Positions 1 through 64,000 of a DNA stretch of 64,000 bases are shown here, piece after piece (within the stretch, counting starts at the first letter, position 1; each line of letters begins with the position of its first letter). The translations under genes were made by a program, and so were the position numbers. The notes below the pieces were generated by a model. That model made no database searches and was not told where the DNA came from. It saw nothing but the letters and a program-made list of their open reading frames with translations. Origin of the DNA: Desulfovibrio sp. (GTDB lineage Bacteria > Desulfobacterota > Desulfovibrionia > Desulfovibrionales > Desulfovibrionaceae); assembly GCA_031272715.1 (NCBI GenBank), contig JAISTH010000071.1, positions 124,001-188,000 on the forward strand, read 5' to 3'.

Positions 1-941
1 AAGCCCTGCACGTCGAGTTGGGCTCCGGCTTCCAGCAGCGGGGGCAGGGTCCTGGCGAGGCTGAGTTCCCTGCGGGGGTGCCGGGAGAAGTCGACGACGA
101 TGGGGGCCGCATAGGCGGGGGCGGCGAGCAGGATGCCCTCTCCGAGTTCCGGAGGGACGTCGTCGGGCAGGACGGCGACGTCGGGGAGGACGCCCGAGCA
201 TTCCAGCCTGAGGGGCAGTCCGGAGCTTCTTGGGACCAGGCTCACCATGCGGGCGCCCATCTGTTGGATGAACTGTCCGACGGGCGCGAGGTTCGCGAAC
301 TTCAGATCCCCGTCGCCGGTGAATTTCGCCTTGGCGTGTCTGCCGAGGTAGTGCCCGAGGAGGAGGAAGAAGGTCCAGGGGCTCGCCCCCATGTGGAGCA
401 CCGTGTCCGGGGCCTCCATGGGAGGGGCGGCCTTGGTGGTGATGACGGGGTCTTCCCAGGCGATTTGCGCCCCGGCGTGGTTGAGGGCCTTGACGCAGTC
501 CATGATCGGGTCGTTCATGAGACAGGGGGCGAGGGTCGTCGCCGCCCCGTGGGCGGCGGCGAGAAGGAGCCAGGCCCGGGTGCCGCGGCAGACGAGGGGG
601 GCCTCGACGGTCAGGTCGGCGGGTTTGCGGGGCGGGGCGAGATTGAATGCGGGAAGGCGTCCGCCGTCCTTTTCCGGAGGGGGGAGGAAGGTCATCTCCT
701 GCAGCAGGGTGAAGAGGGTCCCGGAGCATCGGCCATCGCCGCTCACCCTTGCGGCGGCGGCCTCCCACGAGCGTCGGAGGAACTTCTCGTCCTCGGCGGC
801 CAGGTGGCCCTTTCTCCCCTCCATGCGCCGCAGCAGGTTGTGGCGTCTGGCAAGGAGCTTCAGCAGTTCCTTGTCGATGTCGGCGACGGCCTCTCGGAGC
901 GGGGGATGGGGGGGATGCGGGGGTTTGCGGTCGTGTGGCAT
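1..941 (-). CDS. aroA: EPSP synthase-like protein with chorismate-mutase-type N-terminus (partial)
   Basis: The reading frame runs off the left edge; about 313 residues are visible from an ATG at 941. After a His/Pro-rich start, residues about 15-40 show the chorismate mutase type II helix pattern (ADIDKELLKLLARRHNLL). The rest follows the EPSP synthase fold. There is a first-domain stretch with ALLLAA-like spacing (RAWLLLAAAHGAATTL). A later stretch (GASPWTFFLLLGHYLG then FTGDGDLKFANLAPV) matches the region around the usual GNAGTAMR and TGDGSLRKRP motifs. The canonical GSKS substrate-binding motif reads CRGT, so the first active-site half is atypical. Sulfate reducers of this group carry divergent aroA genes in an aromatic amino acid cluster, so a shikimate-pathway role is likely but catalytic competence is unproven. 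No clear ribosome binding site is seen before the ATG. Confidence 0.65.
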   Translation of the reverse strand, partial: MPHDRKPPHPPHPPLREAVADIDKELLKLLARRHNLLRRMEGRKGHLAAEDEKFLRRSWEAAAARVSGDGRCSGTLFTLLQEMTFLPPPEKDGGRLPAFNLAPPRKPADLTVEAPLVCRGTRAWLLLAAAHGAATTLAPCLMNDPIMDCVKALNHAGAQIAWEDPVITTKAAPPMEAPDTVLHMGASPWTFFLLLGHYLGRHAKAKFTGDGDLKFANLAPVGQFIQQMGARMVSLVPRSSGLPLRLECSGVLPDVAVLPDDVPPELGEGILLAAPAYAAPIVVDFSRHPRRELSLARTLPPLLEAGAQLDVQG

Positions 942-1778
942 TGCGTGGAGTGCGGCGGCATGGTCGCAGGATGTGGTGGTGTGCGGGAGTGCATGCTCTG
1001 CCGCGTGGGGGACTGCCGTCGAGGTCGCGTCGCGACGGGCGGTCGGGTCCGTGTGGCCATGTCCGGGTCGTCGGGGCGTCCCTGCGGAGTTCGTGGGCCG
1101 GGTCTTCCTCGTTCCTGCGGGCCGGCTTTCGGGAGTCTCCGTCCGGCCTTCCGTCTCGTGCCCGGCGTCCCCGTGACTGCCCGGATCCGGTCGTGGGCGT
1201 ATCGCGGCCGGGGGAACCGGCGGCCCGGCTTGGATCGTGCCGGATCCTTCTCCTTGCAGAGCGTGTTTCTCCACGATTTGGCGCCTTGCGTCAAGGGGCG
1301 GGGCGCCGATGGGCCTCCCGTCCTTTCGATGGGGCGTCCTGCGTGGTCCGGCGTCGTTCCTGCCGTGGGTCGGCCCTGCAGCGGGGTCGGCCCCATAGGG
1401 CGGCATGCGCCGCGGCACTGCCACGGCGCGGCCCGCGCTCCGGGCCGCTGGCCGCCATCCGCTCCGGGCCGCGGCAATCCTTCCGCTCCGGCCGATGCGG
1501 CCTTCGCGCCCATGCAGGCCTTGGAGCGGGATGCCGCAGACGGGGACGATGCTGGCCATCCCGCAGCAACGGATGAATTTGGCGGAGGGGGTTTACCCGG
1601 TGGCGTTTGTGGTGTATGAAGGGGTGTGAAACGTGCCGCCCTGGGTGAGGGATATCCGGCCACGGGACGTCCCCCCGGACGTCCATCGGACGGGACCCCT
1701 TCCCGGATTGGCGGAGCGACGGCGATGGGCGGATCCGGCGCCGTCGCGGCAACAACCCACAAATTTTCGCCGGGGGGG
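942..1778. other. Intergenic region between aroA and aprBA
   Basis: About 840 bases between divergent genes. The long open frames here are GC-skew artefacts without ribosome binding sites or recognisable protein sequence. Nothing else is seen until the apr promoter. Confidence 0.6.
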
Positions 1779-1808
1779 TTGACCTGAAGGCGGGAAGCTT
1801 GTTATAAA
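1779..1808 (+). promoter_or_regulatory. Promoter of aprBA
   Basis: A TTGACC -35 box at 1779-1784 is followed after 17 bases by TTATAA (1802-1807), or after 18 bases by TATAAA (1803-1808). It lies about 130 bases before aprB, so the mRNA has a long leader. The fit to the sigma-70 consensus is good. Confidence 0.75.
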
Positions 1809-1825
1809 TTGCGCAAGCCTTGCGC
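1799..1825 (+). promoter_or_regulatory. Rex-like palindrome and start-site inverted repeat of aprBA
   Basis: TTG(1799-1801)...CAA(1814-1816) forms an 18-bp imperfect palindrome flanked by matching G-C pairs (GCTTG/CAAGC, 1797-1818). It overlaps the -10 box, the spacing expected of a Rex (NADH/NAD-sensing repressor) site. A second, perfect inverted repeat, GCGCAAG-C-CTTGCGC (1811-1825), covers the probable transcription start. Rex control of sulfate-reduction genes is known in Desulfovibrio; assignment of this site is inference. Confidence 0.4.
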
Positions 1826-1941
1826 TCTCCGCTTTGCGGGGAGTTTCGGCGCGACGGACGGGCATGCCCCCCATACGGGCCCGCCGGCGCGACGAGGCTG
1901 GGTTTCAGGAGAACATTTTTACAGAGTTGGAGGACACGCGT

Positions 1942-2430
1942 ATGCCGACGTTTGTCGACCCGTCCAAATGCGACGGTTGCAAGGGTGGCGAAAAGACTGC
2001 CTGTATGTACATCTGCCCCAACGACCTCATGATCCTCGATCCCGAGGCCATGAAGGCCTACAACCAGGAACCCGACGCCTGCTGGGAGTGCTACTCCTGC
2101 GTCAAGATCTGCCCCCAGGGCGCCATCACGGCCCGGCCCTACGCCGACTTCGCACCCATGGGCGGCACCTGTATCCCCATGCGTTCGGGCGCGGACATCA
2201 TGTGGACCGTCAAGTTCCGCAGTGGCAACGTCAAGCGCTTCAAGTTCCCCATTCGCACCACCCCCGAGGGCTCCATCAAGCCCTACGAGGGTCTGCCGGA
2301 AGGCGACAGCCTGGACAGCGAACTGCTCTTCACCGAGAAGGCCCTGGCCACCCCCAAGGAGGCCCTGGGCAAGAAGTTCGACGTGCAGGAAGCCGACAAG
2401 ACCTTCATGACCAAGGAACGCGGCGTCTAG
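1942..2430 (+). CDS. aprB: Adenylylsulfate reductase beta subunit AprB
   Basis: A 162-residue iron-sulfur subunit of dissimilatory APS reductase. AprAB reduces adenosine 5'-phosphosulfate to sulfite and AMP in the cytoplasm, the second step of sulfate respiration. Two [4Fe-4S] binding segments are visible: CDGCKGGEKTACMYICPND near residues 10-28 and CWECYSCVKICPQGA near 47-61. The extended spacing in the first cluster is typical of AprB. The C-terminal tail (residues about 100-162) is the arm that wraps AprA. The ATG at 1942 is chosen because GGAGG lies at 1929-1933 and the protein then has family length. An upstream in-frame ATG (1834) falls in the leader and lacks a site. AprA follows 36 bases downstream in the same transcript. 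Confidence 0.97.
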   Translation: MPTFVDPSKCDGCKGGEKTACMYICPNDLMILDPEAMKAYNQEPDACWECYSCVKICPQGAITARPYADFAPMGGTCIPMRSGADIMWTVKFRSGNVKRFKFPIRTTPEGSIKPYEGLPEGDSLDSELLFTEKALATPKEALGKKFDVQEADKTFMTKERGV

Positions 2431-2466
2431 CCCCAACCGCAAGTGCGAATGCAAGGAGATACGATC

Positions 2467-4455
2467 ATGCCTATGATTCCCGTGAACGAGAAGGCGAAGG
2501 GCGTTGCCATCGACGAACCCGTCGTCAAGGAACATGCGGTTGACCTGCTCATCGTGGGCGGCGGCATGGGTGCCTGCGGCGCCGCCTACGAGGCCGTGCG
2601 CTGGGGCGAAAAGCAGGGCCTGAACATCATGCTGTGCGACAAGGCCGCCCTCGAGCGCTCCGGCGCCGTGGCCCAAGGCCTGTCCGCCATCAACACCTAC
2701 CTCGGCGAGAACTCCGCCGACGACTACGTGCGCATGGTCCGCACCGACCTCATGGGCCTCGTCCGCGAGGACCTGATCTTCGACGTGGGCCGCCACGTCG
2801 ACGACTCGGTGCATCTGTTCGAGTCCTGGGGCCTGCCCTGCTGGATCAAGGGCGACGACGGCCACAACCTGGACGGCCAGAAGGCCAAGGACAAGGGCAA
2901 GGCCCTGCGCAAGGGAGACAAGCCCGTCCGTTCCGGCCGCTGGCAGATCATGATCAACGGCGAGTCCTACAAGTGCATCGTCGCCGAGGCTGCCAAGAAC
3001 GCCTTGGGCGAGGCCCGGATCATGGAGAGGACCTTCATCGTGAAGCTGCTCCTCGACAAGAACACCCCCAATCGCGTCGCCGGCGCCGTGGGCTTCAACC
3101 TGCGCGCCAACGAAGTGCACATCTTCAAGGCCAATGCCATCCTCGTCGCCGCCGGCGGCGCCGTGAACGTGTACCGTCCCCGCTCCACCGGCGAGGGCAT
3201 GGGCCGCGCCTGGTATCCCGTGTGGAACGCCGGTTCCACCTACACGCTCTGCGCCCAGGTGGGCGCAGAGATGACCATGATGGAGAACCGCTTCGTCCCC
3301 GCCCGCTTCAAGGACGGCTACGGACCGGTCGGCGCCTGGTTCCTGCTCTTCAAGGCCACGGCGACCAACTCCAAGGGCGAGGACTACTGCGCCACCAACA
3401 AGGCCATGCTCAAGCCCTACGAAGAGCGCGGCTACGCCAAGGGCAACGTCATCCCCACCTGCCTGCGCAACCACATGATGCTCCGCGAGATGCGCGAAGG
3501 GCGCGGCCCCATCTACATGGACACCAAGAGCGCCCTGCTGAAGACCTTCGCCACACTCAACGAGGAGCAGCAGAAGGAACTGGAGTCCGAGGCCTGGGAA
3601 GACTTCCTCGACATGTGCGTCGGCCAGGCCAACCTCTGGGCCGCCACCAACACCCAGCCCGAGGAGCGCGGCTCCGAGATCATGCCCACCGAGCCCTACC
3701 TGCTGGGATCCCACTCCGGCTGCTGCGGCATCTGGGTCTCCGGTCCCGACGAGGCGTGGGTGCCTGACGCCTACAAGATCAAGGCGTCCAACGGCAAGGT
3801 CTACAACCGCATGACCTCGGTTGAGGGCCTCTTCACCTGCGCCGACGGCGTCGGCGCCTCCGGCCACAAGTTCTCCTCCGGCTCCCACGCCGAGGGGCGC
3901 ATCGCCGGCAAGCAGATGGTGCGCTGGTGCGTGGACCACAAGGACTACAAGCCCGCCTTCAAGGAGACCCCGGACGAGCTCAAGAAGCTCATCTACCGCC
4001 CCTACTACAACTTCATGGAAGGCAAGGACGCCTCCACGGATCCCGTGGTGAACCCCAACTACATCTCCCCGAAGAACTTCATGATGCGCCTCGTGAAGTG
4101 CACCGACGAATACGGGGGCGGCGTGGGCACCTACTACACCACGTCCAAGGCGCTGCTGGACACCGGCTTCTATCTGCTGGGCATGATGGAGGAGGACTCC
4201 CTGAAGCTGGCCGCCAGGGACCTCCACGAACTGCTCCGCTGCTGGGAGAACTACCATCGCCTCTGGACGGTGCGCCTGCACATGCAGCACATCGCCTTCC
4301 GCGAGGAGTCCCGGTATCCCGGCTTCTACTATCGCGCGGACTTCATGGGTCTGGACGACTCCAAGTGGAAGTGCTTCGTGAATTCCAAGTTCGACCCGGC
4401 CACCGGCGAGACCAAGATATTCAAGAAGCCCTACTACCAGATCATCCCCGACTAG
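2467..4455 (+). CDS. aprA: Adenylylsulfate reductase alpha subunit AprA
   Basis: The 662-residue flavoprotein subunit of APS reductase, of normal length for the family. It belongs to the fumarate reductase/succinate dehydrogenase flavoprotein superfamily. The FAD dinucleotide motif (LLIVGGGMGACGAAYEA) lies at about residues 24-40, and the family signature GAVAQGLSAINTYLG follows near 70. The substrate-site region RPRSTGEGMG is near residue 240. FAD on AprA receives electrons from AprB and forms the sulfite adduct of APS. AAGGAG at 2453-2458 sets the start at ATG 2467. A rho-independent terminator follows 20 bases after the stop, so aprBA forms its own unit and qmo must be transcribed partly by read-through or from another promoter. 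Confidence 0.98.
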   Translation: MPMIPVNEKAKGVAIDEPVVKEHAVDLLIVGGGMGACGAAYEAVRWGEKQGLNIMLCDKAALERSGAVAQGLSAINTYLGENSADDYVRMVRTDLMGLVREDLIFDVGRHVDDSVHLFESWGLPCWIKGDDGHNLDGQKAKDKGKALRKGDKPVRSGRWQIMINGESYKCIVAEAAKNALGEARIMERTFIVKLLLDKNTPNRVAGAVGFNLRANEVHIFKANAILVAAGGAVNVYRPRSTGEGMGRAWYPVWNAGSTYTLCAQVGAEMTMMENRFVPARFKDGYGPVGAWFLLFKATATNSKGEDYCATNKAMLKPYEERGYAKGNVIPTCLRNHMMLREMREGRGPIYMDTKSALLKTFATLNEEQQKELESEAWEDFLDMCVGQANLWAATNTQPEERGSEIMPTEPYLLGSHSGCCGIWVSGPDEAWVPDAYKIKASNGKVYNRMTSVEGLFTCADGVGASGHKFSSGSHAEGRIAGKQMVRWCVDHKDYKPAFKETPDELKKLIYRPYYNFMEGKDASTDPVVNPNYISPKNFMMRLVKCTDEYGGGVGTYYTTSKALLDTGFYLLGMMEEDSLKLAARDLHELLRCWENYHRLWTVRLHMQHIAFREESRYPGFYYRADFMGLDDSKWKCFVNSKFDPATGETKIFKKPYYQIIPD

Positions 4456-4474
4456 TCGTCGAGATGGCATAGCG

Positions 4475-4508
4475 AAGGGGGCGGCCGTCCGCGGCTGCCC
4501 CCTTTTTT
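4475..4508 (+). terminator. Rho-independent terminator after aprA
   Basis: A GC-rich hairpin with GGGGGCGGCCG paired to CGGCTGCCCCC (4477-4502) is followed immediately by six T residues. It separates aprBA from qmoABCD. Confidence 0.88.
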
Positions 4509-4575
4509 CAAGCAGCGGGAGGCCGCCGATTCTCCCTTTGCGGCCGACCCGCTACAACGCAGGAGGATATCCTGG

Positions 4576-5811
4576 ATGTCCAACGCTATACTCGTCGTGG
4601 GCGGTGGCTTCGCCGGGCTCACGGCTGCCATTGAAGCGGCGGAGCTGGGCCACGACGTCTACATCGTGGAGAAGTCGCCATGGCTGGGCGGCCGCGTGGC
4701 GCAACTCAACAAGTACTTCCCGAAACTCTGCCCCCCCTCCTGCGGCTTGGAGATCCAGTTCCAGCGCATCAGGAAGAACCCCCGCATCAAGTTCTTCACG
4801 CTGGCCGAGGTCACGGGGCTTTCGGGCTCCAAGGGCAACTACGTCGCGAAGGTGCGCCTCTCCCCCCGCAGGACGGCCCCCCACTCCGTGGATCTCGGCC
4901 TGCTCTCGGCCACGCTGGAGGGGGAGACCCCCAGCGAGTTCGATCTCGGGCTCTCCAGCAGGAAGCCCCTCTACAAGCCCATGCCCTTCGCCTTCCCCGC
5001 CCGCTACGTCCTGGACGTCGACCACCTCACGAGGTCCGACAAGGCCAGGGTCGCCGGGGCGCGGTTCCTGTTCCCCAGCGAGGAGCCGAAGGACATAGAG
5101 CTCAACGTCGGCGCCGTGGTCGTGGCCACGGGCTGGAAACCCTACGACGTGACCAGGCTCTCGAATCTCGGCGCGGGCGCGGTGAAGAACTGCGTCTCCA
5201 ACATGCAGCTGGAGCGTCTCGCCTCGGCCTGCGGTCCCACCCGGGGACGCATCCAGCGTCCCACCGACGGGCGGGCCCCCCACGACGTGGCCTTCGTCCA
5301 GTGCGCCGGGAGCCGCGACCGGAACCATCTCAACTACTGCTCCTACATCTGCTGCATGGCCACCTTCAAGCAGTGCCTCTACATGGCCGAGCAGCATCCC
5401 GAAGCGCGCATGACGGTCTTCTACATCGACCTGCGGGCCCCGGGGCGCTACGTCAAGGTGCTGGAGAAGGTGCAGGCGCTGCCCAACGTGTCCTTCGTCA
5501 AGGGCAAGGTGGCGGACGTGGTCCAGGCCGAAGGGGACAGGGTGACCCTGACCGTGGAGGACGCGGTGCGGGGGGAGAAGCTGACCCTGACCTACGACCT
5601 CGTGGTGCTGGCCACCGGCATGCAGCCCTCTCTGGCCGGCGGGACCATGCCCTTGCCCATGCCTGTGGACGAGGACGGGTTCGTGGCCGGAGGCGAGGAT
5701 GCGGGGATATTCGCCGCGGGATGCGCGCGCATGCCCCTTGACGTGACGCGTACGGCCCAGTCAGCCACAGCCGCTGCCCTGAAGGCAGTGCAAACGGTGC
5801 AAGGGAGGTAG
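4576..5811 (+). CDS. qmoA: Quinone-interacting membrane-bound oxidoreductase subunit QmoA
   Basis: A 411-residue FAD-binding cytoplasmic subunit of the Qmo complex, which carries electrons from the menaquinone pool to AprAB. The FAD Rossmann motif (VVGGGFAGLTAAIEAAELG) starts at about residue 7. The HdrA-like segment CPPSCGLEIQ lies near residue 55, and a second cofactor motif with VVLATGMQPS is in the C-terminal third. QmoA is homologous to the HdrA subunit of heterodisulfide reductase. AGGAGG at 4561-4566 fixes the start. qmoB begins 6 bases after the stop. Confidence 0.96.
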   Translation: MSNAILVVGGGFAGLTAAIEAAELGHDVYIVEKSPWLGGRVAQLNKYFPKLCPPSCGLEIQFQRIRKNPRIKFFTLAEVTGLSGSKGNYVAKVRLSPRRTAPHSVDLGLLSATLEGETPSEFDLGLSSRKPLYKPMPFAFPARYVLDVDHLTRSDKARVAGARFLFPSEEPKDIELNVGAVVVATGWKPYDVTRLSNLGAGAVKNCVSNMQLERLASACGPTRGRIQRPTDGRAPHDVAFVQCAGSRDRNHLNYCSYICCMATFKQCLYMAEQHPEARMTVFYIDLRAPGRYVKVLEKVQALPNVSFVKGKVADVVQAEGDRVTLTVEDAVRGEKLTLTYDLVVLATGMQPSLAGGTMPLPMPVDEDGFVAGGEDAGIFAAGCARMPLDVTRTAQSATAAALKAVQTVQGR

Positions 5812-5817
5812 CGCGCC

Positions 5818-8088
5818 ATGGCCGGAAAGATCGGCGTGTATTTCGATCAGGAGAACATAGGCGGCGGCCTCGACGTCGAGGCCCTCGCAGCCGAGACATC
5901 GGCGAAATGGGGGGACCTGACCCCCGTCGTGAAGGTGGTGCCGCTGCTGGCCGAGGCCGGGCGGACCATCGAGGAGGACGTCACTGCCCAGGGCCTGGAC
6001 GGCGTGCTGCTGTGCGGCGCCTCCGCGAGGGCCGACAGCGAGCTCTCCCGCCTGCCCGCGCTGGTGGACCACGTGAACCTTCGGGAACTGTGCGTGCTCT
6101 CCTACAAGAATCCCGACGGCACCCGTCCCTATCCCAGGGACGACGCCCCGGAGCTCCTGACCATCATGGCCCGGGACTACGTCAACATGGGCGTGGTCAA
6201 GCTCCAGAAGACCGAGAAGCCCGACTCCGCCGCCATCGAGGGCGTGCGCCGGATTCTCGTGATCGGAGGGGGATGGACGGGCCTCACGGCGGCGGCGGAA
6301 GCGGCGGACATGGGGTACGAGGTCGTGCTCGTGGAGCGGGAGGAGAACCTTGGAGGCGCCGTGAACAGCATCTCCATCGGCTCCCCCCTGCAGTCCCCGT
6401 GGACGGACAAGCAGCCCTCGGACATCGCGGGCAAGATCGCCAAGGTGAAGGGCGACCGGAGGATCACGGTCCTCGCGAAATCCTCCATGGAGAAGCTGGA
6501 AGGCCAGCCCGGGGAGTTCGAGGCGACCGTCTCCACCCCCTCCGGCCCCATGACGCACAAGGTGGGCGCGGTGGTGCTCGCCACCGGATGGAAGCCGCTG
6601 GACGCGAAGTACCTCGCCCCCATGGGTCTCGGTGTCAGCCCCAACGTGGTGGATGCGGCGACCTTCGGGAAGATGCTCGCGGCAGGCGAGGTGACGGCGC
6701 GGCGGATCGCCTTCGTGCTGGACACCACCATCGCCGAGGAGGCCTGCAAGGCCGCCGCCGAGGAGCAGGCCGCCGAGGCCGCTCCGGAGCCCGCCCCCGC
6801 TCCCGCCGAGGGGGAGGAGGGCGCCAAGGTCTTCGTCAAGGAGGATCTGGAGAGCATCAGGCATCTTGCCTACTCCAACGCCGTGAACAGCGTCGGGATG
6901 CTGCGCCTGGCCAACATGGTCTGCGAAAGGACCGAGGACGCCACGCAGGCCTTCATCCTGTACAGGAACATGACCGTGCCCGGCATCCTGGAGCGCTTCT
7001 ACAAGCAGATGCAGGACAGGCTGGGGATCATGATGACCAAGGCCGACGTCACGGACATCCGGGTGACTGGTTCGACCCTCCTCGTGGAGTGCCGCAACAC
7101 GCTCCTGGGCATGGACTTCGACCTCGACGTGGACATGGTGGTGCTGCCCACGGGACTCGTCCCCACCTCGGCCAAGGAGGCCGTCGTGCAGTTCGGCTAC
7201 CGCCAGGGGCCGGACTTCCCCGACCTGCAGCTCTTCGACGGCTTCGCCGACTCCAACTACATCTGCTTCCCCTACGAGACGCGGCGCACCGGCGTCTACG
7301 CGGCAGGCTGCGTCCGCCAGCCCCTCACCATGGACGCCTGCGAGGAGGACGCCAGGGGCGCCGTCCTCAAGGCGATCCAGTGCGTGGAAAGCGCGTCCCG
7401 GGGGGTGGCGGTCCATCCCAGATCCGGGGACGCCTCCTATCCCCTCTTCAACTTCGTCCGATGCACCCAGTGCAAGCGCTGCACGGAGGAATGCCCCTTC
7501 GGCGCGCTGGACGACGACGAGAAGGGGACCCCGAAACCCAATCCCGCCCGCTGCCGGCGCTGCGGAACCTGCTTCGGCGCCTGTCCCGAGCGCGTCGTCT
7601 CCTTCGCCAACTACAGCATAGACCAGATCGGCTCCATGATCCGCGAGGTCCAGGTGCCCAAGGACTTCAAGAAGGAAGGCCCCCGCATCCTCATCCTCGC
7701 CTGCGAGAACGACGCCTATCCGGCCCTGGACATGGCCGGCCAGCGGCGCCGCGCATGGAACCCCTACGTGCGGATCATCCCCGTGCGGTGCCTGGGCTCG
7801 GTGAACGCCATCTGGATCTCCGACGCCATGAGCAAGGGCTTCGACGGCGTCATGCTTCTGGGATGCAAGTACGGCGACGACTACCAGTGCCACTTCGTGA
7901 AGGGCTCGGAGATCTGCTCCAAGCGTCGTGACAACATCGCCGAGACCCTCGACAGACTGGGAGTGCAGCCCGAACGGGTCGAACAGCTCGAGGTGGCCAT
8001 CGACGAGTACGATGCCGTCCCGGAGCTGATCGACGGTTTCGTGCGCAGAATCGTGGACATGGGGCCAAACCCGTTCAAGGGCATGTAG
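5818..8088 (+). CDS. qmoB: Qmo complex subunit QmoB (HdrA/MvhD-like)
   Basis: A 756-residue flavo-iron-sulfur protein. A nucleotide-binding FAD motif (LVIGGGWTGLTAAAEAADMG) sits near residue 145. Two [4Fe-4S] ferredoxin clusters (CTQCKRCTEECP and CRRCGTCFGACP) lie near residues 549 and 581. An MvhD-like domain with conserved cysteines occupies about 625-756. An Ala/Pro/Glu-rich insertion near residues 305-335 looks like a linker. In the Qmo complex this subunit is thought to link QmoA and the membrane subunit to AprAB, and the MvhD module has suggested electron confurcation. It sits between qmoA and qmoC with gaps of only 6 and 10 bases, in one operon. Confidence 0.96.
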   Translation: MAGKIGVYFDQENIGGGLDVEALAAETSAKWGDLTPVVKVVPLLAEAGRTIEEDVTAQGLDGVLLCGASARADSELSRLPALVDHVNLRELCVLSYKNPDGTRPYPRDDAPELLTIMARDYVNMGVVKLQKTEKPDSAAIEGVRRILVIGGGWTGLTAAAEAADMGYEVVLVEREENLGGAVNSISIGSPLQSPWTDKQPSDIAGKIAKVKGDRRITVLAKSSMEKLEGQPGEFEATVSTPSGPMTHKVGAVVLATGWKPLDAKYLAPMGLGVSPNVVDAATFGKMLAAGEVTARRIAFVLDTTIAEEACKAAAEEQAAEAAPEPAPAPAEGEEGAKVFVKEDLESIRHLAYSNAVNSVGMLRLANMVCERTEDATQAFILYRNMTVPGILERFYKQMQDRLGIMMTKADVTDIRVTGSTLLVECRNTLLGMDFDLDVDMVVLPTGLVPTSAKEAVVQFGYRQGPDFPDLQLFDGFADSNYICFPYETRRTGVYAAGCVRQPLTMDACEEDARGAVLKAIQCVESASRGVAVHPRSGDASYPLFNFVRCTQCKRCTEECPFGALDDDEKGTPKPNPARCRRCGTCFGACPERVVSFANYSIDQIGSMIREVQVPKDFKKEGPRILILACENDAYPALDMAGQRRRAWNPYVRIIPVRCLGSVNAIWISDAMSKGFDGVMLLGCKYGDDYQCHFVKGSEICSKRRDNIAETLDRLGVQPERVEQLEVAIDEYDAVPELIDGFVRRIVDMGPNPFKGM

Positions 8089-8098
8089 GGAGGATCGC

Positions 8099-9280
8099 AT
8101 GGCACAGCAAATGCTCAAGCCGGACGCGGCGTTCGCCAGGGAGATCGCCCAGGCCGGAGGACAGTCGGTCAAGAAGTGTTATCAGTGCGCCACCTGCGCG
8201 GTGGCCTGCCCCCTCGCCCCGGCCAACGCCCCCTATCCCCGCAAGGAGATGATCTGGGCGTCCTGGGGATTGAAGGACAAGCTCCGCGGCGACGTGGACC
8301 TGTGGCTCTGCCACAACTGCGGCAACTGCTCGGATCTGTGCCCCCGGGGCGCCAGACCAGCGGAGATGATGGCTGCGGCCCGGAACATGGTGTACCGGGA
8401 CCTCACGGCCCCCTCGGTGGTGGGCAAGTGGATGAGCTCCCCTGCGGGGCTTCCGTACCTCTTCGCCATCCCGGCGATCCTGTGGCTTCTGGTCTGGTGG
8501 ATCGCGGCCGGCTTCAACGGCGGCAACTGGTTCCCCAGGGCCGCGGACGGCAGGATCGTCTTCGGCCAGATCTTCTACGGCGACTACACCATCGATCCCA
8601 TCTTCATGCTGACGTTCTTCGGGGCGGTGTTCGTCCTCTACCGGGGCGTGCGCAAGCTCTGGGAACTCTTCAGGCCCGAGGGCAAGCTCCTCGTGGTGGG
8701 CAGGACCAGGCACTGGATCCTGCACCTCGTGGACGTGCTCATCGAGGAAGTGGTCACCCACGGCAGGTTCGACGACTGCGAGACCGGCCCCGCGACCGGG
8801 AAGGCCACGCCGAGCCGCAAGTTCGGGCACATGTTCCTGGTGTGGAGCTTCATCCTGCTGGCCTTCGTCACGGCGATGGTGGCCTTGGGCCACTGGGGCG
8901 GCAAGGTGATCCCCCTCATCAAGATCGAGACGCCCATGTCCCTGCTCTTCCCCCTGAAGATACTGGCCAACGTCGGGGCGCTGCTGCTGCTGTGCGGCCT
9001 CGGCATCCTGACGGCGCGCCGCCTTGCCCTCAACCCCGACGACCAGGGCTCCGGCTACTACGACTGGTACCTGCTGGGGATCATCTGGCTCGTGGCCGTG
9101 ACGGGCATCGGCACCCAGTGCTTCCGCCTCGCGGACGCCATCAGGCCCGCTTTCATGACCTACTACCTGCATCTGGTCTTCGTCTGGATGCTCTTCGCCT
9201 ACCTGCCCTGGTCGAAGCTCGGGCATTTCGTCTACAGGACGGCCGCGCTCGTCTATGTGCGGATGTACGGAAGAAGCTGA
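8099..9280 (+). CDS. qmoC: Qmo complex membrane subunit QmoC
   Basis: A 393-residue fusion of an HdrC-like ferredoxin domain and an HdrE/NarI-like cytochrome b membrane domain. The first 90 residues hold two four-cysteine clusters (CYQCATCAVACPLAP and CHNCGNCSDLCPRGARP). The remainder has about six hydrophobic membrane segments, beginning near residue 120. Histidines such as those in RHWILHLVD and YYLHLVFVW could ligate heme b. This subunit takes electrons from menaquinol at the membrane. GGAGG lies just before the ATG, and the gene follows qmoB by 10 bases. Confidence 0.96.
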   Translation: MAQQMLKPDAAFAREIAQAGGQSVKKCYQCATCAVACPLAPANAPYPRKEMIWASWGLKDKLRGDVDLWLCHNCGNCSDLCPRGARPAEMMAAARNMVYRDLTAPSVVGKWMSSPAGLPYLFAIPAILWLLVWWIAAGFNGGNWFPRAADGRIVFGQIFYGDYTIDPIFMLTFFGAVFVLYRGVRKLWELFRPEGKLLVVGRTRHWILHLVDVLIEEVVTHGRFDDCETGPATGKATPSRKFGHMFLVWSFILLAFVTAMVALGHWGGKVIPLIKIETPMSLLFPLKILANVGALLLLCGLGILTARRLALNPDDQGSGYYDWYLLGIIWLVAVTGIGTQCFRLADAIRPAFMTYYLHLVFVWMLFAYLPWSKLGHFVYRTAALVYVRMYGRS

Positions 9281-9316
9281 CTTCATCACGGAATCGATCC
9301 CCAGGAGGATGTTCAT

Positions 9317-10036
9317 ATGGCTGACGCAGACCGCAAGGTTTTTCCCGTCGAGAAGGTGCTCGCCCTGGTGGCGGGCAAGGATGACGTAGACACCAAGGAC
9401 ATCGCCGGCTTCGTGGTGGGACGCTCCATCGCCTGCGAATGCGGCGCCAAGGTGGCGGGTCCCTATGCCGCCACGTGGCTCGCCCGGTGGTATCCCCAGT
9501 TCCTGGAACTGGAATGGAAGGCCGACCAGCCCTGGGACGCCTTCGTGGCCAAGGGCAAGAAGGTCCTCGGCGACAGCGTCTCCCTCACCGTCATGGACGG
9601 CCCCACCCGGACGATGGTGGACGCGGCGATGGACGCCATGGCCGAGAACCGGCACGGCATGGAGAGCCAGATGGCCGCGGCCAGGGCCCTCGAGGCCCGC
9701 GTCCAGGAACTGGAGCCCTACGTGGCCAAGGCCGAGGCGTTGCAGAAGAAGTGCGACGAACTGGAGGCCAAGATCAAGACCATGAACACCGACATGGGCG
9801 CCCTGCGCCGCCAGGCCGCCGATTTCCAGGGCAAGGTGGCCATCAGCCAGGACGACCTCATGCAGACCATCAAGGACGCCATCAAGGACGGCCTGAAGGG
9901 CATGGTGGTCGGCGGCGCGGCCGCAGGCGCGGCGGCCGGCGATGCGGCGGCCGAGTCCGCCGCCGAGGAGAGCTCCGTGCCGGACGACTTCGGTTTCGGC
10001 GCCTCCGGGGCGAACAACGACGGCTTCGGCTTCTGA
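9317..10036 (+). CDS. qmoD: Conserved protein of the qmo operon, QmoD-type
   Basis: A 239-residue soluble protein with no cofactor motif. It is encoded 36 bases after qmoC and before the operon terminator. The position and the general character match the fourth gene of the qmo operon in Desulfovibrio, called qmoD. Residues 1-110 look globular. Residues about 115-170 form an acidic/basic heptad-rich coiled coil (ALEARVQELEPYVAKAEAL). The C-terminus is an Ala/Gly stretch followed by an Asp/Phe/Gly-rich tail ending FGFGASGANNDGFGF. Its role is not established; assistance to Qmo-Apr interaction is a reasonable guess. AGGAGG precedes the ATG. Confidence 0.85.
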   Translation: MADADRKVFPVEKVLALVAGKDDVDTKDIAGFVVGRSIACECGAKVAGPYAATWLARWYPQFLELEWKADQPWDAFVAKGKKVLGDSVSLTVMDGPTRTMVDAAMDAMAENRHGMESQMAAARALEARVQELEPYVAKAEALQKKCDELEAKIKTMNTDMGALRRQAADFQGKVAISQDDLMQTIKDAIKDGLKGMVVGGAAAGAAAGDAAAESAAEESSVPDDFGFGASGANNDGFGF

Positions 10037-10059
10037 TTCCGTCAACCTCTTGATTCTCG

Positions 10060-10093
10060 AAAGGGCGCCCGGCATCGGGCGCCCTTTTTTTTC
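10060..10093 (+). terminator. Rho-independent terminator after qmoD
   Basis: A perfect stem AAGGGCGCCCG/CGGGCGCCCTT with a GCAT loop (10061-10085) runs directly into a tract of eight T residues. Confidence 0.93.
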
Positions 10094-10225
10094 TTGGGAA
10101 AAGCCGGCCGGAATCCTCCGGGGATTCCGGCCGTCCCCCAGTCCCCGCCGCAACATCCTCGCGCCAATCCGGCGATGATTCCCTTCCAGGGGGCCGTCTC
10201 CGCGACACTTCCCATCTAAAGGCAA
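10094..10225. other. Intergenic region after the qmo operon
   Basis: No gene is supported between the qmo terminator and the chemoreceptor at 10663. The small open frames at 10262-10666 lack ribosome binding sites and protein-like composition. A candidate promoter is listed separately. Confidence 0.5.
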
Positions 10226-10259
10226 ACGACTTGCCGAAAGTCGTCAAATGATGTAAATG
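10226..10259 (+). promoter_or_regulatory. Candidate promoter with inverted repeat upstream of the chemoreceptor
   Basis: TTGCCG (10231-10236) is followed after 17 bases by TAAATG (10254-10259). A perfect 7-bp inverted repeat ACGACTT/AAGTCGT (10226-10244) covers the -35 box and could be an operator. The resulting leader would be about 400 bases, so the assignment is tentative. Confidence 0.35.
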
Positions 10260-10662
10260 TCATGGCAGATGCAGGGTTAGCTCTCCGGGTCGTCGCCGAG
10301 GCCTCTGGCATGTCGTTTGCAACGGTCCGGTCGGCGAACGCCACTTTTGACGGCCGTGTTCCGGCAGACCGGTTCGCGAACCCCGCACTGCCTTCTGTCG
10401 GAGAGACGGCGGACGGCGGGACGGGGCGGGCTGGTCCGGAATGGCCGCGGGAGCCGCCTGAAATCGACCGGTTCCGACATGCGTCGAGGGGGAGGACGCA
10501 CGGCCAGTCCCGCGAACGGGACATGGTCTCGCCACGGCCCGCGAAGAGGGCATGGCAAGCGTGTGGTCCTTGTGCAGTCCAAGGCCGACACCAAGGGATG
10601 GGAAATCGCATGAGGCTTTACGACGGGCATCCCGTGCCACACATTACCGGGAGGACTCTCCC

Positions 10663-13179
10663 ATGACGATGCGACAGAAAATCGTCGCAGGGTTCATCTG
10701 CATCGTCTCCCTTGTCGTGATGGTCGCCGGGCTCGCCTACTACTGCATGACGGAGACGCAGCGGGGCCTGGACGCCTACCGGGCGGACACGGCCCGGCAC
10801 GATCACCTGTTGCGGATCGGCGAGGGACAGGACAAGGCCGACGTGAACATACGCCGGTTCGCCTTGGACTACGATCCGGCACTCATCTCCCAGGCCTCCG
10901 AATATCTCGCCGTCTGCATCAAGGAACTTGGCCTTCTGCGCTCCCCCAACAACCCCGCCGACATGGAGGCCCTCCTGGACGACACCGAGAGGAGCTTCCA
11001 GCGCAAGGCCGGACTTCTCGCGCCATACCGGGATGGCATTCTCTCCATCCTCTCCGTCCATAAAGACAGGATCGAACCTGAATTGAACCGCATCGGCACG
11101 GACCTGCTGGATCTGCACGACCTCGCCACGGAAGTCCGCAACGTGGCCGTGCTCTCCTACATCGGGCCGGCACTGCGCCGTCTTGGCTATGTGCGCAGCG
11201 CCATGAACCGCTTCGTGTACACCCGTACGCCGCTTGCGGCGCGGGACGCCCTCGAGGAGGTGGTGTCCCTGTCGGCCCTCGTCAGATCCATGGAGCACGG
11301 CATCGCCGACGATGGAGGCCGTGCCGTGTGGAAACGCATAAACGACTCCATGGAAATGATCGGCGCCGATGCCCGTCTCATCAACCGCCTTGCGCGGAAG
11401 ATGCAGGAGAACCTCGCCGTTCTGGACGCCGTGTCCCTCGGCCCTCTCGCCGCCCTTGCGGAGCGCCTGGAGGGGATGCGCGTCGAGGCGCTTTCCCGCA
11501 TCGACCGGATGCGGACGCAATCCCTGCGCATGCTCCTCGGCGGTTGCCTGATAGCGCTGCTCATCGGGATCTGCTGTGGGCTATATGTCAGCCGGAGCCT
11601 TGCGAAGCGCCTGCATACCCTTCTCGACTATGCCGAGGAGATCGGCAAGGGGCGCTTCGACGAGCCAATCCGCGTGACGGGCCATGGAGAGGTCTCCCAA
11701 GTTCTGAAGGCCATGGCCATCGCACAGGACAGCATCAAGGGCGCCATGACGAACGTGCGGGACATCAGCGAAAAGGCGTGCCGGGGAATAATGGGTGAGC
11801 ATCTGTCCACGGAAGGGTTGCCCGGCGCCTATGCGGACCTGTGCAGGGCGATCAATTCCCTTTCGGATTCCCTGCTGGGCATCGTCGACCAATATCCGGG
11901 CACTGTCATGGCCTGTGACGCAGAGGGCAAGGTGCTCTACCTGAACGCGGTCGGCCGGAAGTTGTTCGGCGAAGCGGCCCTGGGCGCCCCCTGCGGCGGG
12001 ACCGTGTCCTGCCCCCACGCCGAAGCGGACACGTGTCTGGGCAGACTTTGCGTGGCGCGGCGGGACCCCGTCGCCGGAGAGACGACCTTGCGGTGCGGCG
12101 GCGAATCCATCGACGTGCAAGTCGCGTCCGTGCCCATCTTCGATGGGGAGCGAAGGGCCGTCGGGTTCTACGAGTTCATCACGGACATCTCGGAACGCAA
12201 GCGCATGATGCGTTCCATCGATGCGGCCATCGTCGAGGCCTCGGGGATATCCGCCGCCCTTGTGGCGACGGCCGGGGAACTCGCCCGGGAAGTGGATGAC
12301 GTGTCCGAGGGAGCCGGCCTGCAGAAGCAGCGGATAGACATCGCGGCAAACGACATGGAGAAGATGGCGGCGTCCATCGCCAATGTCGCGGAAGGCGCCG
12401 TTGATGCCGCGGGCCGCTCCGACGCGGCCGGCGTCAAGGCGGACGCGGGCGCCCAGCGTGTCGGGGAGACGGCTTCCGCCATCAATGAGATCAGTTCCCT
12501 TGCGACCCGGCTTCAGGCGAACATGCAAGCGCTGGAAACCAGGACGGGAGAGATCACGCACATCATGGACGTCATCGCCGACATCGCCGCCCAGACGAAC
12601 CTGCTGGCCCTCAATGCCGCCATCGAGGCGGCCCGGGCCGGAGATGCCGGTCGGGGTTTCGCCGTCGTCGCCGACGAGGTGCGCCAACTCGCCGACCGGA
12701 CCGTCACGGCCACGAAGGACGTCGAAGGGAGCGTGCACGGCATCCAGGAAGCGACCGAACGCAGCTGCCGGGAGATGGATGAGGTCATGGTGACCATCCG
12801 GAAGGTGACCGGCCTTTCCGCCAAATCCGGCGAGGCGCTTTCCGAGATACTGGAGATGTCCCTGGCGAGTTCCCGGGCCGTGTCCGCCATCGCGAAGGCC
12901 ACGGAGGAGCAGAGCACGGTCTCGGCCCAGATAGGCAAGGCGGTGGAGGAGATACGGGATGTCGCCGGCCACACGGAACAGGCCATGGGGCGGGCCGTCG
13001 AATCCTTGGACAAGGTCTCGACCACCATCAAGAAACTTGACGGAGTCCTCGCGACGCTCAGCAGACTGGGAGATGGGCGGGACGGCGCATCCCAGGGCCA
13101 TTCCGGAGCCTCTTCCGAAGAGCAAGGGCCGGCTGCTGCGGCATCCGAAACGATCCAACATGGCAAGGATGCGGCGTGA
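10663..13179 (+). CDS. Methyl-accepting chemotaxis protein with PAS domain
   Basis: An 838-residue transmembrane chemoreceptor. A first membrane segment lies at about residues 7-27 and a helical periplasmic sensor region at 30-285. A second membrane segment is at about 290-309, followed by a HAMP domain (to about 360). A PAS domain ([19 protein letters not shown]) spans about 406-511, and the cytoplasmic signalling domain has the hairpin tip [20 protein letters not shown] near residue 643. It would report to CheA/CheW. The PAS segment contains extra cysteines ([15 protein letters not shown]). Start: GGGAGG at 10649-10654 points to ATG 10663; an upstream in-frame ATG at 10552 lacks a site. The stop codon overlaps the start of a cytochrome c3 gene, so the two are translationally coupled and a redox ligand is plausible. 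Confidence 0.93.
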
Positions 13180-13580
13180 TGAAACCAACGACCATCATTC
13201 TTCTGCTGTTTCTGGTGGCCCTTGTCGTTCCCGCATTCGCCGCGCGGCCCCCTGAACCTCAGGAACCGATCCCTTTCAACGGTCTCAAGTTCAAGACCAT
13301 GTTCCCCCACAAGGGACACGAACGGGTCGAATGCATCACGTGCCACCACATCGTGGACGAGAAGGAGACCTATCTCAAGTGCGCCACGGAAGGTTGCCAC
13401 GATGAACTGATGGACAAGGGTTCAATGAGCCTTTACTCGATCGTGCATACACCTGAGGGGTTGATGCACCAGACTTGCATCGAGTGCCACATCAAGATAT
13501 CCATTGAAGCTCCGGACCTGAAACGGGATATCGTCAGCTGCAACAAGAGCAAGTGCCATGGAGGGTCGAGGGGCAAGTAG
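13179..13580 (+). CDS. Tetraheme cytochrome c3 (class III)
   Basis: A 133-residue exported cytochrome. The hydrophobic signal peptide ends near AFA at about residue 22. The mature part holds four heme-binding motifs in class III order: CITCH, CATEGCH (four-residue spacing), CIECH and CNKSKCH (four-residue spacing). Extra histidines for axial ligation include FPHKGHERVECITCHH. Such cytochromes shuttle electrons in the periplasm, classically from hydrogenases or formate dehydrogenases. The ATG at 13179 overlaps the TGA of the chemoreceptor by one base; a GTG one codon earlier is also possible. AAGGA lies at 13165-13169. This is an unusual partner for a chemoreceptor. A strong terminator follows. 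Confidence 0.92.
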   Translation: MKPTTIILLLFLVALVVPAFAARPPEPQEPIPFNGLKFKTMFPHKGHERVECITCHHIVDEKETYLKCATEGCHDELMDKGSMSLYSIVHTPEGLMHQTCIECHIKISIEAPDLKRDIVSCNKSKCHGGSRGK

Positions 13581-13623
13581 TTTGTCGCCGAAGTGGATGC
13601 TCTGTACTGTACAACGATTACGT

Positions 13624-13675
13624 AAAAAGTAAAAGGCGTCATTGCAACACACTGCAATGATGCCTTTTACTTTTT
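13624..13675. terminator. Bidirectional terminator after cytochrome c3
   Basis: A long stem AAAAAGTAAAAGGC-TCATTGCA pairs with TGCAATGA-GCCTTTTACTTTTT around an ACACAC loop. There are A-runs on the left and T-runs on the right, so it can stop transcripts from both strands. It marks the edge of the AT-rich island. Confidence 0.9.
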
Positions 13676-13693
13676 GCTCAACTTGTATAATTT

Positions 13694-14450
13694 TCAGTCT
13701 TCACGCAGGAGTTGCATTTCACGCAGAAATCGAGACGGCGCTTTGGCAACCCCATCGTATGTATCGGCGAAGGTAAGAGTCAGCGTGTCCGAGGCAGTTG
13801 TGATTGCCGTGTAGCAAAGTCTCCGTTCTTCCTGGATCCCGTTATCATCACTGCCGGATTGCATGCTTTGGTATGTTGGGAAGATCTCCTCCGCCATGCC
13901 TGCGAGATATATGTGCTTATAATTTGATATGTTTTTTGCGTTTACAGTAAAGCACTGAACTGCATCTTGTAATTTTGGGATTGTAGACTTCTGTTTATCA
14001 AGCTCTTGCAAGAATACATTGAGCGTGACATTACCAACTCCGTGTGACGCTATGACTTTGTCTTGCAGCTCGCACCATATCGCTCTTTCATATGCATAAT
14101 CTGTATATATTTCATTTGACGGCGTGCGAGTTCGGCCTGCAGGTTGTCGAACCATTCTATAGCGTGTTTATTAAAAGCTAGGACATTTTAGTTGTCGGCG
14201 AGTTCGGATAGACAAATTTTGAGAAATGCGTGTGTGCCGTTATCAAGTTTATCAACGGCGAGCAATGATTCGAGCCAGAATCTCAAATAGCTGGCATGGT
14301 AAATTTGTGATTGTAAAATAATACTCTGTACATCAATTTCTATCTTCGTGAGGTCAGTAAATGCATTACATAAATTCCAAAGGTACTCAACGCCATTGCT
14401 CGAATTTGCTAGGCTCAACATTGAATATAAGCATTGGAATGGTGTGCTTA
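13694..14450 (-). pseudogene. Remnant of a UvrD-like helicase (GajB-type)
   Basis: Two out-of-frame pieces remain. The upstream piece (about 14450-14188) encodes a helical segment (LANSSNGVEYLWNLCNAF ... YLRFWLESLL) of the kind found in the linker of superfamily 1 helicases. The downstream piece (14155-13694) encodes a helicase C-terminus. It has HIYLAGMAEEIFPTYQ, then EERRLCYTAITTASD (motif VI region, degenerate at the usual AITRA) and a closing KAPSRFLREM. The Walker A half is missing, the frames differ and the motif V region is eroded, so the gene is dead. It lies directly behind a GajA-like fragment, as in the Gabija anti-phage pair. The DNA is AT-rich compared with its neighbours. Confidence 0.7.
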
Positions 14451-14795
14451 AGAATTCATTCGCTGCGCTACTCTCTTATCATCGTAAACGGTTACTTTGC
14501 CAAGAAAATCTCTATCAAGGTAATCACTCTCTCCACCATCTGTCGTAAAGTCGAGCGTAATAGATAATTCGCCTGTGTGATATGGTTGTTCCTTGGCGTC
14601 TGATAGGTGAAAGTTATACTCGTCTGGCATCGGGGCCGTATCTATACTAGGGAATGGCAGTGCTAGGCGAAGTGCATCAAGGATACTGGTCTTCCTTGTG
14701 TTATTCTCCCTGATCAAAACAGTCGTCTCACCAAGATCAAAGGAGATATCCTCAAAGCAGCGAAAATTCTTGATGTGTACGTTTTTGAGCATCAT
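14448..14795 (-). pseudogene. Remnant of an OLD-family nuclease N-terminus (GajA-type)
   Basis: A 115-residue fragment of an AAA ATPase/TOPRIM nuclease of the OLD family. The first residues (MLKNVHIKNFRCFEDISFDL) are the typical SMC/RecF-like N-terminus. The Walker A site, normally GENNxGKTS, reads RENNTRKTS; both key glycines are arginine, which should abolish nucleotide binding. The frame stops after about 115 residues and runs into helicase sequence, so a deletion removed the TOPRIM domain and the start of the helicase. AAAGGAG precedes ATG 14795, showing that the original start survived. Together with the preceding entry this is a decayed Gabija-like system. Confidence 0.7.
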
Positions 14796-14939
14796 ATAGA
14801 TTTCTCCTTTTGTCGTTTCGTGAATATCCAATATTCAGTTACTTCTGACTAATTCTGAGTTATGTAATATTATTAAATTCAAACTTTAAAATCAATGCAA
14901 GCCACAGGAGATTTCAAAGCAGAATTTGTTCAGTTTGGT

Positions 14940-15230
14940 TCAGTCTTTCCAATTCCACCATTTGAGCTTTTTGGGATCTAGCGGCCTGCCGTCATTCTCG
15001 GCGAACCAAACGGCAAGTCGGTACACATAGAGCACACATCTGTCGACATGGCCACCATGAAAAACGCAATCCTTGTTATAGATTTCTTCAGCATTCTGTC
15101 CTTTCAAGGATGTAACAGTGGGATAACCAAGATTTATCAAATGTTGCGCCATGTTTTTTCCAATTCCAGGTATTCGCTCTAAATCTGATTTCCTTGCTAC
15201 AGGATGTCCTGTGGTTGTATTTTTATTCAC
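14940..15230 (-). CDS. Helix-hairpin-helix protein, Cdd1 (pathogenicity locus) family
   Basis: A 96-residue protein with a helix-hairpin-helix motif (LERIPGIGKNMAQHLINLGY, about residues 17-36). A family-typical second half has VDRCVLYVYRLAVWFAEN and the closing KLKWWNWKD. These small Cdd1-type proteins are widespread, probably bind nucleic acid non-specifically and have no assigned reaction. The GTG at 15230 is preferred because GGGAG lies 7 bases upstream; an upstream TTG at 15263 has none. The gene seems intact although it lies in the AT-rich island beside the decayed Gabija-like genes. Confidence 0.75.
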   Translation of the reverse strand: MNKNTTTGHPVARKSDLERIPGIGKNMAQHLINLGYPTVTSLKGQNAEEIYNKDCVFHGGHVDRCVLYVYRLAVWFAENDGRPLDPKKLKWWNWKD

Positions 15231-15654
15231 ATGAAATCTCCCTGTGAAAAAATATGTTTTCAACGATTAAAATATGAAATCAAAATATCTTTTTGTGCGA
15301 TGTGCTGCAGTATTACGATTGCTTACTGTTGCCCAAAATACCCCTGGCATCTCATAGTGTCTGGGGTAATTGCAATAATGTGTCGAGGGAAGTATTTGAC
15401 TGAAGTATTTCTAATATTGAGTATTCTTCCTCGTGGTATGTTATGTCATGCCAGCGGATGCTTGAGTTTTTCTGGGGATAATTGTGATATTCGTAAAGGG
15501 TTAATTGTAGATTTTGGGAAAACCAAATAAATCTTCAATGTTATTCCAGATACAAATTATCAACAATGGCGACAAAACGTAATAATTTTTTTCAATCATC
15601 GATTTGCAGCAACGACTGTATGTTATTTGTGTGTATTTATGGACACAATCATTT
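15231..15654. other. AT-rich spacer of the island
   Basis: About 420 bases of low-GC DNA. An open frame on the plus strand (15204-15530) is Cys/Ile-rich, lacks a ribosome binding site and resembles no family. No gene, repeat or clear promoter is supported. Confidence 0.5.
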
Positions 15655-16059
15655 CTAGAAGTGGACCGTCTTCGGCGCTTCCGTGAAGTTGTAGGTTCTT
15701 GCCGTTGCGTCCTTCAGGTAGAGAACCTGCGTGTTGTTGTCATCGGCGGAGTACCTTCCCTTCAGTCGCGGGTGGGCGTCCAGCATCGCCTGCTTGACAT
15801 CCTTGCGATCGTCATTGACGACCGTTGCCGCGATGCGTATCCATTCCTGCGCACCATCGTAGGCGCAGATCTCGACTTTGGGGTTCTTCGCCATCTGCTT
15901 CGACACGTCCTTGTTCCTTCCCGTTTGGATGTAGAGTTTGTCTTCATAGATGAGGACGGTGCCGAAGGGGCGCACGCAGGGTTGATCTCCGTCCGTGGTG
16001 GCAAGGTAGTACATGCCGCACTTCTTCAGGAAATCGTGAACGTACTGGATGTCAGACAT
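15655..16059 (-). CDS. Pyridoxamine 5'-phosphate oxidase-fold protein (cytoplasmic)
   Basis: A 134-residue split-barrel flavin/FMN-type protein. It has the family opening VHDFLKKCGMYYLATTDGDQP, then VRPFGTVLIYEDKLYIQTG and NPKVEICAYDG. Members bind FMN or F420-like cofactors and include nitroimidazole reductase-like (NimA) proteins; the substrate here is unknown. There is no signal peptide. AAAAGGAGA precedes the ATG. It is about 60-65 percent identical by eye to the next gene upstream, which carries an export signal, so the pair arose by tandem duplication. Confidence 0.85.
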   Translation of the reverse strand: MSDIQYVHDFLKKCGMYYLATTDGDQPCVRPFGTVLIYEDKLYIQTGRNKDVSKQMAKNPKVEICAYDGAQEWIRIAATVVNDDRKDVKQAMLDAHPRLKGRYSADDNNTQVLYLKDATARTYNFTEAPKTVHF

Positions 16060-16200
16060 GGTAGTCTCCTTTTGTGGTTATCGCCGAATTGTGGCGTCGG
16101 CGAATATTTTGTTGATGGAATAGTAAATTCTGACAGATGTTAAGATTACTAAAATGGAACTGCCAGAAAAAGATTATATTCTGCGATATGATGCCGATGG

Positions 16201-16701
16201 CTAGAACTTTATGACTTTCGGCTCGCCCTTGAAGCTGTAGAATCGTGCCGTCGCATCCTTGAGATACAGAACCTGCGTATTGTTATCATCGGCTGAGTAC
16301 ATCGACTTCAGTGAGGGATGTGCGTCAAGCATGAACTGTTTTGCTTCCCTTCGGTCATCGTTGACGGCCGTTGCGGCGATGCGTATCCATTCCCCTTCGC
16401 CATCATAGGCGCAGATCTCGATCTTTGGGTTTTTCGCCATCTGTTTCGAAACGTCCTTTTTCCTGCCGGTTTGGAAGTAAATTTTTCCTTCATAGATGCC
16501 AAGACTGCTGAACGGCCGAACTCTCGGCTGGTCGCCGTCCACTGTGGCGATGTAGTACGTGCCGCACTTTTTCAGGAAGTCGTGGACGACCTTGACATCT
16601 GCAGTGGCCTCTACGGCTGCAGATAGAGTTCCGGCCGACAGGAATGCGGAAAACAGGACGACAGCGAACATGAAAGCAAGTGTGGTGCATACCCTCTTCA
16701 T
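16201..16701 (-). CDS. Exported pyridoxamine 5'-phosphate oxidase-fold protein
   Basis: A 166-residue paralogue of the downstream gene, with an extra N-terminus of about 32 residues that is a clear Sec signal peptide. It has a basic start (MKR), a hydrophobic core (LAFMFAVVLFSAFL) and a likely cleavage after LSA near residue 29. The remainder repeats the split-barrel fold (VHDFLKKCGTYYIATVDGDQP, IYFQTGRKKDVSKQMAKNP). Export of this flavin-binding fold by the Sec route is unusual, because FMN is a cytoplasmic cofactor. There is no twin-arginine motif. AAAGGAG stands before the ATG. A gap of 141 bases separates it from the cytoplasmic copy. Confidence 0.85.
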   Translation of the reverse strand: MKRVCTTLAFMFAVVLFSAFLSAGTLSAAVEATADVKVVHDFLKKCGTYYIATVDGDQPRVRPFSSLGIYEGKIYFQTGRKKDVSKQMAKNPKIEICAYDGEGEWIRIAATAVNDDRREAKQFMLDAHPSLKSMYSADDNNTQVLYLKDATARFYSFKGEPKVIKF

Positions 16702-17021
16702 GATTACTCCTTTGTGTGTTTATGGGTGAGCTGTGTGACAGGAAGGATGTGGCGCATGAGAATCGCGTTGCATCCGTGTCCTGGGCCAGGGCATCAAGGC
16801 GCAATCCGCGTCGGCGGGTTCTGCGCCTATCCACGGCCATCCACGGCCATCCATCGGCATCGCATGGCGCCCCGCCATCTCCCCATGGCGCCCATGGGCG
16901 TCCGGACAGGCCGTCATTGCGCCTTCGCCGCACTGGCCCTTTCGGAAGGGGCATGCCCCTTCCGTTCCATTCTGCGTACTCCAAGACGGGGGCGTCGCGC
17001 AACACCCGGGTCCACGGCCTT
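16702..17021. other. Intergenic region upstream of the exported PNPOx-fold gene, with a short tandem repeat
   Basis: No gene is supported in about 320 bases. The decamer CCACGGCCAT stands twice in tandem at 16831-16850, with a degenerate third copy to 16860. The sequence marks the return from the AT-rich island to host composition. Confidence 0.55.
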
Positions 17022-17061
17022 CAAAAACGCACGAGGGCGGCCGGAACCCCGGCCGCCCTCG
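17022..17061 (-). terminator. Terminator of the rplKAJL operon
   Basis: A perfect 13-bp stem CGAGGGCGGCCGG/CCGGCCGCCCTCG (17032-17061) with an AACC loop. On the minus strand it is followed by GTGCGTTTTTG, giving the T tract. Confidence 0.88.
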
Positions 17062-17096
17062 AATCCTTCCCCCCGTCCTCCGTCGGACGGTGGAGG

Positions 17097-17483
17097 CTAC
17101 TTGACCTCGACGACGGCCCCGGCCTCGGTGAGCTGCTTCTTGGCCTCCTCGGCCTCGTCCTTCGAGACGGCCTCCTTGATGGTGGAGGGCGCACCGTCCA
17201 CCTTCTCCTTGGCCTCCTTGAGCCCCAGGCTCGTCAGGGCGCGCACCACCTTGATGACGGCGATCTTGTTGGCCCCGGTCTCCTTCAGGATCACGTCGAA
17301 TTCGGTCTTCTCCTCGACCTCCTCGGCGGGCTGGCCCGCGGCCGGGGCGGCCATGACCATGGCGGCTGCGGGCGCCGCGGCGGAGACCCCGAACTTCTCC
17401 TCGAGCTCCTTGATGAATTCGGACAGTTCCAGCACGGTCATGTTGGAAATGAATTCGACGACTTCTTCCTTGGTGACTGCCAT
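17097..17483 (-). CDS. rplL: Ribosomal protein bL12 (L7/L12)
   Basis: A 128-residue stalk protein of the large ribosomal subunit. Four to six copies bind L10 and recruit translation factors. The N-terminal dimerisation domain (residues 1-30, [16 protein letters not shown]) leads to an Ala/Pro hinge (35-55). The globular factor-binding domain is at about 60-128 ([20 protein letters not shown] ... [13 protein letters not shown]). Length and sequence are fully typical. It is the last gene of the operon, 48 bases after rplJ and just before the terminator. Confidence 0.98.
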
Positions 17484-17531
17484 GATGCACTCCAGCGCTT
17501 TGGCTTGATTTGGGTATTGTTGATGGATGTC

Positions 17532-18065
17532 CTACGCGGCGGCCGCCGTCGGGGTCTTCTTCTCCTCGATGGCCTTGAGGGCGTAGAGCAGACCGCGCAG
17601 GATGTTGGCGAACAGGGAGACGAAACTGGTGGGGACGGCGTTCATCGTGCCAAGCAGCTGGCCCAGCAGCTGTTCCCTGCCGGGCAGTCTCGCCAAGGCC
17701 TCCACCTGGTCCGCGGTCATGGCCTTGCCTTCCAGGCTGCCGCACCGCACGGTGAAGATCTTGCTCCGCTTGACGAATTCGCTGATCGCCTTCGCCACCG
17801 CCACAGGGTCGTCGAACCCAAGGGCGACGCCGCAGCTCTCGTGGAACTTGTCCTTGAGAGTGTCGTGCTTGCCGCCGGTCAGAGCGATACGAGCCAGGGT
17901 GTTCTTGACGACGTGATATTCGCCCCCTGCGCCGCGCAGGGATACCCTGAGATTCGTCAGCTCTTCCACCGTCATGCCCTTGAAGTCCGTCAGCACCGCA
18001 AACGAAGCGCTCTCGGTCCTTCCCTTGATCGCTTCGATGATTGCGGCTTTTTCAGACCTTTCCAC
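17532..18065 (-). CDS. rplJ: Ribosomal protein uL10
   Basis: A 177-residue base of the L7/L12 stalk. The N-terminal rRNA-binding domain carries [20 protein letters not shown] and [10 protein letters not shown]. The C-terminal helix ([18 protein letters not shown]) binds L12 dimers. The GTG at 18065 is taken as the start because GAGAGG lies just upstream and the length is then normal; the ATG at 18110 has no site. L10-L12 normally autoregulates this gene pair through its leader. Confidence 0.96.
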
Positions 18066-18230
18066 GTGATTACCTCTCACGTTTAGGGGGTGGGTGGAAT
18101 GCCGAGCCAAAGATGCTGTGTCTGGACAGGACTATTGAGCCGCGCCGGTTCCCCGGTCGCCGCGCCTGCCGTCTTCGACTCGATATCCGTTGCCTTTGCC
18201 GTTCGTGTCGCGTGTGCGACTCCCGAGGGG
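18066..18230 (-). promoter_or_regulatory. rplJ leader, candidate L10 autoregulatory region
   Basis: The 165 bases between rplA and rplJ are long for this tight operon. In many bacteria this position holds the L10(L12)4-binding leader. Only position and length support the call; no consensus kink-turn was confirmed by eye. Confidence 0.35.
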
Positions 18231-18938
18231 CTAGCCCTCGAGAAATTTCTTGACCTGGGGCATGTCGATCTTGAAGCCGGGCCCCATGGTGGTGGACACC
18301 GCCATGGAGACCATGTAGGTGCCCTTGGCCGCCGTGGGCTTGAGCCTGTTGACGGTCTCCAGCAGCGCCTTCAGGTTCCCCAGGATCTTTTCGGGGCCGA
18401 AGGAGACCTTCCCCAGGGGGGCGTGGAGGACCCCCGCCTTGTCCACCTTGAACTCGACGCGGCCCGCCTTGAGTTCCCCCACGACCTTGGCCACGTCGAA
18501 GGTGACCGATCCGGTCTTGGCGTTGGGCATCAGTCCCCGGGGGCCGAGCACGCGGCCGATCTGGCCCACCAGGGCCATGACGTCGGGGGTCGCGACGGCG
18601 GCGTCGAACTCGAGCCAGCCCTCCTTGACCCGGGCCACGAGATCCTCGGCCCCCACGGCGTCGGCGCCGGCGTCCCGGGCCTCGGCCTGCTTCTCGCCCT
18701 TGCAGAAGACCGCCACGCGGACGCTCTTCCCCAGTCCGTGGGGCAGGGTGACGGCACCCCGCACCATCTGGTCGGAATACTTGGGATCCACGCCGAGCCG
18801 TATGGCCACGTCGACGGTCTCGTCGAATTTCGTGAAGCTGGCGCCGAGGGACTTCGCCACGGCTTCCTCCAGTCCGTATCGCAACTGCAGGTCGTGGCCC
18901 TCGATGGCCTTGCGGTAGTTCTTGCCGTGTTTTGGCAT
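18231..18938 (-). CDS. rplA: Ribosomal protein uL1
   Basis: A 235-residue protein of the L1 stalk, which moves deacylated tRNA out of the E site. Typical landmarks are [12 protein letters not shown] at the start, [19 protein letters not shown], and [17 protein letters not shown] at about residues 126-142. It ends with [17 protein letters not shown]. The ATG at 18938 has AAGGAA 7 bases upstream and gives the family length. An earlier in-frame ATG lies in the rplK-rplA gap and is not supported. Confidence 0.97.
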
Positions 18939-19075
18939 GTGCTGTTCCTTCGTTCTTGGTCTCCTGCCCCGGTCCAATGACGGACCCTGGGCAGTGCGAT
19001 TGACCGGAGCGGTCCGGCCCGGAAAGACGAGGGCGTCGCGGGACGGTGCCCGCGACAGCCTTGCAGACTGCACCT

Positions 19076-19498
19076 CTAGGTGATGTCGATGCCCATGCTG
19101 CGCGCCGTGCCGGAGATGGTCCGGACGGCCGCTTCAAGGGACGCCGCGTTGAGATCCGGGAGCTTGAGCTTTGCGATCTCCTCGATCTGGGCGTGGGTGA
19201 GGGTCCCCACCTTGTTGCGGTTGGGCTCGCCGGACCCCTTCTCCAGCTTCGCCGCCTTCATGATGAGCACCGAGGCCGGGGGGGTCTTGGTGATGAAGGA
19301 GAAGGACCGGTCGGCGTAGACCGTGATGACCACGGGGATGATGGTCCCTTTCTGGTCCTGGGTGCGGGCGTTGAATTCCTTGCAGAAGGCCATGATGTTC
19401 AGGCCGTGCTGCCCGAGGGCCGGGCCCACGGGCGGGGAGGGATTGGCGGCCCCCCCGGGGATCTGCAGCTTTATCTTGGCGACTTCCTTCTTTGCCAT
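19076..19498 (-). CDS. rplK: Ribosomal protein uL11
   Basis: A 140-residue protein of the GTPase-associated centre, contacting 23S rRNA near L10. The start [20 protein letters not shown], the [17 protein letters not shown] segment and the closing [10 protein letters not shown] are all canonical. The gene lies between nusG (67 bases upstream) and rplA. Confidence 0.98.
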
Positions 19499-19564
19499 GG
19501 CGTGTTGTCCTCGAGATGTTCTCGGGTCTGTGTCGTTGGGGCGATGGCCGCTCCCGGTCCGGGA

Positions 19565-20332
19565 TCAGCCCTTGGAGACCTGGGAGAAGTCCAGTTCCAC
19601 CGGGGTCTGGCGGCCGAAGATGGACACCGACACCCGGAGCTTTTCCTTGTCGTAGTTGACGTCCTCGACGATGCCGTTGAAGCCTGCGAAGGGTCCGTCG
19701 GTGACGCTCACCTCGTCCCCCCGCTCGAAGTTGAACTTCGGTCTGGGGGTCTCCTCGCTGATCTTCATCTGGGAGAGGATGTGGTCGGCCTCCGAGTCCT
19801 TCATGGGGGTCGGGCGGTTCTTGCCCCCGACGAATCCCGTCACCTTGGGGATGGACTGGACAAGGTGCCAGGCCTCCCGTCCGTCCGGCGTGTCCTCGAT
19901 GACCATGCGCACCATGACGTAGCCGGGATATATCTTGTTGTTGGTGGTGCGCTTCTCGCCGCCCTTGGCCCGTTCGGACACCTTCTCCATGGGCACCACC
20001 ACTTCCTTGATGGCCCCCTTCGCCTGTTCGGTGCGCATCATCTCGCGGATGGTCTTCTCCACCCGCTGCTCGAAGCCGGAGTAGGTGTGGACGATGTACC
20101 ACTTGGCCTTGGTGGGCTTGGGGCGCAGATCCTCCTCGTCGTCATCCTCTTCCGGCGCGCCTTCGCCGGCGGCGGGGAGGTCCGGCGCATCGGGGGGTGG
20201 CGGCGCGTCAGAGGGGGCCGCCGCATCGGGGAGGCCGGCGTCGACGGGATCCGCCTCGCGGGGGGCGTCGTCCGCGGCCGCGTCCGGCATCGGGGGCGTT
20301 TCCAGCCCTAGCTCGTCGGTGACGTCGTTCAC
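19565..20332 (-). CDS. nusG: Transcription elongation/antitermination factor NusG with acidic N-terminal extension
   Basis: A 255-residue NusG. The NGN domain starts at residue 78 (WYIVHTYSGFEQRVEKTI) and continues through IYPGYVMVRM. The KOW domain is at the C-terminus (RGDEVSVTDGPFAGFNGIVE). NusG binds RNA polymerase and couples it to Rho or ribosomes. The odd part is a 77-residue N-terminal extension rich in Asp, Ala, Pro and Glu, ending in EEDDDEED; ordinary NusG proteins begin directly at the NGN domain. GTG 20332 is preferred because GGAG lies 5 bases upstream; an ATG at 20404 would add 24 more residues. The gene stands between secE and rplK, the universal order. Confidence 0.95.
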   Translation of the reverse strand: MNDVTDELGLETPPMPDAAADDAPREADPVDAGLPDAAAPSDAPPPPDAPDLPAAGEGAPEEDDDEEDLRPKPTKAKWYIVHTYSGFEQRVEKTIREMMRTEQAKGAIKEVVVPMEKVSERAKGGEKRTTNNKIYPGYVMVRMVIEDTPDGREAWHLVQSIPKVTGFVGGKNRPTPMKDSEADHILSQMKISEETPRPKFNFERGDEVSVTDGPFAGFNGIVEDVNYDKEKLRVSVSIFGRQTPVELDFSQVSKG

Positions 20333-20467
20333 TGCTTCTCCGTATGTTTGCCCGTTCCGTCGTCCGTCCCGCGGCCGCGCCGTCCGGTTCCCGAACCGGC
20401 GCATCCGTTCCGGGACCCGGCCGCCCTTGGGCGGGATCCCGACGGCGCCTTGGGGCGTCTCGTGACG

Positions 20468-20710
20468 TCAGGAAAGTATGACCTTGATCAGGGAGGACAG
20501 GCCGAGATCCACGAGGCTGAGCAGGATGGCCATGATGGCCATGAATGCCAGCACCACGAGCGTGACGTTGCGGGTCTGCACCATGGTCGGCCAGAGTACC
20601 TTGCGCAGTTCCGCCTTGGACGCCTCAACGTACTGGGTGAAGCGCTTTATGTGGGACGGCGGGCCCGTCGTCTGGCCCTGTTCCGGGGCCTTGTCCTTGT
20701 TCTTTGCCAT
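20468..20710 (-). CDS. secE: Protein translocase subunit SecE
   Basis: An 80-residue single-span SecE of the SecYEG channel. The conserved amphipathic segment EASKAELRKVLWPT (residues about 29-42) precedes a membrane helix (VTLVVLAFMAIMAILLSLVDL). It lies between tRNA-Trp and nusG, the standard arrangement. Confidence 0.96.
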   Translation of the reverse strand: MAKNKDKAPEQGQTTGPPSHIKRFTQYVEASKAELRKVLWPTMVQTRNVTLVVLAFMAIMAILLSLVDLGLSSLIKVILS

Positions 20711-20817
20711 GGCGAGGATTTCCCTTGCGCCCGTCGCGGCGTCATTCCGGGGACGTGCGGATGGCGCGGCCGTGCCGCTCCGGGGACTGGCCCGGCAGTG
20801 GCGTCGGTCGCAGGCGA

Positions 20818-20894
20818 TGGCAGGGCAGGAGGGATTCGAACCCCCAACTTGCGGTTTTGGAGACCGCCGCTCTAACCGTTGGAGCTACTGCCCT
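20818..20894 (-). tRNA. tRNA-Trp (CCA)
   Basis: The complete cloverleaf is on the minus strand. The acceptor AGGGCAG/CTGCCCT is closed, and the anticodon stem GCGGT/ACCGC holds the loop CTCCAAA (anticodon CCA). The T-loop is GGTTCGAATCC, and the 3' CCA is encoded at 20818-20820. It is part of the tuf-rpmG-secE transcript. Confidence 0.97.
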
Positions 20895-20985
20895 GTGTCG
20901 CGGGGTGGGCGGGCCTTCGCCGACCTCACCCCCTTCCTTCCGGGGGACGTCCCCGGGAACGCGCCTCCGCGGACGGGCCGCGACG

Positions 20986-21135
20986 CTACCTGGTCTCCCG
21001 GTGGACCGTGTGCTTCCTGTCCCACGGACAGTATTTCTTGATCTCCAGGCGGCCGGTTGTCTTCTTCTTGTTCTTCTGCGTGCTGTAATTGCGCCGCTTG
21101 CAGACCGTGCAGGCCAGAAGGATGTTGACTCTCAT
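20986..21135 (-). CDS. rpmG: Ribosomal protein bL33
   Basis: A 49-residue zinc-ribbon-type L33 of the large subunit. The sequence begins [19 protein letters not shown] and ends [11 protein letters not shown]. The first cysteine pair (CTVC) is present, but the second is reduced to a single Cys (KKYCPWD), so zinc binding may be partial. It starts 4 bases after the tuf stop codon and precedes tRNA-Trp. Confidence 0.95.
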
Positions 21136-21139
21136 GGCG

Positions 21140-22333
<1,194 letters not shown>

Positions 22334-22533
22334 CTGGAAACTCCCTGAATGATATGAGTTTCGGTCCCGCGTGCACCGTGCAGCGCCGCCCCGGCCGCGC
22401 GGGGACGGGGGGACCGTCTGAACCGGGATCGCGGCGGCGCGGCCCGGTTGCCGTCGCCTGCCTTCGTTCCCGGTGAACGCCAATACATGCGCACCAGTGG
22501 CCTGTGGGACTGGGAGTGGACGATCCTGCGGAA

Positions 22534-22609
22534 TGGAGCGGGAAACGGGATTCGAACCCGCAACCCTCAGCTTGGAAGGCTGATGCTCTAGCCGTTGAGC
22601 TATTCCCGC
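22534..22609 (-). tRNA. tRNA-Gly (TCC)
   Basis: Minus strand. The acceptor GCGGGAA pairs with TTCCCGC. The anticodon loop CTTCCAA lies between TCAGC and GCTGA, giving anticodon TCC. The T-arm is GGGTTCGAATCCC, and the CCA end is encoded at 22534-22536. Confidence 0.97.
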
Positions 22610-22730
22610 ACGTCGGCGATGCCGCTGAGGTCAGGCCATTCCTGACGGCCGCTGCACCGTAGTACTCCGACAGTTCCCTGTCTCCTACAGCCATGGGCAG
22701 TTTAAACCTGTCCGTCCCGAGACGGATCGT

Positions 22731-22816
22731 TGGTGGAGGGGGGTGGGTTTGAACCACCGAAGGCGTACGCCGGCAGATTTACAGTCTGCTCCCTTTGACC
22801 GCTCGGGAACCCCTCC
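22731..22816 (-). tRNA. tRNA-Tyr (GTA)
   Basis: Minus strand, class II tRNA with a long variable arm. The acceptor GGAGGGG/CCCCTCC is closed, and the anticodon arm GCAGA-CTGTAAA-TCTGC gives GTA. The T-arm is GGTTCAAACC, and CCA is encoded at 22731-22733. Confidence 0.97.
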
Positions 22817-22858
22817 ACGCGCATTCGGCAAGGGGTGGCCCTTGTTCGATGTCGTACG

Positions 22859-22934
22859 TGGAGCTGGCGATGGGACTCGAACCCGCAACCTGCTGATTAC
22901 AAATCAGCTGCTCTGCCAGTTGAGCTACGCCAGC
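22859..22934 (-). tRNA. tRNA-Thr (TGT)
   Basis: Minus strand. The acceptor GCTGGCG/CGCCAGC is closed, the anticodon arm CTGAT-TTGTAAT-ATCAG gives TGT, and CCA is encoded. It is the first gene of the tRNA-tuf transcript. Confidence 0.97.
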
Positions 22935-22944
22935 GCAAAAAGGT

Positions 22945-22973
22945 TGTATAACCCCAACCTTCGGGGAAGGCAA
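22945..22973 (-). promoter_or_regulatory. Promoter of the tRNA-tuf-secE-nusG-rpl operon
   Basis: On the minus strand, TTGCCT and TATACA are separated by exactly 17 bases. The -10 box ends about 10 bases before tRNA-Thr, so transcription starts almost at the tRNA. Confidence 0.85.
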
Positions 22974-22983
22974 GCACCTTTTT

Positions 22984-23010
22984 GAAAAAACGTCCCCGTC
23001 ATGACGGGAC
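22984..23010 (-). terminator. Terminator after ggt
   Basis: On the minus strand, GTCCCG-TCATGA-CGGGGAC (one bulged G) is followed by GTTTTTT. It insulates ggt from the tRNA promoter just downstream. Confidence 0.75.
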
Positions 23011-23037
23011 AGGTTCCCCCGGGCGGGACGAAGGCCG

Positions 23038-24669
23038 TCACCAGCCCGCCGCGAGGCCGTCCCGGCGGCTGTCGCTCGCGGCCACGTACCCGTCCTCCAT
23101 GTCGTCCCCAAGACGCCAGACGAACTGGCCCGCCCCGAAGTCCAGGGATGCGTCCGCGTGCACGGCCACCCCCTCCGAGAGCCTGTGCCCCATGGCGGCG
23201 AGGCCTTCCCGCAGAAGCGGGGACGCCGACGGCTCCAGGGCGACTGTGCCGTCCAGCTCTATCTTCCACCTGGGGGCGTCGCAGGCGGCCTGGGGCTGCT
23301 GGTGGCTGACGAGCATGCGCACGAGGGTCTGGACGTGGCCCTGGGGCTGCATGTCGGCGCCCATGACGCCGAAGGCCATGCGGGGCCGGCCGTTCTCGGT
23401 GAGGAAGGCGGGGATGATGGTGTGGAAGGGGCGCTTGCCTCCCTCGAGGGCGTTGGGGGACGCGGGATCCGTCGAGAAGCCCCGTCCGCGGTTCTGCAGG
23501 CTCACGCCGAAGGCCGGGATCACTATGCCTGAGCCGAAGCCCTGGTAGTTGGACTGGATGAAGGAGACCATCATGCCGGTCTCGTCCGCGGCGGCGAGGT
23601 AGACGGTCCCTCCGGGCGGGGGGCCGGCCGCGGCCGGCGCCGCGACGCGGGTCCTGTCGATGCCCGCGGCGAGCCGGGCCAGTCTCCCCTTGTCCAGAAG
23701 ATCGCGGGGCGCGAGCCGCATGTGGCGCGGATCCGCGACGTGGGCGTAGACGTCGGCGAAGCCCAGCTTCATGGCCTCGATCTGCAGATGGCAGGCGAGG
23801 GCGCCGTCGGGGGGGAGGTCGTCCAGCCCCAGGTGTTCCAGGATGCCCAAGGCCAGCAGGGCCGCCATCCCCTGGCCGTTCGGGGGCATCTCGTGCACGG
23901 TGAAGCCGTGGAAGGGCGCGGCGAGAGGTTCGACCCACTCCGGAGCGAAGTCCGCGAGATCCTTCCGGTCCATGAGTCCCCCGTCCCGGGCCGACTGGGC
24001 GACGATTGCCTCGGCGATCTCCCCTTCGTAGAAGGCCCGCGGCCCTTCCTCGGCCAGCAGCGCCATCGCCCTCGCGGCGCCGGGGAAGACGAAGCGCTCC
24101 CCGATCTCGGGCGGACGGCCCCGTGGCAGGAAGGTCTCGCCAAATCCCGGCATCCCCGCCACCTCTTCGGAGGTCGGGCGCCACTTCATCGCGACCAGGG
24201 GCGGCACGGCCACGCCGCGACGGGCCAGTTCCTCGGCGGGGGCGAGGACGTCCCCGAAGGGGACGCGCCCGAATCGGGCGTGCAACGCGCCCCATGCGGC
24301 CACGGCCCCGGGCACGGTCACGGTGTCCCATCCCCTGTCGGGGATGCGGGCGCGGCCGTCGGCATCGGTGCCGTGCCTTCGGGCGAAGTCCGGGAGGTTC
24401 CATGCTTTCGGGGCGGGCCCGGAGGCGTTCAGGCCGTGGAGGCGTTCGCCGTCCCAGACGATGGCGAAGGCGTCGCTCCCGAGGCCGCAGGAGACGGGCT
24501 CGGTGACGACGAGGGCCGCAGCGGCGGCGATGGCGGCATCCACGGCGCCGCCGCCGTTGCGCAGGACGCCGAGTCCCGCCTGGGCGGCCGCCGGATGGGA
24601 GGTGGCGACGACGTTCCTGGCGAAGACGGGGGTGCGCGGCGCGGGGTAGGGGTTGTGCCAGTCGAACAT
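23038..24669 (-). CDS. ggt: Gamma-glutamyltransferase family protein
   Basis: A 543-residue N-terminal-nucleophile hydrolase family member. It transfers or hydrolyses gamma-glutamyl groups, for instance of glutathione, after autocleavage into two subunits. The N-terminus (RNVVATSHPAAAQAGLGVL) matches the large subunit, and VSCGLGSDAFAIVWDG follows. The probable nucleophile is the Thr in PGGTVYLAAADETG, which replaces the usual GTTHFSVVD; the His of that motif is absent. The small subunit has QSNYQGFGSGI and the conserved GADMQPQGHVQ. No signal peptide is seen, so it is probably cytoplasmic. GGAG lies 8 bases before ATG 24669. Long upstream frames in this region are out-of-gene extensions. Confidence 0.9.
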   Translation of the reverse strand: MFDWHNPYPAPRTPVFARNVVATSHPAAAQAGLGVLRNGGGAVDAAIAAAAALVVTEPVSCGLGSDAFAIVWDGERLHGLNASGPAPKAWNLPDFARRHGTDADGRARIPDRGWDTVTVPGAVAAWGALHARFGRVPFGDVLAPAEELARRGVAVPPLVAMKWRPTSEEVAGMPGFGETFLPRGRPPEIGERFVFPGAARAMALLAEEGPRAFYEGEIAEAIVAQSARDGGLMDRKDLADFAPEWVEPLAAPFHGFTVHEMPPNGQGMAALLALGILEHLGLDDLPPDGALACHLQIEAMKLGFADVYAHVADPRHMRLAPRDLLDKGRLARLAAGIDRTRVAAPAAAGPPPGGTVYLAAADETGMMVSFIQSNYQGFGSGIVIPAFGVSLQNRGRGFSTDPASPNALEGGKRPFHTIIPAFLTENGRPRMAFGVMGADMQPQGHVQTLVRMLVSHQQPQAACDAPRWKIELDGTVALEPSASPLLREGLAAMGHRLSEGVAVHADASLDFGAGQFVWRLGDDMEDGYVAASDSRRDGLAAGW

Positions 24670-24808
24670 TTGGGCGCTCCTTGTTGCGTTCGCTCTGTTG
24701 CGTGTCGTCTCGCGACGAGGGGCCGAAGGCGGCGGAACGGCATCGGGTCGCGGGTCGGAGCGCCCCTGAGGGCGTCCGGCGGCGTCGGGATCCTTGGGCC
24801 GAGGCGGG

Positions 24809-26377
24809 TCAATCCCTGCACAGGGCGCCGATCTCCGCCCGGAGGGCGTCCCGGCGGCTTTCCGCCATGCCGCGGATGCGGTCCAGCAGACGGTCCGCCT
24901 CCAGGGCGAGGCGTCCCGCATCGCCGTCGTTGTCCACCAGGATGTCGCAGGCCGCCTCCTTGCGCTGGGCCGGCCACTGCCATCCCGCGATGGTCGCGGT
25001 CCTCTCCGCGTCCCATCCGCGGCTTTCCGCGAGTCGCCGTTCCGCCACATCCCCGGGACATCTCACGCAGACGACGACGGGTTCCGGGGCGAGACGCCAG
25101 CCGCTCTCGAGATAGAGGGGGATTTCGGCCACGGCCATGGAGGCGCCTCCCGTGAAGGCCTCCCGGAAGAACCTTTCCACGGCGTCCCGCACGAGTCCGT
25201 GGACCACCGTCTCGACGTCCCGGCGCAGCAGCGGGTCCCCGTTCATCGCGGCGAAGAGGGCCCGCCTGTCCACGGAACCGTCCGGGCCCATGAGGCCTTC
25301 CCCCAGGCGGTCCCGGAGCCACGTCGCGGCCTCTCCCCCGGGGCCGTACAACCCCGTCACGCATTCGTCCGCGCTGAAGGCGGGCAGTCCCCGTTCCGCC
25401 AGGAGCGCCAGAAGGGTGGACTTGCCGCTGCCGGGCCCCCCCACGATCACGATGGGCGTCGGCGTTTCGCAGGCCTCCAGCGCGGCCTCGAGGATGTCGT
25501 CGGGCATGGGGGACCGGAAGGCGAGCCTCTCCCCGGTGAAGGGGTGGTCGAACTCGAGGCGCCAGGCGTGGAGCGCGAGGCGTCGGGCCCTGTCCCGGAC
25601 GGACCCAGGGGCGTAGAGGGGATCCCCGAGGATCGGGTGCCCCAGATGGGACATGTGGACGCGGATCTGGTGGGTGCGGCCCGTGGCGATGGATATCCGC
25701 AGCAGGGACGCGCCGCCGTCCGGCGAGGTCCAGAGCCGTCTCCATTTCGTGTCGGCGCTTCGTCCGCCGTGGGAGACGGGGACGACCGCCATCCTGACCT
25801 TCGCCGTCGGATGGCGCCCCACGGGGGCGTCGCAGGAACCCTCCTCGGGGGGGCGCCCATCCACCAGTGCGAGGTACTCCTTGCGTATCTGCCGTTTCGC
25901 GAAGGCCCGGACGAGACGCAGGGCGCATTCCTGGTCCAGGGCCACGAGGAGCAGGCCGCTCGTGTCCTTGTCCAGACGGTGGACGATGCCGGGACGCTGT
26001 CCGGGCATGTCCCCGAGCCGGGGGCAGTGCGCCAGCAGGCGCTGGATGAGGGTGCCGGAAGGGCAGGACGGGCAGGGATGGACCGTGAGGCCCGGCGGCT
26101 TCACGCAGACGAGCAGGCGCCCGTCCTCGTGGAGGATTTCGACGGGGCCGTCCTCGGGCTGAAGGTCCCCTTGCGTCTCGGGCAGATCCAGGACCACGCG
26201 CTGACCTGCCCGGAGTCGCGCGTCCGGGCGGGGGACGGGAATCCCGTCCACCTGGCAGCGCCCCGCTGCCACCTCCCGGGCCAGGGCGGAGCGGGACATC
26301 TGCGGACAGGCCCGGGCGAGGAACCGGTCGAGGCGCGTTCCGCCCCCGTCCTGCGCGACATCGTACTCCCGCCTCAC
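24809..26377 (-). CDS. coaE: RluA-family pseudouridine synthase / dephospho-CoA kinase fusion
   Basis: A 522-residue two-enzyme fusion. Residues about 12-60 form an S4 RNA-binding domain. Residues about 85-300 form an RluA/RluD pseudouridine synthase with the catalytic-Asp motif GIVHRLDKDTSGLL near 130 and RTHQIRVHM near 235. From about 310 a CoaE kinase follows, with P-loop VGGPGSGKSTLLALL, the GLPAFSADE segment, and CoaE-like VAEIPLYLESG. The first half modifies rRNA; the second phosphorylates dephospho-CoA, the last step of CoA synthesis. The GTG at 26377 overlaps the stop of the upstream peptidase gene by two bases (GTGA), so the two are translationally coupled. Confidence 0.92.
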   Translation of the reverse strand: MRREYDVAQDGGGTRLDRFLARACPQMSRSALAREVAAGRCQVDGIPVPRPDARLRAGQRVVLDLPETQGDLQPEDGPVEILHEDGRLLVCVKPPGLTVHPCPSCPSGTLIQRLLAHCPRLGDMPGQRPGIVHRLDKDTSGLLLVALDQECALRLVRAFAKRQIRKEYLALVDGRPPEEGSCDAPVGRHPTAKVRMAVVPVSHGGRSADTKWRRLWTSPDGGASLLRISIATGRTHQIRVHMSHLGHPILGDPLYAPGSVRDRARRLALHAWRLEFDHPFTGERLAFRSPMPDDILEAALEACETPTPIVIVGGPGSGKSTLLALLAERGLPAFSADECVTGLYGPGGEAATWLRDRLGEGLMGPDGSVDRRALFAAMNGDPLLRRDVETVVHGLVRDAVERFFREAFTGGASMAVAEIPLYLESGWRLAPEPVVVCVRCPGDVAERRLAESRGWDAERTATIAGWQWPAQRKEAACDILVDNDGDAGRLALEADRLLDRIRGMAESRRDALRAEIGALCRD

Positions 26378-27738
26378 GGGATGGCTTCCGCCGGGGTGGA
26401 GAGGGTGCGGAGCCTGTCGGCGATGGTGACGCCGTTGTAGAGATTGGGAAGTTCCTTGCCGGGGGAGATGCCCGAGACCACGGTCCTGCCGATCACCAGC
26501 CGGTCGTTGTCGTCGGGGCCGTTGACGATCCGCAGCCCCCACATGTTGTGGAAGAGGGCGGCCCGGTCCTTGTACTTGCCGATGTACATGGTGATGTGGC
26601 CCCGCATTCCCACCAGGCTCAGGAAGGGGACGCCCTCCCGGAGGATGGTCCGCTCCTTCTCCTCGTTGGTCATGCCCTCGAGGGGGATCACGACTCCCTG
26701 ACGGGCCTGGGCCCCCGAGTTGCGGTGCAGATAGATGCCGAAGGGGACGAGCAGGTCCCTGGTGGTGGCGGAGCAGTCCCTGTTGCCGTTCATGCCGCCC
26801 CAACCGTAGGGCTGGCCCATCATGCGGTTGCCGATGGCGGCGACGTTGCCCGGAGTGAGGGGCATGGGCTTCCGGACGGCGTCCCCCTTGCCGACGGTGG
26901 CAGTGGCGATGGCCGCATGTCCTCCGGCGCCCTTTTTGGGGAGCCGAAGGCGCAGGCCGTCTCCGTCCGTCCCGTCCAGGGGCAGGATCGTGCCGATGCC
27001 GGCCGAGACGGAGGGCGCTCCGTCGGGGGCCAGGGACACGCCGTCCCGGACGAAGGCGGCGTAGCTGCCGGTGCGGTAGGCCTTCTCGAAGGCCGGGTCC
27101 GTCAGGGCGACGTCGTTGGCGTCGACCCACCCTCCGGCGATGGGACACTCCACGTAGTGCCATCGCCCGTCCTTGGTCGTGTGGGAGATGAAGAGCGGCG
27201 TCCCGACCGGGAGCAGACTGAGCTGGAAGAGGTCGAAGGGGCGGGTGGAGGGCTCGGGCGTGGGCTTGCCGAAGCGGGGAAGATGGGTCGGCAGTTCCCG
27301 CAGGTCGGTGGGCCTGACGGTGATGGCGCCATCGTGGCGAGCCGGGAAGTGCTTCAGTGCGGCATTGGCGGCCATGGCGTCCCACTCCCGCTGGGTCCAT
27401 CGCGTGAAGCCCTCCTTGTATCCCCGCGCCTTGCGGAAGGTGGCGGCAAGCTGCTTCCTGCGGGTCAGGGACTTGGACATGTCCCAAGGGCCGAAGAGGA
27501 TGCGGTTGTATCGCAGATCCTGGGTCGCCGACTCCTCCGCCGTGACCAGGAGCTTCCCGGGGCCTGCGGACTTCGCGTAGACCTCGAGATCCTGCGGGAA
27601 GAACGCGAAGTCCTGTACACCGCCCATCCAGGGCTGGAACTCCAGGGCCGGTTCCTTGGGCTTGGCGCATGCCTGGAGCAGCATGCAGGCGAGGAGGGCG
27701 AGGAGGAGACGACATGGGGCGGGGATGGTGTGTCTCAT
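26374..27738 (-). CDS. SH3-domain C40 (NlpC/P60) peptidase lipoprotein
   Basis: A 454-residue cell-wall hydrolase. The signal peptide ends in a lipobox, LLQAC, with the lipidated Cys near residue 24. SH3-like domains occupy about 150-290 (VGTPLFISHTTKDGRWHYVE). The C-terminal NlpC/P60 domain has the catalytic Cys in NRDCSATTRDLL near residue 321 and the His in RGHITMYIG near 379. Such enzymes cut gamma-D-glutamyl-diamino acid bonds in peptidoglycan peptides. Domain order and length match a characterised Desulfovibrio enzyme type. The gene overlaps the downstream RluA-CoaE gene. Confidence 0.9.
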   Translation of the reverse strand: MRHTIPAPCRLLLALLACMLLQACAKPKEPALEFQPWMGGVQDFAFFPQDLEVYAKSAGPGKLLVTAEESATQDLRYNRILFGPWDMSKSLTRRKQLAATFRKARGYKEGFTRWTQREWDAMAANAALKHFPARHDGAITVRPTDLRELPTHLPRFGKPTPEPSTRPFDLFQLSLLPVGTPLFISHTTKDGRWHYVECPIAGGWVDANDVALTDPAFEKAYRTGSYAAFVRDGVSLAPDGAPSVSAGIGTILPLDGTDGDGLRLRLPKKGAGGHAAIATATVGKGDAVRKPMPLTPGNVAAIGNRMMGQPYGWGGMNGNRDCSATTRDLLVPFGIYLHRNSGAQARQGVVIPLEGMTNEEKERTILREGVPFLSLVGMRGHITMYIGKYKDRAALFHNMWGLRIVNGPDDNDRLVIGRTVVSGISPGKELPNLYNGVTIADRLRTLSTPAEAIP

Positions 27739-28303
27739 GTGGCGCGTTTTGTTGACGTTGTGGAATCCGTCACGGGCGGTGGCGGGGGGACGTGGAGGCC
27801 GAAGGCTCCGATGGGTGTGCGGAGGCCGCAGGGTTGACTATTCCACGAAAGCACGGTCCGTGTCCAGCGCAGGCCTTTGGGGAGCGAAGGCGATTGCATG
27901 AACGAAGGGGCGGCTTGGCCACGCAGGGTCTGTCCGCATGAAATCGCGCCCGGTTGTCCGGCCGTGCCGGCATCTGCCCGCCGACCATCGTCGGGGGCGG
28001 ATCGGCCCCTGCGAACGCGGTGTCCGGTGGTTGGGACGGGGAGCACAGGCGCAGTCCGGTGCCGCAGACGACATACCGGCCGATGGGCCTTCGGGGAAGA
28101 GGAGCCTCATGGGACGTGGCCGGGGATATCAACATCGAGGGATCGACCAGTGGCGATGGGAAGGGCTGCGGGAGCCATCGCACATGTAACGGGCGAGGCA
28201 GGGCCGTCAGATCTCACATTTTTGTAACGGTTTTCTTGTAAACTGTCGAAAAAGCTGATAGCGTGGCATCCAGTGGCAGGTTCTCCGGAAGGAGGATAGC
28301 CCC
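27739..28303. other. Intergenic region upstream of the small peptide gene
   Basis: Divergent spacer of about 560 bases between the C40 peptidase gene and the 28.3 kb small locus. No convincing gene is seen. Only weak -35/-10 pairs are found in the AT-rich patch at 28215-28265. Confidence 0.5.
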
Positions 28304-28393
28304 ATGGCCGAGTCCCTTTGGGAAGTTTGCGCATCGGCGACCGGTTCGATCGTCGGTGTTGTCATCGGTGGCCTTTTGTTAAGGTGCATTTAG
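28304..28393 (+). CDS. Small hydrophobic peptide, 29 residues
   Basis: A short open frame beginning MAESLWEVCASATG and continuing into a hydrophobic segment (SIVGVVIGGLLLRCI). It is preceded by an excellent ribosome binding site (GGAAGGAGG at 28287-28295, 8 bases before the ATG). The C-terminal half could span a membrane. A GC-rich hairpin follows the stop after 30 bases, and a rho-independent terminator follows at 28499. A strong promoter on the other strand points back toward it. Size, hydrophobicity and structured 3' region resemble type I toxin or regulatory membrane peptides. No known family is recognised, so function is open. Confidence 0.5.
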   Translation: MAESLWEVCASATGSIVGVVIGGLLLRCI

Positions 28394-28423
28394 CGACGTT
28401 GGGTCGCCATCACCTGTAACTGA

Positions 28424-28466
28424 GGCGCCCCCGAGGACCGTGCCGTGGTCCTTGGGGGCGCCGTTT
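28424..28466 (+). terminator. Strong hairpin after the small peptide gene
   Basis: A 16-bp stem with one mismatch (28424-28439 with 28447-28462, loop GTGCCGT). The tail is only GTTT, so it may be a weak terminator or a structured 3' UTR. Confidence 0.5.
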
Positions 28467-28498
28467 GGGTAAACTTATACTCGGAGGGCTTGCCCCAG

Positions 28499-28538
28499 GA
28501 GGGGCGGGATGTGGAAGCATCCTGCCCCTCCGCTTTTT
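28499..28538 (+). terminator. Rho-independent terminator of the small locus
   Basis: A 13-bp stem GAGGGGCGGGATG/CATCCTGCCCCTC (one G-U pair) with a TGGAAG loop is followed by CGCTTTTTTC. It acts on plus-strand transcripts. Confidence 0.88.
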
Positions 28539-28540
28539 TC

Positions 28541-28570
28541 TCTGTAGCACAACACCAATCAAAATGTCAA
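28541..28570 (-). promoter_or_regulatory. Opposing (antisense) promoter facing the small peptide locus
   Basis: On the minus strand a perfect TTGACA (28570-28565) is followed after 17 bases by CTACAG, or after 18 by TACAGA with an extended TGC. It would transcribe through the terminator and hairpin into the peptide gene as antisense RNA. Alternatively it could serve the peptidase operon starting at 27738. Confidence 0.5.
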
Positions 28571-28595
28571 GACCCTCGCCCTGCCTTGGGGTGGG

Positions 28596-29267
28596 TCAAC
28601 CCTCGGCGGCCATGCGCCGGGCCAGTTCGAGGTCCGCGGGGGAGTTGACGTTGAAGAAGGGCCGCGCCTGCGTCGCATCGTAGGGGATGTGGCATTGGCG
28701 GGAAGGGGGGACGACCCGGTTGAGCATGCGCTCCCCCCGGGCCAGCGCCGCCTCGAAAAGGGGTATCCCCTCGACGTCGTAGACCGACGTCAGCGCCTCG
28801 ATGTATCCCGTCTCCACCTGGCTGTAGGTGGTCAGGCAGGCCCCCTCCTCCCTCGAGGCCCAGGTCTCGAGCAGACGGCGGATCGTGGGGCCGTCAAGGA
28901 AAGGCATGTCGCAGGGCAGGGCGAGGAGCGCGCGGCATCCCGCCCGTCTGGCCGCCAGCAGGCCGGCGTGGACTCCGGCCACGGGACCGGGCACGGGCGC
29001 CTCGTCGTGGATGCAGTCGTATTCCGGGAAGGCGTGTCCGGGCCGGCAGACGACCCAGCAGCGGGGCAGGATGGCGCTCACGAGGGCGTGCGTGCGGGCG
29101 AGCATGTCGAGCGGGTCGTCGTCCGGGACGTGGAGTCTTGTCTTGTCCACGCCGAGTCTGGTGGACCGGCCGCCGGCGAGGATGGCCCCGGCGACGGCCT
29201 CCCAAGGGGACGTCTCCCCGGCCGTCTGCGCCGCCGGCGGGGCGGGGACTGGACAGGCCCCGGACAT
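28596..29267 (-). CDS. mobA: Molybdenum cofactor guanylyltransferase MobA
   Basis: A 223-residue nucleotidyltransferase that attaches GMP to molybdopterin, forming the guanine dinucleotide cofactor used by formate dehydrogenases. The N-terminal signature is AGAILAGGRSTRLGVDKTRL (about residues 25-44). LALPCDMPFLDGPTI is the metal-binding LxxDxP region, and the closing FFNVNSPADLELA is typical. The ATG overlaps the fdhE stop codon by one base (TGATG), indicating coupled translation. It lies in the modABC-fdhE-mobA run. Confidence 0.94.
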   Translation of the reverse strand: MSGACPVPAPPAAQTAGETSPWEAVAGAILAGGRSTRLGVDKTRLHVPDDDPLDMLARTHALVSAILPRCWVVCRPGHAFPEYDCIHDEAPVPGPVAGVHAGLLAARRAGCRALLALPCDMPFLDGPTIRRLLETWASREEGACLTTYSQVETGYIEALTSVYDVEGIPLFEAALARGERMLNRVVPPSRQCHIPYDATQARPFFNVNSPADLELARRMAAEG

Positions 29268-30166
29268 CAGAGTCCCCAGGCGCTGCGGGTCACCCTGCCG
29301 AAGCCCTCGCGCTGGGCGAGCATGTCCAGGGGGAGGGTCGCGAGGTCGTCCAGCAGTGGCGGGAGAGGATGAGGGGTCATGTGGGGCAGCGTGACCTTCA
29401 GATAGGCCTTGCACCTGGCGCAGCCATGGACCTGCGTCCCGGCGATGTCCGGGGATCCCAGCGTCTTGAGGCGCCTCGGGGATCGCTCGAGGCAGAAGGG
29501 GCAGGCGTCGCCCGCGGCCCTGTATTCCAGGCCGCAGAAGGAGCAGCAGTGCCATGTGGCGCCCTCCGCCTCCAGATGCCGTCCGACGAGTGGAGGGCTG
29601 CCGCAGTGCGGACAGTGGCCGTGCCCCCAAGGGACGTCGGGGTCGTGGCGCGGCGCGAGGGTGCGGGACACGGCGGCGAGTTGCGGGGCGAGGGCGGCGC
29701 CGGCGAGGAATCTGGCGAGGGAGGGGGCCTCGGGGGTGATTTCCGCGGCGTTCGCGAAGAATGTCTCGTCGTCCCGGAGCAGGGCGTTCATGGCATCGTC
29801 GGCGACGGTCGGCGAATGCAGGCGCAATCTCGGCATGGACGCCGCAAGCCCGGCGATGGGACCGGCATCGTTCCGGCCGCCCTCCTCGGCGATGATGGAA
29901 CCGATGCGTTTCCACGCGTCCCTGGCCATCCCCATGTCCACGGGGAAGTCGCAGGCGAGGAGCAGGGGGGCGCCCATGGCGTGGGCCTCAGGGGAGGCCA
30001 GGGGAAGGTCGGCCAGGGCGGGGGGGGATGGCCGCATCGCGGCATGCAGGGCGAGGACGTCCCCGAGGACGTTCAGGTACGGCCGGGGAAGCCAAGGGCA
30101 GCGGCGGAGCCTGCGCAGGTCCCGTTCAAGGCGCAGGGCGTCTTCATCGGGCGATTCGGCAACCAC
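29267..30166 (-). CDS. fdhE: Formate dehydrogenase accessory protein FdhE
   Basis: A 299-residue FdhE-type maturation factor for molybdenum/tungsten formate dehydrogenases. The C-terminal half carries four CxxC pairs: CPHCGSPP near residue 185, CSFCGLEY near 208, CPFCLE near 221 and CARCKAYLK near 250. These form the rubredoxin-like iron/zinc sites known in FdhE. The N-terminal helical domain is divergent. GTG 30166 is chosen because GAGG lies 8 bases upstream. An ATG at 30235 would add 23 residues but has no site. mobA overlaps the 3' end. Confidence 0.9.
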   Translation of the reverse strand: MVAESPDEDALRLERDLRRLRRCPWLPRPYLNVLGDVLALHAAMRPSPPALADLPLASPEAHAMGAPLLLACDFPVDMGMARDAWKRIGSIIAEEGGRNDAGPIAGLAASMPRLRLHSPTVADDAMNALLRDDETFFANAAEITPEAPSLARFLAGAALAPQLAAVSRTLAPRHDPDVPWGHGHCPHCGSPPLVGRHLEAEGATWHCCSFCGLEYRAAGDACPFCLERSPRRLKTLGSPDIAGTQVHGCARCKAYLKVTLPHMTPHPLPPLLDDLATLPLDMLAQREGFGRVTRSAWGL

Positions 30167-30285
30167 GGCGTCATCCTCGGTCGGCGTTGGAGTTGTCGCG
30201 GGACACGGCTTCCCGCGATGCCGGCGCGTCCCCATGGCGCGGATCGCGCGGCGACGCCCGAGGATACGTGCTTTTTCCCCCGCCT

Positions 30286-31176
30286 TCAACCGACTGACGA
30301 TTCCGCAGGCGCACCATGCCTCGCTCCATCGGGGCGGTCCGTCGATGGGGCGATGGCGTTCGGCGACGTTCCGTCGGCATCCGCCGTCTCCGGTGCGATC
30401 CCCGTCACGGAATCCTCCCCCTCGGGCTCGTTCCAGCAGACGCGCTGCAGATGGCGCAGACAGGCGGAGGCCGTCGGGAAGTGCCGGCGCATCCTGCGAT
30501 AGTCCGGCACAGGCGTGGCCCGGCCGTGATTGTAGAGCACGAGGACGTCGGCGAAGAAGTCCACGTCCTCCGGGTCGTGGGTGATCATGATCACCGGGAT
30601 GGTCAGCTTCTCCAGCATGTCCGCGAGTTCCTCCCTCAGGCGTTCCCGCAGGATGGTGTCCAGGGCGCTGAAGGGCTCGTCCAGCATGAGCAGCAGGGGA
30701 TCGGCGTTGAGGGCTCGGGCGAGGGCCACGCGTTGGCGCTGTCCGCCGGAGAGGGTTCCGGGCATGCGTTCGGCGAGGTGCCCCACGGAGAAGCGCTCGA
30801 GCATCCCCCGGGCCTTCTCGCGCACGTCGGAGCGCATGAACCGGGGGAAGTTCCCGGTGTGGGAGTAGGCAACGTTCTCGAGGACGTTCAGGTGCGGGAA
30901 AAGGGCGTATTCCTGGAACATGTAGCCGATGCGCCTGTGTCTCGCGGGGACGGAGACGTTCCCGGCGCTGTCGAGGAGCACGTGGTCGGCGACGCGCACA
31001 AGTCCTCTGTCGGGTTTCATGAGTCCGGCGAGGCATCGCAGGGTCAGGCTCTTCCCGGATCCCGAGGGGCCGAAGAGCACGGCCCTCGGCTGTTCGGCCG
31101 TGAACGTGTAGTCCACGGACAGGGAGAAGGGCGGGACCCCCTTGGGAAAGGCTTTTTCGAGACGCACCGTGATCAT
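30286..31176 (-). CDS. modC: Molybdate/tungstate ABC transporter ATPase ModC
   Basis: A 296-residue ATPase. Walker A is LFGPSGSGKSLTL near residue 35, the signature TLSGGQRQRVALARAL is near 138, Walker B is LLMLDEPFSALD near 158, and the switch His is in MITHDPED. It lacks the C-terminal TOBE (molybdate-binding) domain of longer ModC proteins and ends instead in a Pro/Asp-rich tail. Molybdate sensing may therefore fall to TunR. modB ends 7 bases upstream. Confidence 0.95.
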   Translation of the reverse strand: MITVRLEKAFPKGVPPFSLSVDYTFTAEQPRAVLFGPSGSGKSLTLRCLAGLMKPDRGLVRVADHVLLDSAGNVSVPARHRRIGYMFQEYALFPHLNVLENVAYSHTGNFPRFMRSDVREKARGMLERFSVGHLAERMPGTLSGGQRQRVALARALNADPLLLMLDEPFSALDTILRERLREELADMLEKLTIPVIMITHDPEDVDFFADVLVLYNHGRATPVPDYRRMRRHFPTASACLRHLQRVCWNEPEGEDSVTGIAPETADADGTSPNAIAPSTDRPDGARHGAPAESSVG

Positions 31177-31183
31177 CCGCCGA

Positions 31184-31855
31184 TCACCCCGTCCTCGGCT
31201 TGACGATGGTCTCGGCCAGCGCCAGCAGGCCGACGCACACGAATGAGGTGATCACCACGAGCTTCAGGGCGAGGTCGTCGTCTCCCGCCTGGAAGGCGTC
31301 GTAGATGGCCAGGGCCAGGGTCTGGGTCTTGCCGGGGATGTTGCCGGCCACCATGAGGGTCGCGCCGAACTCCCCCATCCCCCGGGCGAAGGCCAGCATG
31401 ATGCCCGCGAAGATGCCCCGCCAGGCGAGGGGCAGGGACACCGTCAGGAGGACGCGCCACTCGCTGGCCCCCAAAGTGCGGGCGGCGTTCTCGAGATCCG
31501 TGTTCACCTGCTCGAGGGCCGCCCTGCCGGACTTGTAGACCAGGGGGAAGACCACCACCGTGGCGGCGATGACCGCCCCCTGCCAGGAGAAGATGAGGTT
31601 GATGCCCACCTCGTTCAGCCACTTCCCGACAATCCCCCTGCGGCCGACGAGGACGATGAGGTAGTAGCCCAGCACGGTGGGGGGAAGCACGAGAGGCAGC
31701 GTGCAGGCCGCATCGATGAGCGCCGGCAGCGGCCCCTTGCGTCTCGCCAGACACCATGCGGCCAGCATGGCGATGCATGAGGCTATGACGATGGCCGTCC
31801 CCGCCACCCTCAGGGAGAGGAGGAGGGGAACCCAGACAGGGATGCTCTGATCCAT
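31184..31855 (-). CDS. modB: Molybdate ABC transporter permease ModB
   Basis: A 223-residue inner-membrane permease with about five or six membrane helices. The conserved EAA loop reads ENAARTLGASEWRVLLTVSLP (about residues 135-155). LVLPPTVLGYYLIVLVG is the usual ModB segment. It forms the channel used by ModA and ModC. Confidence 0.95.
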   Translation of the reverse strand: MDQSIPVWVPLLLSLRVAGTAIVIASCIAMLAAWCLARRKGPLPALIDAACTLPLVLPPTVLGYYLIVLVGRRGIVGKWLNEVGINLIFSWQGAVIAATVVVFPLVYKSGRAALEQVNTDLENAARTLGASEWRVLLTVSLPLAWRGIFAGIMLAFARGMGEFGATLMVAGNIPGKTQTLALAIYDAFQAGDDDLALKLVVITSFVCVGLLALAETIVKPRTG

Positions 31856-31862
31856 GGGACGT

Positions 31863-31888
31863 CCCCGGCACCGTCGCCGGTGCCGGGG
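31863..31888 (-). repeat. Intercistronic hairpin between modA and modB
   Basis: A perfect 10-bp stem CCCCGGCACC/GGTGCCGGGG with a 6-base loop and no T tract. Such stems after a binding-protein gene often protect the upstream mRNA and keep ModA more abundant than ModB and ModC. Confidence 0.7.
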
Positions 31889-31895
31889 AATGAAT

Positions 31896-32660
31896 TTACG
31901 GCTTTGCGAAGCCGAACTTCCCGAGGATCGTCTGCCCTTCGGAGGACAGGACGAAGTCCAGGAACTTCTGGCCCATCTTGGGATTCTTCCCGGTCACGGC
32001 CACCGCGATGGGGTAGCTCACCGGGGTGTGTCCCGTCATCTTCATGGCGACGTCCACCTTGTCGGCGTTCTGCTTGGCGTCTGTGGCGTAGACGAAGCCG
32101 CAGTCCACCTCGCCCTTGGACACGTAGTCCAGGACCTGGCGGACGCTGTTGCCGAGAACCGGCTGGTTCTTCTGCAGGTCGTCCCAGATCTTCGCGGACT
32201 GCAGCGCCTCCCGGGTGTAACGGCCGGCGGGGACGGAGTCGGGATTGCCCACGGAGACCCGCTTCAGCTTCAGCACGTCGGCGACCTTGGCGGGCTTGGC
32301 GGCGCCCTTGGGAACGATCATCACGAGGTCGTTCAGGGCGAAGTTCTTCCGCGTGGAGGGATCCACCACCTTGGATGCCACGGCCTTGTCCATGGTGGGC
32401 TGGTCGGCGCTGGCGAAGACGTCCACGGGCGCCCCTTCCTGGATCTGCTTCAGCAGCGGGTTGGACGCCGCGAAGTTCAGGTTCACCTGGACGCCGGGGT
32501 TCTTCGCCACGAAGGCGTCCTTCACTTCGGTGAAGGCGTTGGTGAGACTGGCGGCGGCGGAGACGGTGATCTCCTCCGCTGCGAGGGCCGGGACCGCAAG
32601 CATGGCCGAGATGCCGAGGGCGCAGAGCGCCATGGAGAGACGGGAAAGGAATCGCTTCAT
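31896..32660 (-). CDS. modA: Molybdate-binding protein ModA
   Basis: A 254-residue periplasmic oxyanion-binding protein. The signal peptide ends with AVPALA near residue 27. The mature start EEITVSAAASLTNAFTEVKD contains the oxyanion-binding Ser, and FAASNPLLKQIQEGAPVDVF continues the canonical pattern. GKFGFAKP closes the protein. GGAG lies 5 bases before ATG 32660; the longer in-frame start at 32828 is unsupported. It is the first gene of modABC-fdhE-mobA. Confidence 0.96.
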   Translation of the reverse strand: MKRFLSRLSMALCALGISAMLAVPALAAEEITVSAAASLTNAFTEVKDAFVAKNPGVQVNLNFAASNPLLKQIQEGAPVDVFASADQPTMDKAVASKVVDPSTRKNFALNDLVMIVPKGAAKPAKVADVLKLKRVSVGNPDSVPAGRYTREALQSAKIWDDLQKNQPVLGNSVRQVLDYVSKGEVDCGFVYATDAKQNADKVDVAMKMTGHTPVSYPIAVAVTGKNPKMGQKFLDFVLSSEGQTILGKFGFAKP

Positions 32661-33055
32661 ATCTTCTCCGCGCAAGGAACCCCGAAGGTCGTGACGGATG
32701 TCCGCCAGGCCCGGGCGCAATGCGCCGCCGGGCCGGCGGTGCAGCGCGATCGCGCCCGGAAAGACCGGCCGCCCGAATCGCTTCGCGTTCCTTGTCTTGG
32801 TCTTCGGGAGTCCCTCCAGGGACTCCACCGTGTGGTAGATGTAGCCGTCGGGCCTGGGGAACCCGCTTTCGCCGTCTTCCTTGCGCCCTTCGCCATTGCC
32901 TCCCGCCCGCGATTGGCCGCGGACCGTCCTGTCGCCGCATGGCGGCTCGAACGTGTGGACCGTCCTCGGCCGTTTCGGGCGGGGTAGGTGTCACTCCGCT
33001 CTTCGCAAGCCGGAACGAGGTGAGGGTAGTTGAGAAGCCCCCCTGTTGCGTCATC
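32661..33055. other. Long leader/intergenic region upstream of modA
   Basis: About 395 bases between the inferred modA promoter and its start codon. No gene is supported. GC-rich inverted repeats such as CGCCGCCGGGCCGGCGG (about 32724-32740) suggest a structured leader. No molybdenum-cofactor riboswitch could be confirmed by eye. Confidence 0.45.
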
Positions 33056-33097
33056 CCATAAACCGGCGAGGGGAACGGGAACAAGCGTGACACGCTT
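33056..33097 (-). promoter_or_regulatory. modA promoter with palindromic operator, candidate TunR site
   Basis: On the minus strand TTGTTC (33084-33079) and TTATGG (33061-33056) are 17 bases apart. The perfect palindrome AAGCGTG-A-CACGCTT (33083-33097) abuts the -35 box. It lies between the divergent modABC operon and tunR, the natural place for the operator of a molybdate/tungstate regulator. Confidence 0.55.
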
Positions 33098-33155
33098 TGC
33101 TTCGAAAACGTGCACTCTGGACCCCGGACTTGGTTGGGAGTAGGAAATCCCGGCC

Positions 33156-34322
33156 ATGGAAGCGCCGTACGTGCCACATCTCATGGGGGAGCCCATCCGC
33201 GATCCCGTCGAATCCTCCGGTGCGGGGACGAACCGGGAGCATCTGGACTCCTTCCTCCTCAATCTCTCCGAGTCCGATGCGGCCTACCTGCGCACCCGCC
33301 TGCACTTCCGGGACTCCTCCATCGCCGAGGGCGTCCAGAACCTCGGTCCCCAGGAACTGCTCGCCGCCGAGAGCTACTTCTGGGACAGGGCGATGTCGTT
33401 GGACAAACCCCGGCTGCGCGTCACGCGACTGCGCATGTGGAGCATCTTCGAACTGCTGCGGTACGGGGCCCTGCGTCTCGTGGAAGTGCTGGCTCTCAAG
33501 GCGAGGGATATGGACCTGGCGGGGGGGATGGTGCACGTGGGGGGCGACGAGCCCAGGGACGTCCCCCTGCCGTTGACGGTGGGACGGCGCATGGCGAGGG
33601 TGGTCGAGGATCCCTCCTGCTTCCCCTCCTCGGGGCGGCTCTTCCTCTGCGACGCCAGCGCCGTGCGGCGCAGCATGATCACGTGCTGTCGCGCGTGCGG
33701 ACTGCCCAAGGGGGCGCTGAGCGCCCGGTCGCTCCGCTACGCCAGGGCAAGGGAACTGGTGCGGCAGGGGATCCCCCTGGCCGTGGTGGACATCTTTCTC
33801 GGACGGAACGCCATCGTCCAGGGAGGGCAGCTCATGGTCTACGACACGGCCCAGGCCCAGCGCCTGCTGCGGGAAGAGGTGCACGGGGAGCGTCCCATGA
33901 AGACCAGCGCCCGGAACGTGTTCCAGGGGCGGGTGACGTCCCTGCGCCGGCACGGCCTGCTGGTGGACGTGACCTTGCGCACGGCCGGGGGGCTCATGGT
34001 GTCCGCCGTCATCACCGACGAGTCGGACAGGAGGCTGGCGCTGACGGAGGGCAAGCTCGTCAACGCCAGCGTCAAGGCGCCCTGGGTCATGGTGCTGCCG
34101 CCGATGTCCCCGGAGAATGCGGTGGCGGCCGAGAACTGCTTCCCCGGCACGGTGGAGCAGGTCCGGGACGACGGGTGCGTCGCGGAGGTGCTGATCTGCC
34201 TCGAGGAGGGCAGCCAGATATGCGCGCTGCAGAGCCTCGCCGCGGGCTCGTCCTTCCCCCACGAGGCAGGGGATAGGGTGACGGTGCTCTTCAAGGGGTT
34301 CTCGGTGATCCTGAGCCTGTAG
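33156..34322 (+). CDS. tunR: TunR-type tungstate/molybdate-responsive regulator
   Basis: A 388-residue regulator with an unusual build. Residues about 60-240 resemble the catalytic domain of tyrosine recombinases (LRYGALRLVEVLALKARDMD, then SLRYARARELVRQGIPLAVV). The active-site set is incomplete, so it probably binds DNA without cutting. Residues about 248-388 are two TOBE/Mop oxyanion-binding domains (VFQGRVTSLRRHGLLVDV and CFPGTVEQVRDDGCVAEVL). This architecture is that of the TunR family described in sulfate-reducing bacteria, which controls molybdate and tungstate transport in response to tungstate. Divergent placement from modABC supports the call. AGGAAA lies upstream of the ATG. Confidence 0.85.
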   Translation: MEAPYVPHLMGEPIRDPVESSGAGTNREHLDSFLLNLSESDAAYLRTRLHFRDSSIAEGVQNLGPQELLAAESYFWDRAMSLDKPRLRVTRLRMWSIFELLRYGALRLVEVLALKARDMDLAGGMVHVGGDEPRDVPLPLTVGRRMARVVEDPSCFPSSGRLFLCDASAVRRSMITCCRACGLPKGALSARSLRYARARELVRQGIPLAVVDIFLGRNAIVQGGQLMVYDTAQAQRLLREEVHGERPMKTSARNVFQGRVTSLRRHGLLVDVTLRTAGGLMVSAVITDESDRRLALTEGKLVNASVKAPWVMVLPPMSPENAVAAENCFPGTVEQVRDDGCVAEVLICLEEGSQICALQSLAAGSSFPHEAGDRVTVLFKGFSVILSL

Positions 34323-34351
34323 GGACGCGCCTTTGCGGCCCCGCATGGGAT

Positions 34352-34368
34352 GCGATCCTGCGGATCGC
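34352..34368. repeat. Short inverted repeat between convergent genes
   Basis: GCGATCC-TGC-GGATCGC, a perfect 7-bp stem between tunR and the convergent cytidylyltransferase gene. There is no T tract, so a terminator role is only possible. Confidence 0.35.
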
Positions 34369-34373
34369 GGGGA

Positions 34374-35075
34374 TCACCTTCTTCCGGAAGATCCGAGCCG
34401 GACGATGTCGGGCCCGTCGATGTCGGGATCCATCTCCATGAAGGCCATCCTGGCGAAGTCCTCGGGGCTGTCGATGTCCAGCTTCAGGTCCGGCCGGCGA
34501 AGCCGCTCGTCCGGGGGGTCGAAGGTGGAGATGGCGAAATCCCCGGGGTTGTCCCAGATGTAGTTCATGCAGTGCTCCCGCTGGGACGGGAGCGCGGCCT
34601 TCCCGTCCATCGCCTCCAGATGCTCCCGGCCGCATATCTCGGCCCCGAGCCCGTCCGGCCATGCGTTGCCCCTGGGAACGTGGTTGTACGCATAGTCGCT
34701 TCGGCCGTTCTCGTAATGCTCCACCAGCAGGTCCACGGCCTTCCACCATATCAGGGGGTTGTCGGCGCACACCCGCACGATGGTGTCCGCCCGGCGCTTC
34801 CGGGCGGCAAGGGTCATGCGCGCCAGCACGTCCGCCTCGGGGCCCGCGACGCAGTCGACGCCCCCCCGGCGCAGATGGTCCGCCAGGACGGCGTCCAGAG
34901 GGGTGTCGGGCACGGCCACCACGAGTCCGTCAAGGCGCTCCGCGCGGGAAAGGCGCCTCGTGACCCAGTCGATGATCGGCACCCCCCTGAGGCACAGCAG
35001 GGTCTTCATGGGCAGGCGGCTCGAGCCGAGCCTCGCCTGGACGATGGCGACGGTCCTTCCGAGAGATCTGGACAT
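34374..35075 (-). CDS. Cytidylyltransferase-family protein (SpsF/KdsB-like)
   Basis: A 233-residue nucleotidyltransferase of the SpsF/CMP-sugar synthetase type. The opening IVQARLGSSRLPMKTLLCLRG is the classical nucleotide-binding start. VVAVPDTPLDAVLADHL, VCADNPLIWWKAVDLLV and LKLDIDSPEDFARMAF follow the family. It probably activates a sugar as its CMP form, or acts with the adjacent NeuA-PseG fusion in nonulosonic acid synthesis. It ends close to the convergent tunR and follows the fusion gene by 20 bases. Confidence 0.85.
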   Translation of the reverse strand: MSRSLGRTVAIVQARLGSSRLPMKTLLCLRGVPIIDWVTRRLSRAERLDGLVVAVPDTPLDAVLADHLRRGGVDCVAGPEADVLARMTLAARKRRADTIVRVCADNPLIWWKAVDLLVEHYENGRSDYAYNHVPRGNAWPDGLGAEICGREHLEAMDGKAALPSQREHCMNYIWDNPGDFAISTFDPPDERLRRPDLKLDIDSPEDFARMAFMEMDPDIDGPDIVRLGSSGRR

Positions 35076-35095
35076 GGGCGCGTCCTTGGGCGGCC

Positions 35096-36718
35096 TCAGC
35101 GGCCGGTCTCGTTGGCGGCGAGGGTCGCCAGCATGAGTTTCACGACCTTGGCCTTGTTCCCCGTGAAGTCCAGGGCGTCCTGCCTGTCGTACAGGCGCCG
35201 TCTGGGGCCGGGGGCCAGCAGCGCCAGGAAGGTCTTGCGCAGCCGCTCGTCGGAGAGACGGGCCATGACCCCGAGGAAGGCGAAGCCGTTGCGGGGACGG
35301 GCGAAGGTGTGGCTGGCCTCCCGTTCGTGGTGCGCCACCACGATGCCGGGCACCCGCATGTGGGCCAGCTCGTAGACGGTGCGCCCCGCGGAGCAGATGG
35401 CAAGGTCCGCCCCCTCCATCATGCGGCTCATGACGTTCGTGGCCCAGGTGAACTCCACCAGGGGATTGCCGAGGCGGGCGAGCCGCTCCTCCATCTCCTC
35501 CCTGTGGGCGTAGCCCGGCCCGGCCACGAGACGGATGACGATCCCCCTCTCCCGGCACGCAGGCTCCACCGCCTCCAGCACCCTGCGGGAGAAGTCCTGG
35601 GAGTCCGTCCCCCCGAAGGTGACGAGCACCGTTTTCGCCTGTGGCCTGAAGACGTTCCTGGCGGCGCCCAGGAATTCGTCCCTGAGACAGAAGTAGCCGG
35701 GACCGCACCTGCACCGGGGCGTGCTCTGGGCGTCCTCGTAGAGGGCGTTGATCACCAGGTCCGCCAGCGCCGCCCCCGGCCCCTCGTCCTCGAAGTTCAC
35801 GCACCGGACGCCCGCGTCCACGAGCTTGTGCATGTAAGGCACGTCGGTGTTCAGCATGTCGTTGACCACCATGTCCGGCCGAAGGGCGAGAACCGTGTCC
35901 GCCAGGGACTCCTCCCCCTGCCGCACGAGGCGGTAGTCCTTCCGGGCGACGCTTTCCACGGCGAGTTCGCTCTGGCGCGTGCAGACGAAGGATATCTTGT
36001 GGTCGGAGATCTCGTGGGCCAGCATGAGGCTCCGGAAGACGTGCCCCATGCCGATGGCGGGATAGCCGGCCACGACGAAGACCACGTGCCGCCGCAGCAG
36101 GAGGCGTTCGCAGATCCACCAGTCCTGGTAGCTCTGTATCTCGATGGATCGCTCGTTGAGGAAGTAGGGGACGACACGGCCCCGGGTCGCGTCCCCCAGC
36201 CTGTCCAGACGCAGAATGATGAGGGCGCGGCTCTCCACGAGGAACTGCTCGCTCCCCGCATCTTCCGAGAGCAGACGGGCCAGCCCCTCCTCCCGCACGT
36301 TCCAGATGCGCTGCCGCACGCTCCTGACGGTGACGAGGCTGTCGGCGTCGGACTTCCGGTATCTGGTCCAGGCGTCCTCCACGTCCACCCACGTCAGCAG
36401 CGGACACGAGGCCCGCAGGATGATGCAGTGGCGATAGTCCAGGGCGAGTTCCGCAAGGCAGTCCGAAAGTTCCCCCACGATGTCCAGGGTGCGGAAGCGC
36501 ATGTCCTGGCGGTACCGATAGCCCACCCCCGCGCGTTCGCAGATCAGGGATATCTCCTGGCTGTCCGTGACGACGACGATGTCTTCGCCCCCCACGACGC
36601 CCCGTGCGGTGTCCAGGGCCCGTTCGATGAGGGTGACGCCGGCCAGGCGCTTCACCAACTGGTCCGGGATGACGGCGTTCTTCTTGAGGGCGGGGAGCAG
36701 CAGGCAGCGCTCTTTCAT
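35096..36718 (-). CDS. CMP-nonulosonate synthetase / PseG-like hydrolase fusion
   Basis: A 540-residue two-domain protein. Residues 1 to about 210 resemble NeuA/PseF CMP-sugar synthetases (LLLPALKKNAVIPDQLVKRL, then IVVVTDSQEISLICERAGV and ILRASCPLLTWVDVEDAW). Residues about 211-540 resemble PseG, the UDP-sugar hydrolase of pseudaminic acid synthesis. They show FVVAGYPAIGMGHVFRSLML, a Gly-rich loop (VLVTFGGTDSQDFSRRVLEA) and ADLAICSAGRTVYELAHMRV. Fusing the hydrolase and CMP-activating enzymes would join early and last steps of one pathway. Products usually decorate flagellin or surface polysaccharide. No PseB/PseC/PseI is seen in the window. Confidence 0.85.
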   Translation of the reverse strand: MKERCLLLPALKKNAVIPDQLVKRLAGVTLIERALDTARGVVGGEDIVVVTDSQEISLICERAGVGYRYRQDMRFRTLDIVGELSDCLAELALDYRHCIILRASCPLLTWVDVEDAWTRYRKSDADSLVTVRSVRQRIWNVREEGLARLLSEDAGSEQFLVESRALIILRLDRLGDATRGRVVPYFLNERSIEIQSYQDWWICERLLLRRHVVFVVAGYPAIGMGHVFRSLMLAHEISDHKISFVCTRQSELAVESVARKDYRLVRQGEESLADTVLALRPDMVVNDMLNTDVPYMHKLVDAGVRCVNFEDEGPGAALADLVINALYEDAQSTPRCRCGPGYFCLRDEFLGAARNVFRPQAKTVLVTFGGTDSQDFSRRVLEAVEPACRERGIVIRLVAGPGYAHREEMEERLARLGNPLVEFTWATNVMSRMMEGADLAICSAGRTVYELAHMRVPGIVVAHHEREASHTFARPRNGFAFLGVMARLSDERLRKTFLALLAPGPRRRLYDRQDALDFTGNKAKVVKLMLATLAANETGR

Positions 36719-36773
36719 GGCGGTCCTGCCCTGTCGCCGTCCCGGAACGGGGATGTGGGCGGTTTGCGAGGGG

Positions 36774-37892
36774 TCATTCGGCGAGGACGCGGGTCAGACG
36801 TTCCGCGGTGGCGGCGTCCCCCATGGCGCCGTAGCGGGAGGCGAGCAGCCCGTAGGCGTCGCCCCTTCGGGGACAGTCGACGTCGACCAGGAGCCTCGAG
36901 ACGCAGGAACGGAACCTGTCGTCGTCTCCCAGCCAGAGAGCCGTCCGCGCCGCGACAAACAGCATCTCGGGGGAGTCGTGACAGCGCAGGGCCCTGCGGA
37001 GCAGATCCGCCGCCCCCCGTGCGTCTCCGGTCTCCTGGGCCTGGACGATCCCCTCGATGAAGGCCTGCTCGCCGAGGGCGTGGTCGGCCACATGGGCCTT
37101 CAGGGCCGCCGGCGAGTCCAGCCCGCACGCGCGCTTCGCGTCCCGCAGGTCCCGCAGCGCGAGGTCCTCCTGCACGGGTGCGGACGCCTGCCGCCTGAAA
37201 TCGGCGAAGGACTCCTCCAGGGGGCGATGTCCTCCGCCGCCGCGGCCGCGGTGGATCTTCGCCTTGAAGTCCTCGAAGGACTTGTAATAGTAGTGGTTGA
37301 GCTGCACGATGTTCGAAACGTGGTAGGACCAGTGCGTGGCGACCGGGAATCGATCTTCGTTGACACAGAAATAGCCGTTTCTGTATTTGAAGTTGTGCAC
37401 GGTGTTCACATCGGAGACGTGCTCTGGTTGCACCACGGCCTTGATGTGGGGGTCGAAGGAGATGACTTGCGTGTAGTTGTCTATGACGCCTCCAGCGGGT
37501 CTTTCCGTATGATGGGAGGATCCGAAGACACGCCAGTGGATGCCAAGGGCGCCGAAGGGGAGATATTCGTCAAGGAGATCGCGTATATCATCGTGTCTTT
37601 TTGGGACTATGAATTCGTCGACATCGATGAATGCCATCCATTTCGAATCGTTTCCGTACTTTTCGAGGCAACGTCTATAGGCGATGCGCTGTTTGTTGTA
37701 TATTTCCGGTTGGATTTCGACTGTAATCAAACCTTCGTTGACATACTCTGCAAGTTGTGTTGCGACAGGGATTCTGCTTTGATTGTCGTAGATGTATATG
37801 TGTTCGAAACCGATTGAAACATGATGCGTTACCCACTCTTCGAGCCACAGGTCTTCGTTTCTTGCCATTGTACAGATTGTCGCATAATACAT
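36774..37892 (-). CDS. Glycosyltransferase, family 92/family 2-like
   Basis: A 372-residue transferase. The start TICTMARNEDLWLEEWVTHH and GFEHIYIYDNQS are the GT92/GT2-like opening. WMAFIDVDEFIVPKRHDD gives the metal-binding DxD. HWRVFGSSHH and YHVSNIVQLNHYYYKSFEDF are family landmarks. Residues about 240-372 are GC-rich and helical, possibly TPR-like (ADLLRRALRCHDSPEMLFVA). The first two thirds are AT-richer than the last third, suggesting a recombined gene. Neighbouring nonulosonate genes suggest surface or flagellin glycosylation. Confidence 0.85.
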   Translation of the reverse strand: MYYATICTMARNEDLWLEEWVTHHVSIGFEHIYIYDNQSRIPVATQLAEYVNEGLITVEIQPEIYNKQRIAYRRCLEKYGNDSKWMAFIDVDEFIVPKRHDDIRDLLDEYLPFGALGIHWRVFGSSHHTERPAGGVIDNYTQVISFDPHIKAVVQPEHVSDVNTVHNFKYRNGYFCVNEDRFPVATHWSYHVSNIVQLNHYYYKSFEDFKAKIHRGRGGGGHRPLEESFADFRRQASAPVQEDLALRDLRDAKRACGLDSPAALKAHVADHALGEQAFIEGIVQAQETGDARGAADLLRRALRCHDSPEMLFVAARTALWLGDDDRFRSCVSRLLVDVDCPRRGDAYGLLASRYGAMGDAATAERLTRVLAE

Positions 37893-37949
37893 GTGTTTCG
37901 CCAGAGTGAAACGGGATTTCTTGTCCCAGTGATGGGGTTTTTAATTATT

Positions 37950-39556
37950 TCAACATCCAACAATATGGATGCAGTCTCCATTGTCAAGGGTGCGGTCCTC
38001 CCATGTTATACGCTCTTCCCATGTCTTGTCTTGTGACCTATCAAAAATGACAAGCCAACCTTCATGGGAACCGCATGTGTCCATGTAATTTTTTAGCTGA
38101 GTCATGCCTTCCTTGATTGCATCTGGGCGCTTGATCTTTATTTCAATGGGGTAATGCTGTCCAAGGTATGTCACGCACAAATCGACACGTTTGGCCCCAG
38201 TGAAAATTCACGGTTTATTTTGGCGTTACCGTTTGCGACACGTTGGAGGAAAGTCTGGAGAAATAATTGTGGAACCGCATGAGTATACACGTAACCAGCT
38301 GTTAATATATCTGAATTTTCTCTCCAATATTTTTGAAATTCTTTTAATAATTCAGTCATATGTATAACATTGTCATCCATCCACATGCTTATAAAAGACT
38401 TCGGAAGTCTTGATTGCTGAGAAAATGTAAGGTATCGGATTATCAAGTCAGAGTACAATCTATTTGCGGGAGTGACATCTTCATTGTCATTAATTTTCAA
38501 GAGGCCTATGTCGATACAATAATTGACATCATCGTCAACCTCATTGTCTTTTGAAAACTCACCGGTAAGCATGGGTTCAATGACGTTCTGGACGCGATTC
38601 TCCTTTAATTTATTGAGCAATGAGACTGTATGCATATCTTTGCGCTTGGATATAGCGTCAACAGCATCGTCAATATGGTCGGCGGAAATCGTGACAGAGT
38701 AGTCATAGTCGAGAACATCTTCAATTATTTGTTTTGCGATTGCATTTACCAGCCATGGTTGTCCGCTAGTCCAATAATATACTCTTTTTAAAGCATCACC
38801 GTCAAATTTTTGGCCTGTCGCGGAGGTATGCTGCGCATAGAGTTCAACGACATTATCAAAAGTGAAGTTGTTCAGCGTAAGTGACTTGTCGATAATGTTG
38901 AAAGGACTTGTGGTGCCAAGGGATTCTTCTTCTTCACGGATAAAAACTCGATAATCATAGACATTACGCATGCCGATAAGTGCTATCGAGCTGGGGAAGG
39001 GCACCCCTCTGCCTCTTCGTATATATCCATATCTGAGTTGACGTAAAAAGGATATCATTGCATCCCCTGAAAGAGAATCAGCTTCATCTAGAAAAAGGAT
39101 AAGTGGGCGGTCAAGAATTTTTGAGTATTCAGATAATGTGTCTCTTACGGCACTAAAGGGCCTAGTTGACGTTGGGGTGGAGACAATTTGTTCTGAAAAT
39201 TGAGGAATATTTTCGATAAGCCTAGCGCGAATTTCCTCAACGATTCAATATGTGCAGGCAGTCATATCGACGCCACTGACCACTTCTTCTAGCGAGCAGT
39301 ATATTGCGTAATGCTGGCCATTTCCGTTGATTTCATCAACGAGAGCTTCCAGCGTTGTCGTCTTGCCGGACTGCCTCGGCGCATGGATGACGAAATATTT
39401 TTCCGTCAAACATAACCGTTTGGCAATTGGCAGACGTGCAAGGGGGTCTATCATGTAGTGTTTTCCCGGTCTGCAGGGACCGGAAATGTTGAATTCGAGA
39501 GAATTTTTCTTGTATTCTGTAGTCATGGCGCTATCCATTGTAACTTTATTAAACAA
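37950..39556 (-). pseudogene. AAA-ATPase / PD-(D/E)XK nuclease-like protein, disrupted
   Basis: Three pieces of one gene of about 535 codons. The N-terminal piece (39556-39245) has Walker A HAPRQSGKTTTLEALV. The same frame continues after a single in-frame TGA (39247-39245) into a Walker B, LILFLDEADSLSGDAMIS (about 39110-39058). It then runs through a helical region to 38171. There the frame shifts by one base near TCACTGGGG and resumes in another frame with CVTYLGQHYPIEIKIKRPD, the ExK core of a PD-(D/E)XK nuclease domain, ending at 37950. ATPases of this kind are widespread accessory proteins of uncertain role. The nonsense codon plus frameshift make a functional protein unlikely. The DNA is AT-rich and lies on the 3' side of tRNA-Leu, as expected of an inserted island. 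Confidence 0.8.
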
Positions 39557-39744
39557 AATCGTGATTAGAACTTTATCATTGGTACATAATCGACAAGAAA
39601 TATCTCTGTTTATCTTTAACTAATTCAGTATAACGTTTTATGAATGAGGCTTTTTGTATTGCTGTCGCGATGGGGATACGGAAGCTACGGAATTGGTATT
39701 TGGGATAAGGATCTGGTTGGATACCAGAAGCCCCACATGGACAC

Positions 39745-39831
39745 TGGTGCCGAAGGGGAGAGTCGAACTCCCATGGGGTTGCCCCCGGCAGATTTTGAGT
39801 CTGCTGTGTCTACCAATTCCACCACTTCGGC
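39745..39831 (-). tRNA. tRNA-Leu (CAA)
   Basis: Minus strand, class II. The acceptor GCCGAAG/CTTCGGC is closed, the anticodon arm GCAGA-CTCAAAA-TCTGC gives CAA, and a variable arm is present. CCA is encoded at 39745-39747. AT-rich imported DNA begins on its 3' side. Confidence 0.96.
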
Positions 39832-39845
39832 AAAGACAGGATTAC

Positions 39846-39868
39846 GCGGCAGACTCAAAATCTGCCGC
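39846..39868 (+). repeat. Inverted copy of the tRNA-Leu anticodon arm
   Basis: The plus strand reads GCGGCAGA-CTCAAAA-TCTGCCGC, a perfect 8-bp hairpin. Its inner 17 bases equal the anticodon arm of the adjacent minus-strand tRNA-Leu. It starts 15 bases upstream of the tRNA 5' end. Confidence 0.75.
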
Positions 39869-40088
39869 ATACGATGCCGCTCCAGGAAAATCCATCGGAG
39901 TCGCATCAGTGAATCGCATCCGCTACGAGCCTCACCATGGGGACAGTGCGGCCGCAGGTTCCGCCGGGGCGGCCCTGTTCCGCCGCCTCGGCCAAAGGAT
40001 TACGCTACACGAGGATGCCGCCGCCGTCAAGAAGCGCATCCGGTGGCGATGCCAGCGGACGTCCCCGATGGGGATGGCGCCCGGGGCG

Positions 40089-40367
40089 CTATTCCAGAAG
40101 GCCAAGCAGACGCGCGACACGCTGGGCGTTCAGGCCGCTGTGCACCTGGAGCATGTCCTCGCCCTGCTGCGTGGCGCTGGCTTCCACCTGGGCCAGGGTC
40201 TGGGCCGCATCCTCGGGATCCATGGGGCCGGGCGCGGACGCGCGCTGGGTCTGGGCCGCGGTCGCCGGCTTGGCCTGCTGCGTCGGCAGCATGGCGTTGA
40301 CCCGTTCCTGGAAGGTCGGGAACTGCGGGGCGAGGTCGTTGTTGCGGAAGCGTATCTCGAAATCCAT
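40089..40367 (-). CDS. Conserved-looking small protein, 92 residues
   Basis: Starts MDFEIRFRNNDLAPQFPTF, passes through a Gln/Ala/Pro-rich middle and ends with a helical segment (EDMLQVHSGLNAQRVARLLG). There is no signal peptide and no known family. The C-terminal helix resembles small flagellum-associated proteins of sulfate reducers in general character only. AGGAG lies 8 bases before the ATG. It follows the TPR gene on the same strand by about 100 bases. Confidence 0.6.
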   Translation of the reverse strand: MDFEIRFRNNDLAPQFPTFQERVNAMLPTQQAKPATAAQTQRASAPGPMDPEDAAQTLAQVEASATQQGEDMLQVHSGLNAQRVARLLGLLE

Positions 40368-40468
40368 GGCGTCGTCTCCTGCCGGGATGCGTGTCGGGTT
40401 GTCGGCGGGACGGCATGATCCGCCCCCCGGTCCTTCACGAAAGCAGGAAACGTGCCACACGGCCCGGA

Positions 40469-41098
40469 TCAGGCGCCCCTGTGGGGACGAAGCTCCTCCA
40501 TGAAGGCTTCCGGCACGTCGTATCCCAGTTCCTGCGCCTTGTCCGCCGCCTGGACGGCCTTCCCGAAGTCTTCCCGCTCGAAGCAGGCCAGGGCGAGGTT
40601 CATCCAGGCCGGGGCGAAATGCGGCTCCTTGTTCAGGATGGCCATGCACAGTTCCTCGGTCTTCTCGTATTCCCCCTTCATGTAGAGGGCGACGGCCTTC
40701 ACGTTCATGGCCTGGATGAAGCCGGGATCCCATTTCAGGGCCTTGTCCACGGCATCCAGCGCCTTGTCGGGATCGTTGCGCTGCACGTGGACGAAGGCGA
40801 TGTTGCTCCAGGCGACGGAGAACTTCGGCCTGCAGTTCGCGGCCTCCTCGTTGTAGCGCAGGCACCCTTCCAGATCCCCCCGGTCCTGGCAGATGCCACC
40901 CAGCTGGACGTAGGCCTCGGCGAGATTCGGGGAGTTGCGCACGGCCTCCAGCAGGGCCTCCTCGGCGGCCACGAAGTCCCGCTTGGAGAGCAGCGCCACG
41001 CCCAGGTTGTAATGGTGGGTCGCGCACTGCTCGTTCTTGCCGATCTCGTCCTTCAGGTCGGCGATGTACTCGTCGATGTCGTCGTAGCGATCCTTCAT
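40469..41098 (-). CDS. Tetratricopeptide repeat protein
   Basis: A 209-residue cytoplasmic protein made of about five TPR units (CATHHYNLGVALLSKRDFVA, AYVQLGGICQDRGDLEGCLR, AWSNIAFVHVQRNDPDKALD and others). Such proteins are interaction scaffolds. There is no catalytic motif or signal peptide. ATG 41098 is preferred over the GTG two codons earlier because of its spacing to GAGAG. Confidence 0.85.
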   Translation of the reverse strand: MKDRYDDIDEYIADLKDEIGKNEQCATHHYNLGVALLSKRDFVAAEEALLEAVRNSPNLAEAYVQLGGICQDRGDLEGCLRYNEEAANCRPKFSVAWSNIAFVHVQRNDPDKALDAVDKALKWDPGFIQAMNVKAVALYMKGEYEKTEELCMAILNKEPHFAPAWMNLALACFEREDFGKAVQAADKAQELGYDVPEAFMEELRPHRGA

Positions 41099-41188
41099 GT
41101 CCACTCTCTTCGTCGCAGACTCTGCCGCGGCGTTTTTTGCAGCTTTCGCTCCGCGTCTCGCCCCGTCCGGGACCCGTCGCTGGGCCTG

Positions 41189-41605
41189 TCAGGCGACGGG
41201 CTTCCGGCGTCCCGCCTCGGCCTCCAGCATCTCGCGATACCAGCAGCAGAAGTCGAAGATGGCCAGATAGCGCTCGTTGCGCGTCACCATGCCCAAGGCG
41301 CATTCCGCGGCGGCGGCGCCGTAGGCCGCATCCACGTTCCTGTGCCGCCCGGCCTCCTCCAGGAACGCCTTGAGAAGCTGGTCGACGGTGCGCCGGCCGA
41401 CGTCGGTGCGCATGTCCAGCGGTTCCTTGGGCTTCTGGAAGGGATCCCAGTTCTCGTAGCCGATGCGGTCGATGTAGGTGCGGCGCCGGGGCTGGAGCTT
41501 CTCGTAGATTTCCCGCTTGAGCCGCTCCTCCTCCTCGGTGAGGGCCTGGGGCCGCTGGTCGAGGAAGAGTTCGGAAGGCAGGTTCCGGAAGGCGCGTTCG
41601 GACAT
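41189..41605 (-). CDS. Hypothetical protein coupled to a YkgJ-type gene
   Basis: A 138-residue protein rich in charged residues (LTEEEERLKREIYEKLQPRR). It has an aromatic C-terminal segment (YLAIFDFCCWYREMLEAEAG). No known domain, signal peptide or cofactor motif is recognised. Its ATG overlaps the stop of the upstream YkgJ-family gene by one base (TGATG), so the two products are made together and may interact. Confidence 0.75.
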   Translation of the reverse strand: MSERAFRNLPSELFLDQRPQALTEEEERLKREIYEKLQPRRRTYIDRIGYENWDPFQKPKEPLDMRTDVGRRTVDQLLKAFLEEAGRHRNVDAAYGAAAAECALGMVTRNERYLAIFDFCCWYREMLEAEAGRRKPVA

Positions 41606-42273
41606 CAGTCCGTCCGTCCCGCGGGCCCGATGCCGAGATAGGCCTCGTCGTACGTGGTCAGCAGGGCCATGCTGACGGGGACGTAGACCTCGGCCAGTTC
41701 GGTGAACCGGCTCTCCACGGTCCGCGCGATGTCCCGGCTCAGCTCCTCGAGGCGCGCGTTGAGCTTGTCCATGTGCACGGTGGGGTATGGCGTCCCCTTG
41801 GTGAAGGCGCTGAGTCCGCAGACGTGGCCGCGTCCGGCGATGGCCGTGGGGACGCCGTAGACGCGGCAGGTCACGGGCCTGTCCGCGTAGAGCAGGCACC
41901 TGTCGTTCCCGTCCAGCAGGGGGCATCGCACCTTGATGCGGGCGGCCCGCTCCATGATGGCCTCGGGAGGTTCCCCGTCACGCTCGGCGCGGAACATCTC
42001 CCGCTTGATGCGCGTCAGCTGCCTGTCGGTCTCCGCGGCCCGGGTCAGCACGTCCGACCGTTCCGGGCCGTGGCCGAAGGCATCGGCGAAGGCCCGGTTG
42101 AGGGCGATGGCCTCCACCAGGGAAAGGTCGAAAAGGGCGTGGCAGCAGTCGCTGCAGCCTTCGTGGCAGCGGACGCAGTCGGGATGGCGCGACCGCACGC
42201 CGGCGAACGCCGCGTCGGCCTCGTTTCGGAGGGTCGCGTAGCGTTCCAGCACGTGGCCGATGTCGGGTACCAT
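41605..42273 (-). CDS. YkgJ-family cysteine cluster protein
   Basis: A 222-residue protein with the zinc/iron-chelating YkgJ domain. The cysteines are CVRCHEGCSDCCH near residues 37-49, then CPLLDGNDRCLLYADRPVTC and a later VCGLSAF. Family members bind a metal cluster, but the reaction is unknown. ATG 42273 gives a natural start (MVPDIGHVLERY). Longer upstream frames are GC-rich extensions. It is coupled to the downstream 138-residue gene. Confidence 0.8.
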   Translation of the reverse strand: MVPDIGHVLERYATLRNEADAAFAGVRSRHPDCVRCHEGCSDCCHALFDLSLVEAIALNRAFADAFGHGPERSDVLTRAAETDRQLTRIKREMFRAERDGEPPEAIMERAARIKVRCPLLDGNDRCLLYADRPVTCRVYGVPTAIAGRGHVCGLSAFTKGTPYPTVHMDKLNARLEELSRDIARTVESRFTELAEVYVPVSMALLTTYDEAYLGIGPAGRTD

Positions 42274-42589
42274 CGGGCAGAATGCACCTTTGCATCCCGT
42301 CCGGAGGCTCCGGGATGCGCATTGTTCGAGGGAGTCGGCCGAGGGCGGGATGCGCCCCGGCCGGGGATTTCGGACGAGTCTTCCCTGTCCGGCGGCCGTG
42401 CCGGGACATCGATCCCGGGGCCGGCCGGAGACGGGCGTCAATGCGCAGCGGCGCCGCGGGAGAGGGAAACCCTCGGCCCGCGGCGACCGCCGTCAAGACG
42501 GGAACTCCACCGGAACGCGTCCGACGGCGTCGCAGCCATCGAAATCGCGCACGTGGCGTCCGCCTGGTCCGGATCCGGTCCGGAGGACG
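42274..42589. other. Intergenic region between ferredoxin and YkgJ genes
   Basis: About 315 bases without a supported gene. GC-rich inverted repeats (GGTCCGGATCCGGTCC near 42568) lie just after the ferredoxin stop and may act in termination, although no T tract follows. Confidence 0.45.
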
Positions 42590-42778
42590 CTAGTTCTCCT
42601 CGACCGTGATGGCCCCCGACTCGCAGACCTCCACGCAGGATTCACAACCGAGGCATTCCTCGACGTTCACGGGGTCGGACTTGCCGTCCTTCAGTTCGTA
42701 GACTTCCACGGGACAGACGTCCACGCACTCGCTGCAACCAATGCACTTGTCGGAATCGACGGTCACGCTGTAGCCCAT
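42590..42778 (-). CDS. Ferredoxin, 2[4Fe-4S]
   Basis: A 62-residue bacterial-type ferredoxin. Two full motifs are seen: CIGCSECVDVCP (residues 12-23) and CLGCESCVEVCE (about 43-54), so it should bind two [4Fe-4S] clusters. The second motif ends in Glu rather than the usual Pro after the last Cys. It is an acidic soluble electron carrier. AGGAGGACAAG precedes the ATG. A strong promoter lies 67 bases upstream and it is probably monocistronic. Confidence 0.95.
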   Translation of the reverse strand: MGYSVTVDSDKCIGCSECVDVCPVEVYELKDGKSDPVNVEECLGCESCVEVCESGAITVEEN

Positions 42779-42844
42779 CTTGTCCTCCTAGAGGGTAACG
42801 TTTCTCCCTGCGACCGTGCAGGCCGGCATTCGCCGTTGTGATGT

Positions 42845-42873
42845 GGGATAGCTTCCGCCTCCCACGCTGTCAA
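42845..42873 (-). promoter_or_regulatory. Promoter of the ferredoxin gene
   Basis: On the minus strand a perfect TTGACA is followed after 17 bases by TATCCC. The start site would lie about 60 bases before the ATG. Confidence 0.75.
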
Positions 42874-42944
42874 GCCTCTTGTCGAAAGTATCGCCCTTTT
42901 CGCCGAAACGGTTCCCCGGACGCCGTCCCCCGGCCCCGGACGGG

Positions 42945-44321
42945 TCAGGGACGGAGCAGGGCGTGATACTCCTTCCTTCCGCGGATCACCCGCAAGGGAA
43001 CCTGCCTGGAAAGCCGCTCGACGCGAAAGGCCCTCAGAAAGTCCTCGAGGGTGTTCACGCGCTGGTTCCCCACGCCGGTGATGATGTCGCCGGGGCGCAG
43101 GAAGGCGGCGGGTCCTTCGCTGTCCACGGATGTCACCGTCAGACGCCTGTTCCGCTCAGTGACGGCCAGTCCCCAGAGCCGTTCCATCAGCGTCGCCGCA
43201 TGGGCGTCGCTGAAGGGCTGCGGGACGACCCCCACCGTCATCTGGGCGCCGTCCCGAACCATGTGCAACTGCAGGCGTTCGCTTCCCGTCTGGTTGCGGA
43301 GCACGTTCACGTAGTCCCGCTTGTCGGCGAGCACGGTGTCGTTGATGCGCAGGATCACGTCCCCGGGCAGTATCCCGGCCTTGTCGGCCGGAGTGCCGCG
43401 ATAGACCGCCGTCACGTAGATGCCGTTCGGCTCCTTGAGCCCCATGGCCATGGCCGCATGCTGATCCACGTCCTCCACCGCGAGGCCGAGCCAGAGAGGA
43501 GACATCCTGCCGTGCCCGACAAGGCCGTCCATGACCCGCAGCGCCTTGTTGATGGGAATGGCGAATCCGATCCCTTCGGCTCTGGCGTCGATGGCCGTGT
43601 TGATGCCCACGAGCCTGCCGTCGATGGTGAGCAGGGGGCCGCCGCTGTTGCCGGGATTGATGGCCGCATCCGTCTGGATGAGATCCGTGAACACCCCGCT
43701 CTGGCTGCGGATGGTGCGTCCGAGGGCGGAGATGACGCCCGTGGTGACGGTGTGGTTGAAGCCGAAGGGATTGCCGATGGCGATGACGGTCTCCCCCGGC
43801 ATGAGATCCGATGCGTCCCCGGGTTCGATGGAGGGCAGATTGGCGGCCCCCTTGATCTGCAGGACGGCGATGTCGAAGTCGGGGTCGGCGCCGATCAGCG
43901 TGGCGGGGAACTCCCGCTTGTCCATGAGGTGCACCATGATCTCGTCGCCCCCGGCGATGACGTGGGCGTTGGTGAGAACGAGCCCCTTGGGGCCGTTCAC
44001 GATGATGCCGGAGCCGAGACTGGCCCGCTTGCGCTGGGCGAAAGGGGGGAGGTGGCCGGGGAAGCCGTGCCCGAAATTGTGCAGGAACTGTTCCAGGGGG
44101 GAGAGGCGCTGCTCCATGCGGTTGGTGCTGGTGATGTTGACCACGGCGGGGGCGACCCTTTGCACGGCCTGGACGACGGGCGTCAATCTGGGACTGCCCG
44201 GGGGCGGCGCGGCCTGGACGATGGCGTGCGCCGCAAGGAGACACAGGAGCGGAAGGCACAGCAGCAGGGACAGGAGGCGGTGGGGGGCGCCGCAAGGGGG
44301 AGAGTCTGTCGTGGGATTCAA
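42945..44321 (-). CDS. Periplasmic serine protease HtrA/DegP-type
   Basis: A 458-residue trypsin-like protease with two PDZ domains. The signal peptide (LLSLLLCLPLLCLLAAHAIV) ends near VQA. The catalytic His is in LVLTNAHVIAGG near residue 116, Asp in DPDFDIAVLQI near 147, and Ser in NPGNSGGPL near 225. PDZ1 covers about 265-360 and PDZ2 about 375-455. It degrades or chaperones misfolded envelope proteins. TTG 44321 is favoured as the start because GGAGG lies 5 bases upstream and the signal peptide then has normal length. ATG 44405 is the alternative. A promoter-like pair is found upstream. Confidence 0.93.
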   Translation of the reverse strand: MNPTTDSPPCGAPHRLLSLLLCLPLLCLLAAHAIVQAAPPPGSPRLTPVVQAVQRVAPAVVNITSTNRMEQRLSPLEQFLHNFGHGFPGHLPPFAQRKRASLGSGIIVNGPKGLVLTNAHVIAGGDEIMVHLMDKREFPATLIGADPDFDIAVLQIKGAANLPSIEPGDASDLMPGETVIAIGNPFGFNHTVTTGVISALGRTIRSQSGVFTDLIQTDAAINPGNSGGPLLTIDGRLVGINTAIDARAEGIGFAIPINKALRVMDGLVGHGRMSPLWLGLAVEDVDQHAAMAMGLKEPNGIYVTAVYRGTPADKAGILPGDVILRINDTVLADKRDYVNVLRNQTGSERLQLHMVRDGAQMTVGVVPQPFSDAHAATLMERLWGLAVTERNRRLTVTSVDSEGPAAFLRPGDIITGVGNQRVNTLEDFLRAFRVERLSRQVPLRVIRGRKEYHALLRP

Positions 44322-44436
44322 TGTCGCCTCCGTGGGGATGGCGTCGGGGTCGTGATCCGACGCCTCGTCCGGCGCGGGTCGTGGGACGCGGTGGCCGGGG
44401 CGCATCGCGTGTGAAGCCGGGAGGATCGCGGACCGG

Positions 44437-44464
44437 ATGCTACCAGAAAGGCGGCGGCAGGCAA
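44437..44464 (-). promoter_or_regulatory. Promoter of the htrA-type gene
   Basis: On the minus strand TTGCCT and TAGCAT are 16 bases apart, placing the start near 44430. Confidence 0.5.
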
Positions 44465-44520
44465 GGGGCGAAAACGGCGCCTCCGGTGGCCCGTGGCGGG
44501 CCGGTGCCCCTGCCGATGCG

Positions 44521-44549
44521 TTGCAAGTGTCGTTGAACCCTGCTATGAA
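44521..44549 (+). promoter_or_regulatory. Promoter upstream of the receiver-TPR gene
   Basis: TTGCAA (44521-44526) and TATGAA (44544-44549) with a 17-base spacer. The leader to the ATG at 44823 would be about 265 bases. The rest of this spacer holds no supported gene. Confidence 0.6.
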
Positions 44550-44822
44550 GTGAGGCGCAAATCGCCCTTTCTCGTGGACGGCCGGACCGCCCGTTCCATG
44601 TGACGGCGAGGTGCGCCCGAAGTCCGCGTCCGGGTTCCATGCCGGGTGCGCCGGCCTCGGCGTCCGCGTCCCGCGGCGCCGTCGGTTCGTCCGTCGTGAC
44701 ATCGGGCGCCTGATCGTGACCCCTCTTCCCCCCGAGTGGCAGTCCATGCGCAGTCCCACGAAGACCCCGCTCCAGGAATCGCACCGCACGCCCGTGAGCC
44801 CGTGGAGGCGGGTGAGGTAGTC

Positions 44823-46190
44823 ATGGGGAAGAACACCGTCGTCGCCATGATACAGGCGCAGAAGACCGCCAAGTACGAGAACACGGTGATCGACTTCGTC
44901 CACAAGGACGGAGGCAAGTTCATCATCCTCTCCGAAGACCAGACGCTTCTCTCCCTGCTGCGCACCATCATCTACAGGTATCTGGGGCTGAACACCTCCG
45001 AGTGTCTCGTCTCGCTGCAGGACGTCAGCATGGTCCTCAAGGCCATCAAGCAGGCCAACGATGACGAGAAACGGCCCTTCCTGATCATGGAACGGCAGAT
45101 GAACGGCGAGGATCTCGGGTACATGGTCAAGCAGCTGAAGGCGGCCTTCCCGAATCTGTTCGTGATGATCATGACCGGGGAAACCAACCAGCACCGGATC
45201 ATGTACCTGCACGAGATCGGCGTGGACAATTTCGTCGTCAAGCCCGTGTCCGCCCAGACGCTCATCGAGAAGATGGCCTTCACCATCAAGCCCCAGGACT
45301 CCCTGGGGCAGCTCGTGGAGGACGCCAAGGGCCAGTTGCAGGAAGGGAATCCGCAGGATGCCAAGGCGACCGCCCATCAGATACTCGAGGCCAAGCCCGG
45401 CAGTCCCGCGGGTCTCATGGTCCTTGGGGACGCCGAACTCGCCCTCGGCAACATGGAGGCGGCGCGCGCGGCGTTCCAGCAGGCTTCGGAGAATGCGGAT
45501 CTCTATCTGGAGCCCCTGCGCAGACTGGCCCGTCTGGCCAAGACCGAAGGGGACTTCGCGCAGTGCCTCAAATACCTGGAGCGTCTGGACCATCTCTCCC
45601 CCCTCAACTTCGAGCGCAAGATCGACATGGGGGAGATCAACCTGAACCTGGGGAACGGGGAGAAGGCGGAGAAGCTCTTCAACAGCGCGCTGAACCAGGT
45701 GACCCGCGAGGCCATGGACCAGATCGGGAACATGGCCGAGCGCATCGCCGCCGTCTACGGCGAGACCGATCCGGCCAAGTCGGAGATGTTCCTGCGCAAG
45801 GCCATCAAGGCCAAGGAGGATTTCCTGACCCGCGAGGATCTGCGCATCTTCAACCAGCTCGGCGTCTGCCTGCGCCGCCAGGGCAGGTGGAGGGACGCCA
45901 TCGCGGAGTACCAGCGCGCCTTGAGGATCGCCGACGACGAGGTCACCATCCACTACAACATGGGGATGGCGTTCTCCGAGGGCGGACTGTACCGCGACGC
46001 CAGGATCAGCATGGACAAGGCCCTCAGGCTTGACGAACGTCTGCCCTATGTCTCGGCGACGGTGGCCTACAACATCGGAGTGGTCTATCTGCGCAGCGCG
46101 GCGCGGGACAAGGCCAGACACTGTTTCGAGGTGGCCCTGGAACTGAAGCCGGACATGGAGAAGGCGCGCAAGGCCCTTCAGGGGCTTTGA
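44823..46190 (+). CDS. Receiver-like domain protein with TPR repeats
   Basis: A 455-residue cytoplasmic protein. Residues about 20-160 fold like a response-regulator receiver (GKFIILSEDQTLLSLLRTII, then FVMIMTGETNQHRIMYLHEI and FVVKPVSAQTLIEKM with the conserved Lys-Pro). The phospho-acceptor Asp position is LIMERQMNG, Glu-Arg rather than Asp, so it is probably not phosphorylated in the usual way. Residues about 175-455 are TPR units (AYNIGVVYLRSAARDKARHC). It is likely a signalling scaffold. GAGG lies 5 bases before the ATG. Upstream in-frame starts are unsupported. Confidence 0.85.
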   Translation: MGKNTVVAMIQAQKTAKYENTVIDFVHKDGGKFIILSEDQTLLSLLRTIIYRYLGLNTSECLVSLQDVSMVLKAIKQANDDEKRPFLIMERQMNGEDLGYMVKQLKAAFPNLFVMIMTGETNQHRIMYLHEIGVDNFVVKPVSAQTLIEKMAFTIKPQDSLGQLVEDAKGQLQEGNPQDAKATAHQILEAKPGSPAGLMVLGDAELALGNMEAARAAFQQASENADLYLEPLRRLARLAKTEGDFAQCLKYLERLDHLSPLNFERKIDMGEINLNLGNGEKAEKLFNSALNQVTREAMDQIGNMAERIAAVYGETDPAKSEMFLRKAIKAKEDFLTREDLRIFNQLGVCLRRQGRWRDAIAEYQRALRIADDEVTIHYNMGMAFSEGGLYRDARISMDKALRLDERLPYVSATVAYNIGVVYLRSAARDKARHCFEVALELKPDMEKARKALQGL

Positions 46191-46293
46191 GGCCGATCCG
46201 CGTCCCCGCCTTGCCCTCCCCGACCGGGTCCCGACCCTCTCCGCATCTTCCGCGACAAGTTCCGCCCTTGGGCCTTCCGAGGCACCCGCGGCT

Positions 46294-46322
46294 TTGTCAA
46301 AGCGGCCATCCTCTGCTATATC
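46294..46322 (+). promoter_or_regulatory. Promoter of cobT
   Basis: TTGTCA (46294-46299) and TATATC (46317-46322) are 17 bases apart. The leader to cobT is about 125 bases. No cobalamin riboswitch motif was recognised in it. Confidence 0.65.
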
Positions 46323-46454
46323 GCCGATGCCGCGCCCCCGCCTGTCCGGGGGAATCCCTGGCGACCTCCGGCGTACGGCCCCGCGCCGACACCCCGCAAC
46401 CCCCTTCCCGGGATCGTCCCGGAACGGCGGCCTTCCGGCCGGCCTCGGTGAACC

Positions 46455-47537
46455 ATGGCCATAGACATCGACATCCCCCCCTTGTCCTCGAACCTGCTGG
46501 ATGAAGCCCGGGCGCGCCTGGACGGCCTGACCAAGCCCCGGGGGAGCCTCGGCGCGCTGGAGGGCCTTGCCGCGCGTTGCCATGCCATCCGTGGCGGGGC
46601 GTCCCCTCTGGTCGTCGCCCCGGCGACGATGTTCACGGTCGCGGCGGACCACGGCGTGGCCCGCCAGGACGTCTCCCCCTACCCCCAGGCGGTGACGGGG
46701 CAGATGGTGCGCAACTTCCTCGAGGGAGGGGCCGCCATCAACGCCTTGTGCGCCGTCGCCGGAATGGACATGAAGGTGGTGGACGCCGGCTGCGCATGCC
46801 CGCCTTTTGCGCCCCATCCCATGCTGGTCGCCATGCGCCTCGGGTATGGCACCGAGGACATGACCCAGGGCCCCGCCATGTCCCGTGCCGTCGCGGAACG
46901 GGCCGTGGAGCAGGGCATCGGGCTTGCCCGGGATGCCGTCGGGGAGGGTTGTGCGTGCCTGGGCGTCGGGGAGATGGGCATCGCGAATTCCACGGCGGCC
47001 GCCGCCGTCCACTGCGCCCTGCTGGGACTCGAACCCGCGTCGGTGGTGGGGGCCGGAGCCGGCGCGGACGCCGCCATGATGGCCCGCAAGGCGGCGGTCG
47101 TGGAGCGGGCGCTTGCGGTCAACCGCATGGACGGGCGGCGGGATCCTCTCGACGTGCTGGCGGCGGTGGGGGGATTCGAGATCGGGGTCATGTGCGGCAT
47201 CATGCTGGGAGGGGCGGCCCATGGGGTTCCCGTCCTTGTGGACGGGTTCATCTCCACCTCCGCCTGCGCCCTCGGGCTGGCGATCCGCCCAGGCCTCTCG
47301 GGGTACGTCCTGCTCTCCCACGTGTCCGCCGAACGGGGACACGCCATGGTCCTGCAGTCCCTCAGGGATCGGTTCCCGGAACTGGCGCCGCCCCTGCTGG
47401 ACCTTGGAATGCGCCTCGGGGAGGGCACCGGGGCCGCCGTGGCCTACGTCCTCGTGAAATGCGCCGCAGCCGTCTATAACGACATGGCGACCTTCAACGG
47501 GGCCGGAGTCTCGGACTCCGGCCGCCAGACCTTCTGA
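46455..47537 (+). CDS. cobT: Nicotinate-nucleotide:dimethylbenzimidazole phosphoribosyltransferase CobT
   Basis: A 360-residue enzyme that activates the lower ligand of cobalamin as alpha-ribazole phosphate. The start RLDGLTKPRGSLGALEGLAA is diagnostic. FTVAADHGVARQDVSPYPQ, GEMGIANSTAAAAV and the catalytic-Glu motif MRLGEGTGAAVAY near residue 320 are all present. It stands apart from other cobalamin genes and is followed after 10 bases by an ABC ATPase gene. Confidence 0.96.
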   Translation: MAIDIDIPPLSSNLLDEARARLDGLTKPRGSLGALEGLAARCHAIRGGASPLVVAPATMFTVAADHGVARQDVSPYPQAVTGQMVRNFLEGGAAINALCAVAGMDMKVVDAGCACPPFAPHPMLVAMRLGYGTEDMTQGPAMSRAVAERAVEQGIGLARDAVGEGCACLGVGEMGIANSTAAAAVHCALLGLEPASVVGAGAGADAAMMARKAAVVERALAVNRMDGRRDPLDVLAAVGGFEIGVMCGIMLGGAAHGVPVLVDGFISTSACALGLAIRPGLSGYVLLSHVSAERGHAMVLQSLRDRFPELAPPLLDLGMRLGEGTGAAVAYVLVKCAAAVYNDMATFNGAGVSDSGRQTF

Positions 47538-47547
47538 GGGAGGTGCC

Positions 47548-48510
47548 GTGTCCGAAGCTCCATCCGTGCCGCTGCTGGCCCTCAATGCCGTGACGCGGGA
47601 CTTCGGCGTCCGCAGGGGCCTCATCGGCAGACGGCGCCGGCTGCAGGCCGTCGGGGGCGTGAGCCTCGAAATCGGCCGAGGGGAGAGCCTGGGACTCGTG
47701 GGGGAGTCCGGCTGCGGCAAGTCCACCCTCGGACGTCTCGTCTGCGGCCTGCTGACGCCGACATCCGGCGAGATACTTCTCGAGGGGCGTCCCCTGCCCC
47801 CGGCCGGCGCCTCCAGCTGGGCGGCGGGGCGCATCCAGATGATCTTCCAGGACCCCTTCTCCTCCCTCAATCCCCGGTTGTCCGTGGGGACCTCCGTGGG
47901 GGAGCCCCTGACGGCCCGGAGCGTTCCCGCGGCCCAGCGCCGGGAGCGCGTGGAGGAGATGCTCGGGGCCGTGGGATTGGAGGGGGTGGGGAGAAAGTAT
48001 CCCCACGAGTTCTCGGGAGGGCAGCGTCAGCGCATCGCCATCGCCAGGGCCCTGGTGACCCGGCCGGACGTCGTGGTCTGCGACGAGCCGGTCTCGGCCC
48101 TGGACGCCTCGGTCCAGGCCCAGACCCTGAACCTTCTGCGGGACGTCCAGGAGACCTACGGCCCGGCCTATCTGTTCATCTCCCACGACATGGCGGCCGT
48201 CGGGTTCGTCTGCAGGCGGATCCTCGTCATGTATCTGGGCAGGATCGTCGAGGCGGGGGATCGGGACGTGATCCTCGGCGACGCCCGGCATCCCTACACC
48301 CAGGCGCTGCTGGCCGCGGTCCCCGCGGGACGTGGCCGGGCCACGCTCCCCACGCCTCTGGAGGGCGAACCCCCGAGTCCCCTGGAGCCGCCGGAAGGCT
48401 GCGCCTTCCATCCCCGCTGTCCGCAGGCGATGGACGTGTGCCGCACAAGGATGCCGGAACTCGTGGACATCGCCCCCGGTTGGGCGGTGCGATGCCACCT
48501 GGCGTCGTGA
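47548..48510 (+). CDS. Oligopeptide/dipeptide ABC transporter ATPase (OppF/DppF-type)
   Basis: A 320-residue ATPase. Walker A is LVGESGCGKSTLGRLVCGLL near residue 53. The Q-loop IQMIFQDPFSSLNPR, the signature EFSGGQRQRIAIARAL, Walker B VVVCDEPVSALD and the switch His (LFISHDMAAV) follow. The C-terminal oligopeptide-transporter domain carries CAFHPRCPQAMDVC, a cysteine motif typical of this subfamily. GTG start with GGGAGG 5 bases upstream. No permease or partner ATPase is encoded nearby. Its place after cobT may indicate corrinoid- or nickel/peptide-related uptake, but that is inference. Confidence 0.92.
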   Translation: MSEAPSVPLLALNAVTRDFGVRRGLIGRRRRLQAVGGVSLEIGRGESLGLVGESGCGKSTLGRLVCGLLTPTSGEILLEGRPLPPAGASSWAAGRIQMIFQDPFSSLNPRLSVGTSVGEPLTARSVPAAQRRERVEEMLGAVGLEGVGRKYPHEFSGGQRQRIAIARALVTRPDVVVCDEPVSALDASVQAQTLNLLRDVQETYGPAYLFISHDMAAVGFVCRRILVMYLGRIVEAGDRDVILGDARHPYTQALLAAVPAGRGRATLPTPLEGEPPSPLEPPEGCAFHPRCPQAMDVCRTRMPELVDIAPGWAVRCHLAS

Positions 48511-48540
48511 GCGAGGGGCGGAGGCTCCGCGCCATGGGGA

Positions 48541-50454
48541 CTATCGCTCGAAATACGTGTACCCCCGCAGTCCGTCCTCGAAGGCCTGCATGATCCCGTA
48601 GCGTTCGCTGGGGGAGATGCGCCCCTGCCGCACCGCGATCTCGGCGGTGATCCTCAGGTCCTCCAGTATCCTGCGGGGCTCGTACTCCACGTAGGCCAGG
48701 ATGTCCGCCACCGAGTCCCCCCGTATCTCCCGGACGTATTCGTAGCCGCCGTCCTCGTCGATGCGGATGGACACGACGTTCGTGTCCCCCATGAGGTTGT
48801 GCAGGTCCCCGAGGGTCTCCTGGTACGCCCCCACAAGGAAGGCGCCCAGATAGTACTCCTCGCCGTCCCGCAGGGGGTGCAGGTCCAGCGTGGACTTGTG
48901 CCCTTGGGGATCGATGAAGTGGTCGATGCGTCCGTCGGAGTCGCAGGTGATGTCGGAGATGATCCCCTGGCGGGAGGGGAACTCCCCCAGCCGATGGACG
49001 GGCATGATGGGGAAGAGCTGGTCGATGGCCCAGGAGTCCGGGAGGGACTGGAAGACGCTGAAGTTGCCGTAGTAGATGTCGGCGAGGCTGACGTCGATGT
49101 CCTCAAGGTCCCTGGGGACGTTCTTGAGCTTCGACTTCTCCCGGGCGATGCGAAGGATGATGGCCCAGAAGAACCGTTCGGAGAGGGTGCGCTGGCGCAG
49201 CGTCGCCATGCCGGTGAAGAAGAGCTGGCGCATCTCGTCCCGGTAGTAGATGGCGTCGTTGTAGCATTCCTGGAGGTTGCGCAGGGAGATGGAGGCGAGG
49301 ACCTCCCGGAGGTTGCGCACGGGCTCCGGGGTGTCCTCGGGCAGGGTGTCGGGCAGCTGGACCTCCTCCACGATGCTCACGTCCAGGACGTTGAAGAGCA
49401 GCACCGAGTAGTAGGCGACGGTGGCCCGTCCGGACTCGGTGATGATGTGGGGGTGGTCGATGTTCTCCTCGTCGAGGATGCTCATGATGGCCTCGACCAC
49501 GTCGGTGCAGTATTCGCTCAGGGAATAGTTGCGGGAGGAGATGTAGTTGGTGTGGGAGCCGTCGTAGTCCACGGCGAGTCCCCCGCCGAGGTCGAGGTAG
49601 CCCATGGGTGCGCCTTCCTGGATCAGGCCGACGTAGAGGCGCGTCCCTTCCATGACCCCCGTCCGGATGTCCCGGATGTTGGAGATCTGGGAGCCGAGGT
49701 GGTAGTGGAGGAGCCTGAAGCAGTCCAGCATGTCGCAGGCCTTCAGCCGGTCCAGCACGTCCACGATCTGGGCCGGCGAGAGCCCGAAGGTGGAGCGTTC
49801 TCCGCCCGAGTCCGTCCAGTGTCCTCCCGCCTTGACGGCGAGCTTGGCCCGCACGCCGATGTTGGGCCGCACGCCCAGGGCGCGGCAGCGTTCCAGCAGC
49901 AGGTCCAGTTCCCCGGGCATCTCGAGCACGAAGAAGAGGTTGAAGCCGAGACGGAGGGTCTGGAGGCCGAGATCGATGAACTCCTCGTCCTTGTAGCCGT
50001 TGCAGACGATGCAGGCCTCGGGGTCCCGCATGAGGGACACGGCCGCGATGAGTTCCGCCTTGGAACCCACCTCGAGTCCGTGGTGGTACTTGGATCCGGA
50101 CTGGGCGATCTTCTCAACCACCTGCTGCTGCTGGTTCACCTTGATGGGGAAGACGCCGCGGTACTGGCCCTTGTAGTGGAGTTCCGCGATGGATTTCCGG
50201 AAGCATTCGTGGATGTTGGCGATGCGCGCGTCCAGGATGTTCTCCACCCGGAGGAGGACCGGCATGTCGTATCCGCGTTCGCGGATGCCGGAGATGATCT
50301 CGGGGATGGAGACGTGGGGGCCCCCAGGGCCGTAGGGCGAGATGACCACCTCCCCCGCCTCCGAGATGTCGAAGTAGCCTGAGCCCCAGTTGCCGATGCC
50401 GTAGAGTTCCTTGGAATCCTCCACGCGCCATTGTTGCAGGGCCTGATTCTTCAT
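48541..50454 (-). CDS. speA: Biosynthetic arginine decarboxylase SpeA
   Basis: A 637-residue pyridoxal-phosphate enzyme (group IV decarboxylase fold) that converts arginine to agmatine for polyamine synthesis. The start WRVEDSKELYGIGNWGSGYF is diagnostic. The PLP lysine is in VFPIKVNQQQQVVEKIA near residue 101, and DLGGGLAVDYDGSHTNY marks the phosphate-binding Gly-rich segment. The substrate-binding end contains ITCDSDGRIDHF. Length is normal. CGGAGACC precedes the ATG. It lies 92 bases downstream of the repeat protein gene. Confidence 0.97.
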   Translation of the reverse strand: MKNQALQQWRVEDSKELYGIGNWGSGYFDISEAGEVVISPYGPGGPHVSIPEIISGIRERGYDMPVLLRVENILDARIANIHECFRKSIAELHYKGQYRGVFPIKVNQQQQVVEKIAQSGSKYHHGLEVGSKAELIAAVSLMRDPEACIVCNGYKDEEFIDLGLQTLRLGFNLFFVLEMPGELDLLLERCRALGVRPNIGVRAKLAVKAGGHWTDSGGERSTFGLSPAQIVDVLDRLKACDMLDCFRLLHYHLGSQISNIRDIRTGVMEGTRLYVGLIQEGAPMGYLDLGGGLAVDYDGSHTNYISSRNYSLSEYCTDVVEAIMSILDEENIDHPHIITESGRATVAYYSVLLFNVLDVSIVEEVQLPDTLPEDTPEPVRNLREVLASISLRNLQECYNDAIYYRDEMRQLFFTGMATLRQRTLSERFFWAIILRIAREKSKLKNVPRDLEDIDVSLADIYYGNFSVFQSLPDSWAIDQLFPIMPVHRLGEFPSRQGIISDITCDSDGRIDHFIDPQGHKSTLDLHPLRDGEEYYLGAFLVGAYQETLGDLHNLMGDTNVVSIRIDEDGGYEYVREIRGDSVADILAYVEYEPRRILEDLRITAEIAVRQGRISPSERYGIMQAFEDGLRGYTYFER

Positions 50455-50546
50455 CTACTGGGTCTCCGGGTCGCCCGGGCGGGCGGTGCTGTATGGAAGG
50501 GAGTGGGCATTGGGCGGTGGGGGCGGCGATGGGGGCCGCCGCGAGT

Positions 50547-53039
50547 TCATGAAAGGGGGGCCGGTTGCGCGGTCGTCTGGGCGGTTTCCTGCGGTGCGGC
50601 GGGCTGGACTGGCTGTTGGGCCGATGGGGGAATCGGCTGTTCCGTTGAGGGCGCGGGCAGCGGGGCTTCCTGCGCGGCCATGCGCATCGCCAGTGGAAGC
50701 GGCGGCCCCACGAAGGTGGATGGCTGCGGAACGGTCTCCATGGTCGGCTGGGGCGTTTGCGCGGCCGCATCCACGGTGGTCGGCGCAGTTGCCTGCGTGG
50801 TCGTCTGGGCGGTTTCCTGGGGGGCGGGGTCGTCAGGCCGGACTGGCTGCTGGGCCGCCTGAGGAGCCGGCTGTTCCACCGAGGGCGTGGGCTGCGAGTC
50901 TGCCTGCGCGGCCGTCTGGGCGGTTTCCTGCGGGGCGGGGGCGGCGGGTTGGACCGGCTGTTGGGGCGCCTGAGGAGCCTGATGTTCCACCGAGGGCGCG
51001 GGCTGCGAGCCTGCCTGCGCGGCCGTCTGGGCTGCTTCCTGCGGGGCGGGCATGGCGGGCTGGACCGGCTGTTGGGGCGCCTGAGGAGCCGGCTGTTCCG
51101 CCGAGGGCGCAGGCTGCGAGTCTGCCTGCACGGCCGTTTGGGCGGTTTCCTGCGGGGCGGGCATGGCGGGCTGGATCGGTTGCTGAGGCGTCTGAGTCGC
51201 CTGCTGCTCCGCTGGGGGCACGGGCTGCGAGGTTGCCTGCGCGACTGTCTGGGCGGTTTCCAGCGGGGCTGGGGCGGCGGGTTGGACTGGCTGTTGGGGC
51301 GCCTGAGGAGCCGGCTGTTCCGCCGAGAGCGCAGGCTGAGAGTCTGCCTGCGCGTCCGTTTGGGCTGCTTCCTGCGGTGCGGCGGGCTGGACCTGCTGCT
51401 GGGGCGCCTGAGGAGCCGGCTGCCCTCCCGAGGGAGTGGGCTGCGAGGTTGCCTGCGCGGCCGTCTGGGCTGCTTCCTGCGGGGCTGGGGCGGCGGGTTG
51501 GATCGGCTGTTGGGGCGCCTGAGGAGCCGACTGTTCCGCCGATGGTGCGGGCTGCGAGGTTGCCTGCGCGACTGTCTGGGCGGTTTCCTGCGGAGCTGGG
51601 GCGGCGGGTTGGACCGGCTGTCGGGGCGCCTGAGGAGTCGGCTGCCCCCCCGAGGACGCGGGCTGCGAACCTGCCTGCGCGCCCCTGCGCATCGACAAGG
51701 GCAGCGGCGGCCCCACGAACGTGGAGGGCTGCGGAACCGGCTCCATGGCCGGCGGGGGCGTCTGCCCGCCCGCATCCGTGGCCGTCGGCGCAGCGACCTG
51801 CGCGGTCGTCTGGACAGTTTCCTGCGGGGCGTCAGGCCGGACTGGCTGCTGGGGCGCCTCTGGAGCCTGCTGCCCCGCTGAGGGCGCGGACTGCGAATCT
51901 GCCTGTGCAACCCTGCGCATCGACAACGGGAGCGGCGGTCCCACGAACGTGGAGGGTTGCGGAACGGTCTGCACGGCCGGTCGGGCCGTCTGCGCCGCCG
52001 CATCAGGGGCCGCTGGCGGGCCTATCCGTATGGATCCCGGGCCCATCCACACGGCCTCGCTGGCCGTCTGCATGGCTGCCCGGGAGGCCAGCAGGGCCGC
52101 CGATACCCCCTCGTCCTCGTTCATGAGAGGGCGACGCATGCCGCACGTCGCGACCACGAAAATCTGCAGGTCCAGCAGGTCCTTGGGACGCAGATACACC
52201 TCTTCAAGGGCGCGCAACCTGTGCCAGAGACGGTTCAAGATGGCCAACGCCTCCTTGTAGTGTTGCCAGGAGGGCAGGTTGGGGCACTTGAACCTTTCGC
52301 CAAAGACCATGGCCACCTTGTCGATGTGGCGCGGTTTGACGAGGACATTTTTTGTGGGCTTGAACAGGAACGGGAACACCGTCACGGCGCTCCAGCTCGC
52401 GGCCTCCCCGGCGGCCAGCACAGCCGAGAACCTGTTGAAGGAGGCCTCCTCGTCCTTGTGGAACAGAATGTCCTGCAACGCCGTCGTGAATTCCTCCGGC
52501 AGCGCCGTCGCCATGCGCTTGAGCCGCTGCTTCTCCCCGGGGGAGGAGAGCAGGTTGGGCTTGGACGGGATGGACTTCAGGGCGTAGCCGGCGAGTTCCG
52601 CGTGGCACGCGGATTCCAGCAGGGCGACGAAATTCGACTCCTCGAGGATGTCGTTGAAGCGGAACCACGCCGATATCCGTGGCGCGCGTTCCTTGACCTG
52701 GAACGTATCGTCGAGGAAGCCCAGAGGATATCTCCCGAGGAACCGCTCTATGAGATCGCCCCAGAGAGTCTGGGGGGTCAGGGGCGTCTTCTGGGGCGTG
52801 CCGCCGCGTTGCGGCCTCTTCTTGGCGACCTGCAGTTCCTCGACGGCGTCTCTCAGCTTGAAGCGCAGATCTTTCGGAGGCTTCGTGGGCGTGAGGAAGC
52901 TGACCATCACCATCATGGGCTGCGGCATGTCATCGAAGAGGACGACGGCCCTGGTGTCGTCGTGGACGGACATGACGATGCCCGTGTATTGCCTGCCCTG
53001 CGACTTCTTGTCCCAGAGGACGAATTCGCCTTGCTGCAT
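50547..53039 (-). CDS. Repeat-rich protein of unknown function with globular N-terminus
   Basis: An 830-residue protein in two halves. Residues 1 to about 330 are globular. A barrel-like start (GEFVLWDKKSQGRQYTGIVM) recalls small Tudor/KOW-type domains. The end (KPRHIDKVAMVFGERFKCPN ... LRPKDLLDLQIFVVAT) resembles a module seen at the ends of nucleic-acid-processing proteins; both are weak resemblances. Residues about 345-830 are disordered, Pro/Gln/Ala-rich repeats of 37 residues. They are interrupted by three copies of the box VPQPSTFVGPPLPL(S/A)MR. There is no signal peptide. ATG 53039 is used; an in-frame ATG at 53147 is an alternative. A strong promoter precedes it. Confidence 0.75.
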   Translation of the reverse strand: MQQGEFVLWDKKSQGRQYTGIVMSVHDDTRAVVLFDDMPQPMMVMVSFLTPTKPPKDLRFKLRDAVEELQVAKKRPQRGGTPQKTPLTPQTLWGDLIERFLGRYPLGFLDDTFQVKERAPRISAWFRFNDILEESNFVALLESACHAELAGYALKSIPSKPNLLSSPGEKQRLKRMATALPEEFTTALQDILFHKDEEASFNRFSAVLAAGEAASWSAVTVFPFLFKPTKNVLVKPRHIDKVAMVFGERFKCPNLPSWQHYKEALAILNRLWHRLRALEEVYLRPKDLLDLQIFVVATCGMRRPLMNEDEGVSAALLASRAAMQTASEAVWMGPGSIRIGPPAAPDAAAQTARPAVQTVPQPSTFVGPPLPLSMRRVAQADSQSAPSAGQQAPEAPQQPVRPDAPQETVQTTAQVAAPTATDAGGQTPPPAMEPVPQPSTFVGPPLPLSMRRGAQAGSQPASSGGQPTPQAPRQPVQPAAPAPQETAQTVAQATSQPAPSAEQSAPQAPQQPIQPAAPAPQEAAQTAAQATSQPTPSGGQPAPQAPQQQVQPAAPQEAAQTDAQADSQPALSAEQPAPQAPQQPVQPAAPAPLETAQTVAQATSQPVPPAEQQATQTPQQPIQPAMPAPQETAQTAVQADSQPAPSAEQPAPQAPQQPVQPAMPAPQEAAQTAAQAGSQPAPSVEHQAPQAPQQPVQPAAPAPQETAQTAAQADSQPTPSVEQPAPQAAQQPVRPDDPAPQETAQTTTQATAPTTVDAAAQTPQPTMETVPQPSTFVGPPLPLAMRMAAQEAPLPAPSTEQPIPPSAQQPVQPAAPQETAQTTAQPAPLS
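50560..51960. repeat. Tandem 111-bp coding repeats
   Basis: Eight to nine degenerate units of 111 bases code the 37-residue Pro/Gln/Ala repeats of the preceding protein. Units share stretches such as CGGGTTGGACCGGCTGTTGG. Longer boxes at about 50690-50740, 51690-51740 and 51915-51965 repeat a different motif. The array probably expands and contracts by slippage. Confidence 0.85.
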
Positions 53040-53195
53040 GCGATGATCCCACGTGTCGTAGAGGATTCGCCAACGGGATGCGGACAGTGCCGCACCCCTG
53101 GAGCCTGTGGTCCGTACGTCCCCCCGATGCGCCGCACGGAACCGCATGGTGTCCCGTGGAGAGGCACGCCCCTGGCGGATTTCGAGAGAAGAGGG

Positions 53196-53224
53196 ATTCT
53201 ACGCCACCTAGGCTGCGATGGCAA
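53196..53224 (-). promoter_or_regulatory. Promoter of the repeat-rich protein gene
   Basis: On the minus strand TTGCCA and TAGAAT are exactly 17 bases apart, with the start near 53189. It is nearly back to back with the xdhC-type promoter. Confidence 0.7.
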
Positions 53225-53305
53225 AGGGAAACCTGATCGTCCTGGCGCCTGGACGCCGCGGACGGCCGATGCGCCGCCGGTTGGCCGTACGGACAGGTCC
53301 CGGAT

Positions 53306-53334
53306 TTGCCAACGCCGCTGCCGTCGACTATCGT
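53306..53334 (+). promoter_or_regulatory. Promoter of the XdhC-family gene
   Basis: TTGCCA (53306-53311) and TATCGT (53329-53334) with a 17-base spacer, about 70 bases before the ATG. The 53040-53411 spacer holds this and the divergent promoter and no other gene. Confidence 0.6.
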
Positions 53335-53411
53335 GCCGTCCCGGCGCGCTGCGCGGCCGTTGGCCTGGGATTGCGGACAGGCGCGCCGTCACGCCCGAAG
53401 GGGGTGCCGTC

Positions 53412-54422
53412 ATGCGGACATGCTATGGTCGAGTGCTGGAGAACCTGGACGCCGGCAGGGAGTCCTTCGTCGTCGCCAGATGCGGCCCCGGAGGCGTCGT
53501 GCGGGAACTCGCCGAGGCGGGGGATCCCGACGATCCGCCGGAGGGGACGCGCATCGCCTTCACGCGGACGGAGGACGGGGCGATCCTGCGGGAACGGGTG
53601 ACGCCCCGGGAAAGGCTCGTCATCCTCGGGGCCGGGCACATCGCCGTCCCCCTCGCCCGGATAGGGGCGATGCTGCAATTCGACGTGACAGTCTTCGACG
53701 ACAGGCCGTCCTTCGCGAACGACGCCCGATTTCCCGACGCCACCGTCGTGTGCGATTTCTTCGACGTCCTGAAGGAGCGCCTGCCGATACGGGCCGCCGA
53801 CTACGTGGCCGTCGTGACCCGGGGCCATCGCCACGACCAGGAATGCCTGCGGCAGATACTGCAGGGCGTCGCCCCTCGCTACCTCGGCATGATCGGCTCG
53901 AAGCGGCGTTCGGGGTTCGTGATCGAGCAGCTCGCCGAGGAGGGCTTCCCGAAGGCCACGCTGGATCGGGTGCATGCGCCCATCGGCCTCGATATCGGAG
54001 CCCAGTCCCCCGAGGAGATCGCGCTGGCCATCCTGGCCCAGATGGTCCAGACGCGCCATGCCGACCGCCCCAGAACCATGCTGCGCCAGGAACCCTCGGT
54101 GGACCGGGAGGTGCTGGAATGGCTGGCCGCCCATGGGGACGTCCCGCTGGTCATCGCCACGGTCGTCTCCACCAAGGGGTCCACCCCCAGGATGGCCGGG
54201 GCCTGCATGTTGGTGCTGGAGGACGGACGCACGATAGGGAGCATCGGCGGCGGTTGCGCCGAAGGGGACGTGCTGCGGGAGGCGCGCCGTCTGCTGCGCG
54301 TGGGCGGCCATGCGGTGCAGACCATCGATCTGACGGGCTCTGCGGAGGACGAGGGCATGGTCTGCGGAGGGGAGATGACGGTGTTGGCGGAGGCGCACAA
54401 CGTTGCGGCCCCGGGCCGTTGA
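53412..54422 (+). CDS. XdhC/CoxI-family molybdoenzyme maturation protein
   Basis: A 336-residue member of the XdhC family, which binds, sulfurates or hands over molybdenum cofactor to xanthine dehydrogenase or aldehyde oxidoreductases. The Rossmann domain (RLVILGAGHIAVPLARIG near residues 72-89, YLGMIGSKRR near 160) comes first. The CoxI-type domain (VVSTKGSTPRMAGACMLV near 254, GSIGGGCAEGDVLREA near 276) comes second. That order is reversed relative to the common XdhC. The final segment contains CGGEMTVLAEA. No molybdoenzyme gene is adjacent, but a MocA-like gene lies 9 kb away. Confidence 0.9.
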   Translation: MRTCYGRVLENLDAGRESFVVARCGPGGVVRELAEAGDPDDPPEGTRIAFTRTEDGAILRERVTPRERLVILGAGHIAVPLARIGAMLQFDVTVFDDRPSFANDARFPDATVVCDFFDVLKERLPIRAADYVAVVTRGHRHDQECLRQILQGVAPRYLGMIGSKRRSGFVIEQLAEEGFPKATLDRVHAPIGLDIGAQSPEEIALAILAQMVQTRHADRPRTMLRQEPSVDREVLEWLAAHGDVPLVIATVVSTKGSTPRMAGACMLVLEDGRTIGSIGGGCAEGDVLREARRLLRVGGHAVQTIDLTGSAEDEGMVCGGEMTVLAEAHNVAAPGR

Positions 54423-54458
54423 AGCCGCGGGGCCGCATGATGCGTCGGCCGCATCGGG

Positions 54459-57400
54459 TCATTTTTTGGCGCTTTTCTTCCTGCTCCCGGATTTTTCCTT
54501 GACGGCGGGCTTGGCGACGGATTTCGCCTCGTCGTCAGCCTTCGTCCCGGCGGCGGACTTCGGCGTTTCGGCGCCGGAGGCCGTCTTCGGTTCCGCCTTT
54601 TTGGACTTTCCGCCCGGTCCCGCCTCATCCCCGGTCTTCCCGGCGGCCGTGGAGACATACTTGTCGCCGGCCTCGTCCATGCAGCGCTGCAGGCACGGCT
54701 CAAGGAACAGCCCCTTCTGCCCCCGGACGAGAACCCCCAGATGGACCAGCGTGTCCAGCAGCGTGAATATCCGCTCCCTGGGCTCCGTGGTGGGCTGCAC
54801 GAGCTCCCAGTACTCCTCGGCCGTCAGCGGATCGCCGTAGGACGTCACGGTCTCGATGATCTTCGCGACCTGAGGGTCCTCGGGGCAGGCGTATCCCGGC
54901 TCGGCCAGGTCGGGGAGGGGCCTCTTTTCCAGAACGGCCATGACGCGCCCGTCCCAGCCGCCGGTGTTGCGGAGCGTCTCCTCCACGGGCTGGAGCGGCA
55001 CCGTGTTGGTCTGGTTGTACCAACCCTCCAGTCCCGCCCGGTTCCACCGGTGGAGGAAGAGCACGTGGGTCGCGGCGCTGTTGAGAATGTCCGCGACGTC
55101 GGATCTGCCCGTCAGCGACAGGTAGGTGTCCGCATCCAGCAGATACGCGACCTTGACGACCTTCTGCTCGGTGTGGAGACGGCCGAGCCAGACGTGGGTC
55201 TCCCGAAGCGCCCCGACGATGTCGCCCGTCGATTCGCCGTCGAGCCACAGCAGCAATCCGCCCTTCTTGTGTTCCTGGTTGCGGATCCCGAGGCAGCTCG
55301 CCAGTTCCTGGACGGTCATGTCCCCTTTGCCGGAGAGGCCGACGATGCGCTCGACCTTGATCTCCATGTCGTTTTCGCCGGCCTTGCTCATGCCTATGTG
55401 CTTCAGCGTGTCCGGAACGCGCCCCAGTCCGAGCGCCTTGGATCCCACGATGAGGATGAGGCCGTTCTGCCTGGACTGGAGGGCGTTGTACTGGGTGACG
55501 ACCAGAGGGTCGGGGCGGCCGTCGGCCAGCACCGTGCGCATGTCCTCGGCGTGTCCCTGGGGGGTGTAGGGCCTGTCCCGGAACTGCCCCAACTTGTTCA
55601 GTATGTTCTCCTCGCCGCCCAGCAGGTGGATGATGTTCGGCGTGCGCAGCCGGTACATGCTCCCCACGGGGGAGAGCATCCCCAGCCCCACCATCTCTTC
55701 GAGAAGGCTCTCCACGGTGGTGAGTTCCGCGTCCTGGAACGCCTCGGGCCAGTTCTCCCGCAACTCGTCCAGCAGATCCATGACGCGTATGCCGGAGCCC
55801 GCCTGCGCGCCGCCTTCCGCAAGTTCCCACATGGCCAGCGTGTAGCCGATGACCGTGTAGCGCAGGTCGAGATCCAGGGTCCACTCGAAACGCTGCCGTA
55901 TGTTGGCCTGCAGCGTGGGCTTCCTGTAGACCTGGACGATGGTGTCCTTGTCGATGGCCACGGGCAGCGTGGCGGCCGTCTCCACCTTCGTGCCGACGGT
56001 CCGCACCAGTTCCTCGCAGAAGAGCTGGACGAGGCTCGGGTGGTAGTTCGTGTAGGCCAGGACCTTGTTCACCAGCGTCGCCTCGTTGAAATGGAGCCCG
56101 AGGGTCTCCATGGGGCACCGCACGAGATCCGACGCGGCCCCGGGCTGCAGCGGACCGATGCACAGAGGGATGCCGAAGTGGGGGAGAGGCGAGTTGGGGA
56201 TGCGGCTGTAGCGCTGCACCGAGTGCAGGCCGGTAAGCACGATCTTGAACCGGCGCTGGGTCTGGGTCATCAGGTCCCGGAAGACGGTCAGGTCCGGGAA
56301 TCCGGACTTCGCCCGCGGGCTCACGTTGTTCGCGTCATGCTCGATGATGTCGTCGCATTCGTCGAAGAGCATCAGGATCCGCCGTGAGGCGTCCCCGTCC
56401 AGATAGTCCTTGATGTTGTCGGAGAAGGTCTTGACGGTTGTCTGGCGCTTCACGATCCCCTCGGCGATCGCCAGGCGCAGGGCGGTTTCCACGAGGGAGG
56501 TGTCGGACTGCTGCATGCTGTGGAGCAGCACGCGGTTCCCCTGGCTCTCGTTGTCGAAGCGTTCCTTGACCTGGAGCAGCAGGGCGGACTTGCCCAGCTG
56601 GCGCCCGCCGTAGACGATGCACGGGCCGTAGGGATCCCACAGCGCCTCGATGTCCTGCTGGCGTCCGAAGAACATCTCCCGGGGCACGGCGCCCCCGGCG
56701 TTCGGCGTGTAGGGGTTGCTGGGAGACCCCGCCAGGGCGACGGCGAAGAATTTCTCCGTGCGCTCGGCATCGGGCTGGCGGCTGAGCCAGAAGAAGAGGT
56801 TGCTGTCCACGATCACGGGCAGGTAGCCTTGGCGGCGTCCCTGCTGCACCAGCTGCATGCGGTGGTCGTGGGTGAGGGAGCCGAACCACAGCACGGTGAT
56901 GGGCTGGTTCTTGCTGATGCCCTTGGTCTTGTCGGTGAAGAGGGTGTTCAGCAGGTTCCTGAGATATTCCGGGGAGGTGGGGCGCCCCAGGACGACGATA
57001 TGCCGCCGTCCCGCTCCGCTCCCCCACTGGGGCAGCGGGGCCTCGACGGTCATGTCGACGGTGAGGACCTGCCAGAGGGAGGGGCGCCCTTCGGCGTACA
57101 CCTCCCTGAGAGCGGCCTTCTGCTCCAGGGAGAAGCCCAGCCACTGCAGCAGTTCCGTGATCCGGGCGACGTTCACCCCATCGGAGAGATTGATGGGCTG
57201 CGGCCGGGACAGGAGGAAGGACTTCCAGGCCGACACGGCGCCGCCGGGAACGACGGTCTGGGACTCGGCGATGGGGCCCTGCCGCAACGCCTTGTAATAG
57301 TCGGCGGCCGCGGAGGACGTGGTGCGCATCGGGGTGAGGTGGAGGGTGGTGCCCTTGCGCAGGGAGTCGTAAGCCTGCGTGATGGCGTCGTGGGTGGCCC

Positions 57401-60251
57401 CGTACTCCCTGGACTCCAGCATGCGTCCGATCTGGGCCGCATTCTCGGGGGAGATTTTCGGCGCGAGTTCGTCCAGCCGCTTGCGCAGTTCCTCCTTCTT
57501 TCCGGTCTCCTCCTCTTCGAGCCTTCGCCGCACGGTCTTCAGTCCGGCGGTGGCCTGGGCCACGTCCATGAGGCGGTCGAGGTGGAGCCTGACGATGTCG
57601 TTGACGTCCCGGTTCAGGTCGCTCTCCCGGCTCTCCAGAATGACCCCTCGCAGGTAGGCGTCCCCGATTGCGTTGGTGATCGTCTCCTGCAGTTCGTTGA
57701 ACTGGTCCGACCACTTCCGCCGCTGGGATTCCAGACTCTCGCCGATCTCGGGCGTCTTGCGCAGGGGGAAGGCTCTGAGGAAGCTCTCCACCGGGGTGAA
57801 GTCCCCCTGCTTCATGTGGCCGATCAGCTGGTCGTCAAGGATGTTCCGGACCGAGGTGTCGGTGCGGTTCGCCGCGCTGCGGCCGATGAAATCCAGCATC
57901 TCCCCCTCGTCGACCCTGAAGCCGTCCGGGCCGAAGGTCGCGCGACCGAGGAACAGGGGCCACAGGGCGAGTTCCTCCAGCGGGTCTATGGGGGACTGGC
58001 TGGCCGTGCTCTTGCCGAAGCGGGACCGGAGTTCCTCGAGGCGATCCCGAAGGAAGCCGTTGAAGGGGGAGTCGGGGATGTCGTCGGGCCGGGCGGCCTC
58101 GGCGATTTCGTTCAACTGCCTGTGGGAGAAGTCGTCCGTGCGCTGTTTGGTGCCCTGGGTGCGAATCTGCTCCCATTCCCGCATGAGTTCCTGCGCCGCG
58201 GTCGCCTCCCGTATGATGGCGTCGAGGGCCTTGAAGTCGATGCGCTTGAAGGTGGCGGAGGGCTTGTTGATGCGCTTGTCCATCTCGTTCACGACATCGC
58301 TGACGAAGTCCTTGTTGTCCCAGGACTGCTGCAGCGCTTCGGGCAGCAGGGTGAAGTCGTCCTTCAGGCAGGCGTCCAGCACCTTGCCGATGTCGCCGCG
58401 AGTCGAGAACAGCTCCTTGAGGACCACCGTGGCCCGCTGGAAGCTGGTCTTCTTGTACTGGGCGGTCTCGAGGATCTCCCGCGTGCGGCGTTGCAGGTCC
58501 TCCAGGCGCTGCCGGCGCTGGGAGAGCATGCTCAGGTCCATGAACACGCCGTCGTCCAGAGGGACGCCCTTGGTGGCGAAGTCCCCCAGGCGGTCCAGAA
58601 GCTGGCCGCAGCGATAGGGGTCGAGGGTTTCATGGAGATTGTCGAGCAGAAACTTGTGGGTGGAGGAGGGCATCATGAGCACGGGGCGGACGAGGCTCGC
58701 GGCCAGCAGCATCGCGCCGCTCTCGTCCAGGGTGTCCACGGCCGAGTAGACTTCGTCGCTCTCGACGATCGCCTTGATCCGCATCTGGGACGCGTGGAAT
58801 CCGGGCTGCAGGCGGGTGCCCAGATAGAGGAGTTCGGCGAGCCACAGCGGGACGAAGGGTTCGGCGGCGCATTTCATGAGCCAGTAGAGTTCGCAGGTGC
58901 GGCGTTCGCTGAGCAGGTTGCGGGCGGATTTCTCGACCCGGGACATGGGCTTCGTGATGATGGGGGACGGGGTCGGCACGGGCGGTGCCTCCCTGACGTC
59001 GTCCTCCGGCGGGACATGGACGGGGGTGGGGGCCTGCTTCGTTTCCGGCGTCGGGGCGGCCGGTCTTGCGGTCTGGTCGGGAGCCTTTGTCGCGGCGGCG
59101 GGGGTGGGAGTCTCGACGGGTTTGACTGATGACTGTCTGACGACGACGCCCTCGCCCAGAACAAGCTTGCGGTCGCCGTTCTTGAGACTCCGGATCAGAT
59201 TGTTAGAGTAGTCATCGATCAGTTCCTCCTCGTCCTCGGTCAGCGTGCGCTCGCCTCTAAGGATCGGGAGGATTATCGTCGCGATGGGGGTCCTGCGTAT
59301 CGGTGGGTCGCCGGCACGTGATGCGTTGATCGTCTCGATAAGGGACTCGAGATCACGATCCTTAAAGGGAGGATCGACATTGTTGGTGAGGGCATCGCAA
59401 AGTGCGTCGAGATTCTCGAGTAAATCTGTCGGTCGTTTAGCAAGTTGCGAAAGGAGATTCTCTATGAATACATCACCTTCTTCTACGATGTAAGAGAGAT
59501 AGTCATACATATCGTAGGAAGTGAGTTCGTCTGAAACTTCGACTCCTGTGGTATCTTTGAGCGTTAGTAGTGGCTTCCGAAATGGTTTGATTTCAGATAT
59601 TATCGCCGTGTCAAACTGCTCGAAAACCTTAAGTCTATTGCGTGTTTGTACGATTAACTCTATGTCAGGGTTTAGCACAAAGTCTTTCAAGATCTCGTCA
59701 AGGACTACGCGAAACCTGTCAGGGTAGTCGGTCAACTGCCGACGCAATTCCTCCATCGGCGCGATACCATACATGATGGTATCGAAATTTTCTTTGTAGA
59801 CACTGTTGACTTTGTCGGAAGTCGTAGTCTCTTTGATGCAGTCGATGAGTTCAATGTCAGACGGGTAGAATTCATCGGGTATCTTAAGCATCTTCCCGAT
59901 GGAGTGAAAGAACAGAAGATTCTCTAGTGAGAATTTGATTTTTCGGAAATTTGGGCAATCATTGAGAAAGTATTTATACCATCTGTAAAACCAATCCTTG
60001 AATATCTGCAACCATAGGAGGTCGCTGTCAACATTATTTTTGAAAGACTTGCGTATTTCTTGAATAAATGTTTCAGGTGTCGCTTTGTAATAAAATTTTA
60101 ACTCTTGAGATAATTTATTTTTATCGAAACGACCTTTCCATATGGTATGGACGTTTTTGATAATGATATTATTGATCTTGTCCGTGTCGCATAGATGAAA
60201 AAAAACTTCATTGCTGATGGGGCTTGTTTCGAAATCCATTTCTTGGATCAT
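54459..60251 (-). CDS. Giant STAND/AAA-type NTPase with paralogous N-terminal domain (1930 residues)
   Basis: Not a recognised named family. Residues 1 to about 360 form an AT-rich-encoded helical domain homologous to the N-terminus of the upstream 618-residue protein. Shared landmarks are SNEVF/SDEVF at the start and IILPILRGERTLTEDEEELI near 335. A Pro/Ala/Thr linker follows (about 370-445), then a long helical region (about 450-1100). The NTPase module follows. It has a lead-in MFFGRQQDIEALWDP, Walker A VYGGRQLGKSALLLQV near residue 1215, Walker B ILMLFDECDDII near 1290, and a winged-helix-like part to about 1500. The rest (about 1500-1870) is unrecognised. The tail (about 1875-1930) is Lys/Ala-rich and basic, like a histone H1 tail. 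Start ATG 60251 has GGAG 7 bases upstream. A large sensor/effector ATPase is likely; substrate unknown. Confidence 0.8.
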   Translation of the reverse strand: MIQEMDFETSPISNEVFFHLCDTDKINNIIIKNVHTIWKGRFDKNKLSQELKFYYKATPETFIQEIRKSFKNNVDSDLLWLQIFKDWFYRWYKYFLNDCPNFRKIKFSLENLLFFHSIGKMLKIPDEFYPSDIELIDCIKETTTSDKVNSVYKENFDTIMYGIAPMEELRRQLTDYPDRFRVVLDEILKDFVLNPDIELIVQTRNRLKVFEQFDTAIISEIKPFRKPLLTLKDTTGVEVSDELTSYDMYDYLSYIVEEGDVFIENLLSQLAKRPTDLLENLDALCDALTNNVDPPFKDRDLESLIETINASRAGDPPIRRTPIATIILPILRGERTLTEDEEELIDDYSNNLIRSLKNGDRKLVLGEGVVVRQSSVKPVETPTPAAATKAPDQTARPAAPTPETKQAPTPVHVPPEDDVREAPPVPTPSPIITKPMSRVEKSARNLLSERRTCELYWLMKCAAEPFVPLWLAELLYLGTRLQPGFHASQMRIKAIVESDEVYSAVDTLDESGAMLLAASLVRPVLMMPSSTHKFLLDNLHETLDPYRCGQLLDRLGDFATKGVPLDDGVFMDLSMLSQRRQRLEDLQRRTREILETAQYKKTSFQRATVVLKELFSTRGDIGKVLDACLKDDFTLLPEALQQSWDNKDFVSDVVNEMDKRINKPSATFKRIDFKALDAIIREATAAQELMREWEQIRTQGTKQRTDDFSHRQLNEIAEAARPDDIPDSPFNGFLRDRLEELRSRFGKSTASQSPIDPLEELALWPLFLGRATFGPDGFRVDEGEMLDFIGRSAANRTDTSVRNILDDQLIGHMKQGDFTPVESFLRAFPLRKTPEIGESLESQRRKWSDQFNELQETITNAIGDAYLRGVILESRESDLNRDVNDIVRLHLDRLMDVAQATAGLKTVRRRLEEEETGKKEELRKRLDELAPKISPENAAQIGRMLESREYGATHDAITQAYDSLRKGTTLHLTPMRTTSSAAADYYKALRQGPIAESQTVVPGGAVSAWKSFLLSRPQPINLSDGVNVARITELLQWLGFSLEQKAALREVYAEGRPSLWQVLTVDMTVEAPLPQWGSGAGRRHIVVLGRPTSPEYLRNLLNTLFTDKTKGISKNQPITVLWFGSLTHDHRMQLVQQGRRQGYLPVIVDSNLFFWLSRQPDAERTEKFFAVALAGSPSNPYTPNAGGAVPREMFFGRQQDIEALWDPYGPCIVYGGRQLGKSALLLQVKERFDNESQGNRVLLHSMQQSDTSLVETALRLAIAEGIVKRQTTVKTFSDNIKDYLDGDASRRILMLFDECDDIIEHDANNVSPRAKSGFPDLTVFRDLMTQTQRRFKIVLTGLHSVQRYSRIPNSPLPHFGIPLCIGPLQPGAASDLVRCPMETLGLHFNEATLVNKVLAYTNYHPSLVQLFCEELVRTVGTKVETAATLPVAIDKDTIVQVYRKPTLQANIRQRFEWTLDLDLRYTVIGYTLAMWELAEGGAQAGSGIRVMDLLDELRENWPEAFQDAELTTVESLLEEMVGLGMLSPVGSMYRLRTPNIIHLLGGEENILNKLGQFRDRPYTPQGHAEDMRTVLADGRPDPLVVTQYNALQSRQNGLILIVGSKALGLGRVPDTLKHIGMSKAGENDMEIKVERIVGLSGKGDMTVQELASCLGIRNQEHKKGGLLLWLDGESTGDIVGALRETHVWLGRLHTEQKVVKVAYLLDADTYLSLTGRSDVADILNSAATHVLFLHRWNRAGLEGWYNQTNTVPLQPVEETLRNTGGWDGRVMAVLEKRPLPDLAEPGYACPEDPQVAKIIETVTSYGDPLTAEEYWELVQPTTEPRERIFTLLDTLVHLGVLVRGQKGLFLEPCLQRCMDEAGDKYVSTAAGKTGDEAGPGGKSKKAEPKTASGAETPKSAAGTKADDEAKSVAKPAVKEKSGSRKKSAKK

Positions 60252-60362
60252 GGTTGGTCTCCGTGATTGGTTGTATCTTTCAGTCGTGTCTGCCATGCCC
60301 AACGATGTCATGATGGGCGAGCGTCATTGGCGCGAGTGGTCGCATTTGGGGGGAGTCGTGCG

Positions 60363-62219
60363 TCAATCGGTGAAGAGCCGCTTGAGGTGGCTGCGGATGT
60401 CGGAGGAGATATCGTTGAGGCTTCTCTGCTCCTTCTTGGGGAGGGGAGTGGGATTGGCGCCGGCCTTGGGGGGCGTGCCGGCCTTGGGGTTCGCGCCGGT
60501 CTTGGGCGCGGTGTCGGCCTTGGGGCTCGCATCGGCCTTGGGGGGCTTGCCGGGCTTGGCCGCTTTGGCGGGTTTGGAGGGCTTGTCGGGCTTCGATGCC
60601 GAGGCGGTCTTGGAGTCCTGGCCGATTCCGGGGGCGACGGTTTTCGGCGTCTGGTCGCCCTTGGGCGCCTGTGCGGCCTTCGGCGCCGTGGCGGTCTTGG
60701 CGACCGTCTCGGCCTTCGGCCCTCCGCTGCCTTCCGGCGTCAGGGCCGGCTTCGGCGCCGTGGCGGTCTTGGCGACCGGTTCGACCTTCGGCGTCTGATC
60801 GGCCTTCGGCGTCTGACCGGCCTTCGGCGTCTGATCGGCCTTGGGTGCCGTGGCGGTCTTGGCGACCGTCTCGCCCTTCGGCGTCTGGTCGGTCTTGGCG
60901 GCCGGTTCTGCCTTCGCCGTCTGGTCGGCCTTGGCGGCCGGCGCGGTCTTGGGCGCCGTGGCGGCCTTCGCCCCTCCGCCGCCCTCCGGCGCCAGGGCCG
61001 GCTTCGGCGCAACGGTTCCCGAGGACTCGCCCTTCCCCGCAGCGACCTTGTCCACGCTCGTCCCCGGGGTCTTCTCTTTGGGCTTTCCCGGGGCCTTCGG
61101 GAGATGCTGGCCCTTTGGGGGATCCGCCAATCCATACGGCGCCGAGAGACTTCTCGCGGCATTCTTGAGACTGCCGAGGAAATTGGTCGAATAGTCCTCA
61201 AGCAGATTCTCATCTTCAGCTGTCAAAGTCTTCTCGCCTTGCAGAATGGGCAGGATGATTTTGACAAGGCATGTATCCGTTAGCCGAATGCGATCCTTCT
61301 CAGCTTTGTCAAGCTCAGCATTGACTGTGGCAAGATCGCCGGACCTGAGGGGTGGGACAATGTTGTTCGCGAAGATGGCCTTCAAAGACTTTACGTCCAG
61401 TGGAATGGCCTTGGGTCGCGAAACGAGAAGTTCCTGAAGGTTATTGTGAAAATTCTCAGCATCCTTATTGAGGGATACCAAGCACTTATCTATATCTTCT
61501 GATAACAAATTATTAGGGACGGGAATACCCGTTACTTCAGCGAAGCGCCTCAACGGCTCCAACGTTCTTACTATTTCGTCAATATATTTAGTTGGTTCTT
61601 CTTCGATGAATTTTTTCAGCCTCCCATGCAGGGTAACCAACTCGCTAACTGTTGCATCTCTATTATATGTTGAGAACGCATAATTGAAGTCAAACTTGAA
61701 TCTATGATAATAGGATTTGTATACTTCAGCCAAATCTCCTGCAGCTTCAATACCCAGCGCCATCAAGTAGTAGTTGTTCTTATATGTTTTTATTATCTTC
61801 TCAGGTGCAACTTTGTCATCTAGGCAATCGCAGACCTCTGCATCAGTTGGATAGTAATCCTCCGAGTAGTCGTTATTCTTTCCGATGATGTGGAAGAGCA
61901 AAACTTCTACCCATGAAGGATTCAAGTAGCTCGCATTTGCATCGTGGTCGTAGATTTGACTTCTTTTCTCTTCGTACCAGTCATCCATTAGCTGTTTTTG
62001 GAGGATCGTATTTTTCTTCAATTCGGTGCGCATGTTCGTACGGAAGATGCTTTTATTCTCCTTGAAGTAAAATCTGTGAAAATAGGTGAGTTCTCCCCTA
62101 TCATGTTCTAGTCTCCATACGGCATGGATGTCTGATATGATCGTGTCGATCTTGTTTGACAGACGCAGCGTCTTGAAGACTTCATCGCTGACCATGCATT
62201 CTTCAGATTCTAGGCTCAT
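60363..62219 (-). CDS. Partner protein sharing the N-terminal domain (618 residues)
   Basis: Residues 1 to about 358 are homologous to the N-terminus of the downstream giant NTPase. Both have SDEVF-type starts, DDWYEEKRSQIYDHD near the middle, and IILPILQGEKTLTAEDENLL near 325, then YSTNFLGSLKN. After that comes a disordered Lys/Ala/Pro/Thr linker of about 235 residues with repeated AKTATAPK and QTPKAD units. A short basic tail (EQRSLNDISSDIRSHLKRLF) closes the protein. There is no enzyme motif, membrane span or signal. It is the first gene of a two-gene operon, 111 bases before the NTPase. GAGG lies 9 bases before the ATG. It is likely a structural or adaptor partner; no known family is recognised. 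Confidence 0.75.
   Translation of the reverse strand: MSLESEECMVSDEVFKTLRLSNKIDTIISDIHAVWRLEHDRGELTYFHRFYFKENKSIFRTNMRTELKKNTILQKQLMDDWYEEKRSQIYDHDANASYLNPSWVEVLLFHIIGKNNDYSEDYYPTDAEVCDCLDDKVAPEKIIKTYKNNYYLMALGIEAAGDLAEVYKSYYHRFKFDFNYAFSTYNRDATVSELVTLHGRLKKFIEEEPTKYIDEIVRTLEPLRRFAEVTGIPVPNNLLSEDIDKCLVSLNKDAENFHNNLQELLVSRPKAIPLDVKSLKAIFANNIVPPLRSGDLATVNAELDKAEKDRIRLTDTCLVKIILPILQGEKTLTAEDENLLEDYSTNFLGSLKNAARSLSAPYGLADPPKGQHLPKAPGKPKEKTPGTSVDKVAAGKGESSGTVAPKPALAPEGGGGAKAATAPKTAPAAKADQTAKAEPAAKTDQTPKGETVAKTATAPKADQTPKAGQTPKADQTPKVEPVAKTATAPKPALTPEGSGGPKAETVAKTATAPKAAQAPKGDQTPKTVAPGIGQDSKTASASKPDKPSKPAKAAKPGKPPKADASPKADTAPKTGANPKAGTPPKAGANPTPLPKKEQRSLNDISSDIRSHLKRLFTD
60640..60965. repeat. Short tandem coding repeats in the linker of the 618-residue protein
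   Basis: Repeated units such as GCCGTGGCGGTCTTGGCGAC (near 60684, 60758 and 60846) and GGCCTTCGGCGTCTG (several near 60787-60840) code the Lys/Ala/Pro/Thr linker. Confidence 0.75.
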
Positions 62220-62654
62220 AGTTAGTTTCCTCGTGTGTTCAAGAGAATGAATATGTTAAGTTTGAAAGGTTAATGGTGATTCAATGGATATTCTGGAGCG
62301 TCCCCGCTACTGGAAAACTGGATTGTTCCGTCAGAAGCGCATCTGTCCGTCTTCCTCAACAATCGCCAACCATTCCCAACGTTCTGTTGTTCAAAGGCCT
62401 TCCTTTGCCGGACCGGAAGAGGGCATCCTCCCCGGGGCGCGGCCTGCGACCCGTCACGATGGCACGACCCGCCACGATGGCAGCGACGAAGGCCCGCTTG
62501 GGGAGCGCACATTCGCCCATGGTCCGTCCATGGATCCCGTTGTGGCTCGCGCGAAAAAGTTCGTATACTCCCGTTTCGTCTTGTGCGCAAGCGCAAAAAC
62601 GTCATGGTCTCGGAAGACGGCCTCGCCCCCGATAGGGAACCCCTCGGCGGCCGT
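62220..62654. other. Intergenic region upstream of the two-gene NTPase locus
   Basis: About 435 bases. The first 60 next to the 618-residue gene are AT-rich and probably hold its promoter, but no clean -35/-10 pair was found. Open frames in the remainder lack ribosome binding sites and family resemblance. Confidence 0.5.
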
Positions 62655-63227
62655 TCACAGGCCCTCCAGCATCGCCATGCATCCGTACGGGAACGGGATG
62701 CGCATGACGTCCTCCAGCGGCAAGGCAAGATGCCATGCCACCAGCGTCCTGTGCGTTCCTGCGTGCCCCACCAGAAGAAGCGCCCCTTCGGGATGCCGCA
62801 GCCGCAACCGTTCGACCGCGGCCAGCGTCCTGCGCTGCACCTCCAGGAAACTCTCCCCCCCTTCCGGGACGAAGCCCGCCATGTCGAGTCCGCGGGCGGC
62901 GTAGGCCCCGGGAAATCGATCCTCCACCTCCTGGGGCGTCAAGCCCTCCCAGGCGCCCAGGGATATCTCGTCAAGCCCCGGATCCTCCAGCAGAGGAACG
63001 CCATCGAGAGCCTCGGCGAGGATGCCGGCGCCGTGCCGCGCGCGCCCGAGACTTGAGGAGCAGATGGCGGACACGGACCGGCTTCCGGGATTCGAGGCCA
63101 GTTCCGCTGCGAGGGAACGCATCTGCAGGACGCCCTTCCGGGAGAGGGGGATGTCCTGGGCGCCGATGAAGCGGCGTTGGGGATTCGGAGGGAGGGCGCC
63201 GTGGCGCGCCAGCCACAGTGCCTTCAA
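62655..63227 (-). CDS. Histidine phosphatase family protein
   Basis: A 190-residue member of the phosphoglycerate mutase/acid phosphatase superfamily. The phospho-accepting His is in LWLARHGALPPNPQRRFIG near residue 9, CSSSLGRARHGAGILAEAL follows, then the acid EISLGAWEGL near 90 and the second His in LLLVGHAGTHRTLV near 153. The PNPQRRFIGAQDIPLSRKG start resembles alpha-ribazole phosphatases (CobC), but the substrate is undetermined. Its ATG overlaps the stop of the upstream MocA-HD gene by four bases (ATGA). Confidence 0.9.
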   Translation of the reverse strand: MKALWLARHGALPPNPQRRFIGAQDIPLSRKGVLQMRSLAAELASNPGSRSVSAICSSSLGRARHGAGILAEALDGVPLLEDPGLDEISLGAWEGLTPQEVEDRFPGAYAARGLDMAGFVPEGGESFLEVQRRTLAAVERLRLRHPEGALLLVGHAGTHRTLVAWHLALPLEDVMRIPFPYGCMAMLEGL

Positions 63228-64000
63228 CGCCGGTCCTCGGGCGCGGAACCGGTTTCGCCGCCTTGGCCGGCTCCCGAGGCGGCATCGAGGGTTTCCGCGG
63301 CCTCGCGAGCGACCCCTTCGGGTTCCCGGCCAAGTTCCCGCCCGAGCCTTTCGGCGAAGCGGACGGCGCGCTCCAGACGTCCTCGTATGGCGCGGCAGGC
63401 CTTGGGATCCTCCCGGTATCTGGCCATCTTGCAGCCGAACCGCTCGGACAGGGGAACGAAGGCGCCTCCCCGGCAGTATTTGTCGGCGAGATACACCAGT
63501 TCCCGCTCCGTGATCGGGGCGTCGTCCGGCAAGGACAGGTCCCGATGGTCCGCGACGAGGGGGGCGATGGCCGTCAACCCCATCTCCTGCAACAGCGCGG
63601 CTCCGGCGGTCTCGTGGTGTTCCGCCCCCTTGCGGATGTCGTGGAGCAGACCCGCCGCATGGGCGAGTTCCGGATCGACGGACCCGCCCCTGGCCGCAAG
63701 GGCCTGGGCAAAGGCCTTCGCCACGGCCCCCACCGCGGCCCCATGGGCCCGTCCCCTCGGATGATTCACGCGCAGTTCAAGCAGGCGGCGGGCCTCCTCC
63801 GGGGTCAGGCGATCCCGCACGACAGACAGGGCCAGCAACCGATCGTAGTCCCCGGGAGTGTCCATGTCCTCCAGCACGAATGCGTCCGCCACCGGGACAT
63901 GCTTCACGGGGAGACTCTTCAGAGCTCCCTGCAGCCCGTCCGGTCCGTCGTATGCGAGAACGGGCTCCCGCTGCGACGGGAACAGAAGCAGAGGATGCCC
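63224..64000 (-). CDS. MocA-like nucleotidyltransferase / HD-domain fusion (partial)
   Basis: The reading frame enters from the right edge; at least 258 residues are visible. The first 55 visible residues are the end of a MobA/MocA-type nucleotidyltransferase (GHPLLLFPSQ ... HVPVADAFVLEDMDTPGDYD). The TPGDYD end is characteristic. The rest is an HD-type phosphohydrolase domain. Its metal motif is HAAGLLHDIRKGAEHHETAG with the HD pair, and VADHRDLSLPDD and YLADKYCRGG are further metal or substrate residues. The upstream half is outside the window. A GTG at 63907 could look like a start but lies within the fold. It is coupled to the histidine phosphatase gene. A role in molybdopterin-cytosine-dinucleotide formation is plausible for the first domain. 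Confidence 0.85.
   Translation of the reverse strand, partial: GHPLLLFPSQREPVLAYDGPDGLQGALKSLPVKHVPVADAFVLEDMDTPGDYDRLLALSVVRDRLTPEEARRLLELRVNHPRGRAHGAAVGAVAKAFAQALAARGGSVDPELAHAAGLLHDIRKGAEHHETAGAALLQEMGLTAIAPLVADHRDLSLPDDAPITERELVYLADKYCRGGAFVPLSERFGCKMARYREDPKACRAIRGRLERAVRFAERLGRELGREPEGVAREAAETLDAASGAGQGGETGSAPEDRR

Follow-up and report, generated by a model that had tools for sequence, protein, structure and literature searches.

Two adjacent genes in a 64,000-nucleotide stretch of a Desulfovibrio sp. genome (hereafter, the window) encode a giant P-loop NTPase (P0001) and a smaller protein (P0002), which have an N-terminal domain in common. A first-pass annotation of the sequence took them for a two-component accessory system, possibly in defence, in which the shared domain serves for docking or sensing. 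We sought to determine how far this pairing extends beyond the window, and what the relatives of the NTPase imply about its function.

A two-gene insert with a common N-terminal domain

BLASTP aligns the N-termini of P0001 and P0002 with 106 of 367 positions identical (29%; 165 bits, E=2e-46 in a single comparison), and phmmer searches with each N-terminus recover the other protein (152 and 145 bits). The domain spans about 360 residues, and the motifs from which it was originally recognized, S(N/D)EVF, IILPILxGExTLT, and YSxNxxxSLKN, are present as described. The window copies are the closest known relatives of each other, at 30% identity compared with 12-19% to others, and a DNA-level comparison of the two reveals no long direct repeat. 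A predicted model of the P0002 domain, the one copy modelled, is all-helical at low confidence (mean pLDDT 63, pTM 0.44) and has no PDB match with E<=0.001. Two candidate kinships were rejected: the best match of the N-domain profile among PDB sequences, a carbonic anhydrase (E=0.035), is not credible, and hhalign comparisons with nine single-sequence N-termini of giants outside the genus clade gave probabilities of at most 0.5%. No copy of the domain was found in viral contigs.

The P-loop NTPase is confined to P0001 (Walker A GGRQLGKS, Walker B ILMLFDECD), as previously stated, and P0002 has no NTPase match. The last 252 residues of P0002 instead form a basic tail (K 16%, P 16%, A 19%, net charge +22) in which family and defence profile searches found no family match and no recognizable effector domain. 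We considered P0002 as a truncated giant and rejected this, as its last 24 residues match the start of the P0001 middle region no better than other stretches and score best at residue 874.

Features of the P0001/P0002 locus (window coordinates)
Feature	Position	Strand	Remarks
Accessory insert	54423..62654	.	between xdhC and phosphoglycerate-mutase-like gene; contains P0002 and P0001 only
xdhC (named by sequence reading)	53412-54422	+	flank of insert
Phosphoglycerate-mutase-like gene (named by sequence reading)	62655-63227	-	flank of insert
P0001, giant NTPase, 1930 aa	54459-60251	-	intact ORF
P0001 N-domain copy, residues 1-371	59139..60251	-	AT-rich until codon ~318, where IILPILxGE begins
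P0001 P/A/T-rich linker, residues ~372-440	58932..59138	-	
P0001 middle region	57105..58931	-	24-26% identity to five same-genus relatives
P0001 conserved core, residues 1050-1620	55392..57104	-	family-defining (alignment A3)
P0001 Walker A GGRQLGKS	56586..56609	-	G166, R168, G171, K172 invariant in A3 (9 rows)
P0001 Walker B ILMLFDECDD	56349..56378	-	D248, E249, D251 invariant in A3
P0002, 618 aa	60363-62219	-	N-domain and basic low-complexity K/P/A/T tail; intact ORF
P0002 N-domain copy, residues 1-365	61125..62219	-	GC 0.44, GC3 ~0.52
P0002 tail	60363..61124	-	GC 0.71; units are 18-nt repeats

A sharp step in base composition, absent from the first-pass annotation, marks the end of the N-domain in both genes. 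GC3 rises from 0.49 in the N-domain to 0.90 in the gene body of P0001 and from 0.52 to 0.88 in P0002, the two largest steps among 39 ORFs, and in P0001 this change coincides with the conserved IILPILxGE motif (codons 312-332). The giants of two relatives, G638 and G659, display a milder gradient, with GC3 of 0.72 over the first 700-750 codons vs 0.83-0.87 later (gains 17.5, 33.4). AT-rich fronts are thus not wholly window-specific and need not mean import.

The pair occupies 8.2 kb between two genes that adjoin in the relative G646, where homologues of xdhC (9266-10273, +), the mutase-like gene (10852-10295, -), and an NTP-transferase/HD-like gene (11598-10867, -) lie side by side. Among four stretches read around xdhC relatives, that of G646 alone shows all three homologues. 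No direct or inverted repeats of 10 bp were found at the insert junctions. That the insert is exactly the P0001/P0002 pair, at a site empty in a relative, likewise goes beyond the earlier description. P0003 (50547-53147) was rejected as a third component: it lies beyond xdhC and has no family match, and its first 350 residues were found only in its own genome among 41 genus genomes. An in-frame TGA in the xdhC relatives proved to be a normal stop in the two that were read (L060, L061). GajA/GajB-like fragments, belonging to another defence system, are located at 13694-14831 of the same window.

An NTPase family defined by its core

The P0001 core consists of an LPxxGSxxxGxYRI-like segment, the P-loop NTPase, and a further conserved segment, in that order. 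It shares 42-47% identity with five same-genus relatives, well above the 15-20% conservation of the N-domain among such relatives, and 28-46% with eight other rows of alignment A3; it can be aligned from the window's phylum to members of the Pseudomonadota, Rhodothermota, Cyanobacteriota, and Actinomycetota. Translation from another possible start codon, an ATG further upstream at 60311, would lengthen P0001 to 1950 residues. All AAA matches of P0001 are sub-threshold, the best being ATPase_2 (E=0.0015, 18.8 bits vs a cut-off of 33.2), and the AAA_22 cut-off is exceeded by its relatives P0004, P0006, P0008, and P0010. The predicted model of residues 1020-1860 has a mean pLDDT of 42, too low for a winged helix or STAND fold to be read from it.

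The family resembles STAND / ORC-CDC6-like NTPases in its P-loop, its Walker B of the form DE(C/A/S/T)D, its size and multidomain layout, its variable N-terminus, and the weak AAA_22, ATPase_2, NB-ARC, and nSTAND matches among its members. Unlike these enzymes, P0001 reaches no curated family and displays no known repeat sensor, and the 570-residue core lies outside any named family. We found no name for the family in the Pfam, NCBIfam, and PADLOC copies searched. P0001-P0003 match 0 PADLOC families at E<=1 and no defence model of any kind; the PADLOC library includes Avs models, and P0001 and P0002 differ in this respect from Avs-type NLR-like defence.

Consistent with the accessory nature proposed for the locus, the giant core is patchily distributed, occurring in 9 of 79 genus genomes and 6 of 395 genomes of a phylum-wide draw (own genome counted in both). 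The common N-domain is present in 5 of 297 genomes of the order, with two copies in the window's own genome and one in each of the four others, on the giant; G705, outside this draw, also carries it on its giant (one 12.6-kb contig read). The stand-alone N-domain protein was found in the window's own genome only. Co-occurrence of the two genes elsewhere was therefore not borne out, as the pair was seen in no other genome of the 297 searched at the sensitivity used. Matches to the giant occur in 25 plasmid records, and the copy in G087 sits among relaxase-like and primase-like genes (by sequence reading); none was found in 50,697 phage records. A match in KSB1 (L006) covering 48 residues at the P-loop only was taken as a general ATPase and left unused.

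Partners and defence neighbours of the relatives

The commoner partner of the giant is a downstream protein with no N-domain match, so that pairing through a shared domain is not supported as a general rule. A family of proteins with a HEPN-type Rx4H motif is encoded directly downstream of the giant, in a gene that overlaps or adjoins it, at 14 of the 21 loci with readable downstream DNA. Ten of these 14 are rows of the search profile (L019, L038, L056, and L058 are not), and an earlier five-row profile had recovered L032, L033, L034, L036, and L038, none being its rows. All 11 aligned partners have Arg389 and His394, which make up two of just five invariant columns; the L038 motif lies beyond the contig end, and L019 and L058 stand outside this alignment. 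The motif, mostly RNxxAH, is located near the C-terminus and is preceded by about 270 residues of unassigned fold. A search with the N-domain profile found nothing in these partners.

The best Pfam match of one partner, P0005, is HEPN_Swt1 (E=5.8e-4, 20.6 bits vs a cut-off of 27.5), a family matched by 5 of the 11 partners at E<=1; the other six show no match even there. No partner reaches a Pfam HEPN cut-off, that of L032 has no Pfam family at 0.05, and profiles of the partners yielded no significant match to a solved HEPN structure among PDB sequences. Matches to CRISPR-associated proteins seen with the five-row profile (E 0.75-1.2) were gone with 11 rows. With the invariant Rx4H and the P0005 match, the partners resemble Swt1-like HEPN RNases as presented in the available part of PMC3710099, from which they differ in their sub-cut-off scores and long preceding region and in that no such gene was found in the window genome.

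All five other same-genus giants in which the N-domain is known have a HEPN partner, and our search of the window and its genome found none. Because this assembly is 80% complete, the gene may lie elsewhere in the strain. A midpoint-rooted core tree groups the window giant with six others of the genus (100/100) and, inside that group, the six with one another (100/99); the partner is present for five of these, and the sixth, G685, is cut. Loss of the HEPN gene in the window lineage would fit this placement. Across the tree, the HEPN label shows no clustering beyond that obtained by shuffling (271 of 500 shuffles scored as low). The partner is missing from 7 of the 21 readable loci, and the NTPase may therefore work alone or with other partners.

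Three loci place relatives of P0001 with known anti-phage systems. The L037 giant adjoins DISARM proteins (DrmA 4.5e-103, DrmB 7.9e-25, DrmE_C 2.9e-18), the L039 giant adjoins DruE3 of Druantia III (E=0), and at L014 a pPIWI-RE module (PF13032, 6.3e-31) is fused to the giant, with PprDinG (5e-166) at the locus. Unlike such systems, P0001-P0003 match none of the corresponding PADLOC models; the signature proteins were found with relatives. The proposal of a two-component defence locus thus stands insofar as the family is accessory and linked to defence through these relatives; a two-component architecture is not supported as a general feature. A giant NTPase family, unnamed in the libraries above, is thereby tied to a recurrent HEPN-motif partner and three separate anti-phage systems, several of which may thus draw on one family for cell suicide. 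No recognized description of the giant-HEPN pairing was found in the literature covered, which excludes most subscription journals, so its novelty is weakly supported; the accessible part of the pPIWI-RE paper PMC3702460 contains 0 occurrences of HEPN.

Interpretation of the window pair

We favour, with moderate confidence, a reading in which P0001 acts as the NTPase switch within a defence family, its HEPN effector lost and its fast-evolving N-domain exchanged and duplicated. Ancestrally, the rapidly diversifying N-domain would sense an invader product or control assembly, and the P-loop NTPase would turn this signal into a conformational change. That change would release the HEPN-type ribonuclease encoded downstream, which would cut RNA and stop the infected cell. 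Where a lineage has joined the switch to DISARM, Druantia III, or pPIWI-RE machinery, that machinery would do the sensing. The window lineage would have lost the HEPN gene, exchanged its N-domain for one of AT-rich origin, and retained another copy of this domain as a separate protein, P0002, with its basic tail. The likeliest role of P0002 is to act on P0001 by way of the common domain, as a co-receptor, a nucleic-acid-binding arm, or a dominant-negative regulator; docking between the N-domains is possible because the two copies are mutually closest. The window would then be a natural variant that has no effector gene, carries the sensor-like domain as a free copy too, and shows an abrupt shift in base composition at this domain; its comparison with same-genus giant-HEPN pairs would help to tell the sensing from the killing part of a STAND-like system.

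The pair might instead be a complete two-component system joined homotypically by the N-domain, with P0002 as a dedicated partner or effector arm replacing HEPN. The mutual closeness and common unusual composition of the two N-domains and the restriction of the insert to these two genes argue for this, as does the precedent of effector-associated domains (EADs). According to the accessible part of PMC7159879, EADs of VMAP, iSTAND, and GAP1 systems are small, mostly helical domains that occur on a core protein and its neighbour, with neighbouring copies closest to each other, much as in the window, where the domain is likewise predicted to be helical (at low confidence). The window domain, however, is far bigger than EADs described there as small, P0002 carries no recognizable effector or signalling domain, no vWA, MoxR, or GAP1 component was recognized at the pair, and no other searched genome contains it, which makes this explanation rather unlikely.

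A bolder version of the favoured switch, which we regard as speculative and rather doubtful, has the NTPase and HEPN protein forming an interchangeable suicide switch adopted by DISARM, Druantia III, and pPIWI-RE. An AT-rich sensor cassette would have been swapped, the window giant and the free copy would have received matched new sensors at the same time, and the free copy would have taken over from the lost nuclease partner.

Decay is unlikely. A decommissioned remnant, in which P0001 and a partial duplicate persist functionless after loss of the HEPN gene, would account for the missing partner, for a P0002 without everything past the N-domain, and perhaps for the company of Gaj-like fragments in the window. 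Both ORFs nevertheless remain intact over 1930 and 618 codons, Walker A and B are kept, the P0001 body retains its high GC3, and the P0002 tail does not end in sequence resembling that with which the middle region of the giant begins.

Storage of an alternative sensor in P0002, whose N-domain would recombine with the P0001 5' end like phase-variable silent cassettes, agrees with the composition break at IILPILxGE and with two similarly AT-rich domains in tandem on one strand, and is rendered improbable by their mere 30% identity, and the lack of a long direct DNA repeat and of a second genome to compare. Equally improbable is that the giant has no defence role and serves mobile elements or plasmids as a general NTPase: the plasmid records and the G087 neighbourhood would suit it, yet mobile carriage is common for defence genes, and linkage or fusion to DISARM, Druantia, or pPIWI-RE components recurs in three different loci.

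An accessory gene pair in the Desulfovibrio window

P0001, a giant P-loop NTPase, is encoded 111 bases downstream of P0002, a shorter protein that lacks the NTPase. Direct comparison reveals homology over the first ~360 residues of the two proteins, with identity at 106 of 367 aligned columns (E = 2e-46). P0001 reaches the cut-off of no Pfam or NCBIfam family and matches no PADLOC family at E ≤ 1. No third copy of the shared N-domain was seen in the genome (80% complete, 101 contigs).

In the related genome G646, homologues of the flanking genes (xdhC-like; phosphoglycerate-mutase-like, then NTP-transferase/HD-like; names assigned by reading) adjoin each other without P0001 or P0002. Thus these two genes, and nothing else recognised, occupy the intervening interval, which by sequence comparison is an accessory insert. 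No 10-base direct or inverted repeat links the two junction regions. Matches to xdhC occur in 6 of 41 genus genomes, our own included; among four stretches from the five others, only that of G646 (L060) carries all three flanking genes, two (L061 and L063) place xdhC in different surroundings, and L062 ends soon after xdhC.

Coordinates of features in the window and in fetched loci of relatives
Feature	Position	Strand	Description
P0002	62219-60363	minus	618 aa
P0001	60251-54459	minus	1930 aa
Accessory insert	54423-62654		Delimited by sequence comparison
GajB-end match	13694-14155	minus	Short ORF, 3e-44
GajA-start match	14448-14831	minus	Short ORF, 3e-19
Repeat-tailed protein	50547-53147	minus	866 aa
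Second AT-rich stretch	37000-39700		GC down to about 0.41; 295-aa ORF
Brasilonema plasmid giant	L012:5651-12520		
DISARM-like cluster	L037:99-14938		DrmA, DrmB, DrmE-like; adjoins giant
Giant in longer protein	L014:2906-12676		
Giant in longer protein	L019:3026-12328		

The giant NTPase family and its HEPN-motif partner

Alignment of the core (P0001 residues 1050-1620) firmly places P0001, at the sequence level, in a giant NTPase family. A P0001 search of 199 genomes of the taxonomic family found one other genome, G087, while the nine-row core profile found giants in 6 of 395 genomes of a phylum draw and in 9 of 79 genus genomes, our own included in both. By tblastn, 25 of 72,556 plasmid records match (10 of the 25 were inspected), as against none among 50,697 phage records. 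On viral contigs, 53 candidate stretches yielded a single relative, L039. The G087 giant and its HEPN partner lie amid genes reading as relaxase, integrase, antirepressor and primase (L007), a setting that reads as a mobilisable element. The Brasilonema plasmid giant begins with a region that reads as an RpoD-type sigma factor, joined to the NTPase.

In relatives, the gene directly after the giant, often overlapping it, encodes a partner, 332-529 aa long in the 11 aligned cases. Just five columns are invariant across these; two of the five, R389 and H394, belong to an Rx4H motif, in which N390 is conserved at 90% or more. For one partner, P0005, the top Pfam hit is HEPN_Swt1 (5.8e-4, under cut-off), a family that matches 5 of the 11 at E ≤ 1; the partner is likely a HEPN protein, though its matches fall under curated cut-offs.

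A six-frame scan with a partner profile of 10 rows covered 24 giant loci (the window, L007, L010-L019, L032-L039 and L056-L059). Three (L035, L057 and L059) end too soon downstream. The partner is present at 14 of the 21 readable loci, ten of which are rows of the profile (L019, L038, L056 and L058 are not), and was not found at seven (the window, L012, L013, L015, L017, L018 and L037). An earlier five-row profile found the partners of L032, L033, L034, L036 and L038 without these as rows; that of L038 is truncated by the contig end ahead of the motif. The G638 and G659 loci are near-copies. All five other known N-domain-bearing giants have a partner. In our own genome, searches with one partner sequence and with the five-row profile found none, and 36 bases separate the end of P0001 from that of xdhC. 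On the midpoint-rooted core tree, the window giant and six giants of the same genus are united at 100/100, and inside this group the six are themselves united at 100/99. Because of this grouping, and because partners also occur in distant lineages, the simplest account of the sequences is that the window lineage lost the partner gene. Against this, presence of the partner shows no clustering on the tree: 271 of 500 shuffled labellings score as low, the three cut loci being counted as lacking a partner.

Divergence and probable origin of the N-domain

Among 297 genomes of the order, the N-domain profile found matches in five, which belong to a single genus; our own alone carries two copies, and in the remaining four the domain sits on the giant. 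It is also found on the giant of G705, outside this draw. The N-termini of nine giants outside this clade show no relation to it by hhalign. Within the genus it is the least conserved part of the giant: identity between P0001 and five relatives is 15-20% in the N-domain, 24-26% in the middle, 42-47% in the core and 24-30% in the C-terminal part. Identity is 30% between the P0001 and P0002 copies, as against 12-19% between either of them and the rest. An AlphaFold2 model of the P0002 copy, built from two rows, shows helices alone; its confidence is low (mean pLDDT 63), and it has no PDB match at E ≤ 0.001.

GC3 is 0.49 over the first ~318 codons of P0001 and 0.90 thereafter; the break falls at codons 312-332, with a log-likelihood gain of 126.7. 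For P0002 the values are 0.52 over the first ~368 codons and 0.88 thereafter (break at 357-383, gain 49.1). These steps are the two largest among 39 window ORFs of at least 250 codons that pass a codon-position filter, although several of the 39 extend too far or overlap another frame. The giants of four relatives have their best step elsewhere: codon 1689 in G087 (gain 5.4), 1028 in G649 (2.3), 752 in G638 (17.5) and 705 in G659 (33.4). The front ~700-750 codons of G638 and G659 are mildly GC3-poorer (0.72 versus 0.83-0.87), so an AT-rich front alone should not count as import. The simplest inference is that both window N-domains derive from AT-rich DNA, from which they were probably acquired together.

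Proposed working and defence setting

The giant would act as an NTPase switch, with the variable N-terminal domain as sensor or assembly part and, in relatives, a predicted HEPN ribonuclease as output. The window, in which no gene for this output was detected, instead encodes a free N-domain protein whose tail is basic. This protein, P0002, may have taken the effector's place, may tune P0001 or may be a leftover; it may dock onto P0001 through the shared domain.

A role of the giant NTPase in defence is likely, through guilt by association that concerns the family and not the window copy. The loci scanned for defence genes were picked after reading and therefore serve as examples, not a rate. 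In L037 the giant is followed by DrmE-like (PF24957, 2.9e-18; also HEC-07, 1.4e-16), DrmA (4.5e-103) and DrmB (7.9e-25) proteins. L039 encodes, in this order, a DruE3-type helicase split across two genes, the giant and the HEPN partner; this viral-collection contig also encodes a protein reading like a phage tail protein. L014 encodes, in this order, PprDinG (5e-166), a pPIWI-RE module (PF13032, 6.3e-31; PF13111; PF18157) fused to the giant, and a partner ending in an AAA_33 P-loop domain. In L012 a PLD-SNF2 helicase follows the giant. The giants of L014 and L019 lie within 3100-3260-aa proteins annotated as RNaseH domain-containing; Pfam shows the pPIWI-RE module in L014, and L019 is described from its annotation.

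Elsewhere in the window, the 866-aa protein combines a ~350-aa non-repetitive start with a long Q/P/A repeat tail; it matches no Pfam, NCBIfam or PADLOC family, and its first 350 residues were found in our own genome only among 41 of the genus. For the 295-aa ORF, neither Pfam nor PADLOC gives a match at E ≤ 0.01. The two short Gaj-matching ORFs sit in another AT-rich stretch and, from their matches, appear to be remnants of a Gabija-like defence system that has decayed.
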